Source of the DNA: a virus
Length of the DNA stretch: 64,000 nucleotides
Virus record (IMG/VR): IMGVR_UViG_3300005613_000015
Coordinates: 37,675-101,674 of that record
Strand: one strand, 5' to 3'
In this document: in pieces, positions 1 through 64,000 of the stretch
Numbering within the stretch: the stretch's first letter is position 1
Layout of the letters: every line of letters starts with the position of its first letter
Program-made: the position numbers and the translations under genes
Notes under the pieces: model-generated
What the model saw: only the letters and a program-made list of their open reading frames with translations
Told to the model about the DNA's origin: nothing
Database searches by the model: none

Positions 1-2423
1 TCGCTGTTCCTCCGTGGGAAAAGTACGGCTTTTATAAAGAGTGTGAGTTAGATTACGAGTCACTAGACTTCTTTTGTGATATATTATCTGGTAGCAGGGA
101 TAGCTTCGGGTTTGAGGTGTCAGAAAGCGCCGTCTCTGAATTTAAATCCCTACTCACCAGCGCTTTTGAAAGTGTATACGTCATCGAAGGTATTCCTAAA
201 TTTTCCCAAAACAATAGATTTAGATTTTTTACTGAAGGGCATCACTTACCTCCAAACTATTCGAGTTTCGTAGTTCCTGGAAGTACCGATTCCTTACAGG
301 ATTTTGATGTTTGGAGTACTAAAGCATCTTTTATGTTTGCATCTTTTGCAGCGTCTTCTATGGACTACACTTTAGATGCATACGATACGTATCGTAACCG
401 TGCCGCCTTACAAACGTTTGTAGATGTTTTAAAAGAGACGATTCCGCTGCACGTTGCACTTAGAGTTATTTTATATAATGACTTGGAAGATGACTATGAG
501 CCAACGCAGTCACTAGCTGTAATTTCAGACCAGTGTTTAGATTTATTTAATGTTGAATATTTAAATTCTAAACATGCGGATTTCTGGGCTGGTGCTAGTG
601 GCACGGGGTCTTTAGGGACAACCTATGTAAACGGAGATGGTCGAGTACTTCCAAGCTATGTTTCAAGTGATAGCGGCTGGTGGCAGGTTAGTGCGACTCT
701 AGACCGAAATACGTCTCGGAGAAGAGATTATAGGTATGCGTTAGAGTGTTATCCGTATGTTAGGTCAGGAAAAGGAATGCCTGTCGCTCTTACGCATTAT
801 AAAATTGCTACTTCGTCGGCTACGGTAGATGATAACCCGTACATTAATACGTGGGAATATATTCTTAAAGGGTTCGAATATGATAAGCAGGAGTTCCTAC
901 CAACATCTTCTACGGTATGGGATTCAAGTGGATTTTATGTCGCTACAGAAGGGTGCTACGTTTCAGGAACGTCCAACGAGTTTGACCTGTCTACCTTATA
1001 TCCAGTCAGGGCAGTTCCAGAGACCGACTACGCAGCTAGTTCCGTTCTTGTGTATAGAGATACGATGAAAGGAATTCTAGAAGTAATTACTTCTAAGAAG
1101 ATTCGGGAGGATAAGTTTGCGCCTTTATCAGATGATGATTATAAATCATTTGAATTTGGAAATAGTGTACATGAAGCATACACGATTTACAAAAATGAGT
1201 TTTCGGGGCTTTTAAAAAATACGTTAGGCCCCAACACGCCTTATTACGGTGGATACAACTTTATTTCTTATGCTTTTGGACCGACTATTTGGAATAGCGA
1301 TTTCCGACACTTAGGAGAAATTACTAACGCCTCAATCCCAACCACGCTTCCAGGGCTTACGTTATCGAAGTATGGATATGACACTCAGTGGTCTTCTGTC
1401 GTGGGAGGCACGAACGCAGGCGGTCAGTTATATCAAAATCAGAATGGTAGAAAAGTTACTGTTGCGGAGAGAACATATTTTGGAGAAGCCCCTGATGTAA
1501 TTTCAAACGAAGATATCGGCGTGACAAGAACACGGGCATTCTTGTCTACTAGAGAAATTTTATCCGGGCTAGAGCTTCGCCAAACGACATCGGACTCACA
1601 AAGCTTTATAGTGGTTAACAACCAATCGGTTACTAAAAATGAAAATACCGATTCAAAATATAGTATTACATTATTTAATCCTGACGGGAATCCGCTGTCT
1701 ATCGTAGTTCCTTTTAGACCTTCAGATAGCGCCACAACACATTATAATAAGTTACGCCCACAATCACAGTTTAGTCTTGATATATTTGCTAAGACAAGCG
1801 GAGTTAAATCTCAAGAAATTAAAATTGAACTGGTAACTTCAGGGCTAACGGATGATGCAGGTAGTGATAAAGAGTGGACGTTTGATTGGTTTGAAAGAAA
1901 ATGGCGTCCTACAGAAAATATTCTAGAAGATTATAGATTTACTACGCTTACTGTTTCAAAAGATGAGAACTGTATTAAACCTTATCGAGTAGATTTCCAT
2001 ACTGAGGATATTTTTACAGAAAAAGTGTTGCCGTGTACAACTCCTTTTAAAACGGGAGATGTACACACTTCTTCCACAAACTACCTGTTAAAGATTACCT
2101 GCCCAACAATCTCCCCCTCAAAAAGAGATGTACTTGTTGATGGGTTAACAGTTTATGAAATTTCTATTACAGATAGATTGTTAAATCAAAGTATGAATGA
2201 CTTTAATGCTTCTGAAATGGATATTGTATATAATTTTTGGGATGAACTTTCAGAGGGTAAGCATTCCAGAGACGCAACCAACTCAGCAAGTTTCTTTGAG
2301 ACTAACGGAGGTAGTAGGGCTGAATATGTTGAACTTTTGGGCGGCGGTCTGTATAGCGTTTCTTCTACTATAGGGGTGGGAGCCCCGTCAGGAAACGCAT
2401 ATATTTATAACCTAGAGGACTAA
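1..2423 (+). CDS. Virion structural protein, 5' end outside window
   Basis: The reading frame is open from the first bases of the window (frame beginning at base 3), so the real start lies upstream and at least 807 residues are visible. I do not recognise a named domain. The protein is rich in Ser, Thr, Tyr and Asn, poor in Cys, and has no signal peptide or membrane segment in the visible part, which is typical of phage baseplate or fibre proteins. It ends two bases before the next large structural gene and opens a run of adhesin-like genes. Role as a virion or tail-fibre protein is inferred from composition and position only. Confidence 0.6.
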   Translation, partial: AVPPWEKYGFYKECELDYESLDFFCDILSGSRDSFGFEVSESAVSEFKSLLTSAFESVYVIEGIPKFSQNNRFRFFTEGHHLPPNYSSFVVPGSTDSLQDFDVWSTKASFMFASFAASSMDYTLDAYDTYRNRAALQTFVDVLKETIPLHVALRVILYNDLEDDYEPTQSLAVISDQCLDLFNVEYLNSKHADFWAGASGTGSLGTTYVNGDGRVLPSYVSSDSGWWQVSATLDRNTSRRRDYRYALECYPYVRSGKGMPVALTHYKIATSSATVDDNPYINTWEYILKGFEYDKQEFLPTSSTVWDSSGFYVATEGCYVSGTSNEFDLSTLYPVRAVPETDYAASSVLVYRDTMKGILEVITSKKIREDKFAPLSDDDYKSFEFGNSVHEAYTIYKNEFSGLLKNTLGPNTPYYGGYNFISYAFGPTIWNSDFRHLGEITNASIPTTLPGLTLSKYGYDTQWSSVVGGTNAGGQLYQNQNGRKVTVAERTYFGEAPDVISNEDIGVTRTRAFLSTREILSGLELRQTTSDSQSFIVVNNQSVTKNENTDSKYSITLFNPDGNPLSIVVPFRPSDSATTHYNKLRPQSQFSLDIFAKTSGVKSQEIKIELVTSGLTDDAGSDKEWTFDWFERKWRPTENILEDYRFTTLTVSKDENCIKPYRVDFHTEDIFTEKVLPCTTPFKTGDVHTSSTNYLLKITCPTISPSKRDVLVDGLTVYEISITDRLLNQSMNDFNASEMDIVYNFWDELSEGKHSRDATNSASFFETNGGSRAEYVELLGGGLYSVSSTIGVGAPSGNAYIYNLED

Positions 2424-2425
2424 GA

Positions 2426-5400
2426 ATGCACGGAACTGTTCGTATTTACAAAAACTTCGAAGAAAGCCCTGTTATAGAAGAACCCAACATGATTGTTGAT
2501 GGGTTCAAGGAGCATATTGTAGATATGATGACTTGGATTCCTGCTCCTTCAGAAGGATATTCTTCAGTCTCGGCGGGTTATAACGTTTCAAATTTTACGA
2601 TTCAGGCGATGGCTTTAGCTCCTTGCCAAGCCGCAGCGCAACGCGCAGACGCTCTTCTAGCGGTTTCTGGGTATACGGTTACTGGAGCGCCTTCAGGAAT
2701 AGGGCTCTCCTCATTAAAACGTTCTGGAGAAAGTTGGACGTATATGGAGGATATACCAAATAACTTTTTCAGTTCTGTTAACTCCCGCAGCGCAAGTAGT
2801 TTTCCGAACTCCATACTAAAAAATCCGACACTTTCAGCCTATACTTCATACTTAAAAAACGGAAAATTTAAAAATTACAGCATCAATCACTTTCTATCAG
2901 GCTCTTTCATAAATGAGCTTTTAGATTTATATGAACTTCCTAATTGGTCTATTCAAAGCTACCTTAGATATGACCCAAATTCAACAGAGTATGATGATAC
3001 TTATGTTGCTGGCTCCTGCGCTAGATATGCTTTAAGTTCTGTATCTGCACTATACTCGACACTATCCTCCGTTTACGCCGAAGAAGATGAAGGCGTGTTG
3101 TATATTCGTTCTTTTGCAACTAGTTCTGAAGGAGATACCTCTGGAGCCGTAAAACTCTCGCAGCAATTTTTATTTCCTACTACGGAGTTTGAGCCTTTAG
3201 AAACTGTAGCTTCTGCAACTAGTATTGCAGAGATTACGGCTCAGTTCAGTTCTGTTAGTGGGACTACTAGCCAAGCAGCGATTCACGTTAGTCTGCGAGA
3301 TGTTACAACAGGTGAGTCGTATAATTTTGCTTCTGGAAGTTACACAAGACACTCTTGGCAAGGGTCTGGAACTCCATTAATTATTCCGGCTAGTGCAAGT
3401 ACATCTGGAACAATCTCTACGTTTTTCAATATTCCAAACGATAAGCTTAAAAATAAGTTTGAGGTTGAGTTCGCGTTCTACTGTGATGCTTCCAGTAATC
3501 CTCTAGGAACATACTTTTGGAATGCTAACGTACAACAATGTGAGGGTTGGAAGTTCGGGAACATTTACGAAAATGCTGATATTCATAGGGTCGTTAACAA
3601 TGATTTTGCTAATCCAGGAATGTACTTCTATGCGTCCAGCATAGGTAGTTCCGTTAGTGCAACGGATTTAAGCAACGTAACATATGTATCCCAGGGGGTG
3701 AGGCTTAATCCTTTAAAGAAATACTCTTTTAACCCTATGCCTTATGGTTCCTGGGCTACTAGCTCCGATAATATGAGTTATGGGCTTATTAAATGGGCAA
3801 GCTCTAATGTGCAAGAACAGTACAGATATAATTTGCTTGCTACTATCGGAGCAGAAAATCTATTAGAAACACGCTTAAATTCGGTGAGTTATGTCGTAAC
3901 TCCCAACCTATCTCGTACTTCAACCTATAACGATACTACTGTTTATAAGGAAAAGATTTTACCAGAGGACTTGTTTTTAGAGATTTCCTCCCAGCAACAA
4001 AAGACAGGGACATTTAATGTTGTGGATGGAGATTCTTTTGACCTTCAATTCTCATTCCTTAACGAGTATGACAGTACTTTAAGCGCTGGAGTTTCAAAAA
4101 TTAATCTCTTAACCTCTCGTTACGGTACAGACGGAAATCAGAGATTTTATGATTTCGCAAATAATGAGTGGGCAATATCCTCAACTAACTCTGATTTATA
4201 TACTTCATCATTAATAGTTTCAGGTCCTGTAGGTCATTACGACGGTGCAGCAATTATAACCGATGGCCTAAACGGTATTATCGACGTTGAAAGTGATAAT
4301 ACTTATGAACTAATTTTAACTGTTGAAAGTGTAGGCGATACCCCCTCCTACATAAAAAATATTCGATGCAACTCGAAACCTGTTTCGGAAACTCCAACAT
4401 CCTACGGATTTAAGTCTAATCTTTCTGGTGCGGGATATCTTGATGTAGCTTGGCTATCTACTAATGATAATAGGAACACGTTATTCAGCAGTCTCGGGTC
4501 TTTGTTCACTCCTGATGCTCCATTAAATTACGGTAGTCAGGCGGGGTCAATACTTATCGAAGGTATGTTTGATGACCCAAGGTATGTTCACACGGAGGAG
4601 TCTGAATATGAAATATTCCTTATGAATTCGAATGTAGATTCGGCTTCAAACTATATCAAACTTCGGGCTACTCTAACAGATGCGGCTTTAAGTCTTTGTA
4701 CAGAAGAGATAGACAGTAACATTTTAACGTCTGAGGATTATATCAACAAACCACGTTTCGATATTATCGGACAACCGTTCTTTGAATATAACGGATTGAG
4801 TGGATTGTACGGACAAGGAGGATTGTTTGATATCTTTTTTAGAGCCCCTGGAGGTTCGGTAAATTATATTCCTGATACTTCGTATGAGTATTTTTCAGGG
4901 ACAGGTGGATTGAATATTCACTATCCTTTCGATGCAAGTGTAGGTAGTCTTTATGGAGGTTTTGAAACGTCCCCAAAGACAAAGCTTGGGTATACTTATG
5001 CATTAAGTGATATTAGCTTGCCTGTAAGTGCAACTGAAATGGCTTTTGGGTTTGAATATAACAGTAGAGAAACCTCCTCCTACCCGTCTGTAAATTGGCA
5101 AGCCGCTGCCACTACGAAGGATGGTAATGTTTTATGGTGGGATAGCGCGGTAAATAAATGGGAGCATTACGATATTAGCGCACAACCTCTTAATGCTTTT
5201 GACCATACTCTACAACCAGGAGATTTAAGCGCGGTTGTAAAAACGGCACTTAGTACGAAAGTAGATATCACTTCTGAACGCTTTGATAGCACTACAAAAA
5301 TTACCTTCTATATTGTTTGTACTGACTGGGCTTCAAATAGCGCAGCACAGCCTGTAGACGCTGTATTTATTACAAACTGGCGATTTTACATCGTCAACCA

Positions 5401-6040
5401 AGAACCGCCCGACCATTTACCAGGGTTTCCCAGTCCTTTAGATAGAACTTTAATACCTATCAATTATGAAACGACCCCTTACGGACACTATGGAAATGAG
5501 TTGAATTATTGGAGTAGTATATCTGGGGTTTCTTACGAGAGAATAACAGGTCGTATTAATGCAGCCCCTCATGTAAAGACAGACCCGAATGGAAATTCAA
5601 TTGCTGTTAATGGTGTACAGTCTAGAAGCTTTTTGAATCAGTATAGTGGTATAAATTCAGAAGGGTATATTCTTCCTGGTAATCTGCTCGCAGGGCTGGC
5701 CGTAAAGGGTTTTGTGACAAGCGCGACGACTTCATCAATTGTACTGACCTTAGACCTTGCAAATGATTATGTCTCGAACTTTTACGACCTTGATGTACTT
5801 GAGGCTCAGGGAGGTATCGGAGCTATTGGACTGTACGTTCTTGATGTAAAAGCAACTTATAAAAAGCTTTTAGAAGGTGGTTATGATTTATCTGCTATGA
5901 ATGATGATTTATTTAATACCGATACAAATCCAGTATATAAGTTAGTTGCTAAGAAAGTATTTAGACAAGCGTTAACAAATCCTAACGACGCTCTTAGTAA
6001 TGACTACATTCGTATTCAGTGGGAGATTAACTTCTTATAA
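2426..6040 (+). CDS. Large virion/tail-fibre-like protein (1204 aa)
   Basis: An ATG start two bases after the previous stop gives 1204 residues rich in Ser, Thr, Tyr and Asn with little Lys and no membrane segment. The first 40 residues (short beta-strands, then a V-D-G-F and V-D-M-M-T pattern) and the extreme C-terminus (aromatic strand ending in I-N-F-L) resemble the two ends of the much smaller next gene, so both probably share a terminal fold with this one carrying a long insert. It lies in a TAATG-coupled run of structural genes. A tail adhesin or baseplate-attached fibre is the best inference. No enzymatic motif was seen. Confidence 0.6.
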   Translation: MHGTVRIYKNFEESPVIEEPNMIVDGFKEHIVDMMTWIPAPSEGYSSVSAGYNVSNFTIQAMALAPCQAAAQRADALLAVSGYTVTGAPSGIGLSSLKRSGESWTYMEDIPNNFFSSVNSRSASSFPNSILKNPTLSAYTSYLKNGKFKNYSINHFLSGSFINELLDLYELPNWSIQSYLRYDPNSTEYDDTYVAGSCARYALSSVSALYSTLSSVYAEEDEGVLYIRSFATSSEGDTSGAVKLSQQFLFPTTEFEPLETVASATSIAEITAQFSSVSGTTSQAAIHVSLRDVTTGESYNFASGSYTRHSWQGSGTPLIIPASASTSGTISTFFNIPNDKLKNKFEVEFAFYCDASSNPLGTYFWNANVQQCEGWKFGNIYENADIHRVVNNDFANPGMYFYASSIGSSVSATDLSNVTYVSQGVRLNPLKKYSFNPMPYGSWATSSDNMSYGLIKWASSNVQEQYRYNLLATIGAENLLETRLNSVSYVVTPNLSRTSTYNDTTVYKEKILPEDLFLEISSQQQKTGTFNVVDGDSFDLQFSFLNEYDSTLSAGVSKINLLTSRYGTDGNQRFYDFANNEWAISSTNSDLYTSSLIVSGPVGHYDGAAIITDGLNGIIDVESDNTYELILTVESVGDTPSYIKNIRCNSKPVSETPTSYGFKSNLSGAGYLDVAWLSTNDNRNTLFSSLGSLFTPDAPLNYGSQAGSILIEGMFDDPRYVHTEESEYEIFLMNSNVDSASNYIKLRATLTDAALSLCTEEIDSNILTSEDYINKPRFDIIGQPFFEYNGLSGLYGQGGLFDIFFRAPGGSVNYIPDTSYEYFSGTGGLNIHYPFDASVGSLYGGFETSPKTKLGYTYALSDISLPVSATEMAFGFEYNSRETSSYPSVNWQAAATTKDGNVLWWDSAVNKWEHYDISAQPLNAFDHTLQPGDLSAVVKTALSTKVDITSERFDSTTKITFYIVCTDWASNSAAQPVDAVFITNWRFYIVNQEPPDHLPGFPSPLDRTLIPINYETTPYGHYGNELNYWSSISGVSYERITGRINAAPHVKTDPNGNSIAVNGVQSRSFLNQYSGINSEGYILPGNLLAGLAVKGFVTSATTSSIVLTLDLANDYVSNFYDLDVLEAQGGIGAIGLYVLDVKATYKKLLEGGYDLSAMNDDLFNTDTNPVYKLVAKKVFRQALTNPNDALSNDYIRIQWEINFL

Positions 6041-6618
6041 TGACTCAAATTTTAAATTACAATAATACTGATATTCGAGGGCACTTAGAAGTTGTTAAAG
6101 TGTTTTCTGACGGTACAGAAGAAGTTCATTTTTCTGATTCAAATGTTATTACCTCTGGAATGGGCCATACCCTATTAAAAGCTTTTTCAAACCCTAGTAC
6201 ATACAATATCTCAAGTTATCAAATTGTATACTTTCAGTTAGGCGTCTCAGGAGATGCGAGCCTTCAAGTGTCTAGTACAGGAGAACTTTCTTCTGCGCTG
6301 GCTATTGGTGATTATGGCACAGCCAATTTTGAGATTTCAACTCATGATTTATCCTCTGGCGCAGGCGCAAGTAGCGTTCCTTTTGGTATCATCCCATTCT
6401 CCTATATAAAGAAGATTAGCCCTGCGAGGGTTATGTATCAAATATTTGTGGGGGAAAATGCTTGTAATAGCCAAACGCTCAATGAAGTGGGATTATTCAG
6501 CCGTAACCCCGATAATGCTGCAACCGAGGGTAGTTACTTATGCGCTTACCGATATTTTACTCCTTTGGAGAAGAATGACAGTTTTTCTGTTTTGTTTAGA
6601 TGGGTAATTGAATTCTAA
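6040..6618 (+). CDS. Small baseplate/fibre-associated structural protein
   Basis: The 192-residue protein starts inside the TAATG overlap with the previous stop. It is beta-rich by composition and has no Cys cluster or membrane segment. Residues 1-45 and the last 15 residues resemble the ends of the 1204-residue neighbour, suggesting a compact version of the same domain. Proteins of this kind often sit between baseplate and fibres in T4-like phages, but I cannot assign a T4 gene number. Function is inferred from neighbours. Confidence 0.5.
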   Translation: MTQILNYNNTDIRGHLEVVKVFSDGTEEVHFSDSNVITSGMGHTLLKAFSNPSTYNISSYQIVYFQLGVSGDASLQVSSTGELSSALAIGDYGTANFEISTHDLSSGAGASSVPFGIIPFSYIKKISPARVMYQIFVGENACNSQTLNEVGLFSRNPDNAATEGSYLCAYRYFTPLEKNDSFSVLFRWVIEF

Positions 6619-9600
6619 TGGTTTCCTTTAGTTCAACACTGTACGAATACTTCGACGTTACAGGAGGTGATAATAACCTCTCAGGATACGCCTTCCCAGA
6701 AGTGCATAAGCATGACGCTAGTTCATTCTACAACTGGGAGCAGGATAACCTGCCGATACTTGACCTTGAAACGCGCTCAGATGTCCTGAAACAGCACTTG
6801 GGCTTAGACACGACCCTTACGGGGGTAACGCTTACAGTCTCAGCAGACGCGCTTAGAAGCGCCTCCAGCGTGGGGGTATACCAGACTGTTCAGGAAGCAT
6901 TGGAAGTAGTTCCTCGTAGGTTGAGGTTTCCGGTACTGATTGAGATTTGTAGCTTTGGTGATTTAGGAGAGTTACATTTAAAAGATATTCAGTGTGAGGG
7001 TGACGGGGCTTTACAAATTAGTTGTCGTCAGTATGCAAACTCCTTTTTAATGAAGGCAGCATCGGTTAGTGCCACTCCTAAATATGGACCTTCAGCCACG
7101 CAAACTGTTGCCTTGGAGATGTCTGGCCCGTCGAACCAAATTACGACAGCCATTGGGAATGCCTCTTCTACAAAGCTAGGCATAACCTGCTCATCTGTTG
7201 ATAAATGGGATAGACACGCAAGGGCCTTTTTTTCTAAGTGGCCAAATTCTCAGGATGAAGCACAGAACATAGCATTTTCTGTATTCCCTTCCCCCGATAA
7301 TGGAAGTTTTAGTTCGACAACTGCGAACTTTTTCAATCTTCCTGCGTACGATACTCGTTATGATAGTACGGTTTTACAAGACGTAAATCCAAGAGAGGCA
7401 AACGGCTCAGGCGCTTCACTTATTTCGAGTCGAGAAGCCTTAGAAGTAGGTGACTATGGTACTGTTACTCTATATGGTTCTTATTTTAGTAAGGTTACTA
7501 TCCATAACTGTTCTAAAATTAAATTACAAGGGGTATGTATAGATTCTGGTCGTGGTGCGGATTTCTCTTTCCCTAATAACCTTGTTCATTACTGCGATAC
7601 AGGACTTGAGGTAGTTAATTCAAATATTCTGCTCGAAGATGTCGCAGTCTGTCGCATGAAAAAGACAGGAATTTCAGCGCAAAACTCTGTTATTAGCGCA
7701 AGCAAGGGCTTGGTTGTTTATCGTATTTATGATAGAACTGCTACACAAGCTCGCTCTTCAAACGGTACAGGAATTTTGCTTGTTGATTCCACTCTTGCAT
7801 ACAGTACAAGTTCCGTAAACGGAGATGGGCTCGAATTAAGAAATATTTCAAAATGTAAAACAGGTCTTCACGCAATAAACTCTACCGTTGAGGGTGGTTT
7901 TAATAACCAGACTAGTAATAATTTCGTTACAAAACTTGTGTTTCATGGTAACGAAATTGGTATTAAGTTAGAGCATTCTAAATACACGCCAAATGCTAGA
8001 ACAGAAGTATTCTGTAATCTTGAAGGTATTCAAGCAGAGCAATCTATTATTGAGGCTGACACATTCTCAATTGATTCTAATCAAGGCGTAGGGATTTATC
8101 TTGATAAATCTACGTATACATATGGAAAACTGATAGGAACTTACTACACTGACGCTTCGAATTTTTCGGGAGGACCTGCCGCAGCTTCACCAAAACCCGC
8201 TTATACATGTGACTACAACGGTGTTAATTTATTCGTAAATAACGGTTCAACGGTTAAATATGCTGATGGTTGTACGACCGTAAGCAGTTTAGGTTTGTGG
8301 GGAGGTTCTGTACTTGAGCAGGGAGCAACTAACGAGCGTCCAATGTCTAATCACGGACAGGTGAATGGAAAAGCCCAACCTTGCATTATCGTATCCAAGA
8401 ATTCAAGTGCTGAGTTTGCGCATTTATCCGTAGGTGCTTCTCAAACTAGACAAGGTGTAGCTGGCGCGTGCGTACTGGCCGAAAAAGATTCTACAGTAAT
8501 CTTCCGAGGAAGTGGACAATCAAACACATGTCTTGGAGGTACTGGAGGTGTTACAACAACAACTTTAAAAAGTCTTTGGACTAATGCGGGCGTCGCAGCG
8601 GTTGATAATTCAAAAGTTATTTTCACTGGACCCACTAAAATCGCTGGGTTTGGGGTAGGCGTTCTTGCTCAAGGACGTTCAAAAATGTCTTTCGGTCCTC
8701 CTACGACTGACTACACAACATGGCTTCCTGATTCAACGAAGTTCTCTTTAGACGCATCCTCTAACCACTCTTTCTTAGATATTCATTCTGCGAGAGCTTG
8801 TTTGGTTGCAACCGATAAATCAACAATTGAATTAATGGCACTCGGAGGGTCTGCCCTAGACGCCGATAATTCAGTTGATATGAATCAGAATTATAATTCC
8901 TCCGCAATATTCGCCAGCGCTACGTCTGGAAGTTATGTAAGATTTTCTCCTAATGGTTTTACGGAGCGAGTTAATACTACCAAAGCCGCTGGAGGAGCGT
9001 TCGATGTTTTTTCACGAACTGCGGCGGCCTTTGCGGATGATGCTCAATCAGATGTAACTACAGGAGGGATGTGCGTAAGGGCAATTGGCTCTAGCCAAGT
9101 AAATGCAAATCTCGTAAATTTTAAAATAGATAACGCTCTTTCAAATTCATTATCAGGCGTTTGTTATAATTATGACGGAAATGGTTGTGAGTTTGATGAT
9201 ACGATAACATCTGGAATTGTTACCTCTCTAACCTCTAATGTTTGTGATTTAGTTTCTAGTTGCTGTACTGTTGTAACTACTATTGCTAGTACAACTACAA
9301 CCACAACTACAACCACAACTACAACCACAACTACAACCGGCATTACAACCATAACACTTCCAAGCACCATAACATTTCCACCCCCTCCAACTGAATACAA
9401 TATAAACGCAGCTATTACTTATAATGTGGACGGCGCGAGCGGCGGCGTAGATGATTTTTATACAACGCAGGGGGGTATCGAGTTCTCTTGTGTTGGTACG
9501 CAGATTCATCTATGGAATATTGCTGACACTTCCCGTCTACATGCAGCTAACTTGCTTATAAACGGTACGAATCCGAAGACTGAGTGTGTAAATAATAACC

Positions 9601-10337
9601 TTCATGGACCTACTGGTCGTTGGTACAATGGTGCTGCATGTGATTATTATGGGAAGTATGGATATGCTGCGTCTGCATTAAGTGCGGCAGGAATCGACAC
9701 TGGTGGAGAGACTGGTGATGGTTTTAGAAACTTAGGGATTTTCCGACTAGTTGGCTCTCACCGTGGTTTCCTTAAAACTTACTCCGAAGTTGACTATGGC
9801 GGGATAGGCATTTTCTCTCAAACATTTGGAGGAGGCTCTCCTTTAGACCAGATTAACTGCCAAGGATATCAAACTATGTTTGATGCTGCGATTTACACAT
9901 TTGGAGCAGAAGATGAAGTTTCTTATCACTTAGGTCTTGAGCCTGGACTTACGCCAGGAACCGAGCCTGTATTTGGTCGTGGACTAGCAGGGTCTCCTAA
10001 CATGCCAGGAAAAATGAATGGAGTGGTTACTCACGCTATGATGACAGAAGGTATTGGAATGCTTTGGGATGCAGGACAACTACACCCCTCATTCCCAGTC
10101 CCTCCATTACACTTGGATTGGCAGGGTTATATAAGAAATTGGGTTGATGAATCTGCGGCTAGTGTATTTGCAAATGCGCGTCATGGGGCAAATAAAAAAG
10201 TTAACTTACTTTCGATTTACCGCGCAACTACAGACGCCTCTCAAGGTGGCGAAGGCAGAGATATGACCACAGGCTCGCCTACCTTTGGCGTTGGAGTTCG
10301 CTCATTAAATATGTTTGATTTAGATAGGCTTTTATAA
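6618..10337 (+). CDS. Beta-helix tail fibre/adhesin with poly-Thr linker (paralogue 1)
   Basis: The 1239-residue protein has three visible parts. Residues 1-60 form an anchor-like segment with the pattern D-N-L-P followed by L-D-L-E. The long middle region has repeated short strands with Asn/Ser/Thr turns, typical of a right-handed parallel beta-helix. Near residue 890 comes a tract of about 17 Thr encoded by four exact 12-bp repeats, then a Pro-rich stretch and a conserved C-terminal domain containing G-R-W-Y-N-G-A-A-C-D-Y-Y. The next gene has the same architecture, so these are paralogues. Likely receptor-binding or glycan-contacting virion fibres. No catalytic residues could be assigned. 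Confidence 0.7.
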   Translation: MVSFSSTLYEYFDVTGGDNNLSGYAFPEVHKHDASSFYNWEQDNLPILDLETRSDVLKQHLGLDTTLTGVTLTVSADALRSASSVGVYQTVQEALEVVPRRLRFPVLIEICSFGDLGELHLKDIQCEGDGALQISCRQYANSFLMKAASVSATPKYGPSATQTVALEMSGPSNQITTAIGNASSTKLGITCSSVDKWDRHARAFFSKWPNSQDEAQNIAFSVFPSPDNGSFSSTTANFFNLPAYDTRYDSTVLQDVNPREANGSGASLISSREALEVGDYGTVTLYGSYFSKVTIHNCSKIKLQGVCIDSGRGADFSFPNNLVHYCDTGLEVVNSNILLEDVAVCRMKKTGISAQNSVISASKGLVVYRIYDRTATQARSSNGTGILLVDSTLAYSTSSVNGDGLELRNISKCKTGLHAINSTVEGGFNNQTSNNFVTKLVFHGNEIGIKLEHSKYTPNARTEVFCNLEGIQAEQSIIEADTFSIDSNQGVGIYLDKSTYTYGKLIGTYYTDASNFSGGPAAASPKPAYTCDYNGVNLFVNNGSTVKYADGCTTVSSLGLWGGSVLEQGATNERPMSNHGQVNGKAQPCIIVSKNSSAEFAHLSVGASQTRQGVAGACVLAEKDSTVIFRGSGQSNTCLGGTGGVTTTTLKSLWTNAGVAAVDNSKVIFTGPTKIAGFGVGVLAQGRSKMSFGPPTTDYTTWLPDSTKFSLDASSNHSFLDIHSARACLVATDKSTIELMALGGSALDADNSVDMNQNYNSSAIFASATSGSYVRFSPNGFTERVNTTKAAGGAFDVFSRTAAAFADDAQSDVTTGGMCVRAIGSSQVNANLVNFKIDNALSNSLSGVCYNYDGNGCEFDDTITSGIVTSLTSNVCDLVSSCCTVVTTIASTTTTTTTTTTTTTTTTGITTITLPSTITFPPPPTEYNINAAITYNVDGASGGVDDFYTTQGGIEFSCVGTQIHLWNIADTSRLHAANLLINGTNPKTECVNNNLHGPTGRWYNGAACDYYGKYGYAASALSAAGIDTGGETGDGFRNLGIFRLVGSHRGFLKTYSEVDYGGIGIFSQTFGGGSPLDQINCQGYQTMFDAAIYTFGAEDEVSYHLGLEPGLTPGTEPVFGRGLAGSPNMPGKMNGVVTHAMMTEGIGMLWDAGQLHPSFPVPPLHLDWQGYIRNWVDESAASVFANARHGANKKVNLLSIYRATTDASQGGEGRDMTTGSPTFGVGVRSLNMFDLDRLL
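9291..9338 (+). repeat. 12-bp microsatellite encoding poly-Thr (4 copies)
   Basis: Four perfect tandem copies of ACAACTACAACC lie inside the fibre gene and encode consecutive Thr residues. Since 12 is a multiple of three, copy-number change would keep the reading frame and only alter linker length. Confidence 0.95.
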
Positions 10338-13300
10338 TGAACCGTCTGTTTGAGTATTATGAGGTTTCTGGAGGGTCAGATGTTATTACTTCTGGCTATC
10401 CTGACGTATTTCATTTTGACCCAAGTACCTATTACAATTATACTACAGATAATTACTCTACAACAAGCCTTGAAGAGCGCTTTGATTATTTAGCGCAAGG
10501 GTTAGGGTTTCCCGGTACTTCTACATATTCAGGCATTACATACCTTATATCCTCGACAGCCACTCCCGATTCTGATTCTGGTATCTTTTCTAGCGTTCAA
10601 GATGCCGTCGATTTTCTACCTAGAATATTAGACTATCCTGTCAATATTGAAATTGCAGATTACGGTGCGTTAGGAGCGTTAAACCTTCAAGGGCTTCGCT
10701 GTGAAGGAGACGGTGCTATTCAAATTCATTGTCTTAACTATGCCTCCGATAACCAAGCAGTCGTCAGCGGTATCAGCGTGTATGGCGATATTAGCGCAGT
10801 AAGCTCCGTTAAATCTGATGTTATTCTTGATTCCCTTACAGGGATTACCGACTTCCGAACATCCACTTCGCTTTTTGATGCTACAAGCTGGAAGGATAAT
10901 GGCAGGGCATTTGGGCAAGTAAGTCCCGATTCGCAGCACGAAACGCAGGTATTATCATTTGCTTCACAAGCGTCAGCCACTCAGTACGCATTTAGTTCCG
11001 CCTCTAACGTGTTTATTGTTGAGCAATATACTCAATACTCGGCAACCTATGATAAGAGTCTGTCAATCGACGTAGACCCAGAGAATACTTCAGATAGTAC
11101 AAAACTTCTTACAAACAGACGGGCTCCCGAAACTAGCGGTATTGCAACTGCTGTACTTTATGGCGCTTATTTCTCTTCAATTAATATTCAGGACTGTAAC
11201 AAAGTTAAGTTAAAAGGGGTTTTAATTGATGGGGTTGGAACAGATACGTTTGCAACATACGACGCTTCTGTTGGGCTGTTATTACGTAATTCAAATGTAC
11301 TATTAGAAGATGTTGCCATAACACGATGCAGCGATTACGGTCTTAAATCTCTCAACAGTAAAATTAGCGTTACGAAATCATTTATCGTTAATCGTGTTTT
11401 TGAGAAATCTTCCGATACCGTTACAGAGGTATATGGAACAAGGGGATACGGCGTTTATCTTAAAAACTCAAATTTAATTTTCGATACGAGTTCAATAGAT
11501 TACTCAGGCCGTTATATCCGTATAATTACCGGAGGGTGTAGGTACGGTATTTATGCGGATAATTCCTACATTTTAGGAGGGTCACGTTCTACACAGACTG
11601 GACTCACTATTATTAAGAATGCAGGAGGCTCTGACACAAGAACTACCCACTTGCAGTCTAGCCGTAATTTGGTAGGATTTGAGCTTATTAATAGCTTCTT
11701 TGATTTCGAAGGTCGGCTTGATTCCTTTCTGAATATTCAAGGGTTTAATGCAGCAAACTCTCATATTTCTATTCCACAGTTTAGTATAGATGATAATGAA
11801 GAACATGGAATTAATTTAGACCATTCAGTTTTATACTACGGAAAGTATTCTGATTTCGTCTACGACAACGGGGGTGTGAGCAGTAATACATATGGAATCC
11901 CTTTCTTTCATAACGATTTTAATGGGATAAACCTCATCGCCCGAAATAATTCTGTTGTCGATGTTCACCCATCTGTTAAATCATATCCTAAAGTAGGTGC
12001 TTGGGGAGGCAATACCGCTCTAAGCGCTGGAGAGACCGAGGTATCTGCAAATAGTATAGGTAGAAACTTTGGTGTTCGCGTTGGGGGTGTAATGGAGCCT
12101 TCTATAATTATTGATAATAACTCTTCTGCAAAACTCACTAGATTAGGGTATACCGGAGATGTTGGCGATTATGTTCGCCGTGGCGCGTGTGCTTTGGTAA
12201 CAAAAAACTCTTCTTTACAGTTGTACGGGTTTGGAGAGCAAAGAACTGTCATAACCTCCAACGGTAGTTTTGCATCTGATGACGCAAAACGTAAGAAAGC
12301 TTGGTCCTCGACGGCATTTTTAGTTTCTGATAATTCTCGCCTTTCTTTTCACGGTCCTGTGAAAATTTCTAGGTATGGAGTGAACGCAGTATGTGATAAC
12401 GGCTCCGAAGTATATTTTGGTATTCCAGAAGACGAAGGGCGGGCTTCTATTGCAACCATAAAATATGGTTTAGAAACAAGTTCAAACCATACTCAAGCAG
12501 ACCTACATTCAGTTCGAGCATGTCTTGTTGCAAACGATAGCTCAAGAATTAGATTCTATGGAATGGGTGCATCAAGCCTAGATGACACTTCTATCCACAC
12601 TGAGGGAGATGTTCTCGATAAATATTCAAAAGGCGGGTATCTACAGTTCTACCCAAATGGATTTACTAGTGAACTTTCAACGGTTGTCGCGATTGCTCAA
12701 GGTACTGATATTGATAGATGGACGCGCACGACGAGTTTGGATGGAGGTAATTTAGAGCTGCACCCTTCTGGAAGTACGGGAGGTATGTGTGTTCGGGCGG
12801 CAAACAACAGTGATGTTATCGTAGATTCTGTCAACTTTAGATTCGGGATGGATGCTTCCAGCGTATCCGGAACTTTCTACAACTGGCACGGTACTGGCTC
12901 AGAGTTTATTGATAGTTTAGATTATTATTCTGAGCTATCGCAAACGACAGAAACTTGTTGGATTGCGAAGCTTTGTTGTGAGTGCGCCGCGCCCACTACT
13001 TCAACCACAACTACAACCACAACTACAACCACAACTACAACCACAACTACAACCACTACTTCAACCACTACTTCAACCACAACTACAACCACTACTTCAA
13101 CCACAACTACAACCACTACTTCAACCACTACTTCAACCACAACTACAACCACTACTTCAACCACTACTTCAACCACAACTACAACCACTACTTCAACCAC
13201 AACTACAACCACTACTTCAACCACTACTCCAAGCACCATCAGTACAGCCCCGCCGCCTAGCACTATTACTATTAACCCTCCTTTCGACCCTTGGGAAGAC

Positions 13301-14248
13301 CAACGTGCGGCTATTCCTGGAAATGCTTTTGATGGCGGTGGAGAGGCAATAGTCTTGAATGATGAGTTCACTTTTAGTTCTTTTGGAACAAAAATTCATA
13401 TATGGAATATTTGTGATACCTCTCGGATACGAGTTAGTAATGTACTATTAAACTCACAAGACCCTTTTAGAAACTCGGTAAATAACGACTATCACGGCCC
13501 GACAGGTCGATGGTATAATGGCGCAGCCTGTGATTATTACGGAAAATACGGATATGCCGCGCATAATAAGTATGAAGTACCTGGATTTCAAAACCAGGGT
13601 GTTTTCCGATTAATTGTTGGGGGTGACGGACATCTAAAAACTTTAGAGGAGGCTGAGTATATTGATTTTGATACGTACGGCACTTCTGTTAGTTCAGTTG
13701 CACAGCTTACTGCTGGGTATGGCTCTCCTTATGACCAAGTAAATGGTCAAGGATATCAAATGCCTTCTGATATTGCTTATACAGTAAGTGACCTTACCTA
13801 TGAAGCCTCTATCGGTGAAAATGATATTGTAGACACTACAGGGGGTCCTCAATGGGCAAACCAAGCTGTTACAGGCGTTGTCCACGCATACGGACGAGGA
13901 CTTGCAGGGTACTATACGCTTCCAGGGCAAAATAATGGAATGTGGACTGGGGCTATTATGTCCGAAGGAAATCTTCTTAGATTTCAACACGGACAACTCC
14001 ACCCTTCGTTTACACCGCCCCCACTGCGAATGAAGTGGTTTGGATTTTTGGATAATCACTTTGATGAATCCGCTGCATCACTATTTGCAAACGCACGACA
14101 CGCAGCAAATAAAAAGGTTAACTTAGTTTCAATTTATAAACCAGTAACATCTGTTGGGGGTGCTGGTCGAGATGTAAATATTGCTGGCGCGTCTTTCGGA
14201 GTAGGCGTTAGGTCCCTAGATATATTTGAACTTACTCAGTTAGTATAA
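10337..14248 (+). CDS. Beta-helix tail fibre/adhesin with long Thr/Ser linker (paralogue 2)
   Basis: At 1303 residues this is the sister of the preceding gene: similar N-terminal anchor (E-Y-Y-E-V-S-G-G), beta-helix-like middle, Thr-rich linker, and a C-terminal domain with the same W-Y-N-G-A-A-C-D-Y-Y-G-K-Y-G-Y and H-P-S-F motifs and an N-A-R-H-x-A-N-K-K-V-N-L motif near the end. The linker (about residues 886-965) is far longer, close to 80 residues of Thr with regularly placed Ser. The start overlaps the previous stop (TAATG). Duplication and divergence of a fibre gene, with linker expansion by repeat slippage, is the simplest explanation. Receptor binding is inferred. Confidence 0.7.
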   Translation: MNRLFEYYEVSGGSDVITSGYPDVFHFDPSTYYNYTTDNYSTTSLEERFDYLAQGLGFPGTSTYSGITYLISSTATPDSDSGIFSSVQDAVDFLPRILDYPVNIEIADYGALGALNLQGLRCEGDGAIQIHCLNYASDNQAVVSGISVYGDISAVSSVKSDVILDSLTGITDFRTSTSLFDATSWKDNGRAFGQVSPDSQHETQVLSFASQASATQYAFSSASNVFIVEQYTQYSATYDKSLSIDVDPENTSDSTKLLTNRRAPETSGIATAVLYGAYFSSINIQDCNKVKLKGVLIDGVGTDTFATYDASVGLLLRNSNVLLEDVAITRCSDYGLKSLNSKISVTKSFIVNRVFEKSSDTVTEVYGTRGYGVYLKNSNLIFDTSSIDYSGRYIRIITGGCRYGIYADNSYILGGSRSTQTGLTIIKNAGGSDTRTTHLQSSRNLVGFELINSFFDFEGRLDSFLNIQGFNAANSHISIPQFSIDDNEEHGINLDHSVLYYGKYSDFVYDNGGVSSNTYGIPFFHNDFNGINLIARNNSVVDVHPSVKSYPKVGAWGGNTALSAGETEVSANSIGRNFGVRVGGVMEPSIIIDNNSSAKLTRLGYTGDVGDYVRRGACALVTKNSSLQLYGFGEQRTVITSNGSFASDDAKRKKAWSSTAFLVSDNSRLSFHGPVKISRYGVNAVCDNGSEVYFGIPEDEGRASIATIKYGLETSSNHTQADLHSVRACLVANDSSRIRFYGMGASSLDDTSIHTEGDVLDKYSKGGYLQFYPNGFTSELSTVVAIAQGTDIDRWTRTTSLDGGNLELHPSGSTGGMCVRAANNSDVIVDSVNFRFGMDASSVSGTFYNWHGTGSEFIDSLDYYSELSQTTETCWIAKLCCECAAPTTSTTTTTTTTTTTTTTTTTTTSTTTSTTTTTTTSTTTTTTTSTTTSTTTTTTTSTTTSTTTTTTTSTTTTTTTSTTTPSTISTAPPPSTITINPPFDPWEDQRAAIPGNAFDGGGEAIVLNDEFTFSSFGTKIHIWNICDTSRIRVSNVLLNSQDPFRNSVNNDYHGPTGRWYNGAACDYYGKYGYAAHNKYEVPGFQNQGVFRLIVGGDGHLKTLEEAEYIDFDTYGTSVSSVAQLTAGYGSPYDQVNGQGYQMPSDIAYTVSDLTYEASIGENDIVDTTGGPQWANQAVTGVVHAYGRGLAGYYTLPGQNNGMWTGAIMSEGNLLRFQHGQLHPSFTPPPLRMKWFGFLDNHFDESAASLFANARHAANKKVNLVSIYKPVTSVGGAGRDVNIAGASFGVGVRSLDIFELTQLV
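12995..13228 (+). repeat. Imperfect 12-bp microsatellite encoding Thr/Ser linker
   Basis: About 19 tandem 12-bp units alternate between ACAACTACAACC and ACTACTTCAACC. They encode four Thr or Thr-Thr-Ser-Thr respectively. The tract stays open in several frames, which creates spurious Leu-Gln-Pro and poly-Val shadow ORFs on both strands. Confidence 0.95.
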
Positions 14249-15936
14249 TGACGAACATTAATAAGAACATACGGTTTTATCAACCAAACGACCCTTACTA
14301 TTATCAGGTCGATAATTTACCGTTGGTAGACTTACTCAATAACGATATCACACTAGAAAATAGGCTTTCAGAACTTGAGCAGTCTGTTAATGCGGTTATT
14401 ACTGGAGGGACTCAAGGAACAATTACTTTAGGTTCTATAAGCGATTTAAAAGCTTATGTGGAGCCTTTGGATGGAGACATTGATAACTTTGGACGTATTT
14501 ACGTTCGGCCAGGTAAGTTTAATTGTCGTATGCAGTTACCCGCAACCAGAGAAAGCGGTTGGCGAATGATGCGTGATGACGATAACTTTTTTAATAACAC
14601 AAACTTCAACGGTACTGGAGGTTTGATTTCTACTAACACCGAAGCGGATTTTGTTAGAGAAACGAAAGGTTTAGCACGTACAGCAATTGTTGAGTTCTAC
14701 CAAACATCTACAGGAACCGACAAATTTATTGAAGTTCCTAGTTTTGATGCTTCCGAATTTAATAGTGCATCACCTCCCGCAGAGCGCTTAGACCTTATTT
14801 ATATTAAGGGTTCTAAATCCCTAGACACTCGGTATGAATCCACAAATATCCCAGAGGCTTCTCTCGGTATTATTAGAGGCGCTTATTTCAGAACCGATGC
14901 TGCTGCGGGCTTGAAAGGTAACGGTCCTAGATTCGATAACCCTGTAGCTCGTCTATCGGGAAAAGTGACAGGAATGTCGAATGCTCAAATCCCAGCGGGA
15001 ACTAACCTGCCTAACTTTGGCTCGGTGCCGTTGCCTGACGACTTAGTAAATTTTGCCTGGCACAAAACTACGCTAGACACGCTTGATAGTACGTTGATGA
15101 ATCAGCAGGTAGAAACACAAGCTGCTTTCTGTCTGCCTGTAGCCTATGTTCGTGTACCCGCAGGGTATACCCAAGGACAGTCTATTGACCCTTCCAATGT
15201 AGTTGATATCCGTCCTTTCTTTCGTACAGCGGAGCTTACATATAATGAACGGGCTGCTATTGCGAGCGCGGTTAGGCCAAACGGTAGTAATCCGTTTGTT
15301 ACTCGAACTGCTCTCGATGCTGAGTTAGCTGCCTTAACAAACGGCTCAAGCGAGAATTCAAACCGAATTGAAATTTTAACAGGACAAGTGGAAGTTGTTC
15401 AGGTAGAGGTTAATGATATTAAAAACGACCTTTATGGGACTGGAACTTTAGAAACCCCCACTAGCAAAAATTTTGAAGGTCGGATTATAAACCTTGAGGC
15501 GGGGTCTACAGGCGGCGGAGGTTCGGGGGCAGGGCATAAAGTTCACATGTTTTCATTTCCTGTTGCGATTGCAGGAGGTTCAACAGCTATTTTCGGAACA
15601 AATTTTCCGGCTTATCATAGTATTGGGCCACTAGTTTTACCCTCTCACCAAAATAAAGTAGTTGCTGGATTATTTACAGTAAGGTCGGAGCCTTTAGCTG
15701 GTTTAGCACAATCTCTTGCGTTACGTATTGGAGCAACCTCTACAGATTTTCTAATATCCGAAGCTATAGCTATCCCAAACATGTCTTTCCAACCAAAACA
15801 CTACCACTCCTTTCAGTGTGCGGTGGATGAAGGTGGTTCAGGCTCTTCTTATTATGCTGTTTTCCGCACAACAACGGCAGGCGTAGACGGGCATGTGTTT
15901 ACATTGTGGTGTACTGGGTATATTTATGAAGGCTAA
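14248..15936 (+). CDS. Tail fibre/structural protein with D-N-L-P anchor
   Basis: The 562-residue protein begins in the TAATG overlap with the previous gene. Residues 10-40 contain the same Y-Y-x-Q/W-x-D-N-L-P-L segment seen at the N-termini of the two beta-helix fibres, followed by a short coiled-coil-like stretch (about 40-55), suggesting a common attachment mode. Near residue 430 a Gly-rich linker precedes a C-terminal beta-rich domain of about 130 residues that could be a knob. I infer a fibre or fibre-attachment protein of the same baseplate assembly. Confidence 0.6.
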   Translation: MTNINKNIRFYQPNDPYYYQVDNLPLVDLLNNDITLENRLSELEQSVNAVITGGTQGTITLGSISDLKAYVEPLDGDIDNFGRIYVRPGKFNCRMQLPATRESGWRMMRDDDNFFNNTNFNGTGGLISTNTEADFVRETKGLARTAIVEFYQTSTGTDKFIEVPSFDASEFNSASPPAERLDLIYIKGSKSLDTRYESTNIPEASLGIIRGAYFRTDAAAGLKGNGPRFDNPVARLSGKVTGMSNAQIPAGTNLPNFGSVPLPDDLVNFAWHKTTLDTLDSTLMNQQVETQAAFCLPVAYVRVPAGYTQGQSIDPSNVVDIRPFFRTAELTYNERAAIASAVRPNGSNPFVTRTALDAELAALTNGSSENSNRIEILTGQVEVVQVEVNDIKNDLYGTGTLETPTSKNFEGRIINLEAGSTGGGGSGAGHKVHMFSFPVAIAGGSTAIFGTNFPAYHSIGPLVLPSHQNKVVAGLFTVRSEPLAGLAQSLALRIGATSTDFLISEAIAIPNMSFQPKHYHSFQCAVDEGGSGSSYYAVFRTTTAGVDGHVFTLWCTGYIYEG

Positions 15937-16372
15937 GTTTCTGCTACTTTCTTTTCTGCTTTTATCAAGCTGTTCATCTCTTAGAACTATAGGGTTCGCA
16001 GCGGGAGGCGCGGCTGGAGGAGCATTACTTGGTCCTGGGGGTGCTGCTGCTGGTGCTGCTGTTGGCGTGGCGGGGTCTGAACTTCTTGAAAAGGATAGCG
16101 TAGAAAAGGAACTTCAAGAAGCTAGAGCCACTGTTCCTAAATCAACAGGCGAATCTTTTATTGATAGCACTACTGATTTATTACATACCGTGGGTTGGTG
16201 GTATTTGATTATCTTTATCCTCATACCTCTACTTACAAAGAAAGGTAGGAGTTGGATTGCTAATTTAGCTACTCTTCATAATACAGCAACTAAAAAAGAC
16301 GTTGATGAATATTCTTCACGACTAAATAAACTAGAGGGAATGATTTCCTCGTTACAGGATATAAAAAAATGA
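15926..16372 (+). CDS. Glycine-zipper lipoprotein with C-terminal membrane segment
   Basis: The ATG at 15926 is preferred because it gives a clear lipoprotein signal: basic start, Leu-rich core, lipobox L-S-S-C with Cys at residue 16. The Gly/Ala-rich residues 24-50 resemble a glycine zipper. A hydrophobic helix lies at about 87-103 and a short coiled coil near the C-terminus. The gene overlaps the fibre gene by 11 bases and the next by 4. Candidate roles are lysis (spanin- or holin-like) or envelope perturbation; its position before the prohead genes does not decide this. Confidence 0.55.
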   Translation: MKAKFLLLSFLLLSSCSSLRTIGFAAGGAAGGALLGPGGAAAGAAVGVAGSELLEKDSVEKELQEARATVPKSTGESFIDSTTDLLHTVGWWYLIIFILIPLLTKKGRSWIANLATLHNTATKKDVDEYSSRLNKLEGMISSLQDIKK

Positions 16373-16908
16373 AGTACTTAAACAATGAGTCGCAGTTCAC
16401 TCGTATTTCTGATGACCATGCTCGCGCTATGATGGAGAGCCTTGGTTACACCATTCCCTCGCAAGAAGAACAAAAGCCTGAGCAGGTTCACGTTGATGTT
16501 TATGCTTTCGGGGACCACCGCTTTGCTCTTAGCGAAGAAGTTGTCGAAGCTACGGATGGGCACTACATTCGTCTTGATGAACTTGATGAGAACTTTACTG
16601 TTCAGCTTGACGAGAGCGGTGAAGAAATTCTTATCGAAGCTGTCATGTTCGATGACGGTGATTACATTCTAGAAGGCGTTTATGAGGACGAAGAAGGTAA
16701 TCTCTTTGCTCGAATGATTTCTGAGGCTGACCTTGTTGACGAAGACGAAGACGATACTGACGACGAAGAAGTTGACGAGGCGATGGATAAAGAAGAGATG
16801 ATGGCTAAGATGAAAGACAAGGCCAAAAAAACTAAGAAGAAAAAGTCTGCCGCTAAAAAGTCCGATATGGAAGACGAGTCCTGCGAGGACGAAGAAGAAA
16901 TGGAGTGA
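16369..16908 (+). CDS. Acidic prohead core protein (gp67-like)
   Basis: The 179-residue protein has a very acidic centre (about 120-145, runs of Asp/Glu) and a Lys-rich stretch (about 150-165) followed by another acidic tail, like the small core proteins of T4-type proheads. A possible gp21 protease site of the I-x-E type occurs at residues 116-118 (I-S-E). It sits immediately upstream of another core-like gene and the protease, as genes 67/68 do before 21 in T4. Assignment rests on composition and position. Confidence 0.5.
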   Translation: MKYLNNESQFTRISDDHARAMMESLGYTIPSQEEQKPEQVHVDVYAFGDHRFALSEEVVEATDGHYIRLDELDENFTVQLDESGEEILIEAVMFDDGDYILEGVYEDEEGNLFARMISEADLVDEDEDDTDDEEVDEAMDKEEMMAKMKDKAKKTKKKKSAAKKSDMEDESCEDEEEME

Positions 16909-16912
16909 AGTG

Positions 16913-17752
16913 ATGGAAAAGAGTATCATGTCTTTAGCTGATGATATTCTTGGAGGCGCTCTTACTAGCCCTGCCAAGGCCAAATCAGCGGTTTCAAACC
17001 CTTACAACGAGCCTGAACTTCCTGAAGTTTTGGACGAGCAACGCGAGAGTATAATTATGGAATCTATAAACGAAAAACTTGGTCCTGAGCTTAAGAAGTT
17101 TGCAAAAAAAACTTCGCGAGACCATTACCCTGGTGATAAAGGTGTGGAGACTAGAATTGACCCGAGCGCAAGGAAGGCCAGCCTGTCTGCGAAGGCAAAG
17201 TCAAAGTTAAGTCGCCATGACGTACGCAAAACATCCAGAGATGATGAAGCAACTTCGTGGGCAGTTGACCGTAGAACGGATAGACAAAAAGCTAATTGGC
17301 AAGCTACCCGCGACAGTCAGAAGGCGCACCGTCAAGCTCGCGGTGTACAAACTCGCGGTGCCAAACCCTCCGCAACGGGTGTTGATAAAGAGGCTTTGCT
17401 GAAGAAGAAGCGTGAGGCTGAAGAAAAACGTAGGCGCTCTCAAGGTATTCAGGCACGTAAGCCTGGAATGGAAAACTCTAACCTTCAAATCTTACTTCAA
17501 GCCCGTGACATTCTTCGTGAAATGACTTCCGTAGGTGCTATCGGTACTGGCCCTCAAATGACAGCTTCCCGTGCATACAGCACTCATGGAGCGAACATGG
17601 GCAAAGATACAGTACCCGTAAAGCCCGTAGATAAGTCCATGCGCAAGGTTGAGAAGGGTAAGGCATCAAAGAAAAAAGCTAAGAAGGTAAAGAAGGAGTC
17701 CTTTGAGCTATTCTTAGACCGTATTCTTAATGAACACTTAGGAGACAAGTAA
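16913..17752 (+). CDS. Basic prohead core/head-associated protein
   Basis: The ATG at 16913 follows a GGAG sequence and is preferred over the GTG at 16910; another ATG at 16928 is possible. The protein of about 279 residues is strongly basic, with Lys/Arg-rich helices at about 95-190 and a Lys-rich patch before a short acidic C-terminal helix. It stands between the acidic core protein and the protease, the place of gene 68 in T4, so a scaffold-core or internal head role is likely. I do not recognise its family. Confidence 0.45.
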   Translation: MEKSIMSLADDILGGALTSPAKAKSAVSNPYNEPELPEVLDEQRESIIMESINEKLGPELKKFAKKTSRDHYPGDKGVETRIDPSARKASLSAKAKSKLSRHDVRKTSRDDEATSWAVDRRTDRQKANWQATRDSQKAHRQARGVQTRGAKPSATGVDKEALLKKKREAEEKRRRSQGIQARKPGMENSNLQILLQARDILREMTSVGAIGTGPQMTASRAYSTHGANMGKDTVPVKPVDKSMRKVEKGKASKKKAKKVKKESFELFLDRILNEHLGDK

Positions 17753-18360
17753 TGCTTATTCGAGATATCTTTTCTTTCGGTGAAGTTTCCCTGATTTCTG
17801 AAGGACGTTCTGGTGGACCTATTCGATTTAAAGGTATCTTCTCTGAAGCCGAACGTCCAAACGGTAATAAAAGGGTTTACAGTAAAAGACTTTTAGAGCG
17901 TGAAGTAAAGAAGCTTCAAGGCCAGATTAATGACCGTAGACTTCTTGGGGAGCTAGACCACCCTTCGGATGAAATTGTTCACCTTGGTAATGTATCCCAT
18001 GTTATTACGAATCTTTCTATACAAGGTAATCATGTTATGGGAGAGGGCGAGGTTCTTAACACTCCCGCTGGCAAAGTTCTTGCAGAGCTTCTTCGTGCTG
18101 GCGTAAAACTAGGAATCTCCTCTCGCGGTACAGGCTCAGTTGATTTAGATGAGTCAGGGGCACACTATGTCGTAGGAGAGAACTACAACATGATTACCTT
18201 TGATATGGTTTCTGAGCCCTCTAGCCAGGATGCCTTTCCTGCTCTTGCGGAGCACAAACAACTAAATGAAGTACGTGGGCCGATTATTGAGGAACTTCAA
18301 CACTTTCACAATGACCGGATTTATCTTACGGCGTTAAAGAGACGTTTAAGCAAACTTTAA
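17752..18360 (+). CDS. 21: Prohead core protein protease gp21
   Basis: The 202-residue protein matches the T4 gp21 prohead protease family: an R-V-Y/R-N-x-N-K-R-type N-terminal segment, the L-G-E-L-D-H-P motif with catalytic His at residue 70, and the G-I-S-S-R-G motif with catalytic Ser at 123-124. It processes scaffold, core and capsid proteins during head maturation. A likely self-cleavage site (I-S-E-G) lies at residues 15-18. The start overlaps the previous stop (TAATG). A candidate late promoter separates it from gp22. Confidence 0.92.
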   Translation: MLIRDIFSFGEVSLISEGRSGGPIRFKGIFSEAERPNGNKRVYSKRLLEREVKKLQGQINDRRLLGELDHPSDEIVHLGNVSHVITNLSIQGNHVMGEGEVLNTPAGKVLAELLRAGVKLGISSRGTGSVDLDESGAHYVVGENYNMITFDMVSEPSSQDAFPALAEHKQLNEVRGPIIEELQHFHNDRIYLTALKRRLSKL

Positions 18361-18385
18361 AAATAAAACGCTTTTTCTTTCGCCG

Positions 18386-18391
18386 TATAAT
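18386..18391 (+). promoter_or_regulatory. Candidate promoter for scaffold/capsid genes
   Basis: TATAATACATAAT lies 33 bases before the gp22 ATG in the only gap between gp21 and gp22. No -35 box is visible at the usual distance, and the element resembles the late-type motif found before other virion genes here. Confidence 0.45.
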
Positions 18392-18418
18392 ACATAATCA
18401 TAGCAACCGAAATTTATT

Positions 18419-19024
18419 ATGGAAACAAATCTCGATAAGTTAGTAGAAGCTCTTCCCAAAGGTCTTACCGAGGCTGGGATTGAAGAAGTGGCTTCTCTAA
18501 TTGATGAAGTCGTTGAAGAGCGCGTTGCAGACGAAGTTAAGATTATCGAAACTAAGGTTAAGGCTTTTCTTCGTACTAAGCTTGACGAGCTAAAAGAGTC
18601 CGCACGTGAGGAGCTTGCTGCTGAGGATAACTTGGTACGAGCCTTCAAAGCGTTTGAAGCGGTAAAGATGATTGTTGCTTCTGAACTTGATAGTGTTGAT
18701 TTTGATAACGCTATTTCTGTGCATGAAGCTGCAAACACTAAACTACAAGAACAGCTTGACGCTACTCGACAGCAACTCAACGAATCCCTTAAAACAGTTA
18801 ATCTCCTTGAATCCAAGCTGGACCACCAGGAGGTTGAACTTAGCCAACTCTCAGAGGCGCTAATTGACGAACGGGAAAAGGCTGAAATTCCCTTCAAGTC
18901 CTCAGAGTCGGCGGTCATGATAACCAATGAAAATCATGAAACCCAAGGTCTGCCCGATTCAGCCCGGGAGAATTACTTCCTGAATGAGGACGTTATTCGT
19001 TTGTCCCAAACTTATAGGAGCTAA
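18419..19024 (+). CDS. 22: Prohead scaffold core protein gp22-like
   Basis: The 201-residue protein is almost entirely helical and charged (Glu, Lys, Leu rich) with coiled-coil character at about 100-155, as in the major scaffold of T4-like proheads. It sits exactly between gp21 and gp23. Several L/I-x-E sites suitable for gp21 cleavage are present. Sequence conservation of gp22 is weak, so the call is mainly synteny plus composition. Confidence 0.75.
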   Translation: METNLDKLVEALPKGLTEAGIEEVASLIDEVVEERVADEVKIIETKVKAFLRTKLDELKESAREELAAEDNLVRAFKAFEAVKMIVASELDSVDFDNAISVHEAANTKLQEQLDATRQQLNESLKTVNLLESKLDHQEVELSQLSEALIDEREKAEIPFKSSESAVMITNENHETQGLPDSARENYFLNEDVIRLSQTYRS

Positions 19025-19027
19025 AAA

Positions 19028-20608
19028 ATGCTAAATAAACAAACATCGAAAACTCTAGTTGATAAGTGGAGTCCGATTCTTGAAGGTGTTAATGACTCGT
19101 ACACTCGCGAGACAACTGCCGTCCTCCTTGAGAACCAAGCTCGTCATATCTTGAACGAGGCTCAAAAGGATGGTATGCTCTCCGAGGCTACTCCCGGTCA
19201 GGGTCCAACCACAGTTGGTTCCATTGGTACTTTCCAGAAGTTCGCCTTCCCTCTCGTTCGTCGGGTTTTTCCCGAATTAATTGCTAACAGGGTTGTTGGC
19301 GTTCAGCCCATGCAAGGGCCTGTCTCGCAAATCTTCTACCTAGGCTACGACCGTCTTACCGACTCGCGCCGTGAGACCGTCTACGGTAAGTATGACCTTA
19401 CCTACGGCCAGAATGCTTATGGAGACGCCTCTGCTCAGTGGGCTGGTGCTTCTAGCCTCGACACAATGGTTGCTAACTCAAGCCTTTCTACCGTAACTGT
19501 TGATGCTCCCAGCGCAACTCTCGGTGGTGAGATTGCTGGGTTCCCGACTTCTGGTATCCACGTTGGCTTTGATGTCTCCACTGGTGAGGTTCTTGGTAAG
19601 GTTGTCAGTCCAAATTTCTCTGACGCTACTGCTATCGGTGACATTACTGGGTTTGATGCTACTCCAAACGGCGTCATTCCTGAGATTAACTTCCACATCG
19701 AGCAGCAGCCCGTAACCGCACAGACTCGTAAGTTCCGTGCCCTTTGGACTCTTGAAGCTGCTCAAGACCTTCGTGCTTATCACAACCTTGACCTTGAGCG
19801 TGAACTTACTGACCTTCTTGGTAAGGAAGTTGCTCTTGAGATTGACCGTGAGCTTATCGAAGATATGCGCGGCATCGCTTATGATTCCTCTGGTGCGGTT
19901 TGGCAGCGCAAGATGATGGACATGCCTAACAGCAACAACTTTACTGGTGCTGGTCGCAACGGTGCTTTTGACCCAGGCCAATTCCTGTATGATGTAACTG
20001 GTTCCACGTCTGTAACCGGACAAGGCGGCGGTCAATGGGGTACTCGTAGTAACGTTTACTTCGTAGACTTCGCTTCGACTGCTCTTAACCTTGCTCCTCG
20101 CCACGTTGGTCAGGCTTACGCAAACCTCCTTGCTACCCTGAACTTCGCTTCGCAGGATATCTACAAGACGACCTACCGTGGTGCTGGTAACTACCTTATC
20201 ACCTCGCCCTTCATGGCCGCTATTCTTAACTCGGCTTCGAAGCTCGAAGGCGGTGTGAAGGCTGGTAACTGGGAAGGTCAGCTTGGCGCTAACATCAACT
20301 ACGCTGGTAAACTCCAGGGCATGTTCGATGTTTACGTTGACCCGCTCTATCCTGACGATGAGATTCTCATGGGTTACAAGGGCAGCTCGCCTATGGACGC
20401 TGGCTTCGTGTACGCCCCGTACATCCCGCTCCAGATGCTTCCCACTGTTACCGACCCTGAGACCTTCCAGCCCCGTAAGGGTCTGCTTACCCGCTACGGC
20501 AAGGCTGCTGTGTCTCCCGAGTCCCGCTTCTTCCGTGTCATCCGAGTTGTCGGTGCTGGTAGCAACTTCCTCTTCCGTCCTGGTGCTGTTGGGCGAGCTA
20601 ACGCCTGA
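19028..20608 (+). CDS. 23: Major capsid protein gp23
   Basis: The 526-residue length is close to T4 gp23 and the family hallmarks are visible: N-terminal helical propeptide, the F-P-L-V-R-R-V-F-P segment (about 76-84), the Q-P-M-Q-G-P-V-S/T-Q-I-F motif (about 96-106), and the ending R-V-V-G-x-G-S-N-F-L-F-R-P. The predicted gp21 cleavage site is after Glu53 (L-S-E followed by A-T-P-G). The gene uses more C-ending codons than its neighbours, consistent with very high expression, and is followed by a strong terminator. Confidence 0.96.
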   Translation: MLNKQTSKTLVDKWSPILEGVNDSYTRETTAVLLENQARHILNEAQKDGMLSEATPGQGPTTVGSIGTFQKFAFPLVRRVFPELIANRVVGVQPMQGPVSQIFYLGYDRLTDSRRETVYGKYDLTYGQNAYGDASAQWAGASSLDTMVANSSLSTVTVDAPSATLGGEIAGFPTSGIHVGFDVSTGEVLGKVVSPNFSDATAIGDITGFDATPNGVIPEINFHIEQQPVTAQTRKFRALWTLEAAQDLRAYHNLDLERELTDLLGKEVALEIDRELIEDMRGIAYDSSGAVWQRKMMDMPNSNNFTGAGRNGAFDPGQFLYDVTGSTSVTGQGGGQWGTRSNVYFVDFASTALNLAPRHVGQAYANLLATLNFASQDIYKTTYRGAGNYLITSPFMAAILNSASKLEGGVKAGNWEGQLGANINYAGKLQGMFDVYVDPLYPDDEILMGYKGSSPMDAGFVYAPYIPLQMLPTVTDPETFQPRKGLLTRYGKAAVSPESRFFRVIRVVGAGSNFLFRPGAVGRANA

Positions 20609-20627
20609 TAAATAACCTAAATTAAAT

Positions 20628-20664
20628 AAGAGAGCCGTGCTTTTTCGAGTGCGGCTCTCTTTGT
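20628..20664 (+). terminator. Intrinsic terminator after gp23
   Basis: Inverted arms AGAGAGCCG (20629-20637) and CGGCTCTCT (20652-20660) form a perfect 9-bp stem followed by a T-rich run, 20 bases after the capsid stop codon. Confidence 0.85.
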
Positions 20665-20668
20665 TTGT

Positions 20669-20681
20669 CTATATACATTAG
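20669..20681 (+). promoter_or_regulatory. Candidate late promoter motif
   Basis: CTATATACATTAG begins 23 bases before the next ATG and directly after the capsid terminator. It matches the CTAWATANAATAG pattern found before gp18, gp19 and other genes. Confidence 0.5.
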
Positions 20682-20691
20682 AGGTGATATT

Positions 20692-20955
20692 ATGCTTTTA
20701 AAGAATACAGGACATAGTTCCGTTTTTGTTCAATTTACTGGTAGTCGAATTATTTTAGGTCCCGGCCAAACTGCCGAGGTAGACGCTAAGGCGATTGTAG
20801 GTCTTCCTCCTGGAGTTGTGGAGGTAGTTGAATCTGTTGAAGTTACTACTACTACCATTATGTGTAGTACAGAGGCCGAAACAACCGTCACAGAAGAACA
20901 AGAAGTTACAACTACAAAAAAACGACACATAAAAAAAACTACTTCAGAGGAGTAA
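20692..20955 (+). CDS. Small Thr/Glu-rich virion-associated protein
   Basis: The ATG at 20692 with a GAGGTGAT ribosome-binding site 3-10 bases upstream is chosen over an upstream TTG. The protein has 87 residues: an N-terminal beta-rich half (about 1-45, containing G-P-G-Q-T) and a charged Thr/Glu/Lys tail. The first half recalls the small protein upstream of the tail sheath gene, which has a similar size and position. Its own terminator and promoter set it off from gp23. Function unknown. Confidence 0.6.
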   Translation: MLLKNTGHSSVFVQFTGSRIILGPGQTAEVDAKAIVGLPPGVVEVVESVEVTTTTIMCSTEAETTVTEEQEVTTTKKRHIKKTTSEE

Positions 20956-20960
20956 GTTAA

Positions 20961-21836
20961 ATGTCATTCAGGGCAGTAAAACCTCAAACACGGTACGGTA
21001 ACACTTTCGGCTCTGTCAGCGGAAGTTATGCAGTATTAGAGGACTGGGATTATCCCGGCGATATAGAATACGGCCAACTTAATCGACGTAGATTCCGAAA
21101 TCAAACTTACTTTACTGAGTTTTATGAGATTGTAAAAGATTTTGTTCTTGCTCGTCTTGGATTTCCTGTTGTTCGTGTAGAGCTTACAGACTTTCAAATT
21201 CAGACTGCTATTGATGAGGCAGTATCAAAGTTAGATTATCATGCTCCTGACTGGTGCTCTCAGTTCTGCACCTTTGCAACATCTGCTGGAATTTCTCTTT
21301 ATGAGTTACCTCAAGTTGTCGCAAATAACTTTAGGGGTGCTGTGTATCGTAAAAACCTTCTTAGTGTTGCGCAGTCAAACGGAACACTAGAATTTGATTT
21401 CTTCATCAAATACTTTCAAGATAACTTCTTGTTTAGAGACTTTTCTATTGGAGATTATTACCTTACTATCTCTCATTTAGAAATGGTACGAAAGATACTT
21501 GGAAATGACGGAACCTTTAATTTAATTAACGGCAACTTACTTAATATTTCCCCTACACCAACTGCTGTTTATGATGAAGTTGTTGTTGAGTTCAAAGCAA
21601 TTGACACAAATACGCTTCATCCTTACTTTGTAAGCTGGATTCAAAAATATAGCCTTGCCATATGTAAAGTTATTCTAGGACAAATTCGCGGGAAGTATCA
21701 GACACTCCCCTCCCCTGGAGGCGGCGCTCAACTAAACGGAGAGGCTCTGATTACACAAGGAACTGATGAACAAGAAAAACTTGTTGAAGCCTTGTTAACC
21801 GAAATTGAAGAGCCGCCTGCATTTAGTACCTTCTAA
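20961..21836 (+). CDS. 13: Head completion/neck protein gp13-like
   Basis: The 291-residue protein shows the pattern of T4-superfamily neck protein gp13: an N-terminal region with L-G-x-P-V-V-x-V-E-L-T-D (about 69-79), a central aromatic region, and a C-terminal W-I-Q-K-Y-S-L-A-x-x-K-x-I-L-G-x-I-R-G-K-Y block (about 227-247) followed by a Gly-rich loop and acidic end. Gene order gp13-gp14-gp15 with overlapping stops and starts supports the call. It would close the DNA-filled head and receive the tail. Confidence 0.75.
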   Translation: MSFRAVKPQTRYGNTFGSVSGSYAVLEDWDYPGDIEYGQLNRRRFRNQTYFTEFYEIVKDFVLARLGFPVVRVELTDFQIQTAIDEAVSKLDYHAPDWCSQFCTFATSAGISLYELPQVVANNFRGAVYRKNLLSVAQSNGTLEFDFFIKYFQDNFLFRDFSIGDYYLTISHLEMVRKILGNDGTFNLINGNLLNISPTPTAVYDEVVVEFKAIDTNTLHPYFVSWIQKYSLAICKVILGQIRGKYQTLPSPGGGAQLNGEALITQGTDEQEKLVEALLTEIEEPPAFSTF

Positions 21837-22390
21837 TGGCTGACCGTAAACAGTTCAGAACTTCTCATAAGATTGTAGGCGATACGGCTGAGCAGTTTAA
21901 TGATTTGCTAAATCTTTATGATTTAGATAATCCTGATATTGAACTGTTTAATTTGGTTGACGATGAACTTATTCGCTTAGGCGGCTCTAAAATTTTACTA
22001 TACAAATTTTTTCGTACAGACGGTATGGCTGATGATTTGTATGGAGAGGCGTCTCAAAAAGTTATATCGAATGAGCCGATTGTTCTTCAAGGCCACTACG
22101 AGCCTCAAGCCCTCGAAGAAAATTTAACTGAATTTGGTATTGAAATTACCAGCGAGCAGATATTTACATTCAATAAGAGTTATTTAGAAAAGCTCGTTGG
22201 CCGTCCTCTTATTCCTGGAGATATTCTTCAACCAGACTTTCAAAATCTAAAGTACGAGGTTTTTGAGGTTCAAGAAGACCAGTTCGATGTATACGGTGTT
22301 TACCACCTAACCTGTGCCGCCAGAGTCCTTCGCGATGATGAGGATATTACAAGAGCAGAGGAGTCCTTTCCTCAAGATGAGGTGTTCTGA
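21836..22390 (+). CDS. 14: Neck protein gp14-like
   Basis: The 184-residue protein overlaps gp13 by one base (TAATG). It contains the D-D-L-Y-G-E segment (about 66-71), a Y-E-P-Q-A-L...F-G core and F-T-F-N-K...P-L-I-P-G-D motifs (about 110-130) found in T4-superfamily gp14. It should form the neck ring between head and tail with gp13. The overlap with the next gene is also TGATG-type, indicating coupled translation of the neck set. Confidence 0.75.
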   Translation: MADRKQFRTSHKIVGDTAEQFNDLLNLYDLDNPDIELFNLVDDELIRLGGSKILLYKFFRTDGMADDLYGEASQKVISNEPIVLQGHYEPQALEENLTEFGIEITSEQIFTFNKSYLEKLVGRPLIPGDILQPDFQNLKYEVFEVQEDQFDVYGVYHLTCAARVLRDDEDITRAEESFPQDEVF

Positions 22391-23178
22391 TGGCTGGGGC
22401 ATTATGGACAATTGATGATATTCGACGCGAGATTGAAAAGCTCGAATCATCCGCAAGTTTTCAAAAACCTGATTTCTATCGTATCTTTACTAGACGACTG
22501 AAAGAAATATTTAGTAGCTTTAAAGTTCTAAAGGGAGATGATACAGTACGGGAGGTAGAGATTATCTACGCTAATCCAGAGCGAGCAGTTGCTAAAATTG
22601 TCGAGGGTAAAACGCAGAATCTACCGTTGCTGTCGTTGCAGCTAGATGGAGTTTCTATTGATACTGCTAGACAGAAACCGATGGAGGCTCTTGTAGAGCG
22701 CAAGTTTTGGATACCTGAAAAACAACGAGCTATTCGATACATGGCTCTTGCACCTGTAGCAGCAAATCTAGGGTTTGTTTTAAACGTTTGGGGTAAGTAC
22801 GTAGAGGAGGTTAACCAGCTTACAGAGCAGATTATACTTCAGTTCCGCCCTAATCTAAGAGTTGATATTCGTGAGGATGAAGTTTATCAAGCTTACCTTA
22901 AAGATGTTTCAGACTCCTCTAACATGTCTGTAGGCGACCGTCAGGACAGGATTATTAAACGACAACTCAGATTTGAAGTTCAATCGTATATTCCCAGTAA
23001 AGTATTTAGATTTACTAATACTGGTGAGATACAGCTTATGAATTTTGAAGTGTACTTAGATGAAACTGCCGGTCTTGTACCTTTGGAAAGCTATCTTGCT
23101 GGGGGTGGCAGAGATTTTCAGTTAAATCAGATACCAAATAGGGGTTCGGGTATTACAACGATTACTGAAGAATCTTAA
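22390..23178 (+). CDS. 15: Tail sheath stabiliser/tail terminator gp15-like
   Basis: The 262-residue protein has the gp15-family signature: I-Y-A-N-P-E-R-A (about 57-64), L-P-L-L-S-L-Q-L-D-G-V-S-I-D followed by R-Q-K-P, and A-P-V-A-A-N-L-G-F-x-L-N-V-W-G-K-Y-V-E (about 121-139). In T4 this protein caps the tail tube and sheath. It is the third gene of the neck run and ends before a small intergenic region with a late-type promoter motif. Confidence 0.8.
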   Translation: MAGALWTIDDIRREIEKLESSASFQKPDFYRIFTRRLKEIFSSFKVLKGDDTVREVEIIYANPERAVAKIVEGKTQNLPLLSLQLDGVSIDTARQKPMEALVERKFWIPEKQRAIRYMALAPVAANLGFVLNVWGKYVEEVNQLTEQIILQFRPNLRVDIREDEVYQAYLKDVSDSSNMSVGDRQDRIIKRQLRFEVQSYIPSKVFRFTNTGEIQLMNFEVYLDETAGLVPLESYLAGGGRDFQLNQIPNRGSGITTITEES

Positions 23179-23221
23179 CAAACAACTTCAAAAAAACTAA
23201 TGGTTTTACGCTGCACCCTGT

Positions 23222-23234
23222 CTAAATACAATAG
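23222..23234 (+). promoter_or_regulatory. Candidate late promoter motif before the sheath operon
   Basis: CTAAATACAATAG starts 27 bases before the TTG start of the next gene. It is the best copy of the shared motif, and the TAAATA core equals the core of the T4 late promoter TATAAATA. No -35 box is seen, as expected for gp55-type promoters. Confidence 0.6.
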
Positions 23235-23248
23235 AGAGGATTAATCCA

Positions 23249-23437
23249 TTGACCGCTTATAAAAGAATTAAAAATCTGACCCACCAAGGTCTTGAAATTA
23301 TCACGAAACTTCCTTCGGGGCAATATGACCATATTTGGTTGGCCTCAAAGAAATCGGTTATTGTACCTGCTGACTCGATTACCGACCTTATTCGCGTTGC
23401 CGAGCAGCGACAAATGGTAAAAATCTCGAACGCCTAA
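23249..23437 (+). CDS. Small protein upstream of tail sheath, TTG start
   Basis: The start is read as TTG because an AGAGAGGA ribosome-binding sequence lies 8-9 bases upstream and no suitable ATG exists. The 62-residue product has a beta-rich pattern and no known motif. It resembles in size and layout the 87-residue protein before gp13, each heading a structural operon. It is transcribed with gp18 from the motif just upstream. Function unknown. Confidence 0.55.
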   Translation: MTAYKRIKNLTHQGLEIITKLPSGQYDHIWLASKKSVIVPADSITDLIRVAEQRQMVKISNA

Positions 23438-23451
23438 TAGGAGAATAAAAC

Positions 23452-25653
23452 ATGCCCGCATATGTAAGCCCCGGAGTATATGTAATTGAAAAGGACTGGT
23501 CTGATTATACGCCGTCCCTCAACGCAACCAACGTTGGTATTATGGGATTCGCATCTCAAGGACCAGCAGGGGTAGCTACTCTAATCACAAACGCCGACCA
23601 ACTTATTCAAACCTTTGGCCGTCCTGAAGATGCTGAAGGTGGTCAAGGTTTAATCGGCGCTTATCACATTCTTGACCGTACAAATACGGTATACTTTACG
23701 AGAGTTGTTACCTCTAGTGCAACGGTAGCTGATGCTGCGGTTAAGATTGGTACATGTCCCGATGTGTCCCCATCCGCAGGACTTAGCGAGAATAATCACT
23801 ATCTTTTCATGGCAACTGTTAAAAATTCGGCTGGTGTTACGGTCACAACCGACCCGCTGATTTTTAACGTAACTCCCGCTTCTGCTAACGCCTTATGGAT
23901 TGGTGGTGCGGATGCCGTGCTGGCTACTGTCAACTCAAGGACAACTCCAAGCTCACCAATCTCTTTCCTTCGCGATACCTCGTCTACAGGGCGGTTTATA
24001 GGTTCTTACGCAGGTTCGGGTGCGGAACTTACCATGTACGCATGGTCTTCGACATCAAGCTTCCCGACTCTTCCTATAGGAACCACGAATGTAGATGTTA
24101 CTGCTTTTTCTGGCTCTAATGCAGCTTTATCGGCTACTGGGGGTAATGTTACTTTAAAGCCGTCTACTGGTAGTGGTTATGGTACTCCGGGGTCTGGTGT
24201 TACTGCCTCTGCCGTAACTATGGACTCGACAAGTCTAAGCGGCGGGGCTTATGTAACACGAACACTTTATCCCGGCGCTGGATACAATTACTCTGCAAGT
24301 ATAGAAACTTACGGATTAAAGACTACAGGGCTTCAAGATGTTGTTACGGCGAATCAAGCAGATAGGACTGAGTTTGTACTGAATAAAGGTGGCGGTGCCG
24401 AAGAAAGCTATGTTGTAAACTTAGTTAGCCCCGCCGCAGGTACGGACATTAGCCCTTCAAGCGTTATCAATAGTACGACTGACGCAACAAACAAAACTTC
24501 TGATTACATTGTGGGTGAGTTTGCTATTGACAACGCCGATAGAGATGATGTTGCCTGGACTCTACCTCCTAGATGGGGTAATGCTATGGCCGGTGATACT
24601 CTAAGTGCTGGAACCTTTATCGACTCGGCTGGAGCCTCTGCTAGTCTCGACTTTTCCGCTGTTAAGCTTATTAAACTTGTTGATGGTACTTACAACTTTG
24701 CAGGTGGTGTAAATGGAGACCTTGGAGATGGCTCTAAAACTTTCTCTGATGCCGAAGTAAAAGCTGCATTCATCGGTAATGCTGCTGACGGAAACGGTGT
24801 CTACTCCTACCTGAAAGAAGATGTTGATATCTCTCTACTTGCTATTCCTGGAGTTACAGAACAAAATATTGTGAACAATGCAATCTCGATTGCAGCAGAT
24901 TCACAAGAGTTCTTGGTTGTAACTAACCCTCCAATTGGTATTACCAACCCTCAAACTGCTATCGCCTGGTCGAATGGTACTGCCGAAGGTAGAACAGCCG
25001 CCCTCAACAACTCATACGCTTGTGTGTACTGGCCTTGGGTAAAGCTCTTCAACCCTTTCACTCAGATTGACGAGTACGTCTCACCAGACATCTTCGCTAT
25101 TCGCCAGATGGCTTTTACAGACGCTACTTTCGACGCTTGGTTTGCTCCTGCTGGCCTTGTGCGAGGTAGACTTACCAAGCCTGTCGATGTTGAAGTTGTC
25201 CTTACCAAAGGTGATAGAGACGCTCTCTATGGCCCAGGAAACGTAATCAACCCCGTTCAAAAATTCCTCACGGACGGTATCGTCCTGTGGGGCCAGCGAA
25301 CTACTCAAAGAACCGCCACGGCTCTTGATAGAATCAACGTTCGCCGTCTTATGATTGTAATTCGCAAGATGCTTCTGGCTTCTACTCGCCAGTTCGTCTT
25401 CGAGCCCAACGACGCTGCAACCTGGAAGCGAATCACGAACGCTGTCGAGCCTCTCATGGCTGACATCAAGAGTCGTAGAGGGGTTGTGGATTTCAAGGTT
25501 ATCTGTGATTCGAGTACCAACACACCAATTCGTATCGACCGAAACGAGCTTTGGTGCAAGGTAATTCTTCAGCCTACAAAGGCTGCGGAAGTTATCGTCT
25601 TCGAACTTAACCTAACAAGCGCAACCTTGGGAACTGACCTACCCACTGCTTAA
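23452..25653 (+). CDS. 18: Contractile tail sheath protein gp18
   Basis: The 733-residue protein starts with the hallmark P-A-Y-V-S-P-G-V-Y-V-x-E of phage tail sheaths and ends with the conserved C-terminal sheath domain (about 520-733: V-A-P-A/S-G-L-x-R-G, N-V-R-R-L, W-K-R-I, and a final E-L-N-L-T-S). It polymerises around the tube and contracts on infection. A GGAG-containing leader and a start 14 bases after the small gene suggest cotranscription. Length is somewhat above T4 gp18, with a large variable central domain. Confidence 0.95.
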   Translation: MPAYVSPGVYVIEKDWSDYTPSLNATNVGIMGFASQGPAGVATLITNADQLIQTFGRPEDAEGGQGLIGAYHILDRTNTVYFTRVVTSSATVADAAVKIGTCPDVSPSAGLSENNHYLFMATVKNSAGVTVTTDPLIFNVTPASANALWIGGADAVLATVNSRTTPSSPISFLRDTSSTGRFIGSYAGSGAELTMYAWSSTSSFPTLPIGTTNVDVTAFSGSNAALSATGGNVTLKPSTGSGYGTPGSGVTASAVTMDSTSLSGGAYVTRTLYPGAGYNYSASIETYGLKTTGLQDVVTANQADRTEFVLNKGGGAEESYVVNLVSPAAGTDISPSSVINSTTDATNKTSDYIVGEFAIDNADRDDVAWTLPPRWGNAMAGDTLSAGTFIDSAGASASLDFSAVKLIKLVDGTYNFAGGVNGDLGDGSKTFSDAEVKAAFIGNAADGNGVYSYLKEDVDISLLAIPGVTEQNIVNNAISIAADSQEFLVVTNPPIGITNPQTAIAWSNGTAEGRTAALNNSYACVYWPWVKLFNPFTQIDEYVSPDIFAIRQMAFTDATFDAWFAPAGLVRGRLTKPVDVEVVLTKGDRDALYGPGNVINPVQKFLTDGIVLWGQRTTQRTATALDRINVRRLMIVIRKMLLASTRQFVFEPNDAATWKRITNAVEPLMADIKSRRGVVDFKVICDSSTNTPIRIDRNELWCKVILQPTKAAEVIVFELNLTSATLGTDLPTA

Positions 25654-25655
25654 TG

Positions 25656-25668
25656 CTATATAAAATAG
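25656..25668 (+). promoter_or_regulatory. Candidate late promoter motif before tail tube gene
   Basis: CTATATAAAATAG begins 28 bases before the gp19 ATG, immediately after the sheath stop codon. The final AGGAG also supplies ribosome-binding potential. Confidence 0.5.
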
Positions 25669-25683
25669 GAGAACATAAAACCA

Positions 25684-26361
25684 ATGGTTAATGTAGACTT
25701 ACAAGACTTCTTTGGCGAAACAGGGCGTGTCCTTGATGTCGCTGGCGTTACCGGGGGTACGGAACTGTTTCACAGATACGACTCCTACCGAGCTTACAGT
25801 TGGCTCATTCGTATCAACGGTCTCGGCGGTGTTGTAGGCAGTATCTTATCGAATACTGGTCTTACAAGCCCTGATAACGTGCTAACTCTCGCGGCCAAAC
25901 AAGTTGGTCAGATTGGTTACAACGTTGAAGATATCATGGTAGACCGTGTGAACGATAAGTTTTACTACCCAGGTAGACCTTCAACTGAGGAGACAGTAAT
26001 TACGTTCGACAACCTTCTTAAAGGTGATGCTGCTAAGGCTCTTTTTAACTGGATGCGAACCACTTACGACCCGATTACTGGTACTCACTCTTCTTCGGTT
26101 CAATCTAATATCGCTGGGCAGATTATCTCTGGTGGTGGCGGTTTCAAGCGTACAATTGATGTTGTTCTTCTAGACAACAACCGCAAGCCACAGTTTGTCG
26201 CTCGAATGTACGGCGCTTACTGTAAGAACTGGCGACTTGCAGAATTCAACTACTCGGCTAACGAATTCCACTCTATCGAGTGTACGGTTCGTTACGACAT
26301 GGTTGGTTACTTCCGCAACGGTGATAACGCCTTCGAAGATATCCTGAACCCAGTCGGCTGA
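25684..26361 (+). CDS. 19: Tail tube protein gp19
   Basis: The 225-residue protein is of the T4 gp19 tail tube family: N-terminal F-H-R-Y-D-S-Y-R-A-Y-S-W-L-I-R-I segment, F-Y-Y-P-G-R-P (about 93-99), an aromatic-rich centre and the C-terminal block W-R-L-A-E-F-N-Y-S-A-N-E-F-H-S-I-E. It is longer than T4 gp19 at the N-terminus. It follows the sheath gene as in T4 and is closed by a terminator. The tube is the channel through which DNA is injected. Confidence 0.92.
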   Translation: MVNVDLQDFFGETGRVLDVAGVTGGTELFHRYDSYRAYSWLIRINGLGGVVGSILSNTGLTSPDNVLTLAAKQVGQIGYNVEDIMVDRVNDKFYYPGRPSTEETVITFDNLLKGDAAKALFNWMRTTYDPITGTHSSSVQSNIAGQIISGGGGFKRTIDVVLLDNNRKPQFVARMYGAYCKNWRLAEFNYSANEFHSIECTVRYDMVGYFRNGDNAFEDILNPVG

Positions 26362-26383
26362 TTTTTTAACTGAATAGACTATA

Positions 26384-26420
26384 AGATAGCTCCTAAATAT
26401 AATAGGAGCTATCTTTTTTT
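26384..26420 (+). terminator. Intrinsic terminator after tail tube gene, overlapping a late-type motif
   Basis: AGATAGCTCCT (26384-26394) pairs with AGGAGCTATCT (26404-26414), an 11-bp perfect stem followed by seven T residues. The loop contains CTAAATATAATAG (26393-26405), a copy of the candidate late promoter whose transcript would start after the hairpin. Confidence 0.85.
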
Positions 26421-26423
26421 GTA

Positions 26424-28721
26424 ATGTCTGTAAGCGTATTTGAAAAGCTTCTCGGGTCATACTCGGGAATGAGAAAAAGAACATGGACCCCTTCTGTGAT
26501 TTCAGAGGCGTCCGAAAAGTGGTGGGCGCAACAGTTTAGTTTGGGAGATGAGATTGACGCCCAGACTAAAATTTCGCAGTATCAGATGGCGAAAGCGAAT
26601 ATCCAGAAGGCTGGGAGTGAACAAGGAAACCTAACGCCTGACCAAGCAGCTCAACAGTTACAAACTTACGGTCAAGCTGCTGCAACAGTTAAAGGGGTGC
26701 AGGTAGTTAACCGTCAGGGACAAAAGCCAATGGCTCTGAAAAAGGATAATATTCCTGTTGTTATCCAAGCTCTAGATTCACTTATTCAAAAAGCAGGAAC
26801 AGAAAAGTCAAAAAAACCGGACTCAGATAAAAGCGAAAAAGACAAAAAAAAGGAACGTGAAGGGCTAAGCCCTATGCAGCGAGCGGAATTTTCTCCTTCA
26901 GAAAGAATAGAAATATCTCGCACTGTAGAACGTGCTTTGGGTATTGGTCCAGAAGAGGCTATGAAAATAATTGATGGTATTGAACAAACCATTAATACGC
27001 CAAGAAAAAAGACCAAGGTGGCAAAACTCTTAAGCTTAATAGGGATTGAAAAGCCAGAGTTAGTAGAAGAAGCAAAACAACAGTTAAAGAATGGTACTGG
27101 GGCTTTATTCTCTGTAATGTCCAAAGTACAACAAACCTCAGACGGTGGTTTAGTTCTCAAAGCATCAGACCTAACGAGCGCTGAGCGCGATGCTTTAAAA
27201 ATCCTCACAATTCGCAACAATGGAAATATTTTTATCGGGCGTCCAGGAGAGTATGTTGAAGAGTATAAAACTCTACAGGAAAGTGCGCAGTATGGTGATT
27301 CAAATTACGGATTTACTTTAGGCGCTCAGTTATCTCAGTTTGGTCCACTCTTACAGGAAGTTCGCTTACTTGAAGGTGATTTAGATGTAGAGAGTATGTC
27401 TAAAGAAGAGATTGAGGGTCTTCCTAAAGCCTTTCAAAGTTCAAAGTCGGGTACTGGTTCGGGTAGTAATGATGCTGTCGGTAAATTTAAAGAATATGTC
27501 GCGGAGTTAGACCTCGCGCTGAAGAGTGGAGATAAAGCAGCTATCAAAGAGGCTCGCGAAAAAGTCAAAAATGGGTTAGAAAAATTTGGCTCAATCCCTG
27601 CCGATATTACCGTGTTAGAAACTCCGTTAGATGATGAAGACTACGACGTTTTAGAATACCTAGTAAATCAAGTTAGCGAGTCCGGGGGTTTACCCGTGTT
27701 TATTAAAAATATGGTTAGAGAGCAAGTTGCGTCTGCACAAAAATTTAATGAGTCTCTCGGTATTCAACAAGGTGATGTAGTTAAGGTTGGAGCGCCTTCG
27801 CAAAGTAGCTTAATGGGAGAACGCCCAGACATTATCGCATTTGTAAGACCTGAAGCAAAACTAAACACAAACGCGCTTGGTAAAGGCGTTAAGCTACATG
27901 TTGTAACCCCTGAAGATACTGATTTAATTTCTGAGTATGGAGAAGAGATTATCGGTACTACAATGGTTAACACCAGCATTAAAGTCAAAAAAGAAGAAAA
28001 CTCTTTAACTCGGGCAGGGTCTGGCGCTGTTGCAAAAATGCTTGGAAGCGACACGGCAGAGTATGATGAGTTAAGAAATAATACATTAGATATGCTTGTT
28101 GCTGATGGAGCGTTTACACCGGAACAGAGACGTATCTCTGATAAAGCCCTTGAAAGAGATAGAGCAATCTATGAGAAGATTGACGGTAGATTATCTCGCC
28201 TAAACCCTAAAAATACAAGGGATGTTGTTTCTTTTTTACGGTCTATGGAGATTGACGAAACTACAATATCTGGACGAGAGAAGTTTCAAGCTGAAGCAAA
28301 ATCAATTGCAGAGGGTTTATCTTCTGATGACCCTGAAATGAAAAGATTAGCTACAATCAAAGTCTTCCAGCTTTATAAGATTAGAAAAGCTGCAACCTCT
28401 AGTGCTGGCAGTGATTATGCTAGGGGTGCTGTACTAAATGATGCTATTCTATCCTTCGCTGCACGCAGAGAAGAACCTCTACATATTCAATCCCCCACTA
28501 GAGATTCTATAGGAAGTAATCATACACTTATGAAAGCTTTTGCAAAAGAAGCCTTTAATCCGGATAATAATATTCGTGTAGACCCTGCTAGAAGTAATGT
28601 TACTACCCCTGATGGTAGAGTATTATTTGGTCTTAGAAGAGTTGCACGAAAGGGCAAAAATGCTGCTATTGAGTTTGAGTTAGGACACGAATCTGAACTT
28701 CGCTATATGAAATCTATTTAA
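26424..28721 (+). CDS. Large unknown protein next to tail genes (765 aa)
   Basis: I do not recognise the family. The protein is hydrophilic and mainly helical by composition, has no Cys pattern or membrane segment, and carries a highly charged linker (about 130-150, Lys/Asp/Glu/Ser). A late-type motif and the tail tube terminator precede it, so it is probably a late gene. Its size and position suggest a virion-internal or ejected protein, or a morphogenesis factor. It overlaps tail-to-tail with the minus-strand nuclease by 8 bases. Confidence 0.5.
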   Translation: MSVSVFEKLLGSYSGMRKRTWTPSVISEASEKWWAQQFSLGDEIDAQTKISQYQMAKANIQKAGSEQGNLTPDQAAQQLQTYGQAAATVKGVQVVNRQGQKPMALKKDNIPVVIQALDSLIQKAGTEKSKKPDSDKSEKDKKKEREGLSPMQRAEFSPSERIEISRTVERALGIGPEEAMKIIDGIEQTINTPRKKTKVAKLLSLIGIEKPELVEEAKQQLKNGTGALFSVMSKVQQTSDGGLVLKASDLTSAERDALKILTIRNNGNIFIGRPGEYVEEYKTLQESAQYGDSNYGFTLGAQLSQFGPLLQEVRLLEGDLDVESMSKEEIEGLPKAFQSSKSGTGSGSNDAVGKFKEYVAELDLALKSGDKAAIKEAREKVKNGLEKFGSIPADITVLETPLDDEDYDVLEYLVNQVSESGGLPVFIKNMVREQVASAQKFNESLGIQQGDVVKVGAPSQSSLMGERPDIIAFVRPEAKLNTNALGKGVKLHVVTPEDTDLISEYGEEIIGTTMVNTSIKVKKEENSLTRAGSGAVAKMLGSDTAEYDELRNNTLDMLVADGAFTPEQRRISDKALERDRAIYEKIDGRLSRLNPKNTRDVVSFLRSMEIDETTISGREKFQAEAKSIAEGLSSDDPEMKRLATIKVFQLYKIRKAATSSAGSDYARGAVLNDAILSFAARREEPLHIQSPTRDSIGSNHTLMKAFAKEAFNPDNNIRVDPARSNVTTPDGRVLFGLRRVARKGKNAAIEFELGHESELRYMKSI

Positions 28722-29223
28722 ACCAGTAATCATCTGGTTTACTTAGAACATCTTTTAGAAGATAAATGTAACAACAATTGTTGTAATAGATGTAGTTTTT
28801 TAATGAAGGAATCTTTTCTTCTACTACTACTATTTCTTTTCTTCTATTCTTCTTATAGATTACCATCCAATCTCTATTACCTGCTCTTCTAGCATCGTTC
28901 TTAGCTTGCTCGATGAACTTATGAAAGTCGCTGGAGTCCTTGAAAATATCATCAATCTCCAGGTTGTACCCATTTTTACACTCGATAGTAAATCTAAAAT
29001 TTTGTGGTGTAATCAGGTCTCCGTGGACTATAAGATGTTGTGGGAGTTGGTGGGTTGACCCGAAGGCTCCCGACCCAGGAGTTCTACTAAACTCGTTAGT
29101 TTGAAATCGCTCATTAAGAGTTTGAGCAATCTTTCTTTCGAATGTAGCTCCTTTCCTCTTACTATTAACTCTTGGCTTCTTGCCAAATTCACCGTCGTTC
29201 AGGATTTTATTCAGGTTCGACAT
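28714..29223 (-). CDS. Holliday-junction-resolvase-like PD-(D/E)XK nuclease
   Basis: The 169-residue protein has the archaeal Hjc-like nuclease layout: basic start, G-A-T-F-E-R-K (Glu29), R-T-P-G-S-G-A-F-G, G-D-L (Asp69) and I-E-C-K (Glu81, Lys83). These supply the E, D and E-x-K catalytic set. It would cut branched DNA during late replication and packaging, in the role of gp49 in T4. It is on the minus strand; its 3' end overlaps the large tail-linked gene and its start is only 5 bases from the divergent gene at 29229. Confidence 0.75.
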   Translation of the reverse strand: MSNLNKILNDGEFGKKPRVNSKRKGATFERKIAQTLNERFQTNEFSRTPGSGAFGSTHQLPQHLIVHGDLITPQNFRFTIECKNGYNLEIDDIFKDSSDFHKFIEQAKNDARRAGNRDWMVIYKKNRRKEIVVVEEKIPSLKNYIYYNNCCYIYLLKDVLSKPDDYWFK

Positions 29224-29228
29224 ATTCT

Positions 29229-29585
29229 ATGAAAGTCCAAAAAAAACAATTTAAACTGAAAACTGAAGATTGGGTTTTCAAAACTAAGTCCGAAGGTAGA
29301 CGAATGAAGATTTACATTAAACTAAGCAAAGATGAATCAAACCAATGGGCAGCGATTAAGAACGCTGTAATTGGAGCGGGCAATATGTCTGATGGCGAGT
29401 TCGCTAAGATTATGTTATTCCGTGGTTTGAATGGCTTTATGAACGACCTAAACAAAGCTATGGATGAAATGTCCGAGCAAGAAAAACAGGAAGTTCTTCG
29501 TGAGGCTGGAATGGAGACGGAACTTGAACTTGATGTTCCGGTAACTGAAGATGAGAACTCTACGAGTACTGTCGCAGAAGAATGA
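29229..29585 (+). CDS. Small acidic helical phage protein
   Basis: The ATG at 29229 gives 118 residues and avoids overlap with the divergent nuclease start; an upstream ATG at 29172 would overlap it. N-terminal Lys-rich beta-like segment, helical middle (about 45-95), acidic Glu/Thr-rich tail. No family recognised. It overlaps the next gene by 35 bases. Confidence 0.5.
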   Translation: MKVQKKQFKLKTEDWVFKTKSEGRRMKIYIKLSKDESNQWAAIKNAVIGAGNMSDGEFAKIMLFRGLNGFMNDLNKAMDEMSEQEKQEVLREAGMETELELDVPVTEDENSTSTVAEE

Positions 29586-29880
29586 GCGTGTTGTAAACCG
29601 CCTTATTCGAGATAAAAAAACTTCTTCCTTCCTGCTCTTATACCATTCCGAATGGGATAAGTATTCTCAGGTAGTTGTAGACCGCGCTACTGAGTGGGCA
29701 AAAGAAGAAGGAGATGAGGTATGCTACATTATTTCTAGTTGGGAGCTTCCTCATGTATTTTCAGCCTTTGGAGTTACCTCAGCCCCTTGCCTAGTGGAAG
29801 TGGTGAAGGGTGATGTAAAAGTGTTTGTTGAATACCCAAAGGTTTATGACTACTTCGCTCTCAAAAGCGAAGCCTCTTAA
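29551..29880 (+). CDS. Thioredoxin-fold-like protein without the CxxC pair
   Basis: The 109-residue product shows the strand-helix-strand rhythm of a thioredoxin domain: F-L-L-L-Y-H-S-E-W (about 27-35) where the active-site motif normally follows, a long helix, then a F-G-V-T-S-A-P-C-L-V-E-V segment (about 72-83) with the cis-Pro position. The usual W-C-x-x-C is replaced by S-E-W-D-K-Y, so redox catalysis is unlikely; an adaptor role is possible. Its 3' end overlaps the minus-strand sigma gene by 4 bases. Confidence 0.45.
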   Translation: MRTLRVLSQKNERVVNRLIRDKKTSSFLLLYHSEWDKYSQVVVDRATEWAKEEGDEVCYIISSWELPHVFSAFGVTSAPCLVEVVKGDVKVFVEYPKVYDYFALKSEAS

Positions 29881-30269
29881 ATCTTCCCGCTACTAGAAAA
29901 GTCTTCCGCCTCTCTGGTAATCGACATTTCACCAGTAACCATCTCTTTGTAGTCCTGAAGCTTCTTGACGTATTTTTTGTCTTTCGTATAGAGCAGCTTC
30001 AGATTATTTACGATGACGGTGGTAAAATAGTTGAATGCCGAACCACTTGAGGGGCGGAAGTTCTTTAATGTCTTGAAGGCGAGCATGAAGCACTCCTGCT
30101 TCGCGTCGTCATGGTCAACACGAAACTTAAACGACATGAGGATATTTGTGATTAGTCTATCAAGTAACTCAACCAACTCTTGTTCGTGAGTTGAGCTGTC
30201 TTTTATGTATAAAGAGATTACTTCTTCGAATCTCTTGTTGTCAATATAATGTCCATTCTTTTTTGCCAT
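29877..30269 (-). CDS. 55: gp55-like late transcription sigma factor
   Basis: The 130-residue protein matches the short sigma-70 region-2-like phage family of T4 gp55: N-terminal A-K-K-x-x-H-Y-I-D-N-K, then D-H-D-D-A-K-Q-E-C (about 52-60), N-F-R-P-S-S-G-S-A-F-N-Y-F-T-T-V-I (about 70-86) and a basic tail. gp55 directs RNA polymerase to -10-only late promoters, matching the motif seen before virion genes here. Shorter than T4 gp55. Minus strand, with TATAAC five bases before its ATG. Confidence 0.8.
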   Translation of the reverse strand: MAKKNGHYIDNKRFEEVISLYIKDSSTHEQELVELLDRLITNILMSFKFRVDHDDAKQECFMLAFKTLKNFRPSSGSAFNYFTTVIVNNLKLLYTKDKKYVKKLQDYKEMVTGEMSITREAEDFSSSGKI

Positions 30270-30274
30270 AAGCT

Positions 30275-30280
30275 GTTATA
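30275..30280 (-). promoter_or_regulatory. -10 box for the gp55-like gene (leaderless)
   Basis: Read on the minus strand, TATAAC lies five bases before the ATG at 30269, so transcription would begin at or within a base of the start codon. The same bases read on the + strand (TGTTATAG) may serve the divergent polymerase gene at 30285. Confidence 0.5.
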
Positions 30281-30284
30281 GAAA

Positions 30285-31259
30285 ATGAGTATAGATGAAA
30301 TTCTAAAAAGTTTTGAAAATGCTGAAAAAACCCATAAACAAGAAGTGGGTTCGGAGCCTATCATTTTTATTCACGACTCCTGCGTCAAGCAACGCGGGCA
30401 AGTTTATTCATTTCGTGATGATGAATATGAGACTTTAGTAGGTCTTCTGGAGAAGACAAAACTCTCACGGGATGAGTATCAATTTCTGGCAGCGCTTCAA
30501 ACTCTGGACGTTTCCGAGAAAGATGTTACTACGAAGATGATTCAAGACAATCGCCCAGCGCTTGAAGAGAGTCTAAAGACTGCTCAACCAAAGCTAGTTT
30601 TTGTTCTTGGCAACCTCGCTATGAAAACGCTTCTTCGCAAGTCTGGTATTACAAACAAGCGTGGGAAAGAGTTCTGGGTTGATATCGACGGATTTAAGAT
30701 TCCGGTTGTTCCAGTATATCATCCGTTCTCGCTATACTCTGAGCCCAAGCTTCGAGGAATGTTCGTGCAGGATATTGATAATGCCTACGACAAGTTCATT
30801 CTCAAGAAGAACAAGCTCGCGGATTCTACTTACGAACTTTGCAACGAAGTTTCGAAAGCTGTGGAATATCTTGAGAACGCTGCTGAGAAAGAAGTTCTCG
30901 CAGTTGATATTGAAACCACGGGGCTTGATTACAAAAAGGATAAAATTACGAGCATTGGGTTCGCCACTGGCGAGCTTGAGGCGTTCGTTATTCCCATCCA
31001 CCACAGAGAATCTCAGCTATCGGACGCCGATTTAGAAGCGGTTCGCACTATAATATCCCGTGTGATGGGCGACTCCACCATCGCTAAGGTCTTTCACAAC
31101 TGTAAGTTCGACCTGAAGTTTTTGAAGAATTGGGGTATTCCTACATTTACAAACATTCACGACACTCAAATTATGCACTCACTAGTCGATGAGAATAAGC
31201 CTCACGGACTGATGGATATCGTAAAAGAATACTGGCCTAATGAGCTAGAGGAATTCTAA
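30285..31259 (+). CDS. Split family A DNA polymerase, part 1: UDG-like domain plus 3'-5' exonuclease (N-part)
   Basis: Residues 100-170 resemble a family-4-type uracil-DNA-glycosylase fold (P-K-L-V-F-V-L-G-N-L-A then V-Y-H-P-F), as in the polymerase of SPO1-like phages. Residues 204-310 hold the DnaQ-type exonuclease: Exo I V-D-I-E-T-T-G (Asp208, Glu210) and Exo II H-N-C-K-F-D (Asp276). The frame stops at residue 324, before Exo III, which is in the gene at 31710. The start is 15 bases from the divergent sigma start. The function, proofreading part of the replicative polymerase, requires assembly with part 2. Confidence 0.85.
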   Translation: MSIDEILKSFENAEKTHKQEVGSEPIIFIHDSCVKQRGQVYSFRDDEYETLVGLLEKTKLSRDEYQFLAALQTLDVSEKDVTTKMIQDNRPALEESLKTAQPKLVFVLGNLAMKTLLRKSGITNKRGKEFWVDIDGFKIPVVPVYHPFSLYSEPKLRGMFVQDIDNAYDKFILKKNKLADSTYELCNEVSKAVEYLENAAEKEVLAVDIETTGLDYKKDKITSIGFATGELEAFVIPIHHRESQLSDADLEAVRTIISRVMGDSTIAKVFHNCKFDLKFLKNWGIPTFTNIHDTQIMHSLVDENKPHGLMDIVKEYWPNELEEF

Positions 31260-31744
31260 TGAAAACGGACACTCAAGGACAGAGAGCAGTTACTAACGGA
31301 GCTACTTTTGAAAATATTATTGAGCGATACTTGTGCGGTGCTCTCGATATCCCCTCGGTTAAGTATGACCCAGACCATAGCGTACACGACCAAATATTAT
31401 GGAAAAACGCTCCGTATGAGAGTATCTACGGAACTAAGTGTCGTAGCGAGTTTCTTCTACAATTAAAAGAGAGAAAGATTCGCATAGAGTGCAAGTATCA
31501 GTCTGTAGCTGGAAGCGTTGATGAAAAGTTACCTTATCTTATGATGAACTTTACCTCGCAAGTCCCCGAAGATGAGACTATTATCATTATAGACGGGGAC
31601 GGTTGGCGTCCTGGCGCGGTTCAATGGCTTCGAACTGCTTGCAAAGGGACCAAGTGTAAGGTTTTTTCCGCTATCGAATTTCTATTTTATATTGCTACAG
31701 AGTTTGTAGATGCTGACAGTAAACAAGAACAAGCCGAAGGATGA
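31259..31744 (+). CDS. PD-(D/E)XK nuclease gene inserted within the polymerase gene
   Basis: The 161-residue protein has G-A-T-F-E (Glu18) and I-R-I-E-C-K-Y-Q (Glu77, Lys79), the E...E-x-K arrangement of PD-(D/E)XK nucleases. It starts in the TAATG overlap with polymerase part 1 and ends 35 bases inside polymerase part 2, so it lies exactly where the exonuclease domain is interrupted. By analogy with T4-like phages whose genes are split by free-standing homing endonucleases, it is a candidate mobile nuclease. Specificity unknown. Confidence 0.65.
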   Translation: MKTDTQGQRAVTNGATFENIIERYLCGALDIPSVKYDPDHSVHDQILWKNAPYESIYGTKCRSEFLLQLKERKIRIECKYQSVAGSVDEKLPYLMMNFTSQVPEDETIIIIDGDGWRPGAVQWLRTACKGTKCKVFSAIEFLFYIATEFVDADSKQEQAEG

Positions 31745-33251
31745 AAACTTTTGGGCTAACATGCCGCTCGACGACCTCGCGTTTGGCAACGCGATGGACT
31801 GCGACTTTACTCTTCGGGCGTTTCATGTTCTCCGCAAGGAGATGGAGGAAAAGCAGGTAAACTTTGTTTACGATAACCTGCTTAAAGACATTCTTGTAAT
31901 TCTCGGAATGGTTGAGAACTTTGGTATTAGTGTTGATACTCAATACTTAAAGGTTCTCGACCAAAAGCTACAGGAGGAGATTGCGGGTCTAGATGACCGT
32001 TTACAAGAACTTATCGACTCGAAGAAGGGGAGAGACGACCGTATCAATCCAAACTCGACTATCGAGATGGCGTCTATTCTATTTACCTCAGAAGGGTTTG
32101 GCTTAATACCTTCAATGTTTTCCGATAAGACGAAGACACCTCGAATTAGTGAGGAGCATCTGACGGAGGTAATGAAAACTACAAAAAACAAAGATGCGAT
32201 TGAATTCATTCAGACACTATTGAAGTATAAGTACCGCGCCAAGCAACACAAGACTTATGTGAAAGGTGTTGAGGCTGCACTAGCGTACAATGAGGACGGT
32301 CGCATCTATTCTCAATACAACTTCGCTACAGTTGTAACTGGTCGTTTGTCTTGCTCTACTTATTCTGCTGGAAAGAAAAAGAAGGGCGTATCGTTCCATA
32401 CGCTCCCACGGGAGTCTCAGAATGATGCCGTGAATATTCGCAAGCTGATGAAAGCAGATGATAAAAAGGTTTTCCTTGCAGCCGACTTTTCTCAAGCTGA
32501 ACTGCGAGTATTGGCACAATGCTGTAAGGATAAGAATCTTATCGAAGCATTCAACTCAGGACAAGACCTTCACAGATATACGGCTTCTCTTGTATTCGGG
32601 AAGAAGCCAGAGGATGTAACAAAAGAGGAGCGTCAGATTGCAAAGTCTGTAAGCTTCCTTATTGTATATGGAGGAGGTCCAAACAAGCTCGCGCAGCAAA
32701 TTGGCAAAAGCGTTCGTTACTGCCAAGGTATCTTTTCTGCGTATGAGCAGTCTTTTCCGAAAGTTTTCAAGTGGATTGAATCAGTTCACAAGATGGTTCG
32801 GAAAAATGGATATGCAGTTAGTCTATTTGGTAGACGACGACACCTACCTAATATAAAGAGCCCGATTAGGAAGTATCAGTTCCGAGCGCTACGCCAGGGT
32901 ATGAACTTCGTAATTCAAAGCTCTGCCTCAGACTTGATGCTGCACTCCATCAAACGACTGCACAGATATCGCGACCTGGCAAGGTTGGACTTTGATATTC
33001 TGGCAACCGTACATGACTCCGTAGAAGTTCAATGTAATGCAAAGGACGCCGAGAAAGTCGCGACCTTGCTAAAAGTCGTTTTGCCTATGACGGACGATTT
33101 CCAGAAGATGTATGGAATCAAGTTCGTTGTTCCCTTTGAGGTGGATGTAGAAGTTGGTACTTCATTCGGCCATTTAACTGAGGCGAAGTTCTCTAACAAA
33201 GGAAACCTACTGAATGGCAAGGAAATTCAATCATTCCTCCAAGATGCATAG
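31710..33251 (+). CDS. Split family A DNA polymerase, part 2: Exo III plus polymerase domain
   Basis: Residues 20-40 continue the exonuclease domain (M-D-C-D-F-T-L-R, Exo III Asp30). The polymerase domain is complete: motif A D-F-S-Q-A-E-L-R (Asp259), motif B R-x3-K-x3-F-x3-Y-G (Arg308, Lys312, Phe316, Tyr320), motif C V-H-D-S-V-E-V (Asp436). The start at ATG 31710 lies inside the inserted nuclease gene with no clear ribosome-binding site, so translation is probably coupled. It ends by overlapping the gp47 start. Confidence 0.9.
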   Translation: MLTVNKNKPKDENFWANMPLDDLAFGNAMDCDFTLRAFHVLRKEMEEKQVNFVYDNLLKDILVILGMVENFGISVDTQYLKVLDQKLQEEIAGLDDRLQELIDSKKGRDDRINPNSTIEMASILFTSEGFGLIPSMFSDKTKTPRISEEHLTEVMKTTKNKDAIEFIQTLLKYKYRAKQHKTYVKGVEAALAYNEDGRIYSQYNFATVVTGRLSCSTYSAGKKKKGVSFHTLPRESQNDAVNIRKLMKADDKKVFLAADFSQAELRVLAQCCKDKNLIEAFNSGQDLHRYTASLVFGKKPEDVTKEERQIAKSVSFLIVYGGGPNKLAQQIGKSVRYCQGIFSAYEQSFPKVFKWIESVHKMVRKNGYAVSLFGRRRHLPNIKSPIRKYQFRALRQGMNFVIQSSASDLMLHSIKRLHRYRDLARLDFDILATVHDSVEVQCNAKDAEKVATLLKVVLPMTDDFQKMYGIKFVVPFEVDVEVGTSFGHLTEAKFSNKGNLLNGKEIQSFLQDA

Positions 33252-34266
33252 AGTAGTTGTATTAACTGATTTACACTTACGAGCTGATTACCTTCCAGGC
33301 TACCTTGATAAACAGGTAGAAACATTAACCCGTCTGGTTAATAAGAAACCGCCTGATACGGTAGTTATTAATGGTGATATCTTCCATCGGCGCAATCCGA
33401 AGGGAGCAGAGCTTCTTGCATTCCGTAGACTGCTAGAAGGGCTTCACACAAAGAACATTTATATCAACCGGGGTAATCATGATACGATTGCAAAAGACGG
33501 CAGCACAGAAACAACGCTTAGTTTGTTTTCGGATATTGCTACTGTAATTACCGAGACACGAACGATTCGTCTTGGGGATGTTGATTTTGATTTCATTCCG
33601 CACTATGAGGATGAGAACATTATTATCAATGACCTAGGTAAAACCGACAATCATGTCTTTGGTCACTTCGGCTTTGATGGGTGTGTCGCAAACGGCGCGT
33701 ACCTTTATGAATCGTATGTAAAGAAATCCCATTTCAAAGGAAAAGAGAAGAAGCGCCTCGCATTTCTCGGTCATATTCATAAACCCAAGGTATACGACAA
33801 GTCGATTTATGTTCTCGGCACTCAGTACTCTACCTCATTCGGAGAAGCGAATGCCCAGAAGTATATTCATGAATTGATTATTCGTGGTGGTCGGGTAGAG
33901 GTTGTAAGAAAGCCTATTAATTTTGGTATTAGACACATCACGACAACGCTCGCTTCTCTTGAGGATGATGCAAAGAAGTATAACTTTGATTCTTTCTACA
34001 CTATCCTCCGTATCAAGATGGATACTCTAGACCAGGGTACGGAAAAAGAATTGATGAAAGCTCTTCTAGACAAACACAAGGTAAAGCACATTGAAATTGT
34101 ATTTGATGATGTGCTGCCGAAGTACGAAGCATCTCATGTCGATTACGATAATATCCTTACAATTGATGATAAGATTGTAGAGGAGTATATTGACAATGCA
34201 GATGTCATCTTCTCAAAATCTGAACTACTAAAGGCGCTGGAAGAGATTAAAACATATGAAACTTAA
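33244..34266 (+). CDS. 47: Recombination nuclease small subunit gp47 (Mre11/SbcD-like)
   Basis: The start at 33244 is preferred because the product then opens directly with the first strand (V-V-V-L-T-D-L-H-L); ATG 33214 would add 10 residues. Metallophosphoesterase motifs are present: D-L-H, G-D-I-F-H (about 43-47), G-N-H-D (about 77-80) and L-G-H-I-H (about 180-184). With gp46 it forms the nuclease/ATPase complex that resects DNA ends for recombination-dependent replication. It overlaps polymerase part 2 by 8 bases and gp46 by 11. Confidence 0.92.
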   Translation: MHRVVVLTDLHLRADYLPGYLDKQVETLTRLVNKKPPDTVVINGDIFHRRNPKGAELLAFRRLLEGLHTKNIYINRGNHDTIAKDGSTETTLSLFSDIATVITETRTIRLGDVDFDFIPHYEDENIIINDLGKTDNHVFGHFGFDGCVANGAYLYESYVKKSHFKGKEKKRLAFLGHIHKPKVYDKSIYVLGTQYSTSFGEANAQKYIHELIIRGGRVEVVRKPINFGIRHITTTLASLEDDAKKYNFDSFYTILRIKMDTLDQGTEKELMKALLDKHKVKHIEIVFDDVLPKYEASHVDYDNILTIDDKIVEEYIDNADVIFSKSELLKALEEIKTYET

Positions 34267-35869
34267 TCACATTAAGATTGAAAATTTCCTGTCTGTCAAA
34301 GAGGCAGAAATTGATTTCGAAGATTTCTCTGAACTAGTTCAGGTAGTCGGAGTTAATACTGACACGAATCCTCATTCTTCTAACGGTGCGGGAAAGAGTA
34401 CGATTATCGAAGCGATTGCCTTTGCCCTTTTTGGCAAAACAATTCGTAAGACAACTGAGAAAAGTATTCGAAACTTGCATTCCCTGGGGAAGTGTAAGGT
34501 AACTCTCACCGTCAATGATAATGTCGTCATAGAGCGCGTTAAGAAGCCGCCTATGCTCACCGTGACGGTAGACGGGGAGAAGTGTACTAAGGAGAGTATA
34601 AACGAAACACAGAAGTTCCTAGAGGGCTTCCTGAACACGAACCAGTCGGTGTTCCTCGCTTCCATTATCTTCGGACAGGGAAACGCGACAAATTTCCTTA
34701 CAGCCAGCGCAGATGAGAAGCGAACGATTATTCAAAACTTTCTATCTGTTTCAGAGCTATTTGCAAACCGCAACAAGATTAAAGCGCTTAAATCTAATCA
34801 CAATAACACCAAGAAAATATGTAGCACGCTTTTAGATGAGGCGAACGATAAGCTTACTAAATTAAAGAAAAGGCGTGATACTTTAGTTAAACTCTGTAAA
34901 GAGGCAGACTCTTTCTTAAGTTCTAAGAAAGCTACATTCATTCGCCAACACTCTATTTCTGAAATTCAGGAACTTGAGCGAAGGCATCATGAGCTAGACT
35001 TGGAACGCGCACAACAAGAGCATGTTCGATATGAGAAGTCCGGTATTCTTTCTCGCACCAAGCAACGGCTAAAAAAGCTAAAGGATGCGGTTTGCGAGCA
35101 TTGTGGGAAAGTTTCTAAGCAATCCTACGAGCTTATTCAAGAAGACTTGAATACTGTTGAGTCTTGCGAAAGAGAACTTAAATTAGCTGAGAAGAATATT
35201 AAACGACTTCAAGCAGAGCTGAAGGAGACAGAAGTTCCTATCAGTCTTCAAGACTTCGAGCTTATAGAGAAAGTCAAAACATTTGAGGCGGAACTAGCTG
35301 TTATTAATAAACAGATTGATGAGCAGCAAAAAATTTGCGAAACCCGTTTAAATGAGATGGGAATAGCTGCTAAAGGGTATGACCTTATGCGGTTCTGGGA
35401 AACTGCTTTCTCTGAACAGGGTTTAGTCAAATATGTAATTAGGAATATCCTGTCGTTCTTCAACGAAAGAGCGAACTACTATCTTGGATTCCTTACTAGC
35501 GGAAACTTTGCGATTGAGTTTGACGACTCCTTACACGACACAATTCTAAATAGAGGTAAATTAGCTTTCTTTGATACGCTTTCTGGTGGTGAGAAGAAGA
35601 AACTATCGCTATCTGTTATGTTAGCATTAAATGATTTACTACTGCTGACTGGAAAAGACAGGTCGAATGTTGTTTTCTTTGATGAGATTGCAGACTCTCT
35701 AGACGAAGAAGGAATTCGAGGGCTGTACGAACTTATTGTTCAGATTACTCAGACCAAAAGACTATTTATTATTACACACAATGATTACCTTGCATCCCTA
35801 ATTGAAGATTGGGCTGATGTTTTGGAAGTAAAAAAGAAGGACTATATTACAACTGTGAGGAAACGTTAA
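34256..35869 (+). CDS. 46: Recombination ATPase large subunit gp46 (Rad50/SbcC-like)
   Basis: The 537-residue protein shows the SMC/Rad50 layout: N-terminal Walker A S-S-N-G-A-G-K-S-T (41-49), coiled-coil arms (about 190-370) with a zinc hook C-E-H-C (280-283), ABC signature L-S-G-G-E (442-446) and Walker B V-V-F-F-D-E (472-477). Partner of gp47. Size matches T4 gp46. The start overlaps gp47; the stop overlaps the next gene in a TAATG. Confidence 0.94.
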   Translation: MKLNHIKIENFLSVKEAEIDFEDFSELVQVVGVNTDTNPHSSNGAGKSTIIEAIAFALFGKTIRKTTEKSIRNLHSLGKCKVTLTVNDNVVIERVKKPPMLTVTVDGEKCTKESINETQKFLEGFLNTNQSVFLASIIFGQGNATNFLTASADEKRTIIQNFLSVSELFANRNKIKALKSNHNNTKKICSTLLDEANDKLTKLKKRRDTLVKLCKEADSFLSSKKATFIRQHSISEIQELERRHHELDLERAQQEHVRYEKSGILSRTKQRLKKLKDAVCEHCGKVSKQSYELIQEDLNTVESCERELKLAEKNIKRLQAELKETEVPISLQDFELIEKVKTFEAELAVINKQIDEQQKICETRLNEMGIAAKGYDLMRFWETAFSEQGLVKYVIRNILSFFNERANYYLGFLTSGNFAIEFDDSLHDTILNRGKLAFFDTLSGGEKKKLSLSVMLALNDLLLLTGKDRSNVVFFDEIADSLDEEGIRGLYELIVQITQTKRLFIITHNDYLASLIEDWADVLEVKKKDYITTVRKR

Positions 35870-36324
35870 TGCCTATTTATGACCATGTATGCCAAAAATG
35901 TAAAACGCATATCGAAGTTAATTTAACTATTAAAGAGTACGAGGAAGTTGAGGAAAAGTATGGACGGCATGAAAATGAGAGCGTTCAAATCCCATGTCCT
36001 GAGTGTGGTGACTGGGCTCTTCGTGATTATAGCTTTGGCTGCGCTGCTGGAATCGTAAAAGGCGGTTATAAGTATCAGTATGATATGAAATACCGTGCTG
36101 GAGCAGAAGAAGAGTTTATTCGAAATGAGATTTATAGCGGCAAAGAACGTCTTAAAAAGGGAGGTTCTAGTCAACACCGAACCTACTCGAACTATTATAT
36201 CTCGGACCCTGAAGCCGCTGGGTTCAAGAAGGTCGATAGCAAGACAGCTAAGGACCGTTCAGAAGCGGCAAAAAAAAGTTCTGGAGAACAACACCACAAA
36301 GTAGAGCAAGCAAGGAAGAAATGA
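35869..36324 (+). CDS. FmdB-type zinc-ribbon protein
   Basis: The 151-residue product begins M-P-I-Y-D-H-V-C-Q-K-C and has a second pair C-P-E-C at 43-46, the four-Cys zinc ribbon typical of FmdB-family regulatory proteins. The rest is basic and hydrophilic, ending in a Lys/Glu-rich tail. It lies between recombination genes and dUTPase in an overlapping operon. DNA or RNA binding is plausible, but the target is unknown. Confidence 0.65.
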   Translation: MPIYDHVCQKCKTHIEVNLTIKEYEEVEEKYGRHENESVQIPCPECGDWALRDYSFGCAAGIVKGGYKYQYDMKYRAGAEEEFIRNEIYSGKERLKKGGSSQHRTYSNYYISDPEAAGFKKVDSKTAKDRSEAAKKSSGEQHHKVEQARKK

Positions 36325-36785
36325 TTCCCGTTAAAGTTTTGAATCAATCACCGTTCGTATTTCTTGGATATGCAACCCCAGGTTCAGCAGGGTTTGATAT
36401 CTGTATTTCAGAGGATGTATCCATTCGTCCAGGAGCAACGGTACTAGCACATACAGGTATTAGCCTTATTATTCCTAAAGGGTATGAAGGACAGCTTCGT
36501 CTTCGTAGTTCTATGAGTAAGTCTGGTCTTATCATGCCAAATGCGCCAGGAACGATTGATAGTGATTATCGCGGAGAGATTAAGATTCCGCTTCGAAATG
36601 TTCAACAATGGGATATTGTCGAGCTTAAAGCTGGAGCTAAGGTAGCTCAAATGGTAATTAACCAAATTCCAGAAGTACATTTTGAGTTTCTGGAAAAGTT
36701 TGATTTTGATGCGTATTGCCCCACCGCACGCGGCGATGGAGGTTTTGGAAGTACCGGGCAAAATTCTGACGGCGCGAGCCTATAA
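36321..36785 (+). CDS. dut: dUTP diphosphatase
   Basis: The 154-residue trimeric-type dUTPase has all five motifs: P-G-S-A-G-F-D (motif 1, about 20-26), R-S-S-M-S-K-S-G-L (motif 2), N-A-P-G-T-I-D-S-D-Y-R-G-E (motif 3, about 73-85), K-V-A-Q-M (motif 4) and R-G-D-G-G-F-G-S-T-G (motif 5). It converts dUTP to dUMP, avoiding uracil in DNA and feeding ThyX, which is also encoded. Overlaps the zinc-ribbon gene by 4 bases. Confidence 0.95.
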   Translation: MIPVKVLNQSPFVFLGYATPGSAGFDICISEDVSIRPGATVLAHTGISLIIPKGYEGQLRLRSSMSKSGLIMPNAPGTIDSDYRGEIKIPLRNVQQWDIVELKAGAKVAQMVINQIPEVHFEFLEKFDFDAYCPTARGDGGFGSTGQNSDGASL

Positions 36786-36786
36786 T
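36781..36786 (+). promoter_or_regulatory. -10 box giving leaderless helicase mRNA
   Basis: TATAAT lies five bases before the helicase ATG (36792), inside the end of dut. No -35 box or ribosome-binding site is visible. Confidence 0.5.
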
Positions 36787-36791
36787 ATATC

Positions 36792-38099
36792 ATGGCTTAC
36801 CAATTTCAAGATTCAATCCAGCGTGGCATTATCTACCTGCTGAAGTCTGACGAGAGCTTTCTACTTCAAGTAATGCCGATGATTCGGGAGGAGTATTTCG
36901 AGTTTCCGTCGCACCAGAAGATGTACGCGATTACCGTACAATTCTTTCTGAGCTACAAAAAACTGCCTACAGATGACCAGCTCCTTGAAGAGGTAAAGAA
37001 GGTCATGTCTTCTAGTGAACGTTTCGGAGATTATCGAGACGAGCTAGATGCAATTAATGGGCTAGACGAGAAATCTATTTCAAACCAAGAATATCTTTTA
37101 GACTTGGTTGAAGAGTTTGCGAAAGAGCAAGCAGTAAAAGATGCGATTCTCAAGTCGGTTGATTACCTAAAGAAGAAGAATTTTCCAGCTATTGAGGAGG
37201 AGGTGCGTAATGCGTTCTCGATAAACAGAAATGTGGACTTGGGAACTGATTACTTCTCGGGTATTCGTGAGCGTTGGGACAGGTTAAACAGCGCGTCTCT
37301 AGTTCCGAAGTTCCGTACACCGTTTGAGACGCTTAACGAAGCTCTGGAAGGCGGTCTAGCGCATAAAGAGATGGCTATGGTTGTAGCCCCTCCTGGCGTT
37401 GGCAAGTCGCTATTCCTTGCAAACCAAGCTGCTCGCTCTGTGCTAGACGGCCACAATGTTCTATATATCTCTCTGGAGATGGCTGAAGACCGCGTAGCAC
37501 AACGCCTAGACAGCATCTTTACTCGTATTCGACAGCGAGAGCTATCGAACCGAGTTGATGATATTGAAGAGCGCCTTGAGATTATCAACAAACAATGGCA
37601 AGATAGGGGTCGGCTTGTTGTAAAAGAATTCCCTACAAAGCGTCTTTCTGTAACCGCGCTTCGTGCCTTCCTCAATCAGTTAAAAAATTATGAAGATTTT
37701 TCACCTGATGTTCTTATCGTGGATTATCTAGAATTGATGAAAACTGAGCGAGATATGGCTGAATATCAAGGCCAGGAGCGTCTTGCACAGGAGTTGCGCG
37801 GTATCGCGAGCGAATACGGGTGTCTTGTTTGGACAGCTACACAAACGAACCGAGAAGGTAAGAAGGTAAATATTATTACAGACGCCGAACTTGCCGATTC
37901 TTATGGCAAAATCCGTGTCTGCGACCTAGTGTTCTCGATTAACCAGACTGAGCAGGAGTTTGACCAAGGAAATGCAAGGCTTTATCTGATGAAGTCTCGT
38001 AACGGTCGAGCACGGTTTATTGTTCCTATTAAGATTGATTATTCGAGGCTGGTCGTTAGCCAATCCCAATCAAATGACTCGAAAACAGCAGATACCTGA
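36792..38099 (+). CDS. 41: Replicative DNA helicase gp41/DnaB-like
   Basis: The 435-residue protein has a DnaB-type N-domain (about 1-110) and RecA-like helicase core: Walker A A-P-P-G-V-G-K-S (199-206), S-L-E-M-A after the next strand, Walker B V-L-I-V-D-Y-L-E, and T-A-T-Q-T-N-R. It unwinds the fork ahead of the family A polymerase. It stands in the replication cluster between dut and gp32, and its promoter box overlaps dut. Confidence 0.93.
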   Translation: MAYQFQDSIQRGIIYLLKSDESFLLQVMPMIREEYFEFPSHQKMYAITVQFFLSYKKLPTDDQLLEEVKKVMSSSERFGDYRDELDAINGLDEKSISNQEYLLDLVEEFAKEQAVKDAILKSVDYLKKKNFPAIEEEVRNAFSINRNVDLGTDYFSGIRERWDRLNSASLVPKFRTPFETLNEALEGGLAHKEMAMVVAPPGVGKSLFLANQAARSVLDGHNVLYISLEMAEDRVAQRLDSIFTRIRQRELSNRVDDIEERLEIINKQWQDRGRLVVKEFPTKRLSVTALRAFLNQLKNYEDFSPDVLIVDYLELMKTERDMAEYQGQERLAQELRGIASEYGCLVWTATQTNREGKKVNIITDAELADSYGKIRVCDLVFSINQTEQEFDQGNARLYLMKSRNGRARFIVPIKIDYSRLVVSQSQSNDSKTADT

Positions 38100-38415
38100 A
38101 CATCCGCAAGAAGTTAATGTTGGTCACAAGAAGTTTACCATCGTTAGAAAATCTCTAGGTAAAGAGGGGCTTTATGGGTGTGTAGAGTTTAATAAGAATG
38201 AAATTATTATCGACTCTACACTCTCGTTAGCCGATTACAAGTCTACGCTCCTGCATGAAATTACTCATGTGGGGCTGGACTTGTTTGGTTTGGGGGATGA
38301 CGATGAAATTCCCCTTATGTCGAATGAGTTTCTGACGAGCATAACTTCGAATATGTTTATTCTTTTAGCCTCTCTAAATCCTGAACTATTTGCTTTTATA
38401 ATAAGTGATGAATGA
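38074..38415 (+). CDS. Small HExxH protein (possible metallopeptidase)
   Basis: The ATG at 38074 gives 113 residues and overlaps the helicase by 26 bases; an upstream start at 38020 would overlap by 80. The motif L-L-H-E-I-T-H (His61, Glu62, His65) after a beta-strand segment with I-I-I-D-S-T-L is the arrangement seen in small ImmA/IrrE- or SprT-like zinc peptidases. A third ligand is not obvious. Position inside the replication operon suggests cleavage of, or binding to, a DNA-associated protein, but that is inference. Confidence 0.55.
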   Translation: MTRKQQIPEHPQEVNVGHKKFTIVRKSLGKEGLYGCVEFNKNEIIIDSTLSLADYKSTLLHEITHVGLDLFGLGDDDEIPLMSNEFLTSITSNMFILLASLNPELFAFIISDE

Positions 38416-38857
38416 TATATATGAAACCTACGACAATCTAGAAAAAACATATCTAGATATAACAAAGAAATACCTACGCCTGGACGAGTCTTCCGTAGAC
38501 CGTGCGCTTCTACAGCACACAGGAGTATATTCTTTCTTTGGCGCAGTTCTTGCACATGCAAAGATGCGTATGGACTCTGCTTCTACGGACCTAGAAAGGA
38601 CTGAAGCGCGAGTTCGAGAAACCCGACGAGAAGAGCTACTAGACTCTGGCAAGAAGGCGACTGACCGCGCTCTCGATGCGTATGTTCGAATTGTAGACGA
38701 GGTACAAGCTGCTGAGGATTCTTATAAGGAGTGTTCTCATAAGTACCACCTCGCCAAAAATATTATGAATTCTCTTGACCACCAGAAGGATATGCTGGTG
38801 CAAATCTCTGCTAACAAGCGAGCAGAAACAAAATTAATTGGAGAGACTTACTCCTAA
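38408..38857 (+). CDS. Coiled-coil phage recombination-cluster protein
   Basis: The ATG at 38408 (a GTG is three bases upstream) gives 149 residues, almost entirely helical with coiled-coil character at about 50-140. The C-terminal pattern H-Q-K-D-M-L-V-Q-I-S-A-N-x-R-A-E is one I know from a widespread phage family found beside recombination and single-strand-binding genes. Its position between helicase and gp32 would suit a UvsY-like mediator, but sequence alone does not show that. Confidence 0.5.
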   Translation: MNDIYETYDNLEKTYLDITKKYLRLDESSVDRALLQHTGVYSFFGAVLAHAKMRMDSASTDLERTEARVRETRREELLDSGKKATDRALDAYVRIVDEVQAAEDSYKECSHKYHLAKNIMNSLDHQKDMLVQISANKRAETKLIGETYS

Positions 38858-38862
38858 TCGAC

Positions 38863-38890
38863 TATTATACACCGTGGGAATAGCCCCACG
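38863..38890 (+). promoter_or_regulatory. gp32 promoter and 5' leader hairpin
   Basis: TATTAT (38863-38868) would start transcription just before a perfect hairpin, CGTGGG (38873-38878) with CCCACG (38885-38890) around a 6-base loop. A second box TATAAT (38907-38912) lies three bases before the ATG. A hairpin at the extreme 5' end could stabilise the mRNA or mediate control, as leader structure does in T4 gene 32. Confidence 0.45.
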
Positions 38891-38915
38891 CTAACCAATA
38901 CTAACTTATAATAAC

Positions 38916-39683
38916 ATGGTAAGAAACCGAAACAAACTTAGTGCAACGCGAAGCCAAATCCAAAAAGCGCAAGGAGGCGGCGGCGGCAACGACGACTTCC
39001 TCAAAAAGTTCTTTATGATGGATGAGGGTACTTCGATTATTCGAGTTCTGCCCGAACCCGAGGGCTCGGAGGAGGAGTTCTATTCCGAAACGGCAATTCA
39101 CCGCATCAACGAAAAGAACTATCATTGTCCGCGTGTGAAGGGGCATGACTGCCCTATGTGCGATTTGTATTACCGTCTGTGGAAGATTGAAGGTCCGATG
39201 GCTGATGAAGCCCGAGACCTTGCTCGTCAAATCAAGCCACGCAAACGGTACTACATGAATGTTGTTGACCGACGAGACGAAAGCGTGAAGATTCTTTCGA
39301 CGGGCATGAAGCTCTTTGGTAAGATTCTTGATTGCTTCTTCGATGAGGACTATGGCGATATCACTAACCTTGAAGAAGGTTGGGACTTCAAGGTAGTTAA
39401 AGATACTCAAGGACAATGGCCGAACTATGATAAGTCGGCTCCGAAACCCAAGCCCTCGGCTGCTGGCTCTGGTAAGCAGATTGCGGAGTGGATGGATGAG
39501 CTGCACGATATTCACGGTCTTGTAAAACTTCCTGAGTATGACGAACTCAAGAAGCTGGCTATGGAATTGGAGGGTACCGTTCTCGGTCGCCCGACTGGAA
39601 ACACTTCCGACAGTTCTTCTGATGATGATGATGGTGATGATGATAGTTATATCGCCCACCTTAAGAATCTGAAAGCTGATTAA
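38916..39683 (+). CDS. 32: Single-stranded DNA-binding protein gp32-like
   Basis: The 255-residue protein has the three gp32 parts: a basic N-terminus (about 1-25), a core with a zinc site (C71, H77, C79, C82 in H-C-P-x3-G-H-D-C-P-M-C) and an acidic tail (about 233-246, Asp/Ser) for protein contacts. It coats single strands in replication and recombination. It is a separate transcription unit with its own leader hairpin and terminator, consistent with high and separately controlled expression. Confidence 0.9.
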   Translation: MVRNRNKLSATRSQIQKAQGGGGGNDDFLKKFFMMDEGTSIIRVLPEPEGSEEEFYSETAIHRINEKNYHCPRVKGHDCPMCDLYYRLWKIEGPMADEARDLARQIKPRKRYYMNVVDRRDESVKILSTGMKLFGKILDCFFDEDYGDITNLEEGWDFKVVKDTQGQWPNYDKSAPKPKPSAAGSGKQIAEWMDELHDIHGLVKLPEYDELKKLAMELEGTVLGRPTGNTSDSSSDDDDGDDDSYIAHLKNLKAD

Positions 39684-39705
39684 TTTATAAAAAGCGTAAA
39701 TAATT

Positions 39706-39746
39706 GAGGTGCTATGTCTTTAATGATATAGCACCTCTTATTTTTT
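39706..39746 (+). terminator. Intrinsic terminator after gp32
   Basis: GAGGTGCTAT (39706-39715) pairs with ATAGCACCTC (39728-39737), followed by TTATTTTTT directly before the next ATG. Confidence 0.85.
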
Positions 39747-40967
39747 ATGACTAAGAAACTGAAGATACTGGCTTGTCCCGCAAACGAGGGAGGGTGTGCA
39801 TATTATCGTATTATCCTGCCCGCAAACAAACTTATAGAACACCACTCTGATGAGGTCGAGGTTCGTATAGACATGAACCCTTTAGGTTGGGACCTAGAAG
39901 AGATGCAGCGGCAGGGTAAGAAAGGTATTACGCACAAAGACTATACTGGAGAAAACTTGGAATGGGCTGATGTCGTGTGGACCCAGAACATCCATAACTT
40001 TGGAGGTGAGTATACTTTTGAGTTGATGAGGAAAGCGGCAGAAATGAACAAGCTTACTCACTACGATAATGATGATTTACTGACTGACCTATACGAAGGG
40101 CATCGCCTATTTGATGCGTATAAACAAAACAGACTAGAAGAATGTGCGAAAGCAGTCTACTCTTTCGTTGATATTGTTTCTGTAACTCAGAGAAAGTTTG
40201 CCGAGAGAATTTCACCGTATGTTGGCCGCGCTCTCGTCATTATTAAAAACTCTATTGATTACAATCTACCCTGCTGGAATCAACCTAAACTCCCTGCCCC
40301 GAGAAAAGGAAAAACATGTCGCGTAGGGTGGGTTGGAGGCATTCACCACGAAGAGGATGTAAAGGAGTTCCCAGGCGTTGCGATGGCTGTAAACGCCCGT
40401 GTAGGTCCAGAGAACGTTCATTGGGGCTGGTACGGAAGACCTCCGATGCCAATGGAAAATGGAAAGCCGAACCCTGACTGGCAGCAAGAGGTTTGGGATA
40501 ACTACACCAAACACTTATCAAGGGGTATTCGTCACAAGAATTTTCAGGTATATCAGGCACTTCCCGCAGAGCACTACGGAAGCATGTATACGAATATTGA
40601 TGTCGCAATAGCACCCCTACAGTTTAATAATTTTAATGATAGTAAATCTGAGATTAAAGTTGCTGAGTGTGGAAGATACGGCGTTCCCTTAATTGCAACA
40701 AATTGTGGGTGCTACGACGAGACAATCATTAACGGAGTTACAGGCTATTTAATTGACCCTTCAAATCCGAAGAATGACTGGCGTGATAAACTTTCGAAAG
40801 TAATCAAGGATAAGAAGCACCGAGAAGAGATGGGTCAGAATCTAAAAGAGATTACAGACAAGCATTTCGATATCAATAAAAATGTTCACGGTCGTATTGA
40901 ATTGTATTATGAGATTCTAAAAGTTAAGGGGGAGGTCCAGAAGAGAAATGAAGAAACTACAGTATGA
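39747..40967 (+). CDS. GT-B type glycosyltransferase (GT4-like)
   Basis: The 406-residue protein has two Rossmann-like halves. The C-terminal half carries the donor-binding pattern I-A-P-L-Q-F-N-N-F-N-D-S-K-S-E-I-K-V-A-E-C-G-R-Y-G split over about 288-311 (the E-x7-E type) and a G-x-x-G-Y-L-I end. The N-terminal start A-C-P-A-N-E-G-G-C-A-Y-Y-R is the acceptor-domain start of such enzymes. It begins right after the gp32 terminator and overlaps the next oxygenase gene by 20 bases, forming a glycan cassette. Substrate (virion protein, DNA or host polymer) unknown. Confidence 0.75.
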   Translation: MTKKLKILACPANEGGCAYYRIILPANKLIEHHSDEVEVRIDMNPLGWDLEEMQRQGKKGITHKDYTGENLEWADVVWTQNIHNFGGEYTFELMRKAAEMNKLTHYDNDDLLTDLYEGHRLFDAYKQNRLEECAKAVYSFVDIVSVTQRKFAERISPYVGRALVIIKNSIDYNLPCWNQPKLPAPRKGKTCRVGWVGGIHHEEDVKEFPGVAMAVNARVGPENVHWGWYGRPPMPMENGKPNPDWQQEVWDNYTKHLSRGIRHKNFQVYQALPAEHYGSMYTNIDVAIAPLQFNNFNDSKSEIKVAECGRYGVPLIATNCGCYDETIINGVTGYLIDPSNPKNDWRDKLSKVIKDKKHREEMGQNLKEITDKHFDINKNVHGRIELYYEILKVKGEVQKRNEETTV

Positions 40968-41583
40968 TACCGCACGATTACCTTTTAAAGAGGCTGTGCA
41001 AAAAGCTTTAGATGTTGATTATCCCTTAGAAGATTTACATAAGTTCTTTTCTTGGGAGCTTAAGAATAGAGAAACAGACCAATTCACACCTTTACACAAA
41101 CAGTATTACGATAACTTTGAATTGGTAGTTGCGCCTTTATGGGAGCGGTTTGTCTCAGAGGTGATTGCTCCTAAAATGCAAGGCGATTTTCTGTACCAGA
41201 AGATTCCAACCTTTAGAGTTCAGCTTCCGAATAACGTAGCCGTTGGTGAATTTCATAAAGATTCTAAATACGGACATCAAGACGGGGCTGTAAATTTGTA
41301 TATTCCTGTTACTGAGTTAAACAAATATAATACTATTCAAGTAGAGACGAAGGAGGGTAGTAATGAATATACCCCCATGATTTGTAGGTATGGTGAATTT
41401 TTTGAATGGGATGGTATTACTAGGAATCATGGAAATCTGGTAAATGAAAGCAATATTACTCGCGTAAGTATTGATGCTAGGATTGTTTTAGTAAGCGTGG
41501 CAAGAGAAATGCCTCCTGCAAAGTCTATTAACATGAACACCCCCCTTGTAGAAGGAGGGTACTATAAGAGGTTTGTTAGATAA
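40948..41583 (+). CDS. 2-oxoglutarate/Fe(II) oxygenase-like protein
   Basis: The 211-residue protein has the double-stranded beta-helix ligand set: H-x-D in F-H-K-D (His103, Asp105), distal His161 in R-N-H-G-N, and Arg172 in the T-R-V-S-I-D segment for 2-oxoglutarate. It resembles phytanoyl-hydroxylase/StrG-type small-molecule or sugar hydroxylases more than TET-type DNA enzymes. It is placed between two glycosyltransferases, so hydroxylation of a sugar or of the acceptor is the likely role. Confidence 0.65.
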   Translation: MKKLQYDTARLPFKEAVQKALDVDYPLEDLHKFFSWELKNRETDQFTPLHKQYYDNFELVVAPLWERFVSEVIAPKMQGDFLYQKIPTFRVQLPNNVAVGEFHKDSKYGHQDGAVNLYIPVTELNKYNTIQVETKEGSNEYTPMICRYGEFFEWDGITRNHGNLVNESNITRVSIDARIVLVSVAREMPPAKSINMNTPLVEGGYYKRFVR

Positions 41584-41635
41584 TAACTAAAGTAATAGCG
41601 AAGTGGCCGGATACGCCTTCAGCTTGAACTGTATC

Positions 41636-43966
41636 ATGAAAACATTAAAATTAAATCGAATGTCAAACGAGAACACCAGCCCGCAGCCCTATAAGTTGGT
41701 TTATGGCGTACCTAAAGTAACTTGCCTTTGCGCGACTAAAGGTAGATATCAGCTACTTCGCTCTGCGGTGTCTTACTTTATGTTGCAAGACTACCCGAAC
41801 AAAGAGCTTATTATTTTTAACAATCATGAAGTTGATATAGAGCTATCAGACTTTGTTAAAAACCAAGGCAATATTCATCTTGTAAATGCGGGCGAGTTTA
41901 GTTCGATTTCCGATGTGTATAATACAGCATATACTTATGTGGATAGTTTTGGAGGGCAATCCTCTGAGTTTATTGCCATATGGGATGATGATGATATTTA
42001 TTTCCCGTGGCATTTATCGATAGCAGTAAGGCATTTATCTAAAAGTACTACGCATACACACTGTGGTCCTCAAGAGCAGTTGCAAATTAATCACGGTGAA
42101 GATTGTTTTCCAAAACTAGGAGCTATTAGAAGTAGCTGTGAGGGGAGGCTACTGGTTAGAAAATGTCATTTAGATACCTACGGATTTGGTCCCGACACGG
42201 AGGACCCTGCCGCACAACAACATCCACATCCAGCATGGCTGTGGAAAGGTTCTATATTAGAATATCCCTGGCAAGAGAACAGTTTCGTGTATTTTTGGGG
42301 CGATGAGAATAGGGTAAAACCCTACCCGCATTTACAATGCGGTGACGGGAAAGCATGTACGGATACTGGAGGAGGTAAACCGCTATACCCAGGACCCACT
42401 TATTACAAGTTTATTCAAGATAACTTATATTTAAAGAAACATGATGAGGAATACACAGAACAAGAAAAGAAAGAGGTAGTAGATAGACTTAACTCTTACG
42501 ACTGGCAGTTCTTCGAAGAGCGGAAGCTATTCACTTTTTGGGAAGGTGAAAAACCCTACTTCATCGAAAAATGCTTAGAGTCTATGAAGAAAAACTCTAA
42601 TTGTGTTTTTGAAATTTGGGATTCAGACAAGCTAAAGAAAGCTTTTGATATTCCTGCGGAGTACGATAGCCTCACTGTAGAATCTAAGTCGGATTATGTA
42701 AGGCAACGTGTGCTGGCCGAGCAGGGAGGTTTGTGGTTGGATGCTGATACTATTGTTATCTCAGATATGTACGAACCTATTCTCAAATATACTTGGGAAT
42801 ACGACCAAGTAACTCCTTGTGAAAGTAACCATCATCGCGGTGTTATATGTGGTGCCATGGCTTGTAGACCAAAATCACAAGTATTTCAAAGAGTTATGAA
42901 ATCTGTGAATGCTGTGATGCCTTTAAATCTTGGGTGGGCTGATTTAATAAACACGCCTGTAAAAAATACAATTAGAGAATATACATCTAGGAACATGGTT
43001 AAATATGTTGATGAGTCTGTAATGTCTCTTAAACTAGTTCAAAACCCTAAAGGAGGTTTTGGAGAACTTTACTGCTCTCCTACCATGTCCATTTCTGATA
43101 TTGTAATGGATAATACAGCAGGTATTGTTCTGTACGGCTCAAACATCAGGGGAAAGGAAAAACACAGGATGCCGGATGATTACTTGTTGCAGCGATTGAT
43201 TGATAAGTACCTAGATAGTCCTGACGTACAGCAAGTAACTGATAAAATGAATGAACTTAATACGATTAGCGAAGGTGCTTTAGTGGATATTGTTAAGGAG
43301 TCGATTAGCGATTCGATGAGGCATATGTCTAAATTAAGTCCCGATGGAATGTTGCCGAATGGGTGTCCTCAAGGTATGACCTCCCCTAAAATTAGACATC
43401 TTGTTAATTCCCTACTCTCACGAATGCCAAACAATACAAACTACCTAGAGATTGGCACCTGGCAAGGGGGTGTCCTTATCCCAGGTCTTTACGGTAATGA
43501 CCATATTAACGTTTCTGTTATTGATATTTTTACAGACCCCAATGCTCGTAATTATGGAAGTGCGGGATTGGATGGCTGGGAGCATCATACGTCTACGAAA
43601 GAAGCTTTTTTTAGGAATTTGGATGTATATCTTCCTGGTAGAGAATCATTAGAGGTTTATGTTAACGATTGTTTCGAAGATAATATCTTGCCTAACAACC
43701 GCACTTATAAAGTTTACTTTTTTGATGGACCCCACGACAAGGAATCTCAAAAGAAAGCCTTAGTGCAATACGCTGAGTATATGGATGATGTGTTTGTTTA
43801 CCTCGTTGATGATTTTTTGGAGGCTTCCGTACAAGAAGGCACGGAAGAGGGCATAGCTGCTTGTAATCTTGAGGTTCTGTATAAACAGGAGCTATTTTCT
43901 AGGTGGAATGGCGATACTGAAAATTATTGGAATGGGTTTGGAGTATTTGTCTTAAAAAGACTATAA
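41636..43966 (+). CDS. Three-domain fusion: GT-A, GT32-like glycosyltransferase, methyltransferase
   Basis: Positions count from a possible GTG at 41603; I use the ATG at 41636, though 41660 is also possible and none has a good ribosome-binding site. Domain 1 (about 36-290) is GT2-like with C-A-T-K-G-R and W-D-D-D-D (127-131). Domain 2 (about 300-540) is GT32-like with a D-Y-V-R segment and L-W-L-D-A-D (380-382 D-x-D). Domain 3 (about 600-787) has the class I methyltransferase start Y-L-E-I-G-T-W-Q-G-G (614-623). A single chain that adds two sugars and a methyl group is implied. Acceptor unknown. Confidence 0.75.
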   Translation: MKTLKLNRMSNENTSPQPYKLVYGVPKVTCLCATKGRYQLLRSAVSYFMLQDYPNKELIIFNNHEVDIELSDFVKNQGNIHLVNAGEFSSISDVYNTAYTYVDSFGGQSSEFIAIWDDDDIYFPWHLSIAVRHLSKSTTHTHCGPQEQLQINHGEDCFPKLGAIRSSCEGRLLVRKCHLDTYGFGPDTEDPAAQQHPHPAWLWKGSILEYPWQENSFVYFWGDENRVKPYPHLQCGDGKACTDTGGGKPLYPGPTYYKFIQDNLYLKKHDEEYTEQEKKEVVDRLNSYDWQFFEERKLFTFWEGEKPYFIEKCLESMKKNSNCVFEIWDSDKLKKAFDIPAEYDSLTVESKSDYVRQRVLAEQGGLWLDADTIVISDMYEPILKYTWEYDQVTPCESNHHRGVICGAMACRPKSQVFQRVMKSVNAVMPLNLGWADLINTPVKNTIREYTSRNMVKYVDESVMSLKLVQNPKGGFGELYCSPTMSISDIVMDNTAGIVLYGSNIRGKEKHRMPDDYLLQRLIDKYLDSPDVQQVTDKMNELNTISEGALVDIVKESISDSMRHMSKLSPDGMLPNGCPQGMTSPKIRHLVNSLLSRMPNNTNYLEIGTWQGGVLIPGLYGNDHINVSVIDIFTDPNARNYGSAGLDGWEHHTSTKEAFFRNLDVYLPGRESLEVYVNDCFEDNILPNNRTYKVYFFDGPHDKESQKKALVQYAEYMDDVFVYLVDDFLEASVQEGTEEGIAACNLEVLYKQELFSRWNGDTENYWNGFGVFVLKRL

Positions 43967-43967
43967 T
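43962..43967 (+). promoter_or_regulatory. -10 box giving leaderless uvsX mRNA
   Basis: TATAAT overlaps the stop region of the glycosyltransferase fusion and lies five bases before the uvsX ATG. Confidence 0.5.
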
Positions 43968-43972
43968 AGGGC

Positions 43973-44941
43973 ATGAGCTTCCTAGATGACATCTGCAAGC
44001 GCCTCGAAGGTGCAGCCCTCCTTTCCGAAGAAGACCAGATTCATGGATTCGTAGATTCAGGTTCCTATGCCTTGAACAAAGTCCTTTCTGGTCGCTACGA
44101 TGGTGGATATCCTATCGGTTCCATCACCGAAATATTCGGAGAGAGCAGCACGGCGAAGACTGTCTTTCTTACACACGCCTTCGTAGGCGCACAAAAGAAA
44201 GGCTACTACACCTTGATGATTGATAATGAACACGCTTACTCTCCTACGTTCGCTAGAACTCTAGGAGTTGACCCAGAAAGATTAATCTATTTAATGCCAG
44301 AGTCTATGGAAGAGTGCTTTCTGGCAATCGAAAATGCTATCCTAGCTATCCGTGAAAAAGACAAAGAAACCCCAATTATTATTGGTTACGACTCCATTGG
44401 TGTATCCCCGACCAAGAAAGAGATGGAGGACGATTTCGGCAAGAACTCAGAAATGGCAGGAGCCCTTCGCGCAAAGGTTGCTGGCCAATGTCTCCGCAGG
44501 ATTAACCCGCTTCTACGCAAACACAAAGCGGCGCTGCTTATCATTAATCAGGTTCGTAGTAAAGTCGGCGTAATGTTTGGCGACCCTCGTACAAAAGCAG
44601 GGGGCGGAAAGGCTCTTCTATACTACTGTGGAGTCTCAATCGAAACCTCTTCAAATAAGAGTGATGTTTTATACGATGATGTAAAGAACCCTCTTGGTAT
44701 TAAAGGCAACATCAAGTGCGTCAAGAATAAAGTTACGGTTCCCTACCAAGACTGCGAGTTTAAATTGCTGTACGATAAAGGTTTAGAGAAAGACTACGGG
44801 CTTACTACATATGCCTATAAGAAAGGCCAGGTAACTTGTCCTGCAAAAGGGTGGTACTCTCTTGATGGGGAATCAAAGCACCGCGCTATTGACCTGAACG
44901 CTCTTATTGCTGAAAAGATTGTGTCTGGAGAGCTAGAGTAA
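43973..44941 (+). CDS. uvsX: RecA-like recombinase UvsX
   Basis: The 322-residue protein has a RecA core: Walker A G-E-S-S-T-A-K-T (56-63), Walker B-like I-I-I-G-Y-D-S, and I-I-N-Q-V-R-S-K-V-G (about 195-204) including the DNA-binding loop L2 start. It catalyses strand exchange in recombination-dependent replication with gp32 and gp46/47. Shorter than T4 UvsX but with all core motifs. TAATG overlap with the next gene. Confidence 0.92.
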   Translation: MSFLDDICKRLEGAALLSEEDQIHGFVDSGSYALNKVLSGRYDGGYPIGSITEIFGESSTAKTVFLTHAFVGAQKKGYYTLMIDNEHAYSPTFARTLGVDPERLIYLMPESMEECFLAIENAILAIREKDKETPIIIGYDSIGVSPTKKEMEDDFGKNSEMAGALRAKVAGQCLRRINPLLRKHKAALLIINQVRSKVGVMFGDPRTKAGGGKALLYYCGVSIETSSNKSDVLYDDVKNPLGIKGNIKCVKNKVTVPYQDCEFKLLYDKGLEKDYGLTTYAYKKGQVTCPAKGWYSLDGESKHRAIDLNALIAEKIVSGELE

Positions 44942-45210
44942 TGTTGTATGAGATAATAGGAATTGTGATAGCAGTTGTAGGGCTTAGTATTACCTTTCTG
45001 TCTGCAATCCTATTACCGTTTGCTTTTATACGGTGTATCTTCTCGCTTTTCTCCGCAGGAGAAGCGATTGAGGATTACTTTGACGAGGTTGATGGTGTGA
45101 AACCAGAGAAACCAGAGAAACCCAAGAAAAAATCTTCCAAGCAATCGTCCAAACCCGTTATTGATGCTTATGACGAGAAATTTAAACTACCAGCGAATCC
45201 GTTCGCGTAA
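44941..45210 (+). CDS. Small membrane protein with basic tail
   Basis: The 89-residue protein has a long hydrophobic region (about 3-38, possibly two passes) followed by an acidic then Lys/Pro-rich soluble tail. No family recognised. It is translated from the TAATG overlap with uvsX. An inner-membrane role is likely; function unknown. Confidence 0.5.
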   Translation: MLYEIIGIVIAVVGLSITFLSAILLPFAFIRCIFSLFSAGEAIEDYFDEVDGVKPEKPEKPKKKSSKQSSKPVIDAYDEKFKLPANPFA

Positions 45211-45223
45211 CTAAATACTGTAA
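45211..45223 (+). promoter_or_regulatory. Candidate late promoter motif
   Basis: CTAAATACTGTAA lies 25 bases before the ATG at 45236, directly after the stop of the membrane protein; an AGAGG ribosome-binding site follows. Confidence 0.45.
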
Positions 45224-45235
45224 GAGGTAATACTT

Positions 45236-45655
45236 ATGGTAAATTTATTCAACGGTTGGAACCTTAATCTGGACGAAAAGAAGAAAACGGGCTTTAAAGA
45301 GACTGACAAAGAGGGTAAGAAAGCTGAGTTCGACCCACGTAAGACTCGAATCCCGTCCTTCGATAAGATTGCAGATGCTCTTAGTAAGGCAAGTTATGGG
45401 CAAATCTTTACTACTCCACAGTCCAATAACATTTATGTAATCACTCGCGGTACATGGGGTGAGAAGTCCAAAGATAAGGTTGTTAAAAGTTTCCCCGCAG
45501 GAACCCCCTACCAGGAAATCAAAGCCTACTCTGAGCGTACAAAAGCGAAGCACGGGGGCAAGGCTGTGAAGAAAGGTGAGGCAGGTCGTGAGGAAGCTGG
45601 ATACGCCACTAAAAAGAACAAAGACCGTGTAAAGAACTTCAAACCTGTAAACTGA
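45236..45655 (+). CDS. Hypothetical basic protein
   Basis: The 139-residue, Lys-rich protein contains a central beta-like segment (about 50-75, Y-V-I-T-R-G-T-W-G) flanked by charged regions. No family recognised. The late-type motif upstream suggests late expression, possibly a virion or nucleoid-associated protein. Confidence 0.45.
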   Translation: MVNLFNGWNLNLDEKKKTGFKETDKEGKKAEFDPRKTRIPSFDKIADALSKASYGQIFTTPQSNNIYVITRGTWGEKSKDKVVKSFPAGTPYQEIKAYSERTKAKHGGKAVKKGEAGREEAGYATKKNKDRVKNFKPVN

Positions 45656-45656
45656 T

Positions 45657-45989
45657 ATGGTTAGAAACTATGTGCCCAAAAAAAGTTTCTTCGAGCCGTC
45701 TCGAATTCATAAACTTGCAAAGGATGTTCTGTCCGATTGCAAGGATGACCGCGAGCGTGCGTTAGAAACTTTTACTTACTTTAAAGACTTGGTTTCGTCT
45801 AATCCAGAGGACGACAAAGCCAAGGCTGAAATGATTCATGCTCTAGGACTTTCACAAGATGCGAATGATAAGATTGTGAAAGTTCTGGACATGATGATTA
45901 AAATGACGCAGGCTGAGAAAAAAATCGCTGCGGATAAAACTCCTAAAACCGAATCGTTGTCCTTTGAAGATTTAAGAAAGAATGGCTGA
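45657..45989 (+). CDS. Hypothetical helical protein
   Basis: The 110-residue, predominantly helical and charged protein starts one base after the previous stop and overlaps the AAA+ gene by 8 bases. Size and composition resemble small adaptor or terminase-small-subunit-like proteins, but no motif confirms this. Confidence 0.4.
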   Translation: MVRNYVPKKSFFEPSRIHKLAKDVLSDCKDDRERALETFTYFKDLVSSNPEDDKAKAEMIHALGLSQDANDKIVKVLDMMIKMTQAEKKIAADKTPKTESLSFEDLRKNG

Positions 45990-47205
45990 ATCAGATGTGT
46001 ATGTCGTATACAACCCTCATATTGATGAGTTTGTAAGGATTAAGAAGTTTTCCGAAGATGAAGTATTAGAACTCATTAAGAAGTTCGGTACAATCATCAA
46101 TCAACCGAATGCCAAGATTACAGAGTATGTAAAAACTGTACTGGCTTCTACTATTTGTGATTACTGCGCTTCGAAAGCCTCAAAATCCTTAGAGTCCCTG
46201 TTTGAGTGCGTTGTCGAGGTTTATCCCATCTTTCAAATTGATTTCGTTTGCAAGGCACTTAATGACCTGTCGGACGATGAATCAGAAAACAACGAGAAAG
46301 TATCTATTACCCGCTCTCTCGACCAGATTGAGAAGCTAACAGTCAAGCTGAAATCAAAGCTAGTAGGACAGCCTACCGCAGTTGACGAATGTATCAAATC
46401 TATCAAGCTAATGAGTTCTGGGCTTGGTAAGTTTGTATCTATGTTCTTCGTTGGTCCTACTGGTGTAGGTAAGACTGAGCTTGCACGCCTTCTTGCCTCT
46501 GAGCATCTAGGAAACTCTAAGAAGCTGCTTAAGATTAACTGTGGAGAATACTCTACAGGACATGAGTACGCTAAACTAATTGGCTCTCCTCCAGGTTATG
46601 TTGGCCACAACGAGAAAGGCATTCTGTCTGAGAAGGCAGAGGAGTCTTCTGAGTGGGTAATTCTTTTTGATGAAATCGAGAAGGCTCACCCTAAGCTAAT
46701 GAACCTTCTTCTTGGTTTTCTTGATGATGGAAAGATTACAGATAGCCGTGGAACAGAGCTAGATTTTAGCGACTCTATAATCTGCTTCACAAGTAACATT
46801 GGCATTAAGAACAATGTAGGGAAGAGACTTGTAGGATTCGGTAAAAGCGTTCAAACATACGAAGGAGCCAAGGAAAACATTGAGAAGGATTTCAAGAATC
46901 ACTTTAGCCCAGAATTCATCAACCGTTTAGATAGTGTAATCTACTTCAACCAGCTTACCAAAGAAGATGCGGCTGAAATTACAAAAATTCAGCTAAAAAA
47001 ATTACCAATTAAAATTACCAAGCGTCTTGTTGATTTTGTTGTCGAGGGTGCGTTTTCTCCTGAATATGGAGCGCGTAACATTAAACGATTTATTCGCAAC
47101 AATATAACCATTTGTTTGGCAGATACGATTCTTAAGGATGGTAGAAAAGAACTGTATAAATGCAGCTTCAAAGATAATGCTTTGTGCGTATCTGCTATTG
47201 AATAA
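45982..47205 (+). CDS. ClpA/ClpB-type AAA+ unfoldase with one ATPase ring
   Basis: The 407-residue protein has a unique N-domain (about 1-110), then a Clp-type AAA+ module: Walker A G-P-T-G-V-G-K-T (158-165), pore loop G-S-P-P-G-Y-V-G (201-208), Walker B I-L-F-D-E-I-E (227-233), sensor 1 T-S-N (270-272), arginine finger in F-I-N-R-L-D (312-317) and the C-terminal small domain. A V-G-F tripeptide at 284-286 lies where ClpA has its ClpP-binding I-G-L loop. It may unfold host or phage proteins, alone or with host ClpP. Confidence 0.8.
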   Translation: MAESDVYVVYNPHIDEFVRIKKFSEDEVLELIKKFGTIINQPNAKITEYVKTVLASTICDYCASKASKSLESLFECVVEVYPIFQIDFVCKALNDLSDDESENNEKVSITRSLDQIEKLTVKLKSKLVGQPTAVDECIKSIKLMSSGLGKFVSMFFVGPTGVGKTELARLLASEHLGNSKKLLKINCGEYSTGHEYAKLIGSPPGYVGHNEKGILSEKAEESSEWVILFDEIEKAHPKLMNLLLGFLDDGKITDSRGTELDFSDSIICFTSNIGIKNNVGKRLVGFGKSVQTYEGAKENIEKDFKNHFSPEFINRLDSVIYFNQLTKEDAAEITKIQLKKLPIKITKRLVDFVVEGAFSPEYGARNIKRFIRNNITICLADTILKDGRKELYKCSFKDNALCVSAIE

Positions 47206-47234
47206 ATCGTAGGGGTGTCTACCCACGTACACTA

Positions 47235-47240
47235 TATAAT
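47235..47240 (+). promoter_or_regulatory. -10 box giving leaderless mRNA
   Basis: TATAAT lies five bases before the ATG at 47246. No convincing -35 box. Confidence 0.45.
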
Positions 47241-47245
47241 GTATC

Positions 47246-47533
47246 ATGGATACTGCCCCTGACTCCACATTAACCACGCACATGGAACCTCAAAAAACTG
47301 CCTCTAGTTGGATTGGACATATTATTACTCTTTTGCTTGCAGGGACTGCTGGTGGGGTTGGATACGGCAGCGTTGAGTCTAGACTGGCTACTCTTGAAGC
47401 CCGTGTAAACACGATGGATAGTCAAGTAGTGCTAGAGCTTCGTGATATGAAACAGGATTTAGGCGACCTACGAGTGAACATCGCAGAGATGGGTCAGGAC
47501 ATCCGCTGGCTTAAGGAAAAATCTAGAAATTAG
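47246..47533 (+). CDS. Membrane-anchored coiled-coil protein
   Basis: The 95-residue protein has a short soluble N-terminus, one membrane helix (about 21-41, Gly-rich) and a C-terminal coiled coil (about 43-95). This N-in membrane plus periplasmic coiled coil resembles inner-membrane spanins or holin accessory proteins. No lysis enzyme is adjacent, so the assignment is tentative. Confidence 0.45.
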   Translation: MDTAPDSTLTTHMEPQKTASSWIGHIITLLLAGTAGGVGYGSVESRLATLEARVNTMDSQVVLELRDMKQDLGDLRVNIAEMGQDIRWLKEKSRN

Positions 47534-47556
47534 CCTCAAATCTCGCCCGGGGTGAC

Positions 47557-47585
47557 TATAACATAGTGTGGGCAAGGTCGCCCAC
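47557..47585 (+). promoter_or_regulatory. Promoter with immediate 5' leader hairpin
   Basis: TATAAC (47557-47562) is followed by GTGGGC (47568-47573), loop AAGGTC, and GCCCAC (47580-47585), then CTAACC. This repeats the gp32 layout: -10 box, then a 6-bp stem with 6-base loop at the predicted 5' end, followed by CTAACC. Confidence 0.45.
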
Positions 47586-47609
47586 CTAACCCTAACCAAG
47601 CGAGATAAT

Positions 47610-47882
47610 ATGAAGCAAGTTAATTTCCGTTACTCGAACGCGCAAAACGACCCGACCCCGAGTGTTCTGGTCACTACGCAGAACCAGCACATGATTCGCG
47701 GTTTCAACACCAACTATCTGACCAAGGGGCAAGCGACCCGAATTCAGAACGAATGGCGTAAGATTCAGAATCAGCGTTGGAGCACTTCTACGAAGGAGCG
47801 CGTTCTCATCAACCGCGTCGGCAGTCCTGCCCGAAACTCGTTCCGCATGTACCGAACTGAGGGCGTGCAGAACATCGACTGA
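47610..47882 (+). CDS. Small basic protein, monocistronic, likely highly expressed
   Basis: The ATG at 47610 (residue 15 of a longer upstream GTG frame) fits the leader. The 90-residue product is basic and rich in Arg, Asn and Gln, with G-F-N-T-N-Y-L (about 31-37) and a C-terminal basic helix. It uses more GC-rich codons than its neighbours, like gp23, and has its own promoter, leader hairpin and strong terminator. These point to abundant expression. No family recognised; DNA- or RNA-binding is plausible. Confidence 0.5.
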   Translation: MKQVNFRYSNAQNDPTPSVLVTTQNQHMIRGFNTNYLTKGQATRIQNEWRKIQNQRWSTSTKERVLINRVGSPARNSFRMYRTEGVQNID

Positions 47883-47919
47883 GCCTAAAATCCTGTTGTA
47901 ACCGCCCGAGGCGGTTGGG

Positions 47920-47958
47920 TGAGAGAGACTTCTTTCGAAGTCTCTCTTTTTTTTTTTT
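47920..47958 (+). terminator. Strong intrinsic terminator
   Basis: AGAGAGACTTC (47922-47932) and GAAGTCTCTCT (47937-47947) form an 11-bp stem closed by a 4-base loop, followed by a run of T residues. A smaller GC-rich hairpin (AACCGCC/GGCGGTT) precedes it at about 47899-47916. Confidence 0.9.
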
Positions 47959-47987
47959 GTATAGGCTATTGTTCTAATAACAACCTA

Positions 47988-47993
47988 TATAAT
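47988..47993 (+). promoter_or_regulatory. -10 box for the paired small structural genes
   Basis: TATAAT lies six bases before the ATG at 48000, downstream of the strong terminator. Confidence 0.45.
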
Positions 47994-47999
47994 TTTGTT

Positions 48000-48431
48000 A
48001 TGAGTAATCCTTTTACAGCCACAGGTAGCGCCGAGACGAGAGCCGAACAAGCAATAAATTCTTTTGTCCAGACCGTTTGTATTTCAAATGCTAGTACTGA
48101 TTTTCCTGGCACATGGACCGCTGGGTCGGACCATTTAGGATTAGGGGCTTCGGGAGTAACCGCGATAACTTGCCCTGAAGGAAAATCTATTATTTTGTTA
48201 GAAGTAATCGCATCTGTAACAAGCGTAGCTACCGCATCAACTCCCTTTGGGTTTACTTTAGCGGAGCAAGACTCAAGTGACGATATTATCCGTATGTCTG
48301 TTAATGGAGGTTCTACTGGTCGTTGGGAAGGTCCGGTAAAACTTACCAAAGAAAAGTCTTTAATATACTATAAAGGAACCTGTCAGAACACCGCAGTTGG
48401 AACTATTGTACTTTCATATTTAATAACATGA
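48000..48431 (+). CDS. Beta-rich protein, possible virion decoration
   Basis: The ATG at 48000 is chosen because the upstream in-frame region contains the terminator. The 143-residue product is rich in Ser, Thr, Gly and Ala, without Lys-rich regions, and has a beta-sandwich-like pattern. It overlaps the next gene by 4 bases; both have similar composition and may be related. Likely small virion or adhesin-type proteins; no family recognised. Confidence 0.45.
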   Translation: MSNPFTATGSAETRAEQAINSFVQTVCISNASTDFPGTWTAGSDHLGLGASGVTAITCPEGKSIILLEVIASVTSVATASTPFGFTLAEQDSSDDIIRMSVNGGSTGRWEGPVKLTKEKSLIYYKGTCQNTAVGTIVLSYLIT

Positions 48432-48934
48432 TACCTACAAAATCCAACCAATATGTAGACACGGCTCACGTTACTTTTTTTGAAGGAAACTGGACAATAG
48501 ACGGAACGAGTCGTGATGTAGATTACCCTGGGGTGAGCGCTACCGGAGCGCATTTGCAAGCATCCTCTTCTGCTAACTCTTTTCAAACTATAATCGAGAA
48601 TGACGACCCCTCTAAGTCTATTTTGATTTCTCGTATAACAGTTTTTCACGGGGCGAGAGAACCAAACCCAATAGACCCGTATGTAGGCACTTTTGCCTGC
48701 GCGGGGGCTGGCAACGACTTTTTTCGATATAGCGTAAACTCTTTTGGAAACGATTGCATATCCAATACTTTAATCGCATTACCTCCAGCTACAAGTCTAC
48801 TTCATTATTCTGTTCTCGGTCCTACAAGCAATAAAACTTATAGTATTGTTATTAATTACAGACTTGTATCTGCCGTAGAAGGTGTTTCGACCGAAACCAC
48901 AACTACAGTAGCCGCTGGGGGTGGGGGTCGATAA
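48428..48934 (+). CDS. Beta-rich protein with Thr/Gly tail
   Basis: The 168-residue protein starts in the ATGA overlap with the gene before it. It has a Ser/Thr/Asn-rich beta pattern and ends in T-E-T-T-T-T-V-A-A-G-G-G-G, a tail recalling the Thr-rich linkers of the fibre genes. Probably works with its partner as a surface or virion protein. No motif for an enzyme. Confidence 0.45.
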   Translation: MIPTKSNQYVDTAHVTFFEGNWTIDGTSRDVDYPGVSATGAHLQASSSANSFQTIIENDDPSKSILISRITVFHGAREPNPIDPYVGTFACAGAGNDFFRYSVNSFGNDCISNTLIALPPATSLLHYSVLGPTSNKTYSIVINYRLVSAVEGVSTETTTTVAAGGGGR

Positions 48935-48984
48935 AAAAATCACTTTTTTCCTCAGAACCCATACTACTCTGTCTATTACAAGGC

Positions 48985-49203
48985 ATGAGACATATCAAAG
49001 CCGAGTATTTCGCGGAGGCTGGCGATGAGAAGACCGCAGGAACTATTATTATCCGTGGGGATGTGATTGTTTCTGTGTATAGTCTTCCTGGCTATTCCAA
49101 GCGAACTATGATTTTGACCGAACAGGGTCTTAAATTTTGCCTCAAAGGAAAGCCAGATGAGTTTATGCCTTCTGAGGAACTACTAACCGAGGCACTTGCC
49201 TAA
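48985..49203 (+). CDS. Small hypothetical protein
   Basis: The 72-residue product has a short beta-rich core and no recognised motif. A TATTAC box five bases before the ATG follows the leaderless pattern of other genes here. It lies 10 bases ahead of the next small gene. Confidence 0.4.
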   Translation: MRHIKAEYFAEAGDEKTAGTIIIRGDVIVSVYSLPGYSKRTMILTEQGLKFCLKGKPDEFMPSEELLTEALA

Positions 49204-49213
49204 AGAAAATACC

Positions 49214-49414
49214 ATGACTGAAAACCCACAAGATAAATTTCTCTCCCAAATGCTAGAGGGTTACGAGAAGGGGCTGGAGGGCATCTCCAATTACATTGAG
49301 GAAACTCAAACCCAACTAGAGCAGGCAATTGCTCGTCGCGAAGAAATGATTCGTGATGTTGACGAGCTTAAGGCACTTCTTAGTCTTGAAGAAGAAGTGG
49401 CTGTTGCTGACTGA
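49214..49414 (+). CDS. Small coiled-coil protein
   Basis: The ATG at 49214 is preferred to a TTG at 49196. The 66-residue product is acidic and helical with coiled-coil heptads at about 15-55. Function unknown. A terminator follows. Confidence 0.45.
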   Translation: MTENPQDKFLSQMLEGYEKGLEGISNYIEETQTQLEQAIARREEMIRDVDELKALLSLEEEVAVAD

Positions 49415-49435
49415 TAAACCAGTAATTCTGGATGT

Positions 49436-49470
49436 GCCTGCCATCGTTCGTGCGACGGCAGGCTTTTTTT
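49436..49470 (+). terminator. Intrinsic terminator before the tRNA region
   Basis: GCCTGCC (49436-49442) pairs with GGCAGGC (49457-49463), followed by seven T residues. Confidence 0.85.
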
Positions 49471-49504
49471 ATAGATACAGCGTTCGAATCGCCTCGCCCA
49501 GAGC

Positions 49505-49510
49505 TATAAT
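49505..49510 (+). promoter_or_regulatory. -10 box for the tRNA transcript
   Basis: TATAAT with no clear -35 box, placed so that transcription would begin near 49517, just before a structured leader and two tRNA genes. Confidence 0.45.
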
Positions 49511-49515
49511 AGACT

Positions 49516-49575
49516 GTCGCAAGAAGGGCTGCCCGAGAGGGTAGCTGCTCCGAATAAGACGCGGCTTCTTGTGGT
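49516..49575 (+). ncRNA. Structured leader RNA upstream of tRNAs
   Basis: After the TATAAT box, CAAGAAG and CTTCTTG can form an outer stem enclosing GCTGCCC-GAGA-GGGTAGC, a 7-bp hairpin with a GNRA tetraloop. The segment ends just before tRNA-Ile. It may be a processed leader or a small RNA; no known class recognised. Confidence 0.3.
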
Positions 49576-49579
49576 ATAT

Positions 49580-49656
49580 GCGCCCATAGCTCAATTGGTC
49601 AGAGCACTCGTCTTATATGCGATAGGTTCTAGGTTCAAGTCCTAGTGGGCGTACCA
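49580..49656 (+). tRNA. tRNA-Ile (anticodon UAU)
   Basis: A full cloverleaf can be drawn: acceptor GCGCCCA/TGGGCGT, D arm GCTC/GAGC, anticodon loop CTTATAT with UAU at 34-36, T arm CTAGG-TTCAAGT-CCTAG, encoded CCA. The outer anticodon-stem pair (27-43) is a mismatch. It would read AUA directly, rather than via lysidine-modified CAU as in most bacteria. Confidence 0.85.
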
Positions 49657-49734
49657 AAAACATCTAGAGGCAGGATTTAGAGACATCTCTTCGTTCTTCG
49701 TGGTTGGCTCAATCCATAAGACCTCTTCTTACAA

Positions 49735-49819
49735 GCCTGGATGGTGGAATTGGTATACACATCAGACTTAAAATCTGACGCCGCGAGGCATACGGGTTCG
49801 ACTCCCGTTCTAGGCACCA
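49735..49819 (+). tRNA. tRNA-Leu (anticodon UAA)
   Basis: Class II tRNA with acceptor GCCTGGA/TCTAGGC, anticodon stem TCAGA/TCTGA with loop CTTAAAA (UAA), long variable arm, T arm with GGTTCGACTCC, and encoded CCA. Reads UUA. Confidence 0.92.
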
Positions 49820-49875
49820 AAACAACGCACTTCATAGAACATAATTAAACATAAAATAAAAACGGAGGGAAGGGA

Positions 49876-49904
49876 TTGATTGAAGCCCCTTCTTACGGTA
49901 TAAT
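49876..49904 (+). promoter_or_regulatory. Host-type promoter for the membrane nuclease gene
   Basis: -35 TTGATT (49876-49881), 17-base spacer and -10 TATAAT (49899-49904). The ATG at 49911 is six bases past the -10 box, so the mRNA should be leaderless. Confidence 0.7.
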
Positions 49905-49910
49905 ACTCAC

Positions 49911-51269
49911 ATGGAAGAAATCATCGAGCACCCGCTGTTTCTATTTCTATTACTAGGTTTCCCTTTTTGGGGGGGCATCGTTGCTATGATTGGAATTTGG
50001 TCCTTTGAGGGAGTATCCAGCATCTTTAAGGCAGTATACAACAAAGTATACAACAAAGTACGGGAAGATGTCTGGAAAGTACGGGAAGATATCTGGAAGG
50101 AAAAAGAAAGGGAGTATGAAAAAAAAGAAAGGGAGTATGAAAAAAAAGAAAGGGAGTATGAAAGAAGCTATCGAGAAAGATTACACCAACTGGAATCAAA
50201 ATATATTGGAAAAGGGGATTTTGAAAATCTAACTGACGGTAGTTGGAATTTCATAGTTAATGCCTTGAAGAAGGACGGGATTATTCAGCCCCCTTATAAG
50301 TTTCAACAATACTTGGACCGTTATGCTTGGACCCGAAAAAGGTTTATCGAAGCCTGCGATGAGAAGAAAAAGACCTTAGCCTTCACCGACTCTGAGTATC
50401 GAGCAGCATTTGAATCAATCGAGGAAGCAAAAAACACTCCCTTTCTTATTTCCGAGTATCATAAATCCCTAGAAAAAATTGATGGGAGTGATATTTCAAA
50501 GACCGTTAGTAAGTTCTTTGGTGGGTTTAGGAGTGAATTGAAAGAAGTTTCTCTTATTCGTGTTATTGATGGTGATACTTATGTATTTGATTTGGATGGG
50601 CACAGCATTAAGGTTCGTGGAATCGGCTTTGATTGTCCTGAACTAAATACTACTAATCACTCTTTTGTGGAGGCTTATGCTGAAGAAGCTACGGAATATG
50701 CTAGACAAATCCTATCTGATGCTAAAATCATGATTCGTATGGACAAACAAGCTCTAGACTTTGAAGACGGTCCCTTCGTCTTTGACCGATATGGAAGATT
50801 GCTTTGCCATATTTATGTTGATGGTAGCCTTCTTTCTGAGTCTTTGATTGGTGGGGGTCTTGCGAGAGTGGTTGGTAGTTTCCCTATCGAAAAAGATATC
50901 AAAAAATCTCTAAACAAGGCTCAGGTTGGAGCAAAATCAGAACGATTGAATTTGTGGTCGCTTCAATCTAACAACCCTGATAAACTGAATCCTATTGAGC
51001 TTGTGGATTCGCTTTCTAGCTCTAAAGAGGAAATGGGTATGTTGCTTCTGCGGGCTTTTCTTTCCTCGGTTGTCATGTCTAAAAATAGTAACATTATACA
51101 CGCCCCTGGCTGTACCTTTTCTGATAGAATTCTAGACCAAAATAAGCTCTCGGATGCAGAGGTGATTCAAATAATTAAAGACGTTTCTAATGCCCGAGCA
51201 TGTAAGAAGTGTGGGGGTGATGAAGTAGTTCAGGAAATGATTAACGAGGAACTTCAAGACCTAGAATAA
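49911..51269 (+). CDS. Membrane-anchored staphylococcal-nuclease-like protein
   Basis: The 452-residue protein has an N-terminal membrane helix (about 8-32), a coiled-coil stalk made of heptad repeats (about 42-90), a linker, and a thermonuclease domain (about 212-325) with the catalytic set intact: V-I-D-G-D-T (Asp220), R-G-I-G-F-D-C-P-E (Arg236, Asp241, Glu244) and D-R-Y-G-R (Arg293/Arg296). A C-terminal H-A-P-G-C...C-K-K-C segment (about 398-433) looks like a small metal site. Strong host-type promoter, leaderless start. A nuclease tethered to the membrane could act on incoming or host DNA. Confidence 0.75.
   Translation: MEEIIEHPLFLFLLLGFPFWGGIVAMIGIWSFEGVSSIFKAVYNKVYNKVREDVWKVREDIWKEKEREYEKKEREYEKKEREYERSYRERLHQLESKYIGKGDFENLTDGSWNFIVNALKKDGIIQPPYKFQQYLDRYAWTRKRFIEACDEKKKTLAFTDSEYRAAFESIEEAKNTPFLISEYHKSLEKIDGSDISKTVSKFFGGFRSELKEVSLIRVIDGDTYVFDLDGHSIKVRGIGFDCPELNTTNHSFVEAYAEEATEYARQILSDAKIMIRMDKQALDFEDGPFVFDRYGRLLCHIYVDGSLLSESLIGGGLARVVGSFPIEKDIKKSLNKAQVGAKSERLNLWSLQSNNPDKLNPIELVDSLSSSKEEMGMLLLRAFLSSVVMSKNSNIIHAPGCTFSDRILDQNKLSDAEVIQIIKDVSNARACKKCGGDEVVQEMINEELQDLE
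50055..50165 (+). repeat. 21-bp tandem repeats encoding coiled-coil heptads
   Basis: Two near-identical 21-bp units (50055-50096, K-V-R-E-D-V/I-W) are followed by three units of another 21-bp repeat (50103-50165, K-E-R-E-Y-E-K). Each unit is one heptad, so copy changes would lengthen the stalk in frame. Confidence 0.85.
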
Positions 51270-51294
51270 TACGGCTGAGAGAAGGAGTATATCA

Positions 51295-51939
51295 ATGACT
51301 GAATCTAAAGTAGAACTTTTAAACTATACCCCACAAGGAGACCTACTTGTTGTAAATGCAGCAAGATGTTCATTCGATAAACAGCATGATACATTCGATG
51401 AAGAAAAAGATACTCGCCTTATCAACTATCTGGCAAGAGAGAAGCACCTTCTCCCGTTTCGCCATCCTTCTGCTACTCTACGAATTTATGCTCCTATTTT
51501 CGTATTCCGTCAGCTCGGTAAGCACCAAGTAGGCTTTTCGTGGAGCGAGGTGAGTCGTAGATACATTTCTTCTGAACCTGAGTTCTGGGTTCCCAAAGAA
51601 GTTCGTAAAAAAGCAGACAATGTAAAGCAAGGTTCATCTGAGGAAACACTTCCTAATTCTTGGATTGTAGACTTTCAACAACAAAATAAATCATGTCTTC
51701 ATACCTACAATACTCTTCTTAGGGCTGGGGCATCACCAGAGCAAGCCCGTGCTGTTCTGCCACAATCCATGTATACGACCTGTGTGGTTACAGGAACGCT
51801 TCTGGGATGGCACCACCTCTATACTCAGAGGACGGAAGAACACACGCAGAGAGAGACGCAGGAGTACGCTCAGGAGATAGGGGATGTGATGTCTGAACTA
51901 TTTCCTAGAAGTTGGAAGGCTTTAAATGAAAATATTTAG
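51295..51939 (+). CDS. thyX: Flavin-dependent thymidylate synthase ThyX
   Basis: The 214-residue protein has the ThyX fold signature F-R-Q-L-G-K-H-Q-V-G-F-S-W-S-E-V-S-R-R-Y. The textbook R-H-R-x7-S is here K-H-Q with the later Ser and R-R-Y kept, a variant I associate with phage and viral ThyX. A-R-A-V-L-P and W-H-H-L segments follow. It makes dTMP from dUMP, downstream of dUTPase and dCMP deaminase. GGAG ribosome-binding site. Overlaps the next gene by 14 bases. Confidence 0.88.
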   Translation: MTESKVELLNYTPQGDLLVVNAARCSFDKQHDTFDEEKDTRLINYLAREKHLLPFRHPSATLRIYAPIFVFRQLGKHQVGFSWSEVSRRYISSEPEFWVPKEVRKKADNVKQGSSEETLPNSWIVDFQQQNKSCLHTYNTLLRAGASPEQARAVLPQSMYTTCVVTGTLLGWHHLYTQRTEEHTQRETQEYAQEIGDVMSELFPRSWKALNENI

Positions 51940-52123
51940 ATTCTGTAAAGCAGTTATCAAATGGGCGTTGTCTGGCTTTAAGTTATCAAACCTGCATGAT
52001 AAGAGGATGGAGACTTGTTTTATCTGTACCCACTATAACAAAGGTAGGTGTGATATTTGTGGATGTGTATTACGAGCCAAGACGAGGATGTTTACTGAGG
52101 AATGCCCAATAAAGAAATGGTAA
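51926..52123 (+). CDS. Small zinc-binding protein
   Basis: The 65-residue protein has an N-terminal hydrophobic/basic segment and a C-terminal metal site: C-F-I-C...C-D-I-C-G-C...E-E-C-P followed by K-K-W, a pattern common in small phage zinc proteins. It overlaps thyX by 14 bases. Function unknown. Confidence 0.6.
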   Translation: MKIFRFCKAVIKWALSGFKLSNLHDKRMETCFICTHYNKGRCDICGCVLRAKTRMFTEECPIKKW

Positions 52124-52126
52124 AAG

Positions 52127-52266
52127 GCAGTATCCTTTTGAGACTGCCGAATGGCTGAGATTGAACAAGGGAAGAGATTGGTAAGGGATTGAGGTTCGAT
52201 TCCTCTTTAGTATGGTACATGAACAGGCGACGGCCACCCGAAGGTTCGAGTCCTTCCTCTTCCACC
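52127..52266 (+). other. tRNA-derived debris (degenerate tRNA sequences)
   Basis: Several tRNA-like pieces can be read but no complete cloverleaf: a D-arm-like ATGGCTGAG (about 52150), a T-arm GAGG-TTCGATT-CCTC (52191-52205), and a tRNA-Ser-like 3' end with GAAGG-TTCGAGT-CCTTC and acceptor strand CTCTTCC (52257-52263) matching GGAAGAG at 52170-52176. The acceptor match and missing middle suggest a rearranged or decayed Ser-type tRNA. Confidence 0.45.
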
Positions 52267-52273
52267 TTACAAC

Positions 52274-52297
52274 GCACCCATAGCTCAATTGGATAGA
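52274..52297 (+). pseudogene. 5' half of an interrupted tRNA gene
   Basis: GCACCCA-TA-GCTC-AATTGGATA-GA is the acceptor strand and D arm of a tRNA, closely like the tRNA-Ile upstream. It breaks off after the first bases of the second D-stem strand. Its acceptor strand pairs with the strand at 52924-52930, 640 bases downstream. Confidence 0.7.
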
Positions 52298-52773
52298 TTT
52301 AGTATTCCATTATCAAACTCCCAATGGCAGTTTCTACATAATTGAATAACATTGTCTGGATGATTTACTTCTTCCAATAGAGCAGAGTCTGGGAACGACG
52401 AAACTGCTTTGATGTGGCAAAGTTCAACATGCTTATTATACCCACAGTTGGCGCAAGGTTTTGTTATAAGGTCTTTATTCCAACTACGACAAAAATTCCT
52501 TACATGAGAATGAACCCAAGAGGGGTGCTTCCCTTTTACTGATGTTTTTTCTCTGTATTCACCTAGAGTTTTCTTTTTAATCGCTGGTTGACAAGCATCA
52601 CACCAAGTTTTTCTAGTACTAATACCAACCCCACAAGTTCTACAAGAACCTTCTGGTTGACGATAGGAGTCTTTACCCCTTTGTTTGTTGGTATACTGTG
52701 CTGAACATGACCGAGAACAAAATTTTGGATTATCAGTTTTCTGGTTACAGTTTATACAAGTCTTATCTATCAT
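52285..52773 (-). CDS. HNH homing-endonuclease-like protein inserted in a tRNA gene
   Basis: The 162-residue protein has an N-terminal zinc-ribbon-rich half (C-x2-C pairs at about 6-9, 19-23, 44-47, 58-61) and an HNH nuclease domain: C-A-N-C (107-110), L-C-H (His120), H-P-D-N (Asn141), C-R-N-C-H (146-150). It is antisense to the surrounding tRNAs and its last codons lie within the 5' half of the broken tRNA. A mobile, site-specific endonuclease that invaded the tRNA array is the likely explanation. Confidence 0.8.
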   Translation of the reverse strand: MIDKTCINCNQKTDNPKFCSRSCSAQYTNKQRGKDSYRQPEGSCRTCGVGISTRKTWCDACQPAIKKKTLGEYREKTSVKGKHPSWVHSHVRNFCRSWNKDLITKPCANCGYNKHVELCHIKAVSSFPDSALLEEVNHPDNVIQLCRNCHWEFDNGILNLSN

Positions 52774-52780
52774 AATATAT

Positions 52781-52855
52781 GGGGGTATGGTGTAACAGAT
52801 AGCACATGACTCTTCTAAAGTCAGAGTGAGGGTGCAATTCCTTCTACCCCTACCA
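52781..52855 (+). tRNA. tRNA-Arg (anticodon UCU)
   Basis: Acceptor GGGGGTA/TACCCCT, D arm GTGT/GCAC, anticodon stem TGACT/AGTCA with loop CTTCTAA (UCU), T arm GAGGG-TGCAATT-CCTTC, encoded CCA. Reads AGA. The T loop has G at position 55 instead of T. It begins just upstream of the HNH gene start. Confidence 0.85.
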
Positions 52856-52906
52856 TATATTTATATAGGTGAGTCGAACCTCTAACCTAATAAAAAAATA
52901 AAGCTT

Positions 52907-52934
52907 TCTGGTTCGAGTCCAGATGGGTGTACCA
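52907..52934 (+). pseudogene. 3' half of the interrupted tRNA gene
   Basis: T arm TCTGG-TTCGAGT-CCAGA, acceptor strand TGGGTGT, discriminator A and CCA. It complements the 5' half at 52274. No anticodon arm can be found next to either half, so the gene is probably inactive unless the interval is removed as an intron. Confidence 0.7.
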
Positions 52935-52978
52935 TCTACATAATACACAGCCAGCAACCTTGGCAAGAAGGAGATAAA

Positions 52979-54442
52979 ATGCAACCAAATATTGAAATTA
53001 GTTTAACGGTAAGAGGAGGTATGGAGTCTAAAATCTCCGTTCCTCAGAATCTAAAATGGATTAACGAAGGACATCTTCGTTATATTGAGTATTGTGAAAA
53101 CCTTTTGGGGAGTCTTGTCCATGTGTTTATGATTAGGCACACTGGTTTTGATGCTACCGAAGTTATCGTCAATCTTTCTAATGGAGTCGTTGAAAATGGT
53201 ATTATATACTTTACTGACTACATGGTGAAAGTAGATGACCAGATGGAAAGGTATACTGGCCGTCATGTAATCCGACCCCGAGGAATGTTTGCTGACCGAT
53301 TTGTGGTTGGACCTGATGCAGAAAAGGTCCGCAACTACCAGCATATTCCCACTAAAAAAGAGCCTTCTTGGGCATCGAGCCAAGCCCATGACCTTATTGT
53401 ACAATATCGTGATAGGAGAGAAGATTCTTATGGTCCTTATAAGCCTTTTTGGAATAAGTTCCATTCCCTCTCGGATTCCCACGGAGGGGCTGGAGTCTCT
53501 CCTTACTCGAACTGGCTGGGTTCCCCTCTAGGATACCAAATTCGTGCTCTTGAATTCTATGGAGAGGTTTGTCGTTCTCCTCTAGCCTGCATGAATAGCC
53601 GAGGACAAACTCTTCGTCTGGATGAGCAATACTGGCTGGGAAGAACCCCTCAGCACGAACTTCCTCAATTCAATTACAGAGATGAATATGATGGTTGGTG
53701 TCCTTATGAGGAGTGGCTTCTTCGTTATGAGGCTCACGACTACACCCACCTCTGGAGAACAATTCGTGCTGCATCTGAACTAGCCCACTGGAACCCTTTT
53801 GCTAGAAAGTTCCTTCTTTGGGTTTGGAATGATTGTACGATGTGGTTACTTGGAAAGAAAGGAAATACTTCTACCAATTCTCTTTTCTGGTCACTAACGA
53901 AACTTGCAAGAACTACTGCCCCCAACCAAACCGCATCTTGGGGTGGTCGAGGACTATATCATGTAATTCGATGCTTCCTCACCGTGAAGCAGTATCTTTC
54001 AGTTCGTGAACAGAACTATTTCACAAACCAGTTCCAAAAGACTCTTCGGCATATTGCGAATGAGTATGGTGTGTGCCACGGAACTAAGTCTGCTGGTGCT
54101 TGGGGTCAGGCTGTTTGGGACCACTTCGGAGACACAGAGGTCGCTAGAGGATTTGAAACCCAACTGCTTGCTAGTGTGTATGAACCTCTAGGACTAATGG
54201 ACCTCCTAGACAAGTACAACACGACATTCCCAGAGGAAGTTCCTAACTGGTTTGAAGCAAATAATCCTGTAAACAATTACGGTGGAGAACTCTATCCTCC
54301 TTACCGTGCTCTTTATGTAAATCGAGTAAGTGGATATCCAAGTGCTGAAAAGCTGGTAGAGATGTCTGCTGGCAGAAATATTAACGGGTCTTCTCAAGAT
54401 TTAGACTGTCATATGAATACAGCATATCAAAATGAACTATGA
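52979..54442 (+). CDS. Unknown 487-residue protein, aromatic-rich
   Basis: A near-perfect ribosome-binding site (AAGGAGATAAA) precedes the ATG, so the gene is well translated. I do not recognise the family. The N-terminal 110 residues are beta-rich. Residues about 150-430 are helical and unusually rich in Trp, Tyr and His (many W/Y-containing helix starts such as Y-E-E-W and W-N-D-C-T-M-W), which recalls alpha/alpha-barrel carbohydrate enzymes, but no catalytic residues can be assigned. It follows the broken tRNA and precedes the dCMP deaminase gene. Confidence 0.5.
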   Translation: MQPNIEISLTVRGGMESKISVPQNLKWINEGHLRYIEYCENLLGSLVHVFMIRHTGFDATEVIVNLSNGVVENGIIYFTDYMVKVDDQMERYTGRHVIRPRGMFADRFVVGPDAEKVRNYQHIPTKKEPSWASSQAHDLIVQYRDRREDSYGPYKPFWNKFHSLSDSHGGAGVSPYSNWLGSPLGYQIRALEFYGEVCRSPLACMNSRGQTLRLDEQYWLGRTPQHELPQFNYRDEYDGWCPYEEWLLRYEAHDYTHLWRTIRAASELAHWNPFARKFLLWVWNDCTMWLLGKKGNTSTNSLFWSLTKLARTTAPNQTASWGGRGLYHVIRCFLTVKQYLSVREQNYFTNQFQKTLRHIANEYGVCHGTKSAGAWGQAVWDHFGDTEVARGFETQLLASVYEPLGLMDLLDKYNTTFPEEVPNWFEANNPVNNYGGELYPPYRALYVNRVSGYPSAEKLVEMSAGRNINGSSQDLDCHMNTAYQNEL

Positions 54443-54447
54443 GGCTC

Positions 54448-54453
54448 TATAAT
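54448..54453 (+). promoter_or_regulatory. -10 box giving leaderless dCMP deaminase mRNA
   Basis: TATAAT lies five bases before the ATG at 54459. No -35 box or ribosome-binding site seen. Confidence 0.5.
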
Positions 54454-54458
54454 AAAAT

Positions 54459-54902
54459 ATGGCAAACCAAGAAAGACTAGACGAGACTTACATGGCGATG
54501 GCTGAGAAGCTTTCCGAGCTTTCTCACGCAGAACGAGCAAAAGTAGGTGCTTTGATTGTAAAGGACACTCATATTATTGCAGAGGGCTATAATGGAACCC
54601 CAGCAAGGTTCCCAAACAGATGTGAGGATTATGATTTCTTGGGATACTATCGTACGAAACCAGAAGTGCTTCATGCGGAGTCTAATGCTATTGCTAAAAT
54701 CGCTAAGTCTACAAATAGTTCTCTTGGTGCCACTTTGTATACTACTTTGGCTCCTTGCGTAGAGTGTTCTAAGTTAATCATTCAGGCAGGAATTTTCAGA
54801 GTAGTTTACAAAAATACTTACCACAGTACTGGAATAGCTTTGCTAAAAAAAGCAGGTATTCAAGTTGATTTCCTTACTAGAGAATCTAAGGGGCCAGCAT
54901 AG
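54459..54902 (+). CDS. dCMP deaminase
   Basis: The 147-residue protein has zinc motifs H-A-E (72-74) and P-C-V-E-C (99-103) plus the N-terminal A-x-V-G-A-L-I-V segment and G-Y-N-G-T-P of deoxycytidylate deaminases. It makes dUMP for ThyX. Its last codons form the start of the tRNA-Thr gene, an overlap of 10 bases. Confidence 0.9.
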   Translation: MANQERLDETYMAMAEKLSELSHAERAKVGALIVKDTHIIAEGYNGTPARFPNRCEDYDFLGYYRTKPEVLHAESNAIAKIAKSTNSSLGATLYTTLAPCVECSKLIIQAGIFRVVYKNTYHSTGIALLKKAGIQVDFLTRESKGPA

Positions 54903-54968
54903 CTCAATTGGCAGAGCAATTGACCTGTAATCAATAGGTTTTCGGTTCGAGTCCGAATGCTGGCTCCA
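54893..54968 (+). tRNA. tRNA-Thr (anticodon UGU) overlapping the deaminase gene
   Basis: Acceptor GCCAGCA/TGCTGGC, D arm GCTC/GAGC, anticodon stem ATTGA/TCAAT with loop CCTGTAA (UGU at 34-36), T arm TTCGG-TTCGAGT-CCGAA, discriminator T and encoded CCA. Position 33 reads C instead of the near-universal U. The 5' acceptor strand encodes the C-terminus of the deaminase. Reads ACA. Confidence 0.88.
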
Positions 54969-54976
54969 CTTTTACC

Positions 54977-54989
54977 CTACATAAAATAG
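54977..54989 (+). promoter_or_regulatory. Late-type motif copy
   Basis: CTACATAAAATAG, one base from the shared late-type pattern, lies 57 bases before the ATG at 55034 and directly after tRNA-Thr. Confidence 0.35.
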
Positions 54990-54990
54990 T

Positions 54991-55427
54991 AAAAGTCAAA
55001 AGAAGGTAGACCTCTTCTAACAAAAGTCAAAAGATGCCTCTCAAATCCGGTAAAGGTAAAAAGGCTGTATCAGCCAATATCAGCAAGCTAAGTGATGAGG
55101 GATATCCTCACAAACAAGCTATTGCTATTGCTCTTGATAAGGCGGGTAAATCCCGCAAGAAGATGCGTAAGAAAGTCAAAGAGAGTTATGTAACTCAAGG
55201 AGCCAAACCTAGTGAGTTTGGTCGCACCTTTGATAACGCATGGAAACCGGATTTGAATGTAGGATTTAAGGTTCCTACAAAAGTCAAGAGCATGAATGAT
55301 GTTTCTGAAAAGTATAAACCAGTTTCAAATAAACCACGAATGCGAAAATCTAAAAAGAGATTTTCAAAAACATAAAGTGGTAAATGAGAAAAGCCAGTTG
55401 ATTTTTCACAAACATAAAGTCAAAAGA
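54991..55427 (+). repeat. Three dispersed copies of AAAGTCAAAAGA flanking a small gene
   Basis: AAAAGTCAAAAGA occurs at 54991-55003 and 55022-55034, and AAAGTCAAAAGA at 55416-55427, that is, twice before and once after the gene at 55034. Identical 12-13-mers in about 440 bases are unlikely by chance; an operator-like or RNA-level role is possible. Confidence 0.6.
55034..55375 (+). CDS. Small basic phage protein (S-x-N-I-x-K-L family)
   Basis: The 113-residue protein starts M-P-L-K-S-G-K-G-K-K-A-V-S-x-N-I and continues H-K-Q-A-I-A-I-A-L-x-K-A-G-K-S, a pattern common in small phage proteins of unknown function. The C-terminal half is strongly basic. The ATG sits within one of the AAAAGTCAAAAGA repeats. 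A nucleic-acid-associated role is likely. Confidence 0.6.
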   Translation: MPLKSGKGKKAVSANISKLSDEGYPHKQAIAIALDKAGKSRKKMRKKVKESYVTQGAKPSEFGRTFDNAWKPDLNVGFKVPTKVKSMNDVSEKYKPVSNKPRMRKSKKRFSKT

Positions 55428-55436
55428 CTGACCACT

Positions 55437-55450
55437 CTATTATAGTCCTG
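55437..55450 (+). promoter_or_regulatory. Repeated promoter-like element, copy 1
   Basis: CTATTATAGTCCTG precedes the gene at 55482 by 45 bases; an identical 14-mer occurs at 55902-55915. The TATTAT core matches the -10 box before gp32. Confidence 0.4.
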
Positions 55451-55481
55451 CAACGCCCAAAATGTTCCTGTAATCTCAAAA

Positions 55482-55901
55482 ATGGAAAAAAATAACTACA
55501 TCCTCAAAATCCGTATGGACGAAAAGGAGGTTGAGACATTTGCAAAGTTGACGCCCCTAATCAATCTTTCTATTAGTGAAATCGAAGCAAACATGGTTTC
55601 CAATCTTCTTGGTTATCAAACTGCAAGAGAGTTAGTTCTTCGTGGGTTTAAGAAGAATCCGTATCTACAAAATGCTTTTATTGCTCTTTCCTTTTTGTAT
55701 ATCACAAGAGAGGATAAAGAGACATTTGAAGATTTCTGGAGTAGAATCGTTTTTACAGATAAAGATGTTGAGCGCAGAGTGAAAAAGATTTTCAACATTA
55801 GCATAGATGAGGTAGAAGGATTGAGTAAACTTCAACTCGAACTAATGTGGATGTTGGAGACAGAAAAGGACGAATGGGACGATACCGTGAGTGGTAAGTA
55901 G
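55482..55901 (+). CDS. Hypothetical helical protein
   Basis: The 139-residue protein is helical and acidic, with Met/Leu/Glu-rich helices and no recognised motif. It is flanked on both sides by the CTATTATAGTCCTG element, which suggests a separately regulated unit just upstream of the AAA/vWA cassette. Confidence 0.45.
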   Translation: MEKNNYILKIRMDEKEVETFAKLTPLINLSISEIEANMVSNLLGYQTARELVLRGFKKNPYLQNAFIALSFLYITREDKETFEDFWSRIVFTDKDVERRVKKIFNISIDEVEGLSKLQLELMWMLETEKDEWDDTVSGK

Positions 55902-55915
55902 CTATTATAGTCCTG
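55902..55915 (+). promoter_or_regulatory. Repeated promoter-like element, copy 2
   Basis: The same 14-mer CTATTATAGTCCTG as at 55437, straight after the stop of the preceding gene. The 190 bases that follow before the AAA gene hold no ORF. Confidence 0.4.
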
Positions 55916-56019
55916 TACGACCATAATACTACCGACGAGCCGCGCCTCAACGCTAAACCCATGTAGGACAAGGACTTACGACAACTTGTAAAAATCGCTG
56001 GAAAACCGCTTCTAGGGTC

Positions 56020-56048
56020 TTGACCTGGGGGCGGTTCTGTGGTATAAT
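56020..56048 (+). promoter_or_regulatory. Host-type promoter for the AAA/vWA cassette
   Basis: -35 TTGACC (56020-56025), 17-base spacer, -10 TATAAT (56043-56048). The leader opens with a small hairpin closed by a TTCG loop and has GGAGG 9-13 bases before the ATG. Confidence 0.75.
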
Positions 56049-56107
56049 ACGGCTTCCCTTCGGGGGATTCTACTTCTTCCCTGTTCCCTGCGCTGGAGGC
56101 GCGACCT

Positions 56108-56923
56108 ATGTTTGTAATCGACGAAACCAAAAAGGAAATGCTCACCGCCCTTATTCAGTCTGGTAAGAACTGTCTTCTTACTGGTGCGACTGGATGCGGT
56201 AAAACTACTCTTTGCTTTGAGATTGCTAAAGAGCTTGGCATGAACCCTGTTGTTATCAACATGGGTTCGACGCAAGATGCCCGTACTTCGCTTGTCGGGT
56301 ATCATGTTCTTGAGAACGGCAATACCCGTTTCCAAGTTTCCGATTTCATCAACGCGATTCAGACGCCTAACACGCTCATCATTCTTGACGAGCTTTCTCG
56401 CGCTTCTGATGATGCGTTCAACATCGTGTTCCCGCTTCTCGATTTCCGCAAGGACATTCGTGTTGAGGAGCTTTCCAATGGTAACGGTGAGACGATTCAT
56501 GTTGACCCGACTGTGCGTTTTGTCGCTACGGCAAACATCGGTCTGGATTACTCGTCTGCCCGTTCGCTTGACCGCGCTCTGAAAGACCGCTTTATTCCTT
56601 TCCACCTCGACTACATTCCTGGCAAGGAACTCAAGAAGTATATCACCGCTCTGTATGATGGTGAAACCTCGAAAGCGGTGAAACCCCTTCTTGATGTTTA
56701 CGATTACTCGCACCAACAATACAAGGAGAGCAAGATTTCTTCTATGATTTCTACTCGTATGGTTCTTGAGTGTGTTCCGCTTCTCAAGCAGTTCCCGCTC
56801 AAAGCTATTCTGAACAATGTTCTTCTGTCCATGTACGAAGAGGATTCGTGCAGCATTGTGAATGATGCGAACATCATTCGTGAGTACGCCGATTCGCTTG
56901 GTCTGTTCGAGGTGAAACCGTGA
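56108..56923 (+). CDS. MoxR/CobS-like AAA+ ATPase
   Basis: The 271-residue protein is a single AAA module of the MoxR/CobS type: Walker A G-A-T-G-C-G-K-T (26-33), Walker B L-I-I-L-D-E (90-95) followed by L-S-R-A, sensor-1 A-T-A-N (about 140-143) and the arginine region L-K-D-R-F. MoxR ATPases work with vWA proteins to remodel or insert metal into partners; a vWA gene lies four genes downstream. Known relatives include CobS genes in cyanophages. Overlaps the next gene by 4 bases. Confidence 0.85.
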   Translation: MFVIDETKKEMLTALIQSGKNCLLTGATGCGKTTLCFEIAKELGMNPVVINMGSTQDARTSLVGYHVLENGNTRFQVSDFINAIQTPNTLIILDELSRASDDAFNIVFPLLDFRKDIRVEELSNGNGETIHVDPTVRFVATANIGLDYSSARSLDRALKDRFIPFHLDYIPGKELKKYITALYDGETSKAVKPLLDVYDYSHQQYKESKISSMISTRMVLECVPLLKQFPLKAILNNVLLSMYEEDSCSIVNDANIIREYADSLGLFEVKP

Positions 56924-57108
56924 TGAAAAAGCAAACCTACGCTATCATGGTTCTTTCTGATGGAGAAACCTACACCGCTGCTAAAGATTGTGAGATTCTC
57001 ATTCTGAACGATGAGGGTATGGACCTTCTCGAAGAGGGAGGAAGCCCTTTGGACCTTCTCGAAGAACACCTTGTTCATACTATCAAGTTTGACGCATACG
57101 ATGACTGA
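56920..57108 (+). CDS. Small acidic protein in AAA/vWA cassette
   Basis: The 62-residue acidic protein is translated from an ATGA overlap with the AAA gene and overlaps the HExxH gene by 8 bases. Residues 31-48 contain a short internal repeat (M/L-D-L-L-E-E). No family recognised. Confidence 0.5.
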   Translation: MMKKQTYAIMVLSDGETYTAAKDCEILILNDEGMDLLEEGGSPLDLLEEHLVHTIKFDAYDD

Positions 57109-58423
57109 TAAGATTGAGATTGATGCGGAATACATGAACCGCTGGCTTGGAGAAAATAGTTCTATTCAAACGCTTTCTCCGAAGACTATGTACGATGTCC
57201 AGGCGCTACTTGAGTATTATCGTGATATTATTGTTCCTGGGTCTAAGGTTTCCATTTCCTTTCCTGTAGAAAAGGGTAACACTTCTCCGCGTGCTTCTAT
57301 CGAGCATAACGAAGTTATCATTCCCTTGTACCTGCTACAAGAAGGACGGGTTGACCATACCATCGGTGCGATGATTCACGAACTGCACCACATCAAACTT
57401 AGTCCTAGTGAGCGGTTTATCCAAAACACCGCTTTCAGGTTTCTGCGTGGATTGATGGAGAATATCGAGTGTGGAGGAATGTCTCTTGCAGAGCGTGTCT
57501 TCTCTGATTCTAGCGTCTCTCGCAAGGTTATCTTTTCCGACGAGCAGAATGTAAGTAACGATGTTCTCTTTCTTCGTCAGGCGATTAGCGATTTGCTTTT
57601 CCTGATGAACGCTGTTGAGGATGTTCGTATTGATGCAAACACTCCTCCGAACCTGCGAAAGTATATCGACAAGGTTGATGCTTCTGCTAGGGAAAGGTTG
57701 AAAGAAATGTTCGAAGATGGTAGTTTGGATATGGAAGACCTTTCTTCTATTGGACTGCTGCTTCTTGGACATCACAAAGGTATGTTCGAGTCTGAGTTTG
57801 TCGCAGAACGATTCGGTGATATCGACCGTATCGTAAATGGCGACCCGCTCTCTCTGTCGAAGGAACTCTTCATCGCGTTCCAGAAAGAGATTGCTGCTCA
57901 TGTTCGAGAACTTTACTTCAAGTATTGTGGAGTTCCTAAAAGCACTAACACGCAATCCGGTTTGGATGTTAGCTTTGACCTAGATGCCTACTTCGGTAGT
58001 AAGGTTCAAGGTACTGTCGGTGAGGGTATTGAGAACGAGTTTTCTTCAATGCCTGTTGCGGAATCGCAAGATACGCAAGATGCGATGTCGGAAGACCATG
58101 CGCTGTCTTCTGATTCCGAAGAGCTGAAAGAGCTTGGCAAACAAGCGGCAAAAGCACTTCAAGAAGCTGATGCCGAGAAAGCTGATGTAACTCCCACCAA
58201 ACCGATTTCTGTTGCTGGGGATGTTACGAACAAAAATCCAATGTCCGCTGCGGAGGCTTACCGTATTGAGATTGAAGATAAGAAAAAAGATGTTTTCATG
58301 GACACTGCTACCTCGATGCAGGTAAAATCGTTCCGAGATGTTCAGGTTTTCACCGCTACTGAACACTTCAATGATAACAAAGTGGTGTTCGATGCTGTTC
58401 TCTACGATACCGTAAACCAGTAA
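57101..58423 (+). CDS. HExxH protein of the AAA/vWA cassette
   Basis: The ATG at 57101 gives 440 residues. The motif A-M-I-H-E-L-H-H (His93, Glu94, His97) preceded by a beta-strand region looks like the zinc site of a metallopeptidase-like domain; such domains accompany vWA/MoxR systems (VMAP/DUF2201-like). A helical region with N-A-V-E-D-V-R-I-D (about 170-180) follows, and an acidic, low-complexity tail (about 320-380). Acting with the AAA and vWA proteins is inferred from overlap and order. Confidence 0.6.
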   Translation: MTDKIEIDAEYMNRWLGENSSIQTLSPKTMYDVQALLEYYRDIIVPGSKVSISFPVEKGNTSPRASIEHNEVIIPLYLLQEGRVDHTIGAMIHELHHIKLSPSERFIQNTAFRFLRGLMENIECGGMSLAERVFSDSSVSRKVIFSDEQNVSNDVLFLRQAISDLLFLMNAVEDVRIDANTPPNLRKYIDKVDASARERLKEMFEDGSLDMEDLSSIGLLLLGHHKGMFESEFVAERFGDIDRIVNGDPLSLSKELFIAFQKEIAAHVRELYFKYCGVPKSTNTQSGLDVSFDLDAYFGSKVQGTVGEGIENEFSSMPVAESQDTQDAMSEDHALSSDSEELKELGKQAAKALQEADAEKADVTPTKPISVAGDVTNKNPMSAAEAYRIEIEDKKKDVFMDTATSMQVKSFRDVQVFTATEHFNDNKVVFDAVLYDTVNQ

Positions 58424-58436
58424 CCAACCTATACAG

Positions 58437-59135
58437 ATGAAACTTTACTACATTCAACATCCTCTTACCGAACTCAACAACCTTTCTGACGATGTTTGTG
58501 CAACCTTTACTGACGACCAGATTTCGGAATATTCTTCTCTGTACGATGAGTATTTGACGGTACAACGAAAAGCAGCAAGTGACGGTGTAGATATTGCGAA
58601 CCAGCTTCGTGACCTTATCCGAAAGCTATTCAATGACCCGAATAGTCCGTACAGCACTTCGAAGCAGTCGAAATACTTTGAGCGTATGATTCGAAACGGC
58701 GAAACCATTGTCGATATTCACTCTCGCCGTTATCCGAAACCGTCTGCTGTTCGTACACGCATCGAAGCTGCTCGTGAGCGGTTTCCTGCCACTACGGATT
58801 CGTCTCCGACGCACAGCCAAGAGACTCTACAGGAAATCAACAATGCCGTTGCGTATCTTCTTGAGCAGGGCATGGAACTCAATCGAGACTTTACTGTGTC
58901 TAACGCTCTTGCAGTTGCTAGTGTGTTTGCGGAAACTAAACTAGTTGAGTTCGGTGCTAAAAAGTCCCAGGTCGAAGGGTTCGATATGATGATTGAAGGC
59001 GTCCCTCGCCCGATTTCTCGACTGGAAGTGTTTGGAACTACTTACTATGTTCACGGAGACGATTTCATTTCAGAACGGATTCTTAAGCTCAACATTTCAT
59101 TCAAGCAAGGTAAGACCCCTACCCTTCTCAAGTAA
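58437..59135 (+). CDS. Unknown protein between HExxH and vWA genes
   Basis: The 232-residue protein shares a TAATG junction with the vWA gene. The first 120 residues are helical, the rest mixed alpha/beta. No motif recognised. Its constant place inside the overlapping cassette suggests it is a subunit or substrate adaptor of the AAA/vWA machine. Confidence 0.5.
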   Translation: MKLYYIQHPLTELNNLSDDVCATFTDDQISEYSSLYDEYLTVQRKAASDGVDIANQLRDLIRKLFNDPNSPYSTSKQSKYFERMIRNGETIVDIHSRRYPKPSAVRTRIEAARERFPATTDSSPTHSQETLQEINNAVAYLLEQGMELNRDFTVSNALAVASVFAETKLVEFGAKKSQVEGFDMMIEGVPRPISRLEVFGTTYYVHGDDFISERILKLNISFKQGKTPTLLK

Positions 59136-60046
59136 TGACTCAGCCTAGCTACACTTTCTCTAGCCAACACCTATTTCACGAAACCGCTGTTGGTCTAACT
59201 ACGCACTACCGCGACTTCATGTATGAGAAGTTTCGTCGGCACATCACGCTTCTTCTCGAACAGAAGAAGAGCCGCAAAGTTCCTTCGCGTAAAGGACTGC
59301 TGAATCCTCGCCATCTTCACCGATACCAGTATTCTGATAACATCTTTGAGAAGACTATTCGTACCACGACTACCGACACTACGATTGTATTTCTCATTGA
59401 CGGTTCTGGTAGTATGGATGCCAAGGTAAGCACTCCGCTCGGAACCGAAATCTCTGCGATGCGAATGTGTGGTGCAGTAGCCTCTGCTTTTGCAAAAGCT
59501 AATGCTACGGTTCTAAAAAATAGTCTACCCCTTGAAGTGTTTGTAAAGTCCGCTCCTCCTGTTGAGAGTTTGGATGCTACAGGAACGAATAACGGTGGTA
59601 TGGTTACTCTCACTCGCGTATTCTCTTCGAACGCAAAGAAGCAAGACTACAACCGTTTGTGTACGCTCAGACCTTACTCTCCTCTGGTAAGTAGTGAGGG
59701 TCGTCTAGTTGGTAGTTTTACTTCTGAGTATGCTGTTCTTCCCGCTCTAAGCAAGTGGATGAAGAAGAATATTCGAACCAAACAGTGTATTGTCTTCAAC
59801 CTTACTGATGGTGAGACTTACTGCCTGGTTGGCAATCAGTATCAGTTCCGAAATAGAGATACGAAAGCTATGCGTATGAAATACCTTCGTGGGATTCCGA
59901 ATGTTACTCTAATGATTGATTCAAACTACGGTTATGGGGGTTCAAACATGGAGTCTCTTCGTGATACTTACGGAGACAATATGTTGCTTGCTTCTGAGGA
60001 CTTCACGGGCGCACTCTTCCGTGTTTTTGCGGGGTTCTTGAACTGA
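59135..60046 (+). CDS. von Willebrand factor A-domain protein (CobT-like)
   Basis: The 303-residue protein has a basic N-terminal region (about 1-80) and a vWA domain with a complete MIDAS start D-G-S-G-S-M-D (Asp89, Ser91, Ser93) and a later L-T-D-G-E. This is the partner class of MoxR/CobS ATPases. Overlap of one base with both neighbours (TAATG, TGATG) implies coupled translation. Metal-dependent protein binding is expected; the client is unknown. Confidence 0.8.
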   Translation: MTQPSYTFSSQHLFHETAVGLTTHYRDFMYEKFRRHITLLLEQKKSRKVPSRKGLLNPRHLHRYQYSDNIFEKTIRTTTTDTTIVFLIDGSGSMDAKVSTPLGTEISAMRMCGAVASAFAKANATVLKNSLPLEVFVKSAPPVESLDATGTNNGGMVTLTRVFSSNAKKQDYNRLCTLRPYSPLVSSEGRLVGSFTSEYAVLPALSKWMKKNIRTKQCIVFNLTDGETYCLVGNQYQFRNRDTKAMRMKYLRGIPNVTLMIDSNYGYGGSNMESLRDTYGDNMLLASEDFTGALFRVFAGFLN

Positions 60047-60630
60047 TGCTTACTAACGACCAATGGAAAAAGATTCAGTCCAAATACAAACGACTAATGT
60101 ACGCAATCGCTCACCGCATTGGAGGTGATAAGGTCGCACATGACTTTGATGATTCGCAGCAAGACCTTTCGATTATTGCGATGGATGCTGTGGATGCGTA
60201 TGCTCGTAAGACTGGAAAAGAGTTTGACGAGTTCTTTGGCACCGTAGAGTTTGATAAGTATATCAAGACCTGTCTGTGGAACAAGAAGAACAATACAGGT
60301 AACAAAATCAAGAAGAAATACGGTGTTCGAAACTGTGTTTCTCTCTCTGAAAACCCTGAAATGTTCTCCACGCAAACGGGAACTACTTACGGTAGCAACT
60401 CGTTGGAGGTAGAAGCTCATTCGCTATCCGCGTTTGACGATGCTCCGCTCGATACTCTGTCCCGCCGTGTTGTAGATGCGGTAGCTGATGATATGCGAAT
60501 CATCAAGCCTGATGGTTCTCTCAATGTTTCAAAACTAGCGCGTATTCTTGATACGCCTAAAGCAGAAGTTCGCAACGCAATCGACCGCCTCAAGTTTCAA
60601 CTACAGGATTATAACGATGAAAGTCTCTAA
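60046..60630 (+). CDS. Second sigma-like protein
   Basis: The 194-residue protein resembles sigma-70 region 2 in residues about 15-95 (I-G-G-D-K-V-x-H-D-F-D-D-S-Q-Q-D, then F-D-K-Y-I-K-T-C-L-W-N-K-K-N) and has an HTH-like end (about 165-190, V-S-K-L-A-R-I-L...E-V-R-N-A-I). It differs from the gp55-like protein at 29877. It overlaps the vWA gene, so it may be part of the cassette or a middle-phase sigma expressed with it. Confidence 0.6.
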   Translation: MLTNDQWKKIQSKYKRLMYAIAHRIGGDKVAHDFDDSQQDLSIIAMDAVDAYARKTGKEFDEFFGTVEFDKYIKTCLWNKKNNTGNKIKKKYGVRNCVSLSENPEMFSTQTGTTYGSNSLEVEAHSLSAFDDAPLDTLSRRVVDAVADDMRIIKPDGSLNVSKLARILDTPKAEVRNAIDRLKFQLQDYNDESL

Positions 60631-61183
60631 AAATCTTCCCCCCATTTTCGCATACAACATTGTTAAGGCGCTGTCTGTGATTTCCACTTATGTAAAGTCT
60701 TTGTGGCCGGAAAAAGGGGATGCGTGTGGCACGATTCTAGCTGCGTTCAAGGATTCGGGAATGGACCTCCGACCTCCCATGTCGGGTTTTGTTGCGATTT
60801 TCAACAATCCCGAAAAGCGTGTAAAGTATAACAGCACCAACGGTTTGAGCTTTGTTATTTCTACGGGTCTGATTCGCGCTGCTCTCAATGAGTACATTCT
60901 TTGCTGTAGTGTTGAACGTCGTGATTTCGTTGCCGGGTTTGTTGTTCTTGATATGCTGCGCTACTTAGAAGAAACCAACTTGAATGTTATTGAGTTTACT
61001 CTCGGTGCGCCTCTAGTGTCTCGGCGTTTCCATGAGTACGATAAACAGCCTGTACAGTTCCCTCTTTGTGACCGTTACCAAGAACATTCTTGGAATACTG
61101 TGCTAAAAACTACCTATCCAAGCTATGATACTAGTGCAGACGCCCTTAAAACCATTTTTCAAGCAGAATACAACATTCTATGA
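60617..61183 (+). CDS. Unknown protein following the sigma-like gene
   Basis: The ATG at 60617 gives 188 residues and overlaps the sigma-like gene by 14 bases; an upstream start would overlap by 83. Mixed alpha/beta, with Cys-Cys and several Phe/Tyr-rich strands, no recognised motif. The chain of overlaps from 56108 to 61428 suggests one operon. Confidence 0.45.
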   Translation: MKVSKNLPPIFAYNIVKALSVISTYVKSLWPEKGDACGTILAAFKDSGMDLRPPMSGFVAIFNNPEKRVKYNSTNGLSFVISTGLIRAALNEYILCCSVERRDFVAGFVVLDMLRYLEETNLNVIEFTLGAPLVSRRFHEYDKQPVQFPLCDRYQEHSWNTVLKTTYPSYDTSADALKTIFQAEYNIL

Positions 61184-61428
61184 AAGAACAAGACGATTAC
61201 GAAGCAATCAATCACCCTGCACATTACAACATCGGAATCGAAACCACGGAGTATATTCAGTCTTGGGGAATGTCTTTTGTTGAAGGTAACATCATCAAGT
61301 ATGTGTCTCGATACAAATGGAAACGTGGTCTTCAAGACCTGAAAAAAGCCCAATGGTATCTCAACTACCTGATTTCCAAAGTTCAATCTGAGTCTTCCGA
61401 GACTAAAAAAGAGGAAGATTATAGTTGA
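61180..61428 (+). CDS. DUF3310 protein
   Basis: The 82-residue protein matches DUF3310: N-H-P-A-H-Y-N, I-E-x-T-E-Y-I, G-N-I-I-K-Y-V-S-R-Y-K-W-K, G-L-Q-D-L-K-K-A-x-W-Y-L. The family is frequent in phages, often next to nucleotide-metabolism genes, function not established. ATGA overlap with the previous gene. Confidence 0.85.
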   Translation: MKEQDDYEAINHPAHYNIGIETTEYIQSWGMSFVEGNIIKYVSRYKWKRGLQDLKKAQWYLNYLISKVQSESSETKKEEDYS

Positions 61429-61453
61429 CGCACGGCGTCCTTTATGGTATAAT
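61425..61453 (+). promoter_or_regulatory. Strong host-type promoter with leaderless start
   Basis: -35 TTGACG (61425-61430), 17-base spacer, -10 TATAAT (61448-61453). The ATG at 61460 is six bases after the -10 box. Confidence 0.75.
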
Positions 61454-61459
61454 GACGGC

Positions 61460-61993
61460 ATGAATATTTTTGCAATCGAGAATGATGTCCAAGGCAACAT
61501 CGACTGGTATCAGTCTGCTTTGTCGCACGACAACTTCCGCGTCAACAAAATGATTATCGAATCATGCCAAATGCTCTCTACCAATGCACAGTTGATGGGT
61601 GAGACTACGCGATACCGTATGTCGTTTCAGAATCACCCATCAACTATATGGTCCCGAGAGTCTTCTACCAACTTCCGCGACCTTGTAACGCTCGCTAAGT
61701 CTTTGCGCGATGAGTTTTGTCGTCGGTACAACCGCGATAAGCACGGCTGCGATGATGTAATCGAGCAGATGCAAACTCTCATCACTACTCCGTCGTTCGT
61801 CAATCGCTTTTCCCAGCACACACCTACGCAGCTTCCTCTGTGTATGCCTGACGAATATAAGACTGCTAGTGTTGTCGAGTCTTACCGTAACTACTTTGCC
61901 AACAAACCTAACTTGCGTTACTTTGTTGGACAAGTCCCTGAATGGGTTTCGCAGTACCGTACTGTTGATACTCCGATTGCTATTCAAGAATGA
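61460..61993 (+). CDS. Phage protein of the 'pyrimidine-dimer glycosylase-like' family
   Basis: The 177-residue protein has the pattern M-N-I-F...N-K-M-I-I-E-S-C-Q-M-L-S-T, N-H-P-S-T-I-W, and L-P-L-C-M-P-D-E-Y-K-T...V-E-S-Y-R-N-Y-F of a widespread phage family often annotated as pyrimidine dimer DNA glycosylase. I have not confirmed catalytic residues, so DNA repair is a provisional role. Strong host-type promoter just upstream. Overlaps the next gene by 4 bases. Confidence 0.65.
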   Translation: MNIFAIENDVQGNIDWYQSALSHDNFRVNKMIIESCQMLSTNAQLMGETTRYRMSFQNHPSTIWSRESSTNFRDLVTLAKSLRDEFCRRYNRDKHGCDDVIEQMQTLITTPSFVNRFSQHTPTQLPLCMPDEYKTASVVESYRNYFANKPNLRYFVGQVPEWVSQYRTVDTPIAIQE

Positions 61994-62340
61994 TTGAACA
62001 CGCAAAGAAGGCGGCTCGAAATGGCCACGGCAAGTTTCGTCTTGGCGCGGCTATTTACGACAAGAAAGGAAAGCTGATTTCGGTCGGCTGGAATAAACCA
62101 AAGACGCACCCGAAGTATGGTTCTCATCTTTTCAATAAGATTCATGCGGAAGGTGATGCGCTCATCAAAGCACTCAGGAAGACCAAGACTTTGAAAGGCG
62201 CTTACATTGTTGTCTATCGGCATCGTGGGAACATGGCAAAGCCTTGTCCGTGCTGCGAGAATATGCTGCGCGAAGCAGGGATTGAGCGTGTTTACTATAC
62301 CGATGGAAAAGATAATCTACAGCAAATGAGGTTAAACTAA
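61990..62340 (+). CDS. Second cytidine/deoxycytidylate deaminase-like protein
   Basis: The 116-residue protein has H-A-E (52-54) and P-C-P-C-C (85-89) with the usual deaminase strand order, but is shorter than the dCMP deaminase at 54459 and has R-L-G-A-A-I in place of the longer N-terminus. Substrate could be a free base, nucleoside or RNA. ATGA and TAATG overlaps bind it to its neighbours. Confidence 0.75.
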   Translation: MIEHAKKAARNGHGKFRLGAAIYDKKGKLISVGWNKPKTHPKYGSHLFNKIHAEGDALIKALRKTKTLKGAYIVVYRHRGNMAKPCPCCENMLREAGIERVYYTDGKDNLQQMRLN

Positions 62341-62525
62341 TGCCCCAAAGAACCAAGTTCCGTAACCACAAATCATTCTCGTCCCAGAAAGATGCACAAG
62401 ACTTTCTGGAAAAGCTGCAAGCCGCAAACCCCCACATCGTTTACAACATCAAAAAGCGAGAGTTTCCTGGCAAGATAAAGGTCCGCTTTATGGTGCGTAG
62501 CATTGTAAAAAGGGGGTTCAAGTGA
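62340..62525 (+). CDS. Small basic protein
   Basis: The 61-residue, Lys/Arg/Phe-rich protein is translated from a TAATG overlap with the deaminase gene. No family recognised; composition suggests nucleic-acid binding. Confidence 0.45.
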   Translation: MPQRTKFRNHKSFSSQKDAQDFLEKLQAANPHIVYNIKKREFPGKIKVRFMVRSIVKRGFK

Positions 62526-62848
62526 AGCTGAAAGACGCAGTTCGTTTCGCCTATCAGTTCATCGAGAAGGAGATTGATATTCTCGAAACAACGCTTCCCG
62601 ACAATGAATGGGGGGATTCTAAACTCAACCCCCTGTACGATACAAAAGACAGGCTTTTGAAGTTCCTTGCTGCTGAGTATTGGACTCCAGAGGTGGTTCA
62701 ATGTCTCTCCTCTGCTGCTGATTACCTACAAGCAGCTATGGACAATGAAGACATCTCAAAACAAGTGCCTGACTGGTTTCTTCCCGCACAGAACTCTGTG
62801 CAATCTCTCCGCAAACACGCTTTCCAAGCACAACACTACTTTGATTGA
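62522..62848 (+). CDS. Small helical protein, GTG start
   Basis: GTG at 62522 overlaps the previous stop by 4 bases and follows AAAAGGGGG as a ribosome-binding sequence. 108 residues, mostly helical and acidic. Function unknown. Confidence 0.45.
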   Translation: MKLKDAVRFAYQFIEKEIDILETTLPDNEWGDSKLNPLYDTKDRLLKFLAAEYWTPEVVQCLSSAADYLQAAMDNEDISKQVPDWFLPAQNSVQSLRKHAFQAQHYFD

Positions 62849-62849
62849 T

Positions 62850-63089
62850 ATGAATAAATACATCGTTTGTAAAAAAGTTTTCGCCACCGAGCTTATCTGG
62901 GTTGAAGCAGACTCGAAAGAAGAAGCAGTCAACCTCGTTTCAGAAGGTGACGGTGTTCCCGCCCGACTTGAGTTTGAGTGGGATGGAGATATGCCGCCGC
63001 ACTTTTGGACTGCCCATGAAGTAGAAATCACGGGCGAGGATGTTCAAAGTCTTCAAAAATACACCACGGCTCTTGCTTTCGAGGAGTAA
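62850..63089 (+). CDS. Small acidic protein
   Basis: The ATG at 62850 follows the previous stop by one base. 79 residues: a beta strand, then E-A-D-S-K-E-E-A-V and an acidic C-terminal half. This resembles a helix-strand accessory fold shared with the next gene (V-Y-A-R-S-E-W-Q-A-K-E). Function unknown. Confidence 0.45.
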   Translation: MNKYIVCKKVFATELIWVEADSKEEAVNLVSEGDGVPARLEFEWDGDMPPHFWTAHEVEITGEDVQSLQKYTTALAFEE

Positions 63090-63091
63090 CC

Positions 63092-63412
63092 ATGTCTGAT
63101 ATTCGTAAATACCAAGTAATTATTCCAGTCACCACTTACGAGAAGCGTACCGTCTATGCTCGCAGCGAATGGCAAGCGAAAGAACTCGCTTCCGTAGAAG
63201 CTCCTGAGAACGCCTCCTATAGCTGTGACTGGATGGTAAGTGAGGTTGTGGAGCAGAACACTCCCGAGCGTCAGAAAGTCTACTACACGCCACTACAGAA
63301 CATTCCTGGCAAGCTGGCGCACCTTCGACTGGAAGACGCCATTCGATTTGCTAAACTCAACAACACGATTGTTCTTGACGAAGAAGGATATGTGATTGAA
63401 TATGAAGATTGA
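63092..63412 (+). CDS. Small accessory protein
   Basis: The 106-residue protein starts three bases after the previous stop with a GAGGAG ribosome-binding sequence. Its N-terminal half has the same strand-then-helix pattern as the preceding small protein, so the two may be related. Function unknown. Confidence 0.45.
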   Translation: MSDIRKYQVIIPVTTYEKRTVYARSEWQAKELASVEAPENASYSCDWMVSEVVEQNTPERQKVYYTPLQNIPGKLAHLRLEDAIRFAKLNNTIVLDEEGYVIEYED

Positions 63413-63587
63413 ACTAAACAAAGACCAGTACGACCGTCTCGTTTGTTGGATGGCAGACTACGAAGCACCTGAGCTACTTGAGGAGAGCTTTCCCGATATG
63501 CCAGACTACAGAGACTTTCTTCTGGAAGAAGCCTTTGAACTGTTCCACGGAATGTATCAGAACACTTATGAAGTTACTAAAGATTGA
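63402..63587 (+). CDS. Small acidic protein
   Basis: The ATG at 63402 overlaps the previous gene by 11 bases; the upstream TTG at 63396 is less likely. 61 acidic residues. No family recognised. Confidence 0.4.
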   Translation: MKIELNKDQYDRLVCWMADYEAPELLEESFPDMPDYRDFLLEEAFELFHGMYQNTYEVTKD

Positions 63588-63750
63588 CGCGAACGACTGC
63601 CGAATCAGCATGACGCTACCCGAGATTGAGATGCTCAAGAATGGTCTGTTCTATCTTTCTCATATCACGAACAACGCCTTTTCAGATGAAGCCCTGCAAG
63701 AAGCAGCTAACTTTCTGAAAGACGCTGAACGACAGATTAGAAACCTATAG
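63568..63750 (+). CDS. Small helical protein
   Basis: The ATG at 63568 overlaps the previous gene by 20 bases. 60 residues with L-P-E-I-E-M-L-K-N-G and a C-terminal amphipathic helix. Function unknown. Confidence 0.4.
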   Translation: MKLLKIDANDCRISMTLPEIEMLKNGLFYLSHITNNAFSDEALQEAANFLKDAERQIRNL

Positions 63751-63751
63751 C

Positions 63752-64000
63752 ATGATGAATAAACAAGAAGTTATCAAAAGCCTTGAAGCCTTTATCGAGG
63801 CTTTGAAGGCTGAGGAGCAAGAAGAGGTTACTACCTTTGATTTCGGTAATGGACCTGTTCCTGCTCATCGACATAAGAACCCTGATGGTTCTCTTGGTGG
63901 TTGGGTAGCTAATACTGCTACTGTTGCTGATACTGCCTACATTGGGGAAAATGCCAAGGTGTTTGGTGATGCTGGGGTGTATGGTCATGCCAAGGTGTCT
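63752..64000 (+). CDS. Hexapeptide-repeat (left-handed beta-helix) protein, 3' end outside window
   Basis: Translation runs open from ATG 63752 to the window end (83 residues). After a helical start and an acidic linker, H-K-N-P-D-G-S-L-G-G-W-V-A is followed by repeats of the type A-x-V-x-x-x-A-Y-I-G, A-K-V-F-G, A-G-V-Y-G, A-K-V, the hexapeptide beta-helix pattern common in phage proteins of unknown function. More repeats are expected beyond the window. Confidence 0.7.
   Translation, partial: MMNKQEVIKSLEAFIEALKAEEQEEVTTFDFGNGPVPAHRHKNPDGSLGGWVANTATVADTAYIGENAKVFGDAGVYGHAKVS

Follow-up and report, generated by a model that had tools for sequence, protein, structure and literature searches.

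Gene content and setting of the locus

The stretch of DNA analyzed here (the window, 64,000 bases) comprises bases 37675 to 101674 of virus record IMGVR_UViG_3300005613_000015, which totals 101,674 bases. The window belongs to a tailed phage and encodes a contractile sheath, a DNA polymerase, UvsX, and a DnaB-type helicase; the closest cultivated relatives of the sheath and the polymerase are only distant. Bacterial genome contigs were scanned with two of the cassette proteins, vWA and HEX, to identify the host, with no matches. Seven open reading frames (ORFs) had been described in the first-pass annotation as packed behind a host-type promoter, and all are present (Table 1), together with the core motifs claimed to be intact, namely, Walker A and B, HELHH, and the DGSGSM MIDAS. 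Adjacent frames overlap by 1 to 14 bases, and the sole gap, of 13 bases, lies before 58437. A search for Rfam elements across 55000 to 62500 found none. A second AAA protein is encoded at 45982 to 47202; it was considered as a paralog of the cassette AAA protein and rejected, being a Clp-type ATPase (phrog_4871).

Table 1. Promoter and open reading frames of the cassette, in window positions
Feature	Position	Strand	Basis or remark
Sigma-70-type promoter, TTGACC-N17-TATAAT, TG before the -10	56020..56048	+	~60 bases before the AAA start codon
AAA+ ATPase (AAA), CobS/NorQ/MoxR type, 271 aa	56108..56923	+	Pfam, PHROGs, and PDB matches
Small ORF, 61-62 aa	56920..57108	+	No homolog in 22 loci
Separate metallopeptidase-like subunit (HEX), 440 aa	57101..58423	+	hhalign, AlphaFold2, Foldseek
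UNK, 232 aa, no known family	58437..59135	+	Kept in most cassette loci; no database match
vWA protein (vWA), CobT_C type, 303 aa	59135..60046	+	hhalign; full MIDAS
Sigma-like protein (SIG), 194 aa	60046..60630	+	Sigma70_r2, weak
Last ORF, 188 aa	60617..61183	+	Not kept with the cassette

The promoter is itself a conserved feature. A site resembling TTGACA-17-TATAAT, with at most two mismatches, lies within 150 nt upstream of the AAA gene in 16 of 18 loci, compared to 3% of random 150-base stretches; at no more than one mismatch, the values are 10 of 18 and 0.35%. Within the window, TTGACN combined with an intact TATAAT occurs at two sites only, 56020 and 61425, and neither lies in the region of the structural and replication genes. 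The promoter suggests that the cassette is expressed by the host polymerase, early or in the middle of infection. A conserved hairpin in the leader between promoter and AAA gene was rejected, as 18 folded leaders gave a mean z of -0.7. A host-type promoter tells which polymerase can start transcription, not the timing.

Conservation of the gene unit

The arrangement AAA-HExxH-(UNK)-vWA occurs in at least about 16 distinct phage loci, on at least some 30 contigs that are fragments and in several cases near-copies, gathered by pattern scans in which distant relatives are missed; AAA identity ranges from 47 to 86%. The AAA gene search returned 8 viral contigs (49 to 86% identity), and profiles of the AAA, vWA, and HExxH proteins added further ones. 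An HMM survey showed the order AAA-HEX-vWA to be retained in all relatives with enough flank, the fuller order being AAA, HEX, UNK, vWA, and then SIG after 0 to ~2.5 kb of other genes. Among 22 relatives, the neighbors outside the cassette, SIG excepted, are variable, with none common to all loci, and the gene upstream of the cassette is found in about half. Because both the AAA-HExxH-vWA order and the promoter are kept among relatives, the arrangement is more than chance.

These results bear out the dedicated unit of MoxR/CobS-type AAA, vWA, and HExxH proteins that had been proposed from the window: the three genes are co-located in related phages and their motifs are conserved, the MIDAS being invariant and the zinc site nearly so. 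The wider proposal of a seven-gene coupled cassette survives in part. AAA, HEX, vWA, and mostly UNK are conserved, and neither the 61-aa ORF nor the last ORF has a homolog at the HMM threshold in the 22 relatives; the one weak hit of the last ORF (E 6e-5) is a 264-aa ORF in loci L002/L003.

Motor and vWA partner

The AAA protein carries a Walker A motif (GATGCGKT), a Walker B motif (LIILDELSR), and an arginine-rich motif (DRALKDRF), the residues of which are each kept in 17 to 19 of 19 loci. It matches Pfam AAA_5 above cut-off (3e-16) and phrog_249 (3.7e-25), and midasin is its best PDB match, followed by CobS (2.6e-20), NorQ (2.9e-20), and CbbQ. The AAA_5-type core, with Walker A, Walker B, sensor 1, and arginine finger, and the adjacent vWA protein with a complete MIDAS mark it as a member of the CobS/NorQ/MoxR family of AAA+ proteins.

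The vWA protein terminates with its vWA domain, as delimited by Pfam, and has the complete MIDAS, DGSGS...T196...D225. Residues D89, S91, S93, T196, and D225 are invariant (18 of 18 loci), and DxSxS is found in 83 of 83 homologs in which the vWA domain is fused to a peptidase-like half. By hhalign, the C-terminal half of fused phage family A11 matches the vWA protein (E 5e-13), as does that of cyanophage phrog_459 (E 1.7e-13). The N-terminal half of A11 matches HEX (E 1.8e-7), with both zinc motifs inside the alignment; the HEX profile gave no alignment with the cyanophage fused family. These profile comparisons identify HEX and vWA as the separate halves of what many phages encode as one protein. 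The HExxH subunit had been seen as an addition to a MoxR-vWA pair; in the usual phage "CobT/peptidase" protein, however, this subunit is the N-terminal half, and here it is encoded separately. The fused counterparts are annotated "CobT" or "peptidase" and are partnered with "CobS," and a CobT_C domain is found in two of them (L009 and L012). On the AAA-domain tree, a single change suffices for the split architecture in 95% of 200 bootstrap trees, and the form with peptidase and vWA as separate genes appears to have arisen once.

The HExxH subunit and UNK

HEX has HELHH at residue 93 and a second motif, NAVEDVRIDANTPP, starting at residue 170, and also an acidic linker and a conserved C-terminal tail. 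Its AlphaFold2 model (pLDDT 80) resembles minigluzincins in Foldseek with a probability of 0.97 to 0.98, the matches being partial, at E-values of 0.4 to 0.8 that are not significant and a TM-score by target of ~0.48; among viral models, it matches a "cobalamin biosynthesis protein" with a probability of 1.0. HEX is a candidate gluzincin, with putative zinc binding and proteolysis, and conservation makes the downstream glutamate the candidate third zinc ligand.

The zinc site, comprising HExxH and, further downstream, NxxEDxRI, is preserved in 17 of 19 split loci and present in most fused homologs too. HExxH is gone from one divergent pair of split loci, L008 and L108/L109, whose AAA proteins cluster on the tree (L008 and L108, 91/96), both on long branches. 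Among the fused homologs, those of Thermus P23-45-like, Pseudomonas nickie, and Stenotrophomonas phages likewise lack the site; three more fused entries without it are proteins truncated at a contig edge. Because the peptidase site has been lost in some split and some fused lineages, cleavage cannot, on the evidence of these comparisons, be essential to the machine everywhere. With Walker and MIDAS residues kept and HExxH sometimes missing, the motor and the grip persist in all the loci compared, and the cutter has at times been lost.

UNK consists of a conserved N-terminal helical core with SKQxKYxxR...G and a C-terminal beta part, the latter dispensable, as short forms of 114 to 132 aa exist. 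It is unmatched in Pfam, PHROGs, and NCBIfam, with nothing in Pfam even at E<=1, and a fold search against the PDB found nothing. Its origin as a piece of the fused CobT-like protein was rejected, as profile comparison gave no match. UNK is absent from L008, L108, and L109, and this joint absence of UNK and HExxH from one lineage suggests that UNK serves the peptidase. The joint absence may represent a single event.

The sigma-like gene

SIG has a region-2-like N terminus and an HTH-like C terminus. The sigma-like label given to it in the first-pass annotation is consistent, with 15 of 18 homologs matching Sigma70_r2 (best 6e-6), and at the same time weak, the window protein scoring E 7e-4 and 19.7 bits against a curated cut-off of 24; the match to TIGR02937 is at 0.001. 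Counterparts in T4 gp55-like late sigma proteins and in the "sigma" of Listeria phage LP-110 were considered and rejected, the profile being unmatched by the single sequence in both cases.

The gene lies 3' of the cassette in all cassette loci with enough flank, which would fit the proposal that its product belongs to the machine as a subunit. This argument is weakened by ~25 contigs from the SIG search that carry SIG without a cassette nearby. Nine such records, of 33 to 130 kb, contain no vWA homolog, as opposed to three of three parallel cassette records that do, although some SIG-only records may be fragments. Since the SIG family is found in relatives without the cassette, SIG likely stands outside the machine and probably belongs to the core genes of the lineage, with the cassette as its neighbor.

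A candidate remodeling machine and its alternatives

We favor, with a probability of roughly 0.55, the reading that the cassette encodes a phage remodeling machine made of a CobS/NorQ-type AAA+ protein and a vWA partner, with a separate gluzincin subunit and the extra helical UNK. The AAA protein would form a hexamer and hydrolyze ATP, and the vWA protein would dock on the ring in the manner of NorD on NorQ, with its MIDAS metal gripping the target. In the NorQ/NorD system, a single NorD is bound per NorQ hexamer, with a finger of the vWA domain modeled in the pore; the NorD MIDAS contacts the target and is required for activity on it, but not for NorQ binding, and the NorD N-terminal domain is the suggested source of specificity (PMC9976466). 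By comparison with NorQ/NorD, HEX may be the specificity and cleavage module, conferring target choice and, in most lineages, cutting or editing the target, and UNK would assist it. Because the promoter is a strong host-type one, production would probably come early in infection, and we infer that the target would be a host protein or an early phage protein.

A role in virion assembly, with the AAA/vWA pair acting as a chaperone and the peptidase helping to process or assemble structural proteins, is possible but doubtful. Such a role was put forward for the pair of group 2.2 jumbo phages, in which peptidase and vWA are fused, by authors who cite a MoxR-vWA system that Acidianus two-tailed virus requires to assemble its tails (PMC7824862), and both the contractile sheath of the window phage and the wide spread of the genes across phages, which suits a general role, agree with it. 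Against this, the tail sheath at 23 to 26 kb is far from the cassette at 56 to 60 kb, the cassette is preceded by a host-type promoter of its own, one retained in 16 of 18 loci, and the peptidase site can disappear. The least probable of the alternatives, and one that we regard as very unlikely, is a cobaltochelatase booster, in which the CobS/CobT-like proteins would insert cobalt together with host CobN and increase the supply of vitamin B12. Recruitment of host CobN by viral CobST has been proposed (PMC8651126), and the AAA and vWA proteins do belong to CobS/CobT-related families, as the CobT_C domains of the two fused proteins attest. However, a search for CobN (PF02514) covering this record and eight related ones found none, its control being positive in 5 of 14 genomes. 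Neither HEX nor vWA matches CobT model PF06213 or PF11775 over cut-off, and the gluzincin site retained by the phage form could not be seen in bacterial CobT, whose N-terminal region aligns weakly.

The remaining alternative is that the AAA/vWA motor and metallopeptidase are coupled to SIG, as subunit or adaptor, and remodel or cut host transcription proteins, with host RNA polymerase as the object. We consider this unlikely, if less so than the cobaltochelatase. Apart from the position of SIG, the sole hint at the RNA-polymerase remodeling raised in the first-pass annotation comes from distant sigma-like genes in unrelated phages. Rhizobium phages RHEph10, RHph_X66, and V1VFA-S have the order CobT-CobS-sigma-hypothetical-DnaE, with overlapping CobS and sigma genes, and Stenotrophomonas phage BUCTxx99 and contig L082 are similarly arranged, with a sigma-like gene directly after CobT-CobS. 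This CobS-linked family is homologous to SIG (161 aligned columns, E 1.3e-9), and among ~7,000 ORFs of the gathered loci its profile matches only SIG genes and its own members. If the coupling were true, it would account for the recurrence of these sigma-like genes, and the widespread phage pair would be misannotated as "cobalamin" throughout. Yet SIG occurs apart from the cassette in the contigs described above, up to ~2.5 kb of other genes can separate it from vWA, and most fused pairs (cyanophage, jumbo, Bacteroides, and Listeria loci) have no detected SIG-type gene nearby. The CobS genes of SSU5, Cyrano, and nickie have no recognizable sigma-like neighbor, and a search of the open-license literature found no paper joining phage CobS/CobT with a sigma factor. 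Membership in a defense system was also rejected: PADLOC profiles gave zero matches to HEX, UNK, vWA, and SIG and generic ATPase matches only to the AAA protein.

Relation to known systems

The combination of MoxR AAA+, vWA, and metallopeptidase domains is already published, as a MoxR protein paired with a vWA protein bearing an N-terminal metallopeptidase in group 2.2 jumbo phages (PMC7824862). That pair shares with the window a CobS/MoxR-type AAA, an HExxH zincin, a MIDAS vWA, and adjacent genes, whereas the window has peptidase and vWA in separate genes with an extra subunit between them and a dedicated host-type promoter, in a phage that is not jumbo (record of ~102 kb). The cyanophage CobS and "peptidase" (phrog_249 and phrog_459, e.g., in Synechococcus phage S-WAM1) have the homologous vWA half and both HExxH and NxxEDxRI; however, the protein is fused, the peptidase precedes the AAA gene in reversed order, and UNK is absent. 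Aerobic cobaltochelatase CobS-CobT (with CobN) has the same architecture of AAA and CobT_C-type vWA and differs from the window, which lacks CobN, keeps the gluzincin site, and leaves the N- and C-terminal CobT Pfam models unmatched. NorQ-NorD, CbbQ-CbbO, and RavA-ViaA each pair an AAA+ motor with a MIDAS vWA partner, and the mode of action is likely the same, but these are cellular rather than phage systems, with other N-terminal domains and no known peptidase. A split CobT is also described for haloarchaeal virus HHTV-2, in a passage that mentions no third gene (PMC8651126). VMAP ternary conflict systems combine a VMAP-C protein with an effector domain on the vWA protein; here, by Pfam, the vWA protein stops at the end of its vWA domain, and UNK is unmatched at E<=1.

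What is new here is a split that appears to have evolved once, the helical UNK subunit, the dedicated and conserved promoter, and the repeated loss of the peptidase site. CobS/CobT-like pairs, usually filed as vitamin B12 genes, are present in hundreds of phage records, one CobS alone giving 601 matches. The natural split, together with the lineages without the peptidase site and UNK, offers a way to test the proposed roles of motor, grip, and cutter one by one.

Neighboring genes and related loci

The CobT proteins of SSU5-like phages, peptidase/vWA fusions partnered by the AAA protein CobS, retain HEVAH and NALEDVFIER (L165, 2507-4849; L167, 2761-4866), which in sequence constitute a gluzincin-like site. 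These proteins carry the annotation cobaltochelatase or porphyrin biosynthesis. In phages of Rhizobium and of Stenotrophomonas, as well as in one viral contig, L082, the CobT-CobS pair is immediately followed by a sigma-70-like gene, which in some of the loci tabulated overlaps CobS.

Around the cassette itself, two deaminase-like ORFs flank the region, and a small ORF separates AAA from the metallopeptidase-like gene HEX in this phage only, close relatives having HEX directly after AAA. The Clp-type AAA ATPase gene upstream has a similar counterpart in cassette-free relatives, likewise upstream of the sigma-like gene SIG. At a second near-consensus promoter, the -10 element ends ~6 bases 5' of an ATG at 61460, and the transcript would therefore be nearly leaderless or start within the ORF.

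Features in the window and in viral loci used for comparison
Feature	Location	Remarks
Clp-type AAA ATPase	window 45982-47202	phrog_4871; upstream of cassette
Four tRNA genes	window 49580-54968	Ile-TAT, Leu-TAA, Arg-TCT, Thr-TGT; upstream of cassette
Deaminase-like ORF	window 54459-54902	zinc motifs HAE...PCxxC, by eye
61-aa ORF	window 56920-57108	between AAA and HEX
Second near-consensus promoter	window 61425-61453	
Deaminase-like ORF	window 61990-62340	zinc motifs HAE...PCxxC, by eye
Sigma-70-like gene	L162 6254-6898	3' of CobT-CobS
Sigma-70-like gene	L163 6212-6847	3' of CobT-CobS
Sigma-70-like gene	L168 6254-6898	3' of CobT-CobS
Sigma-70-like gene	L166 6195-6902	3' of CobT-CobS
Sigma-70-like gene	L082 3009-3638	3' of CobT-CobS
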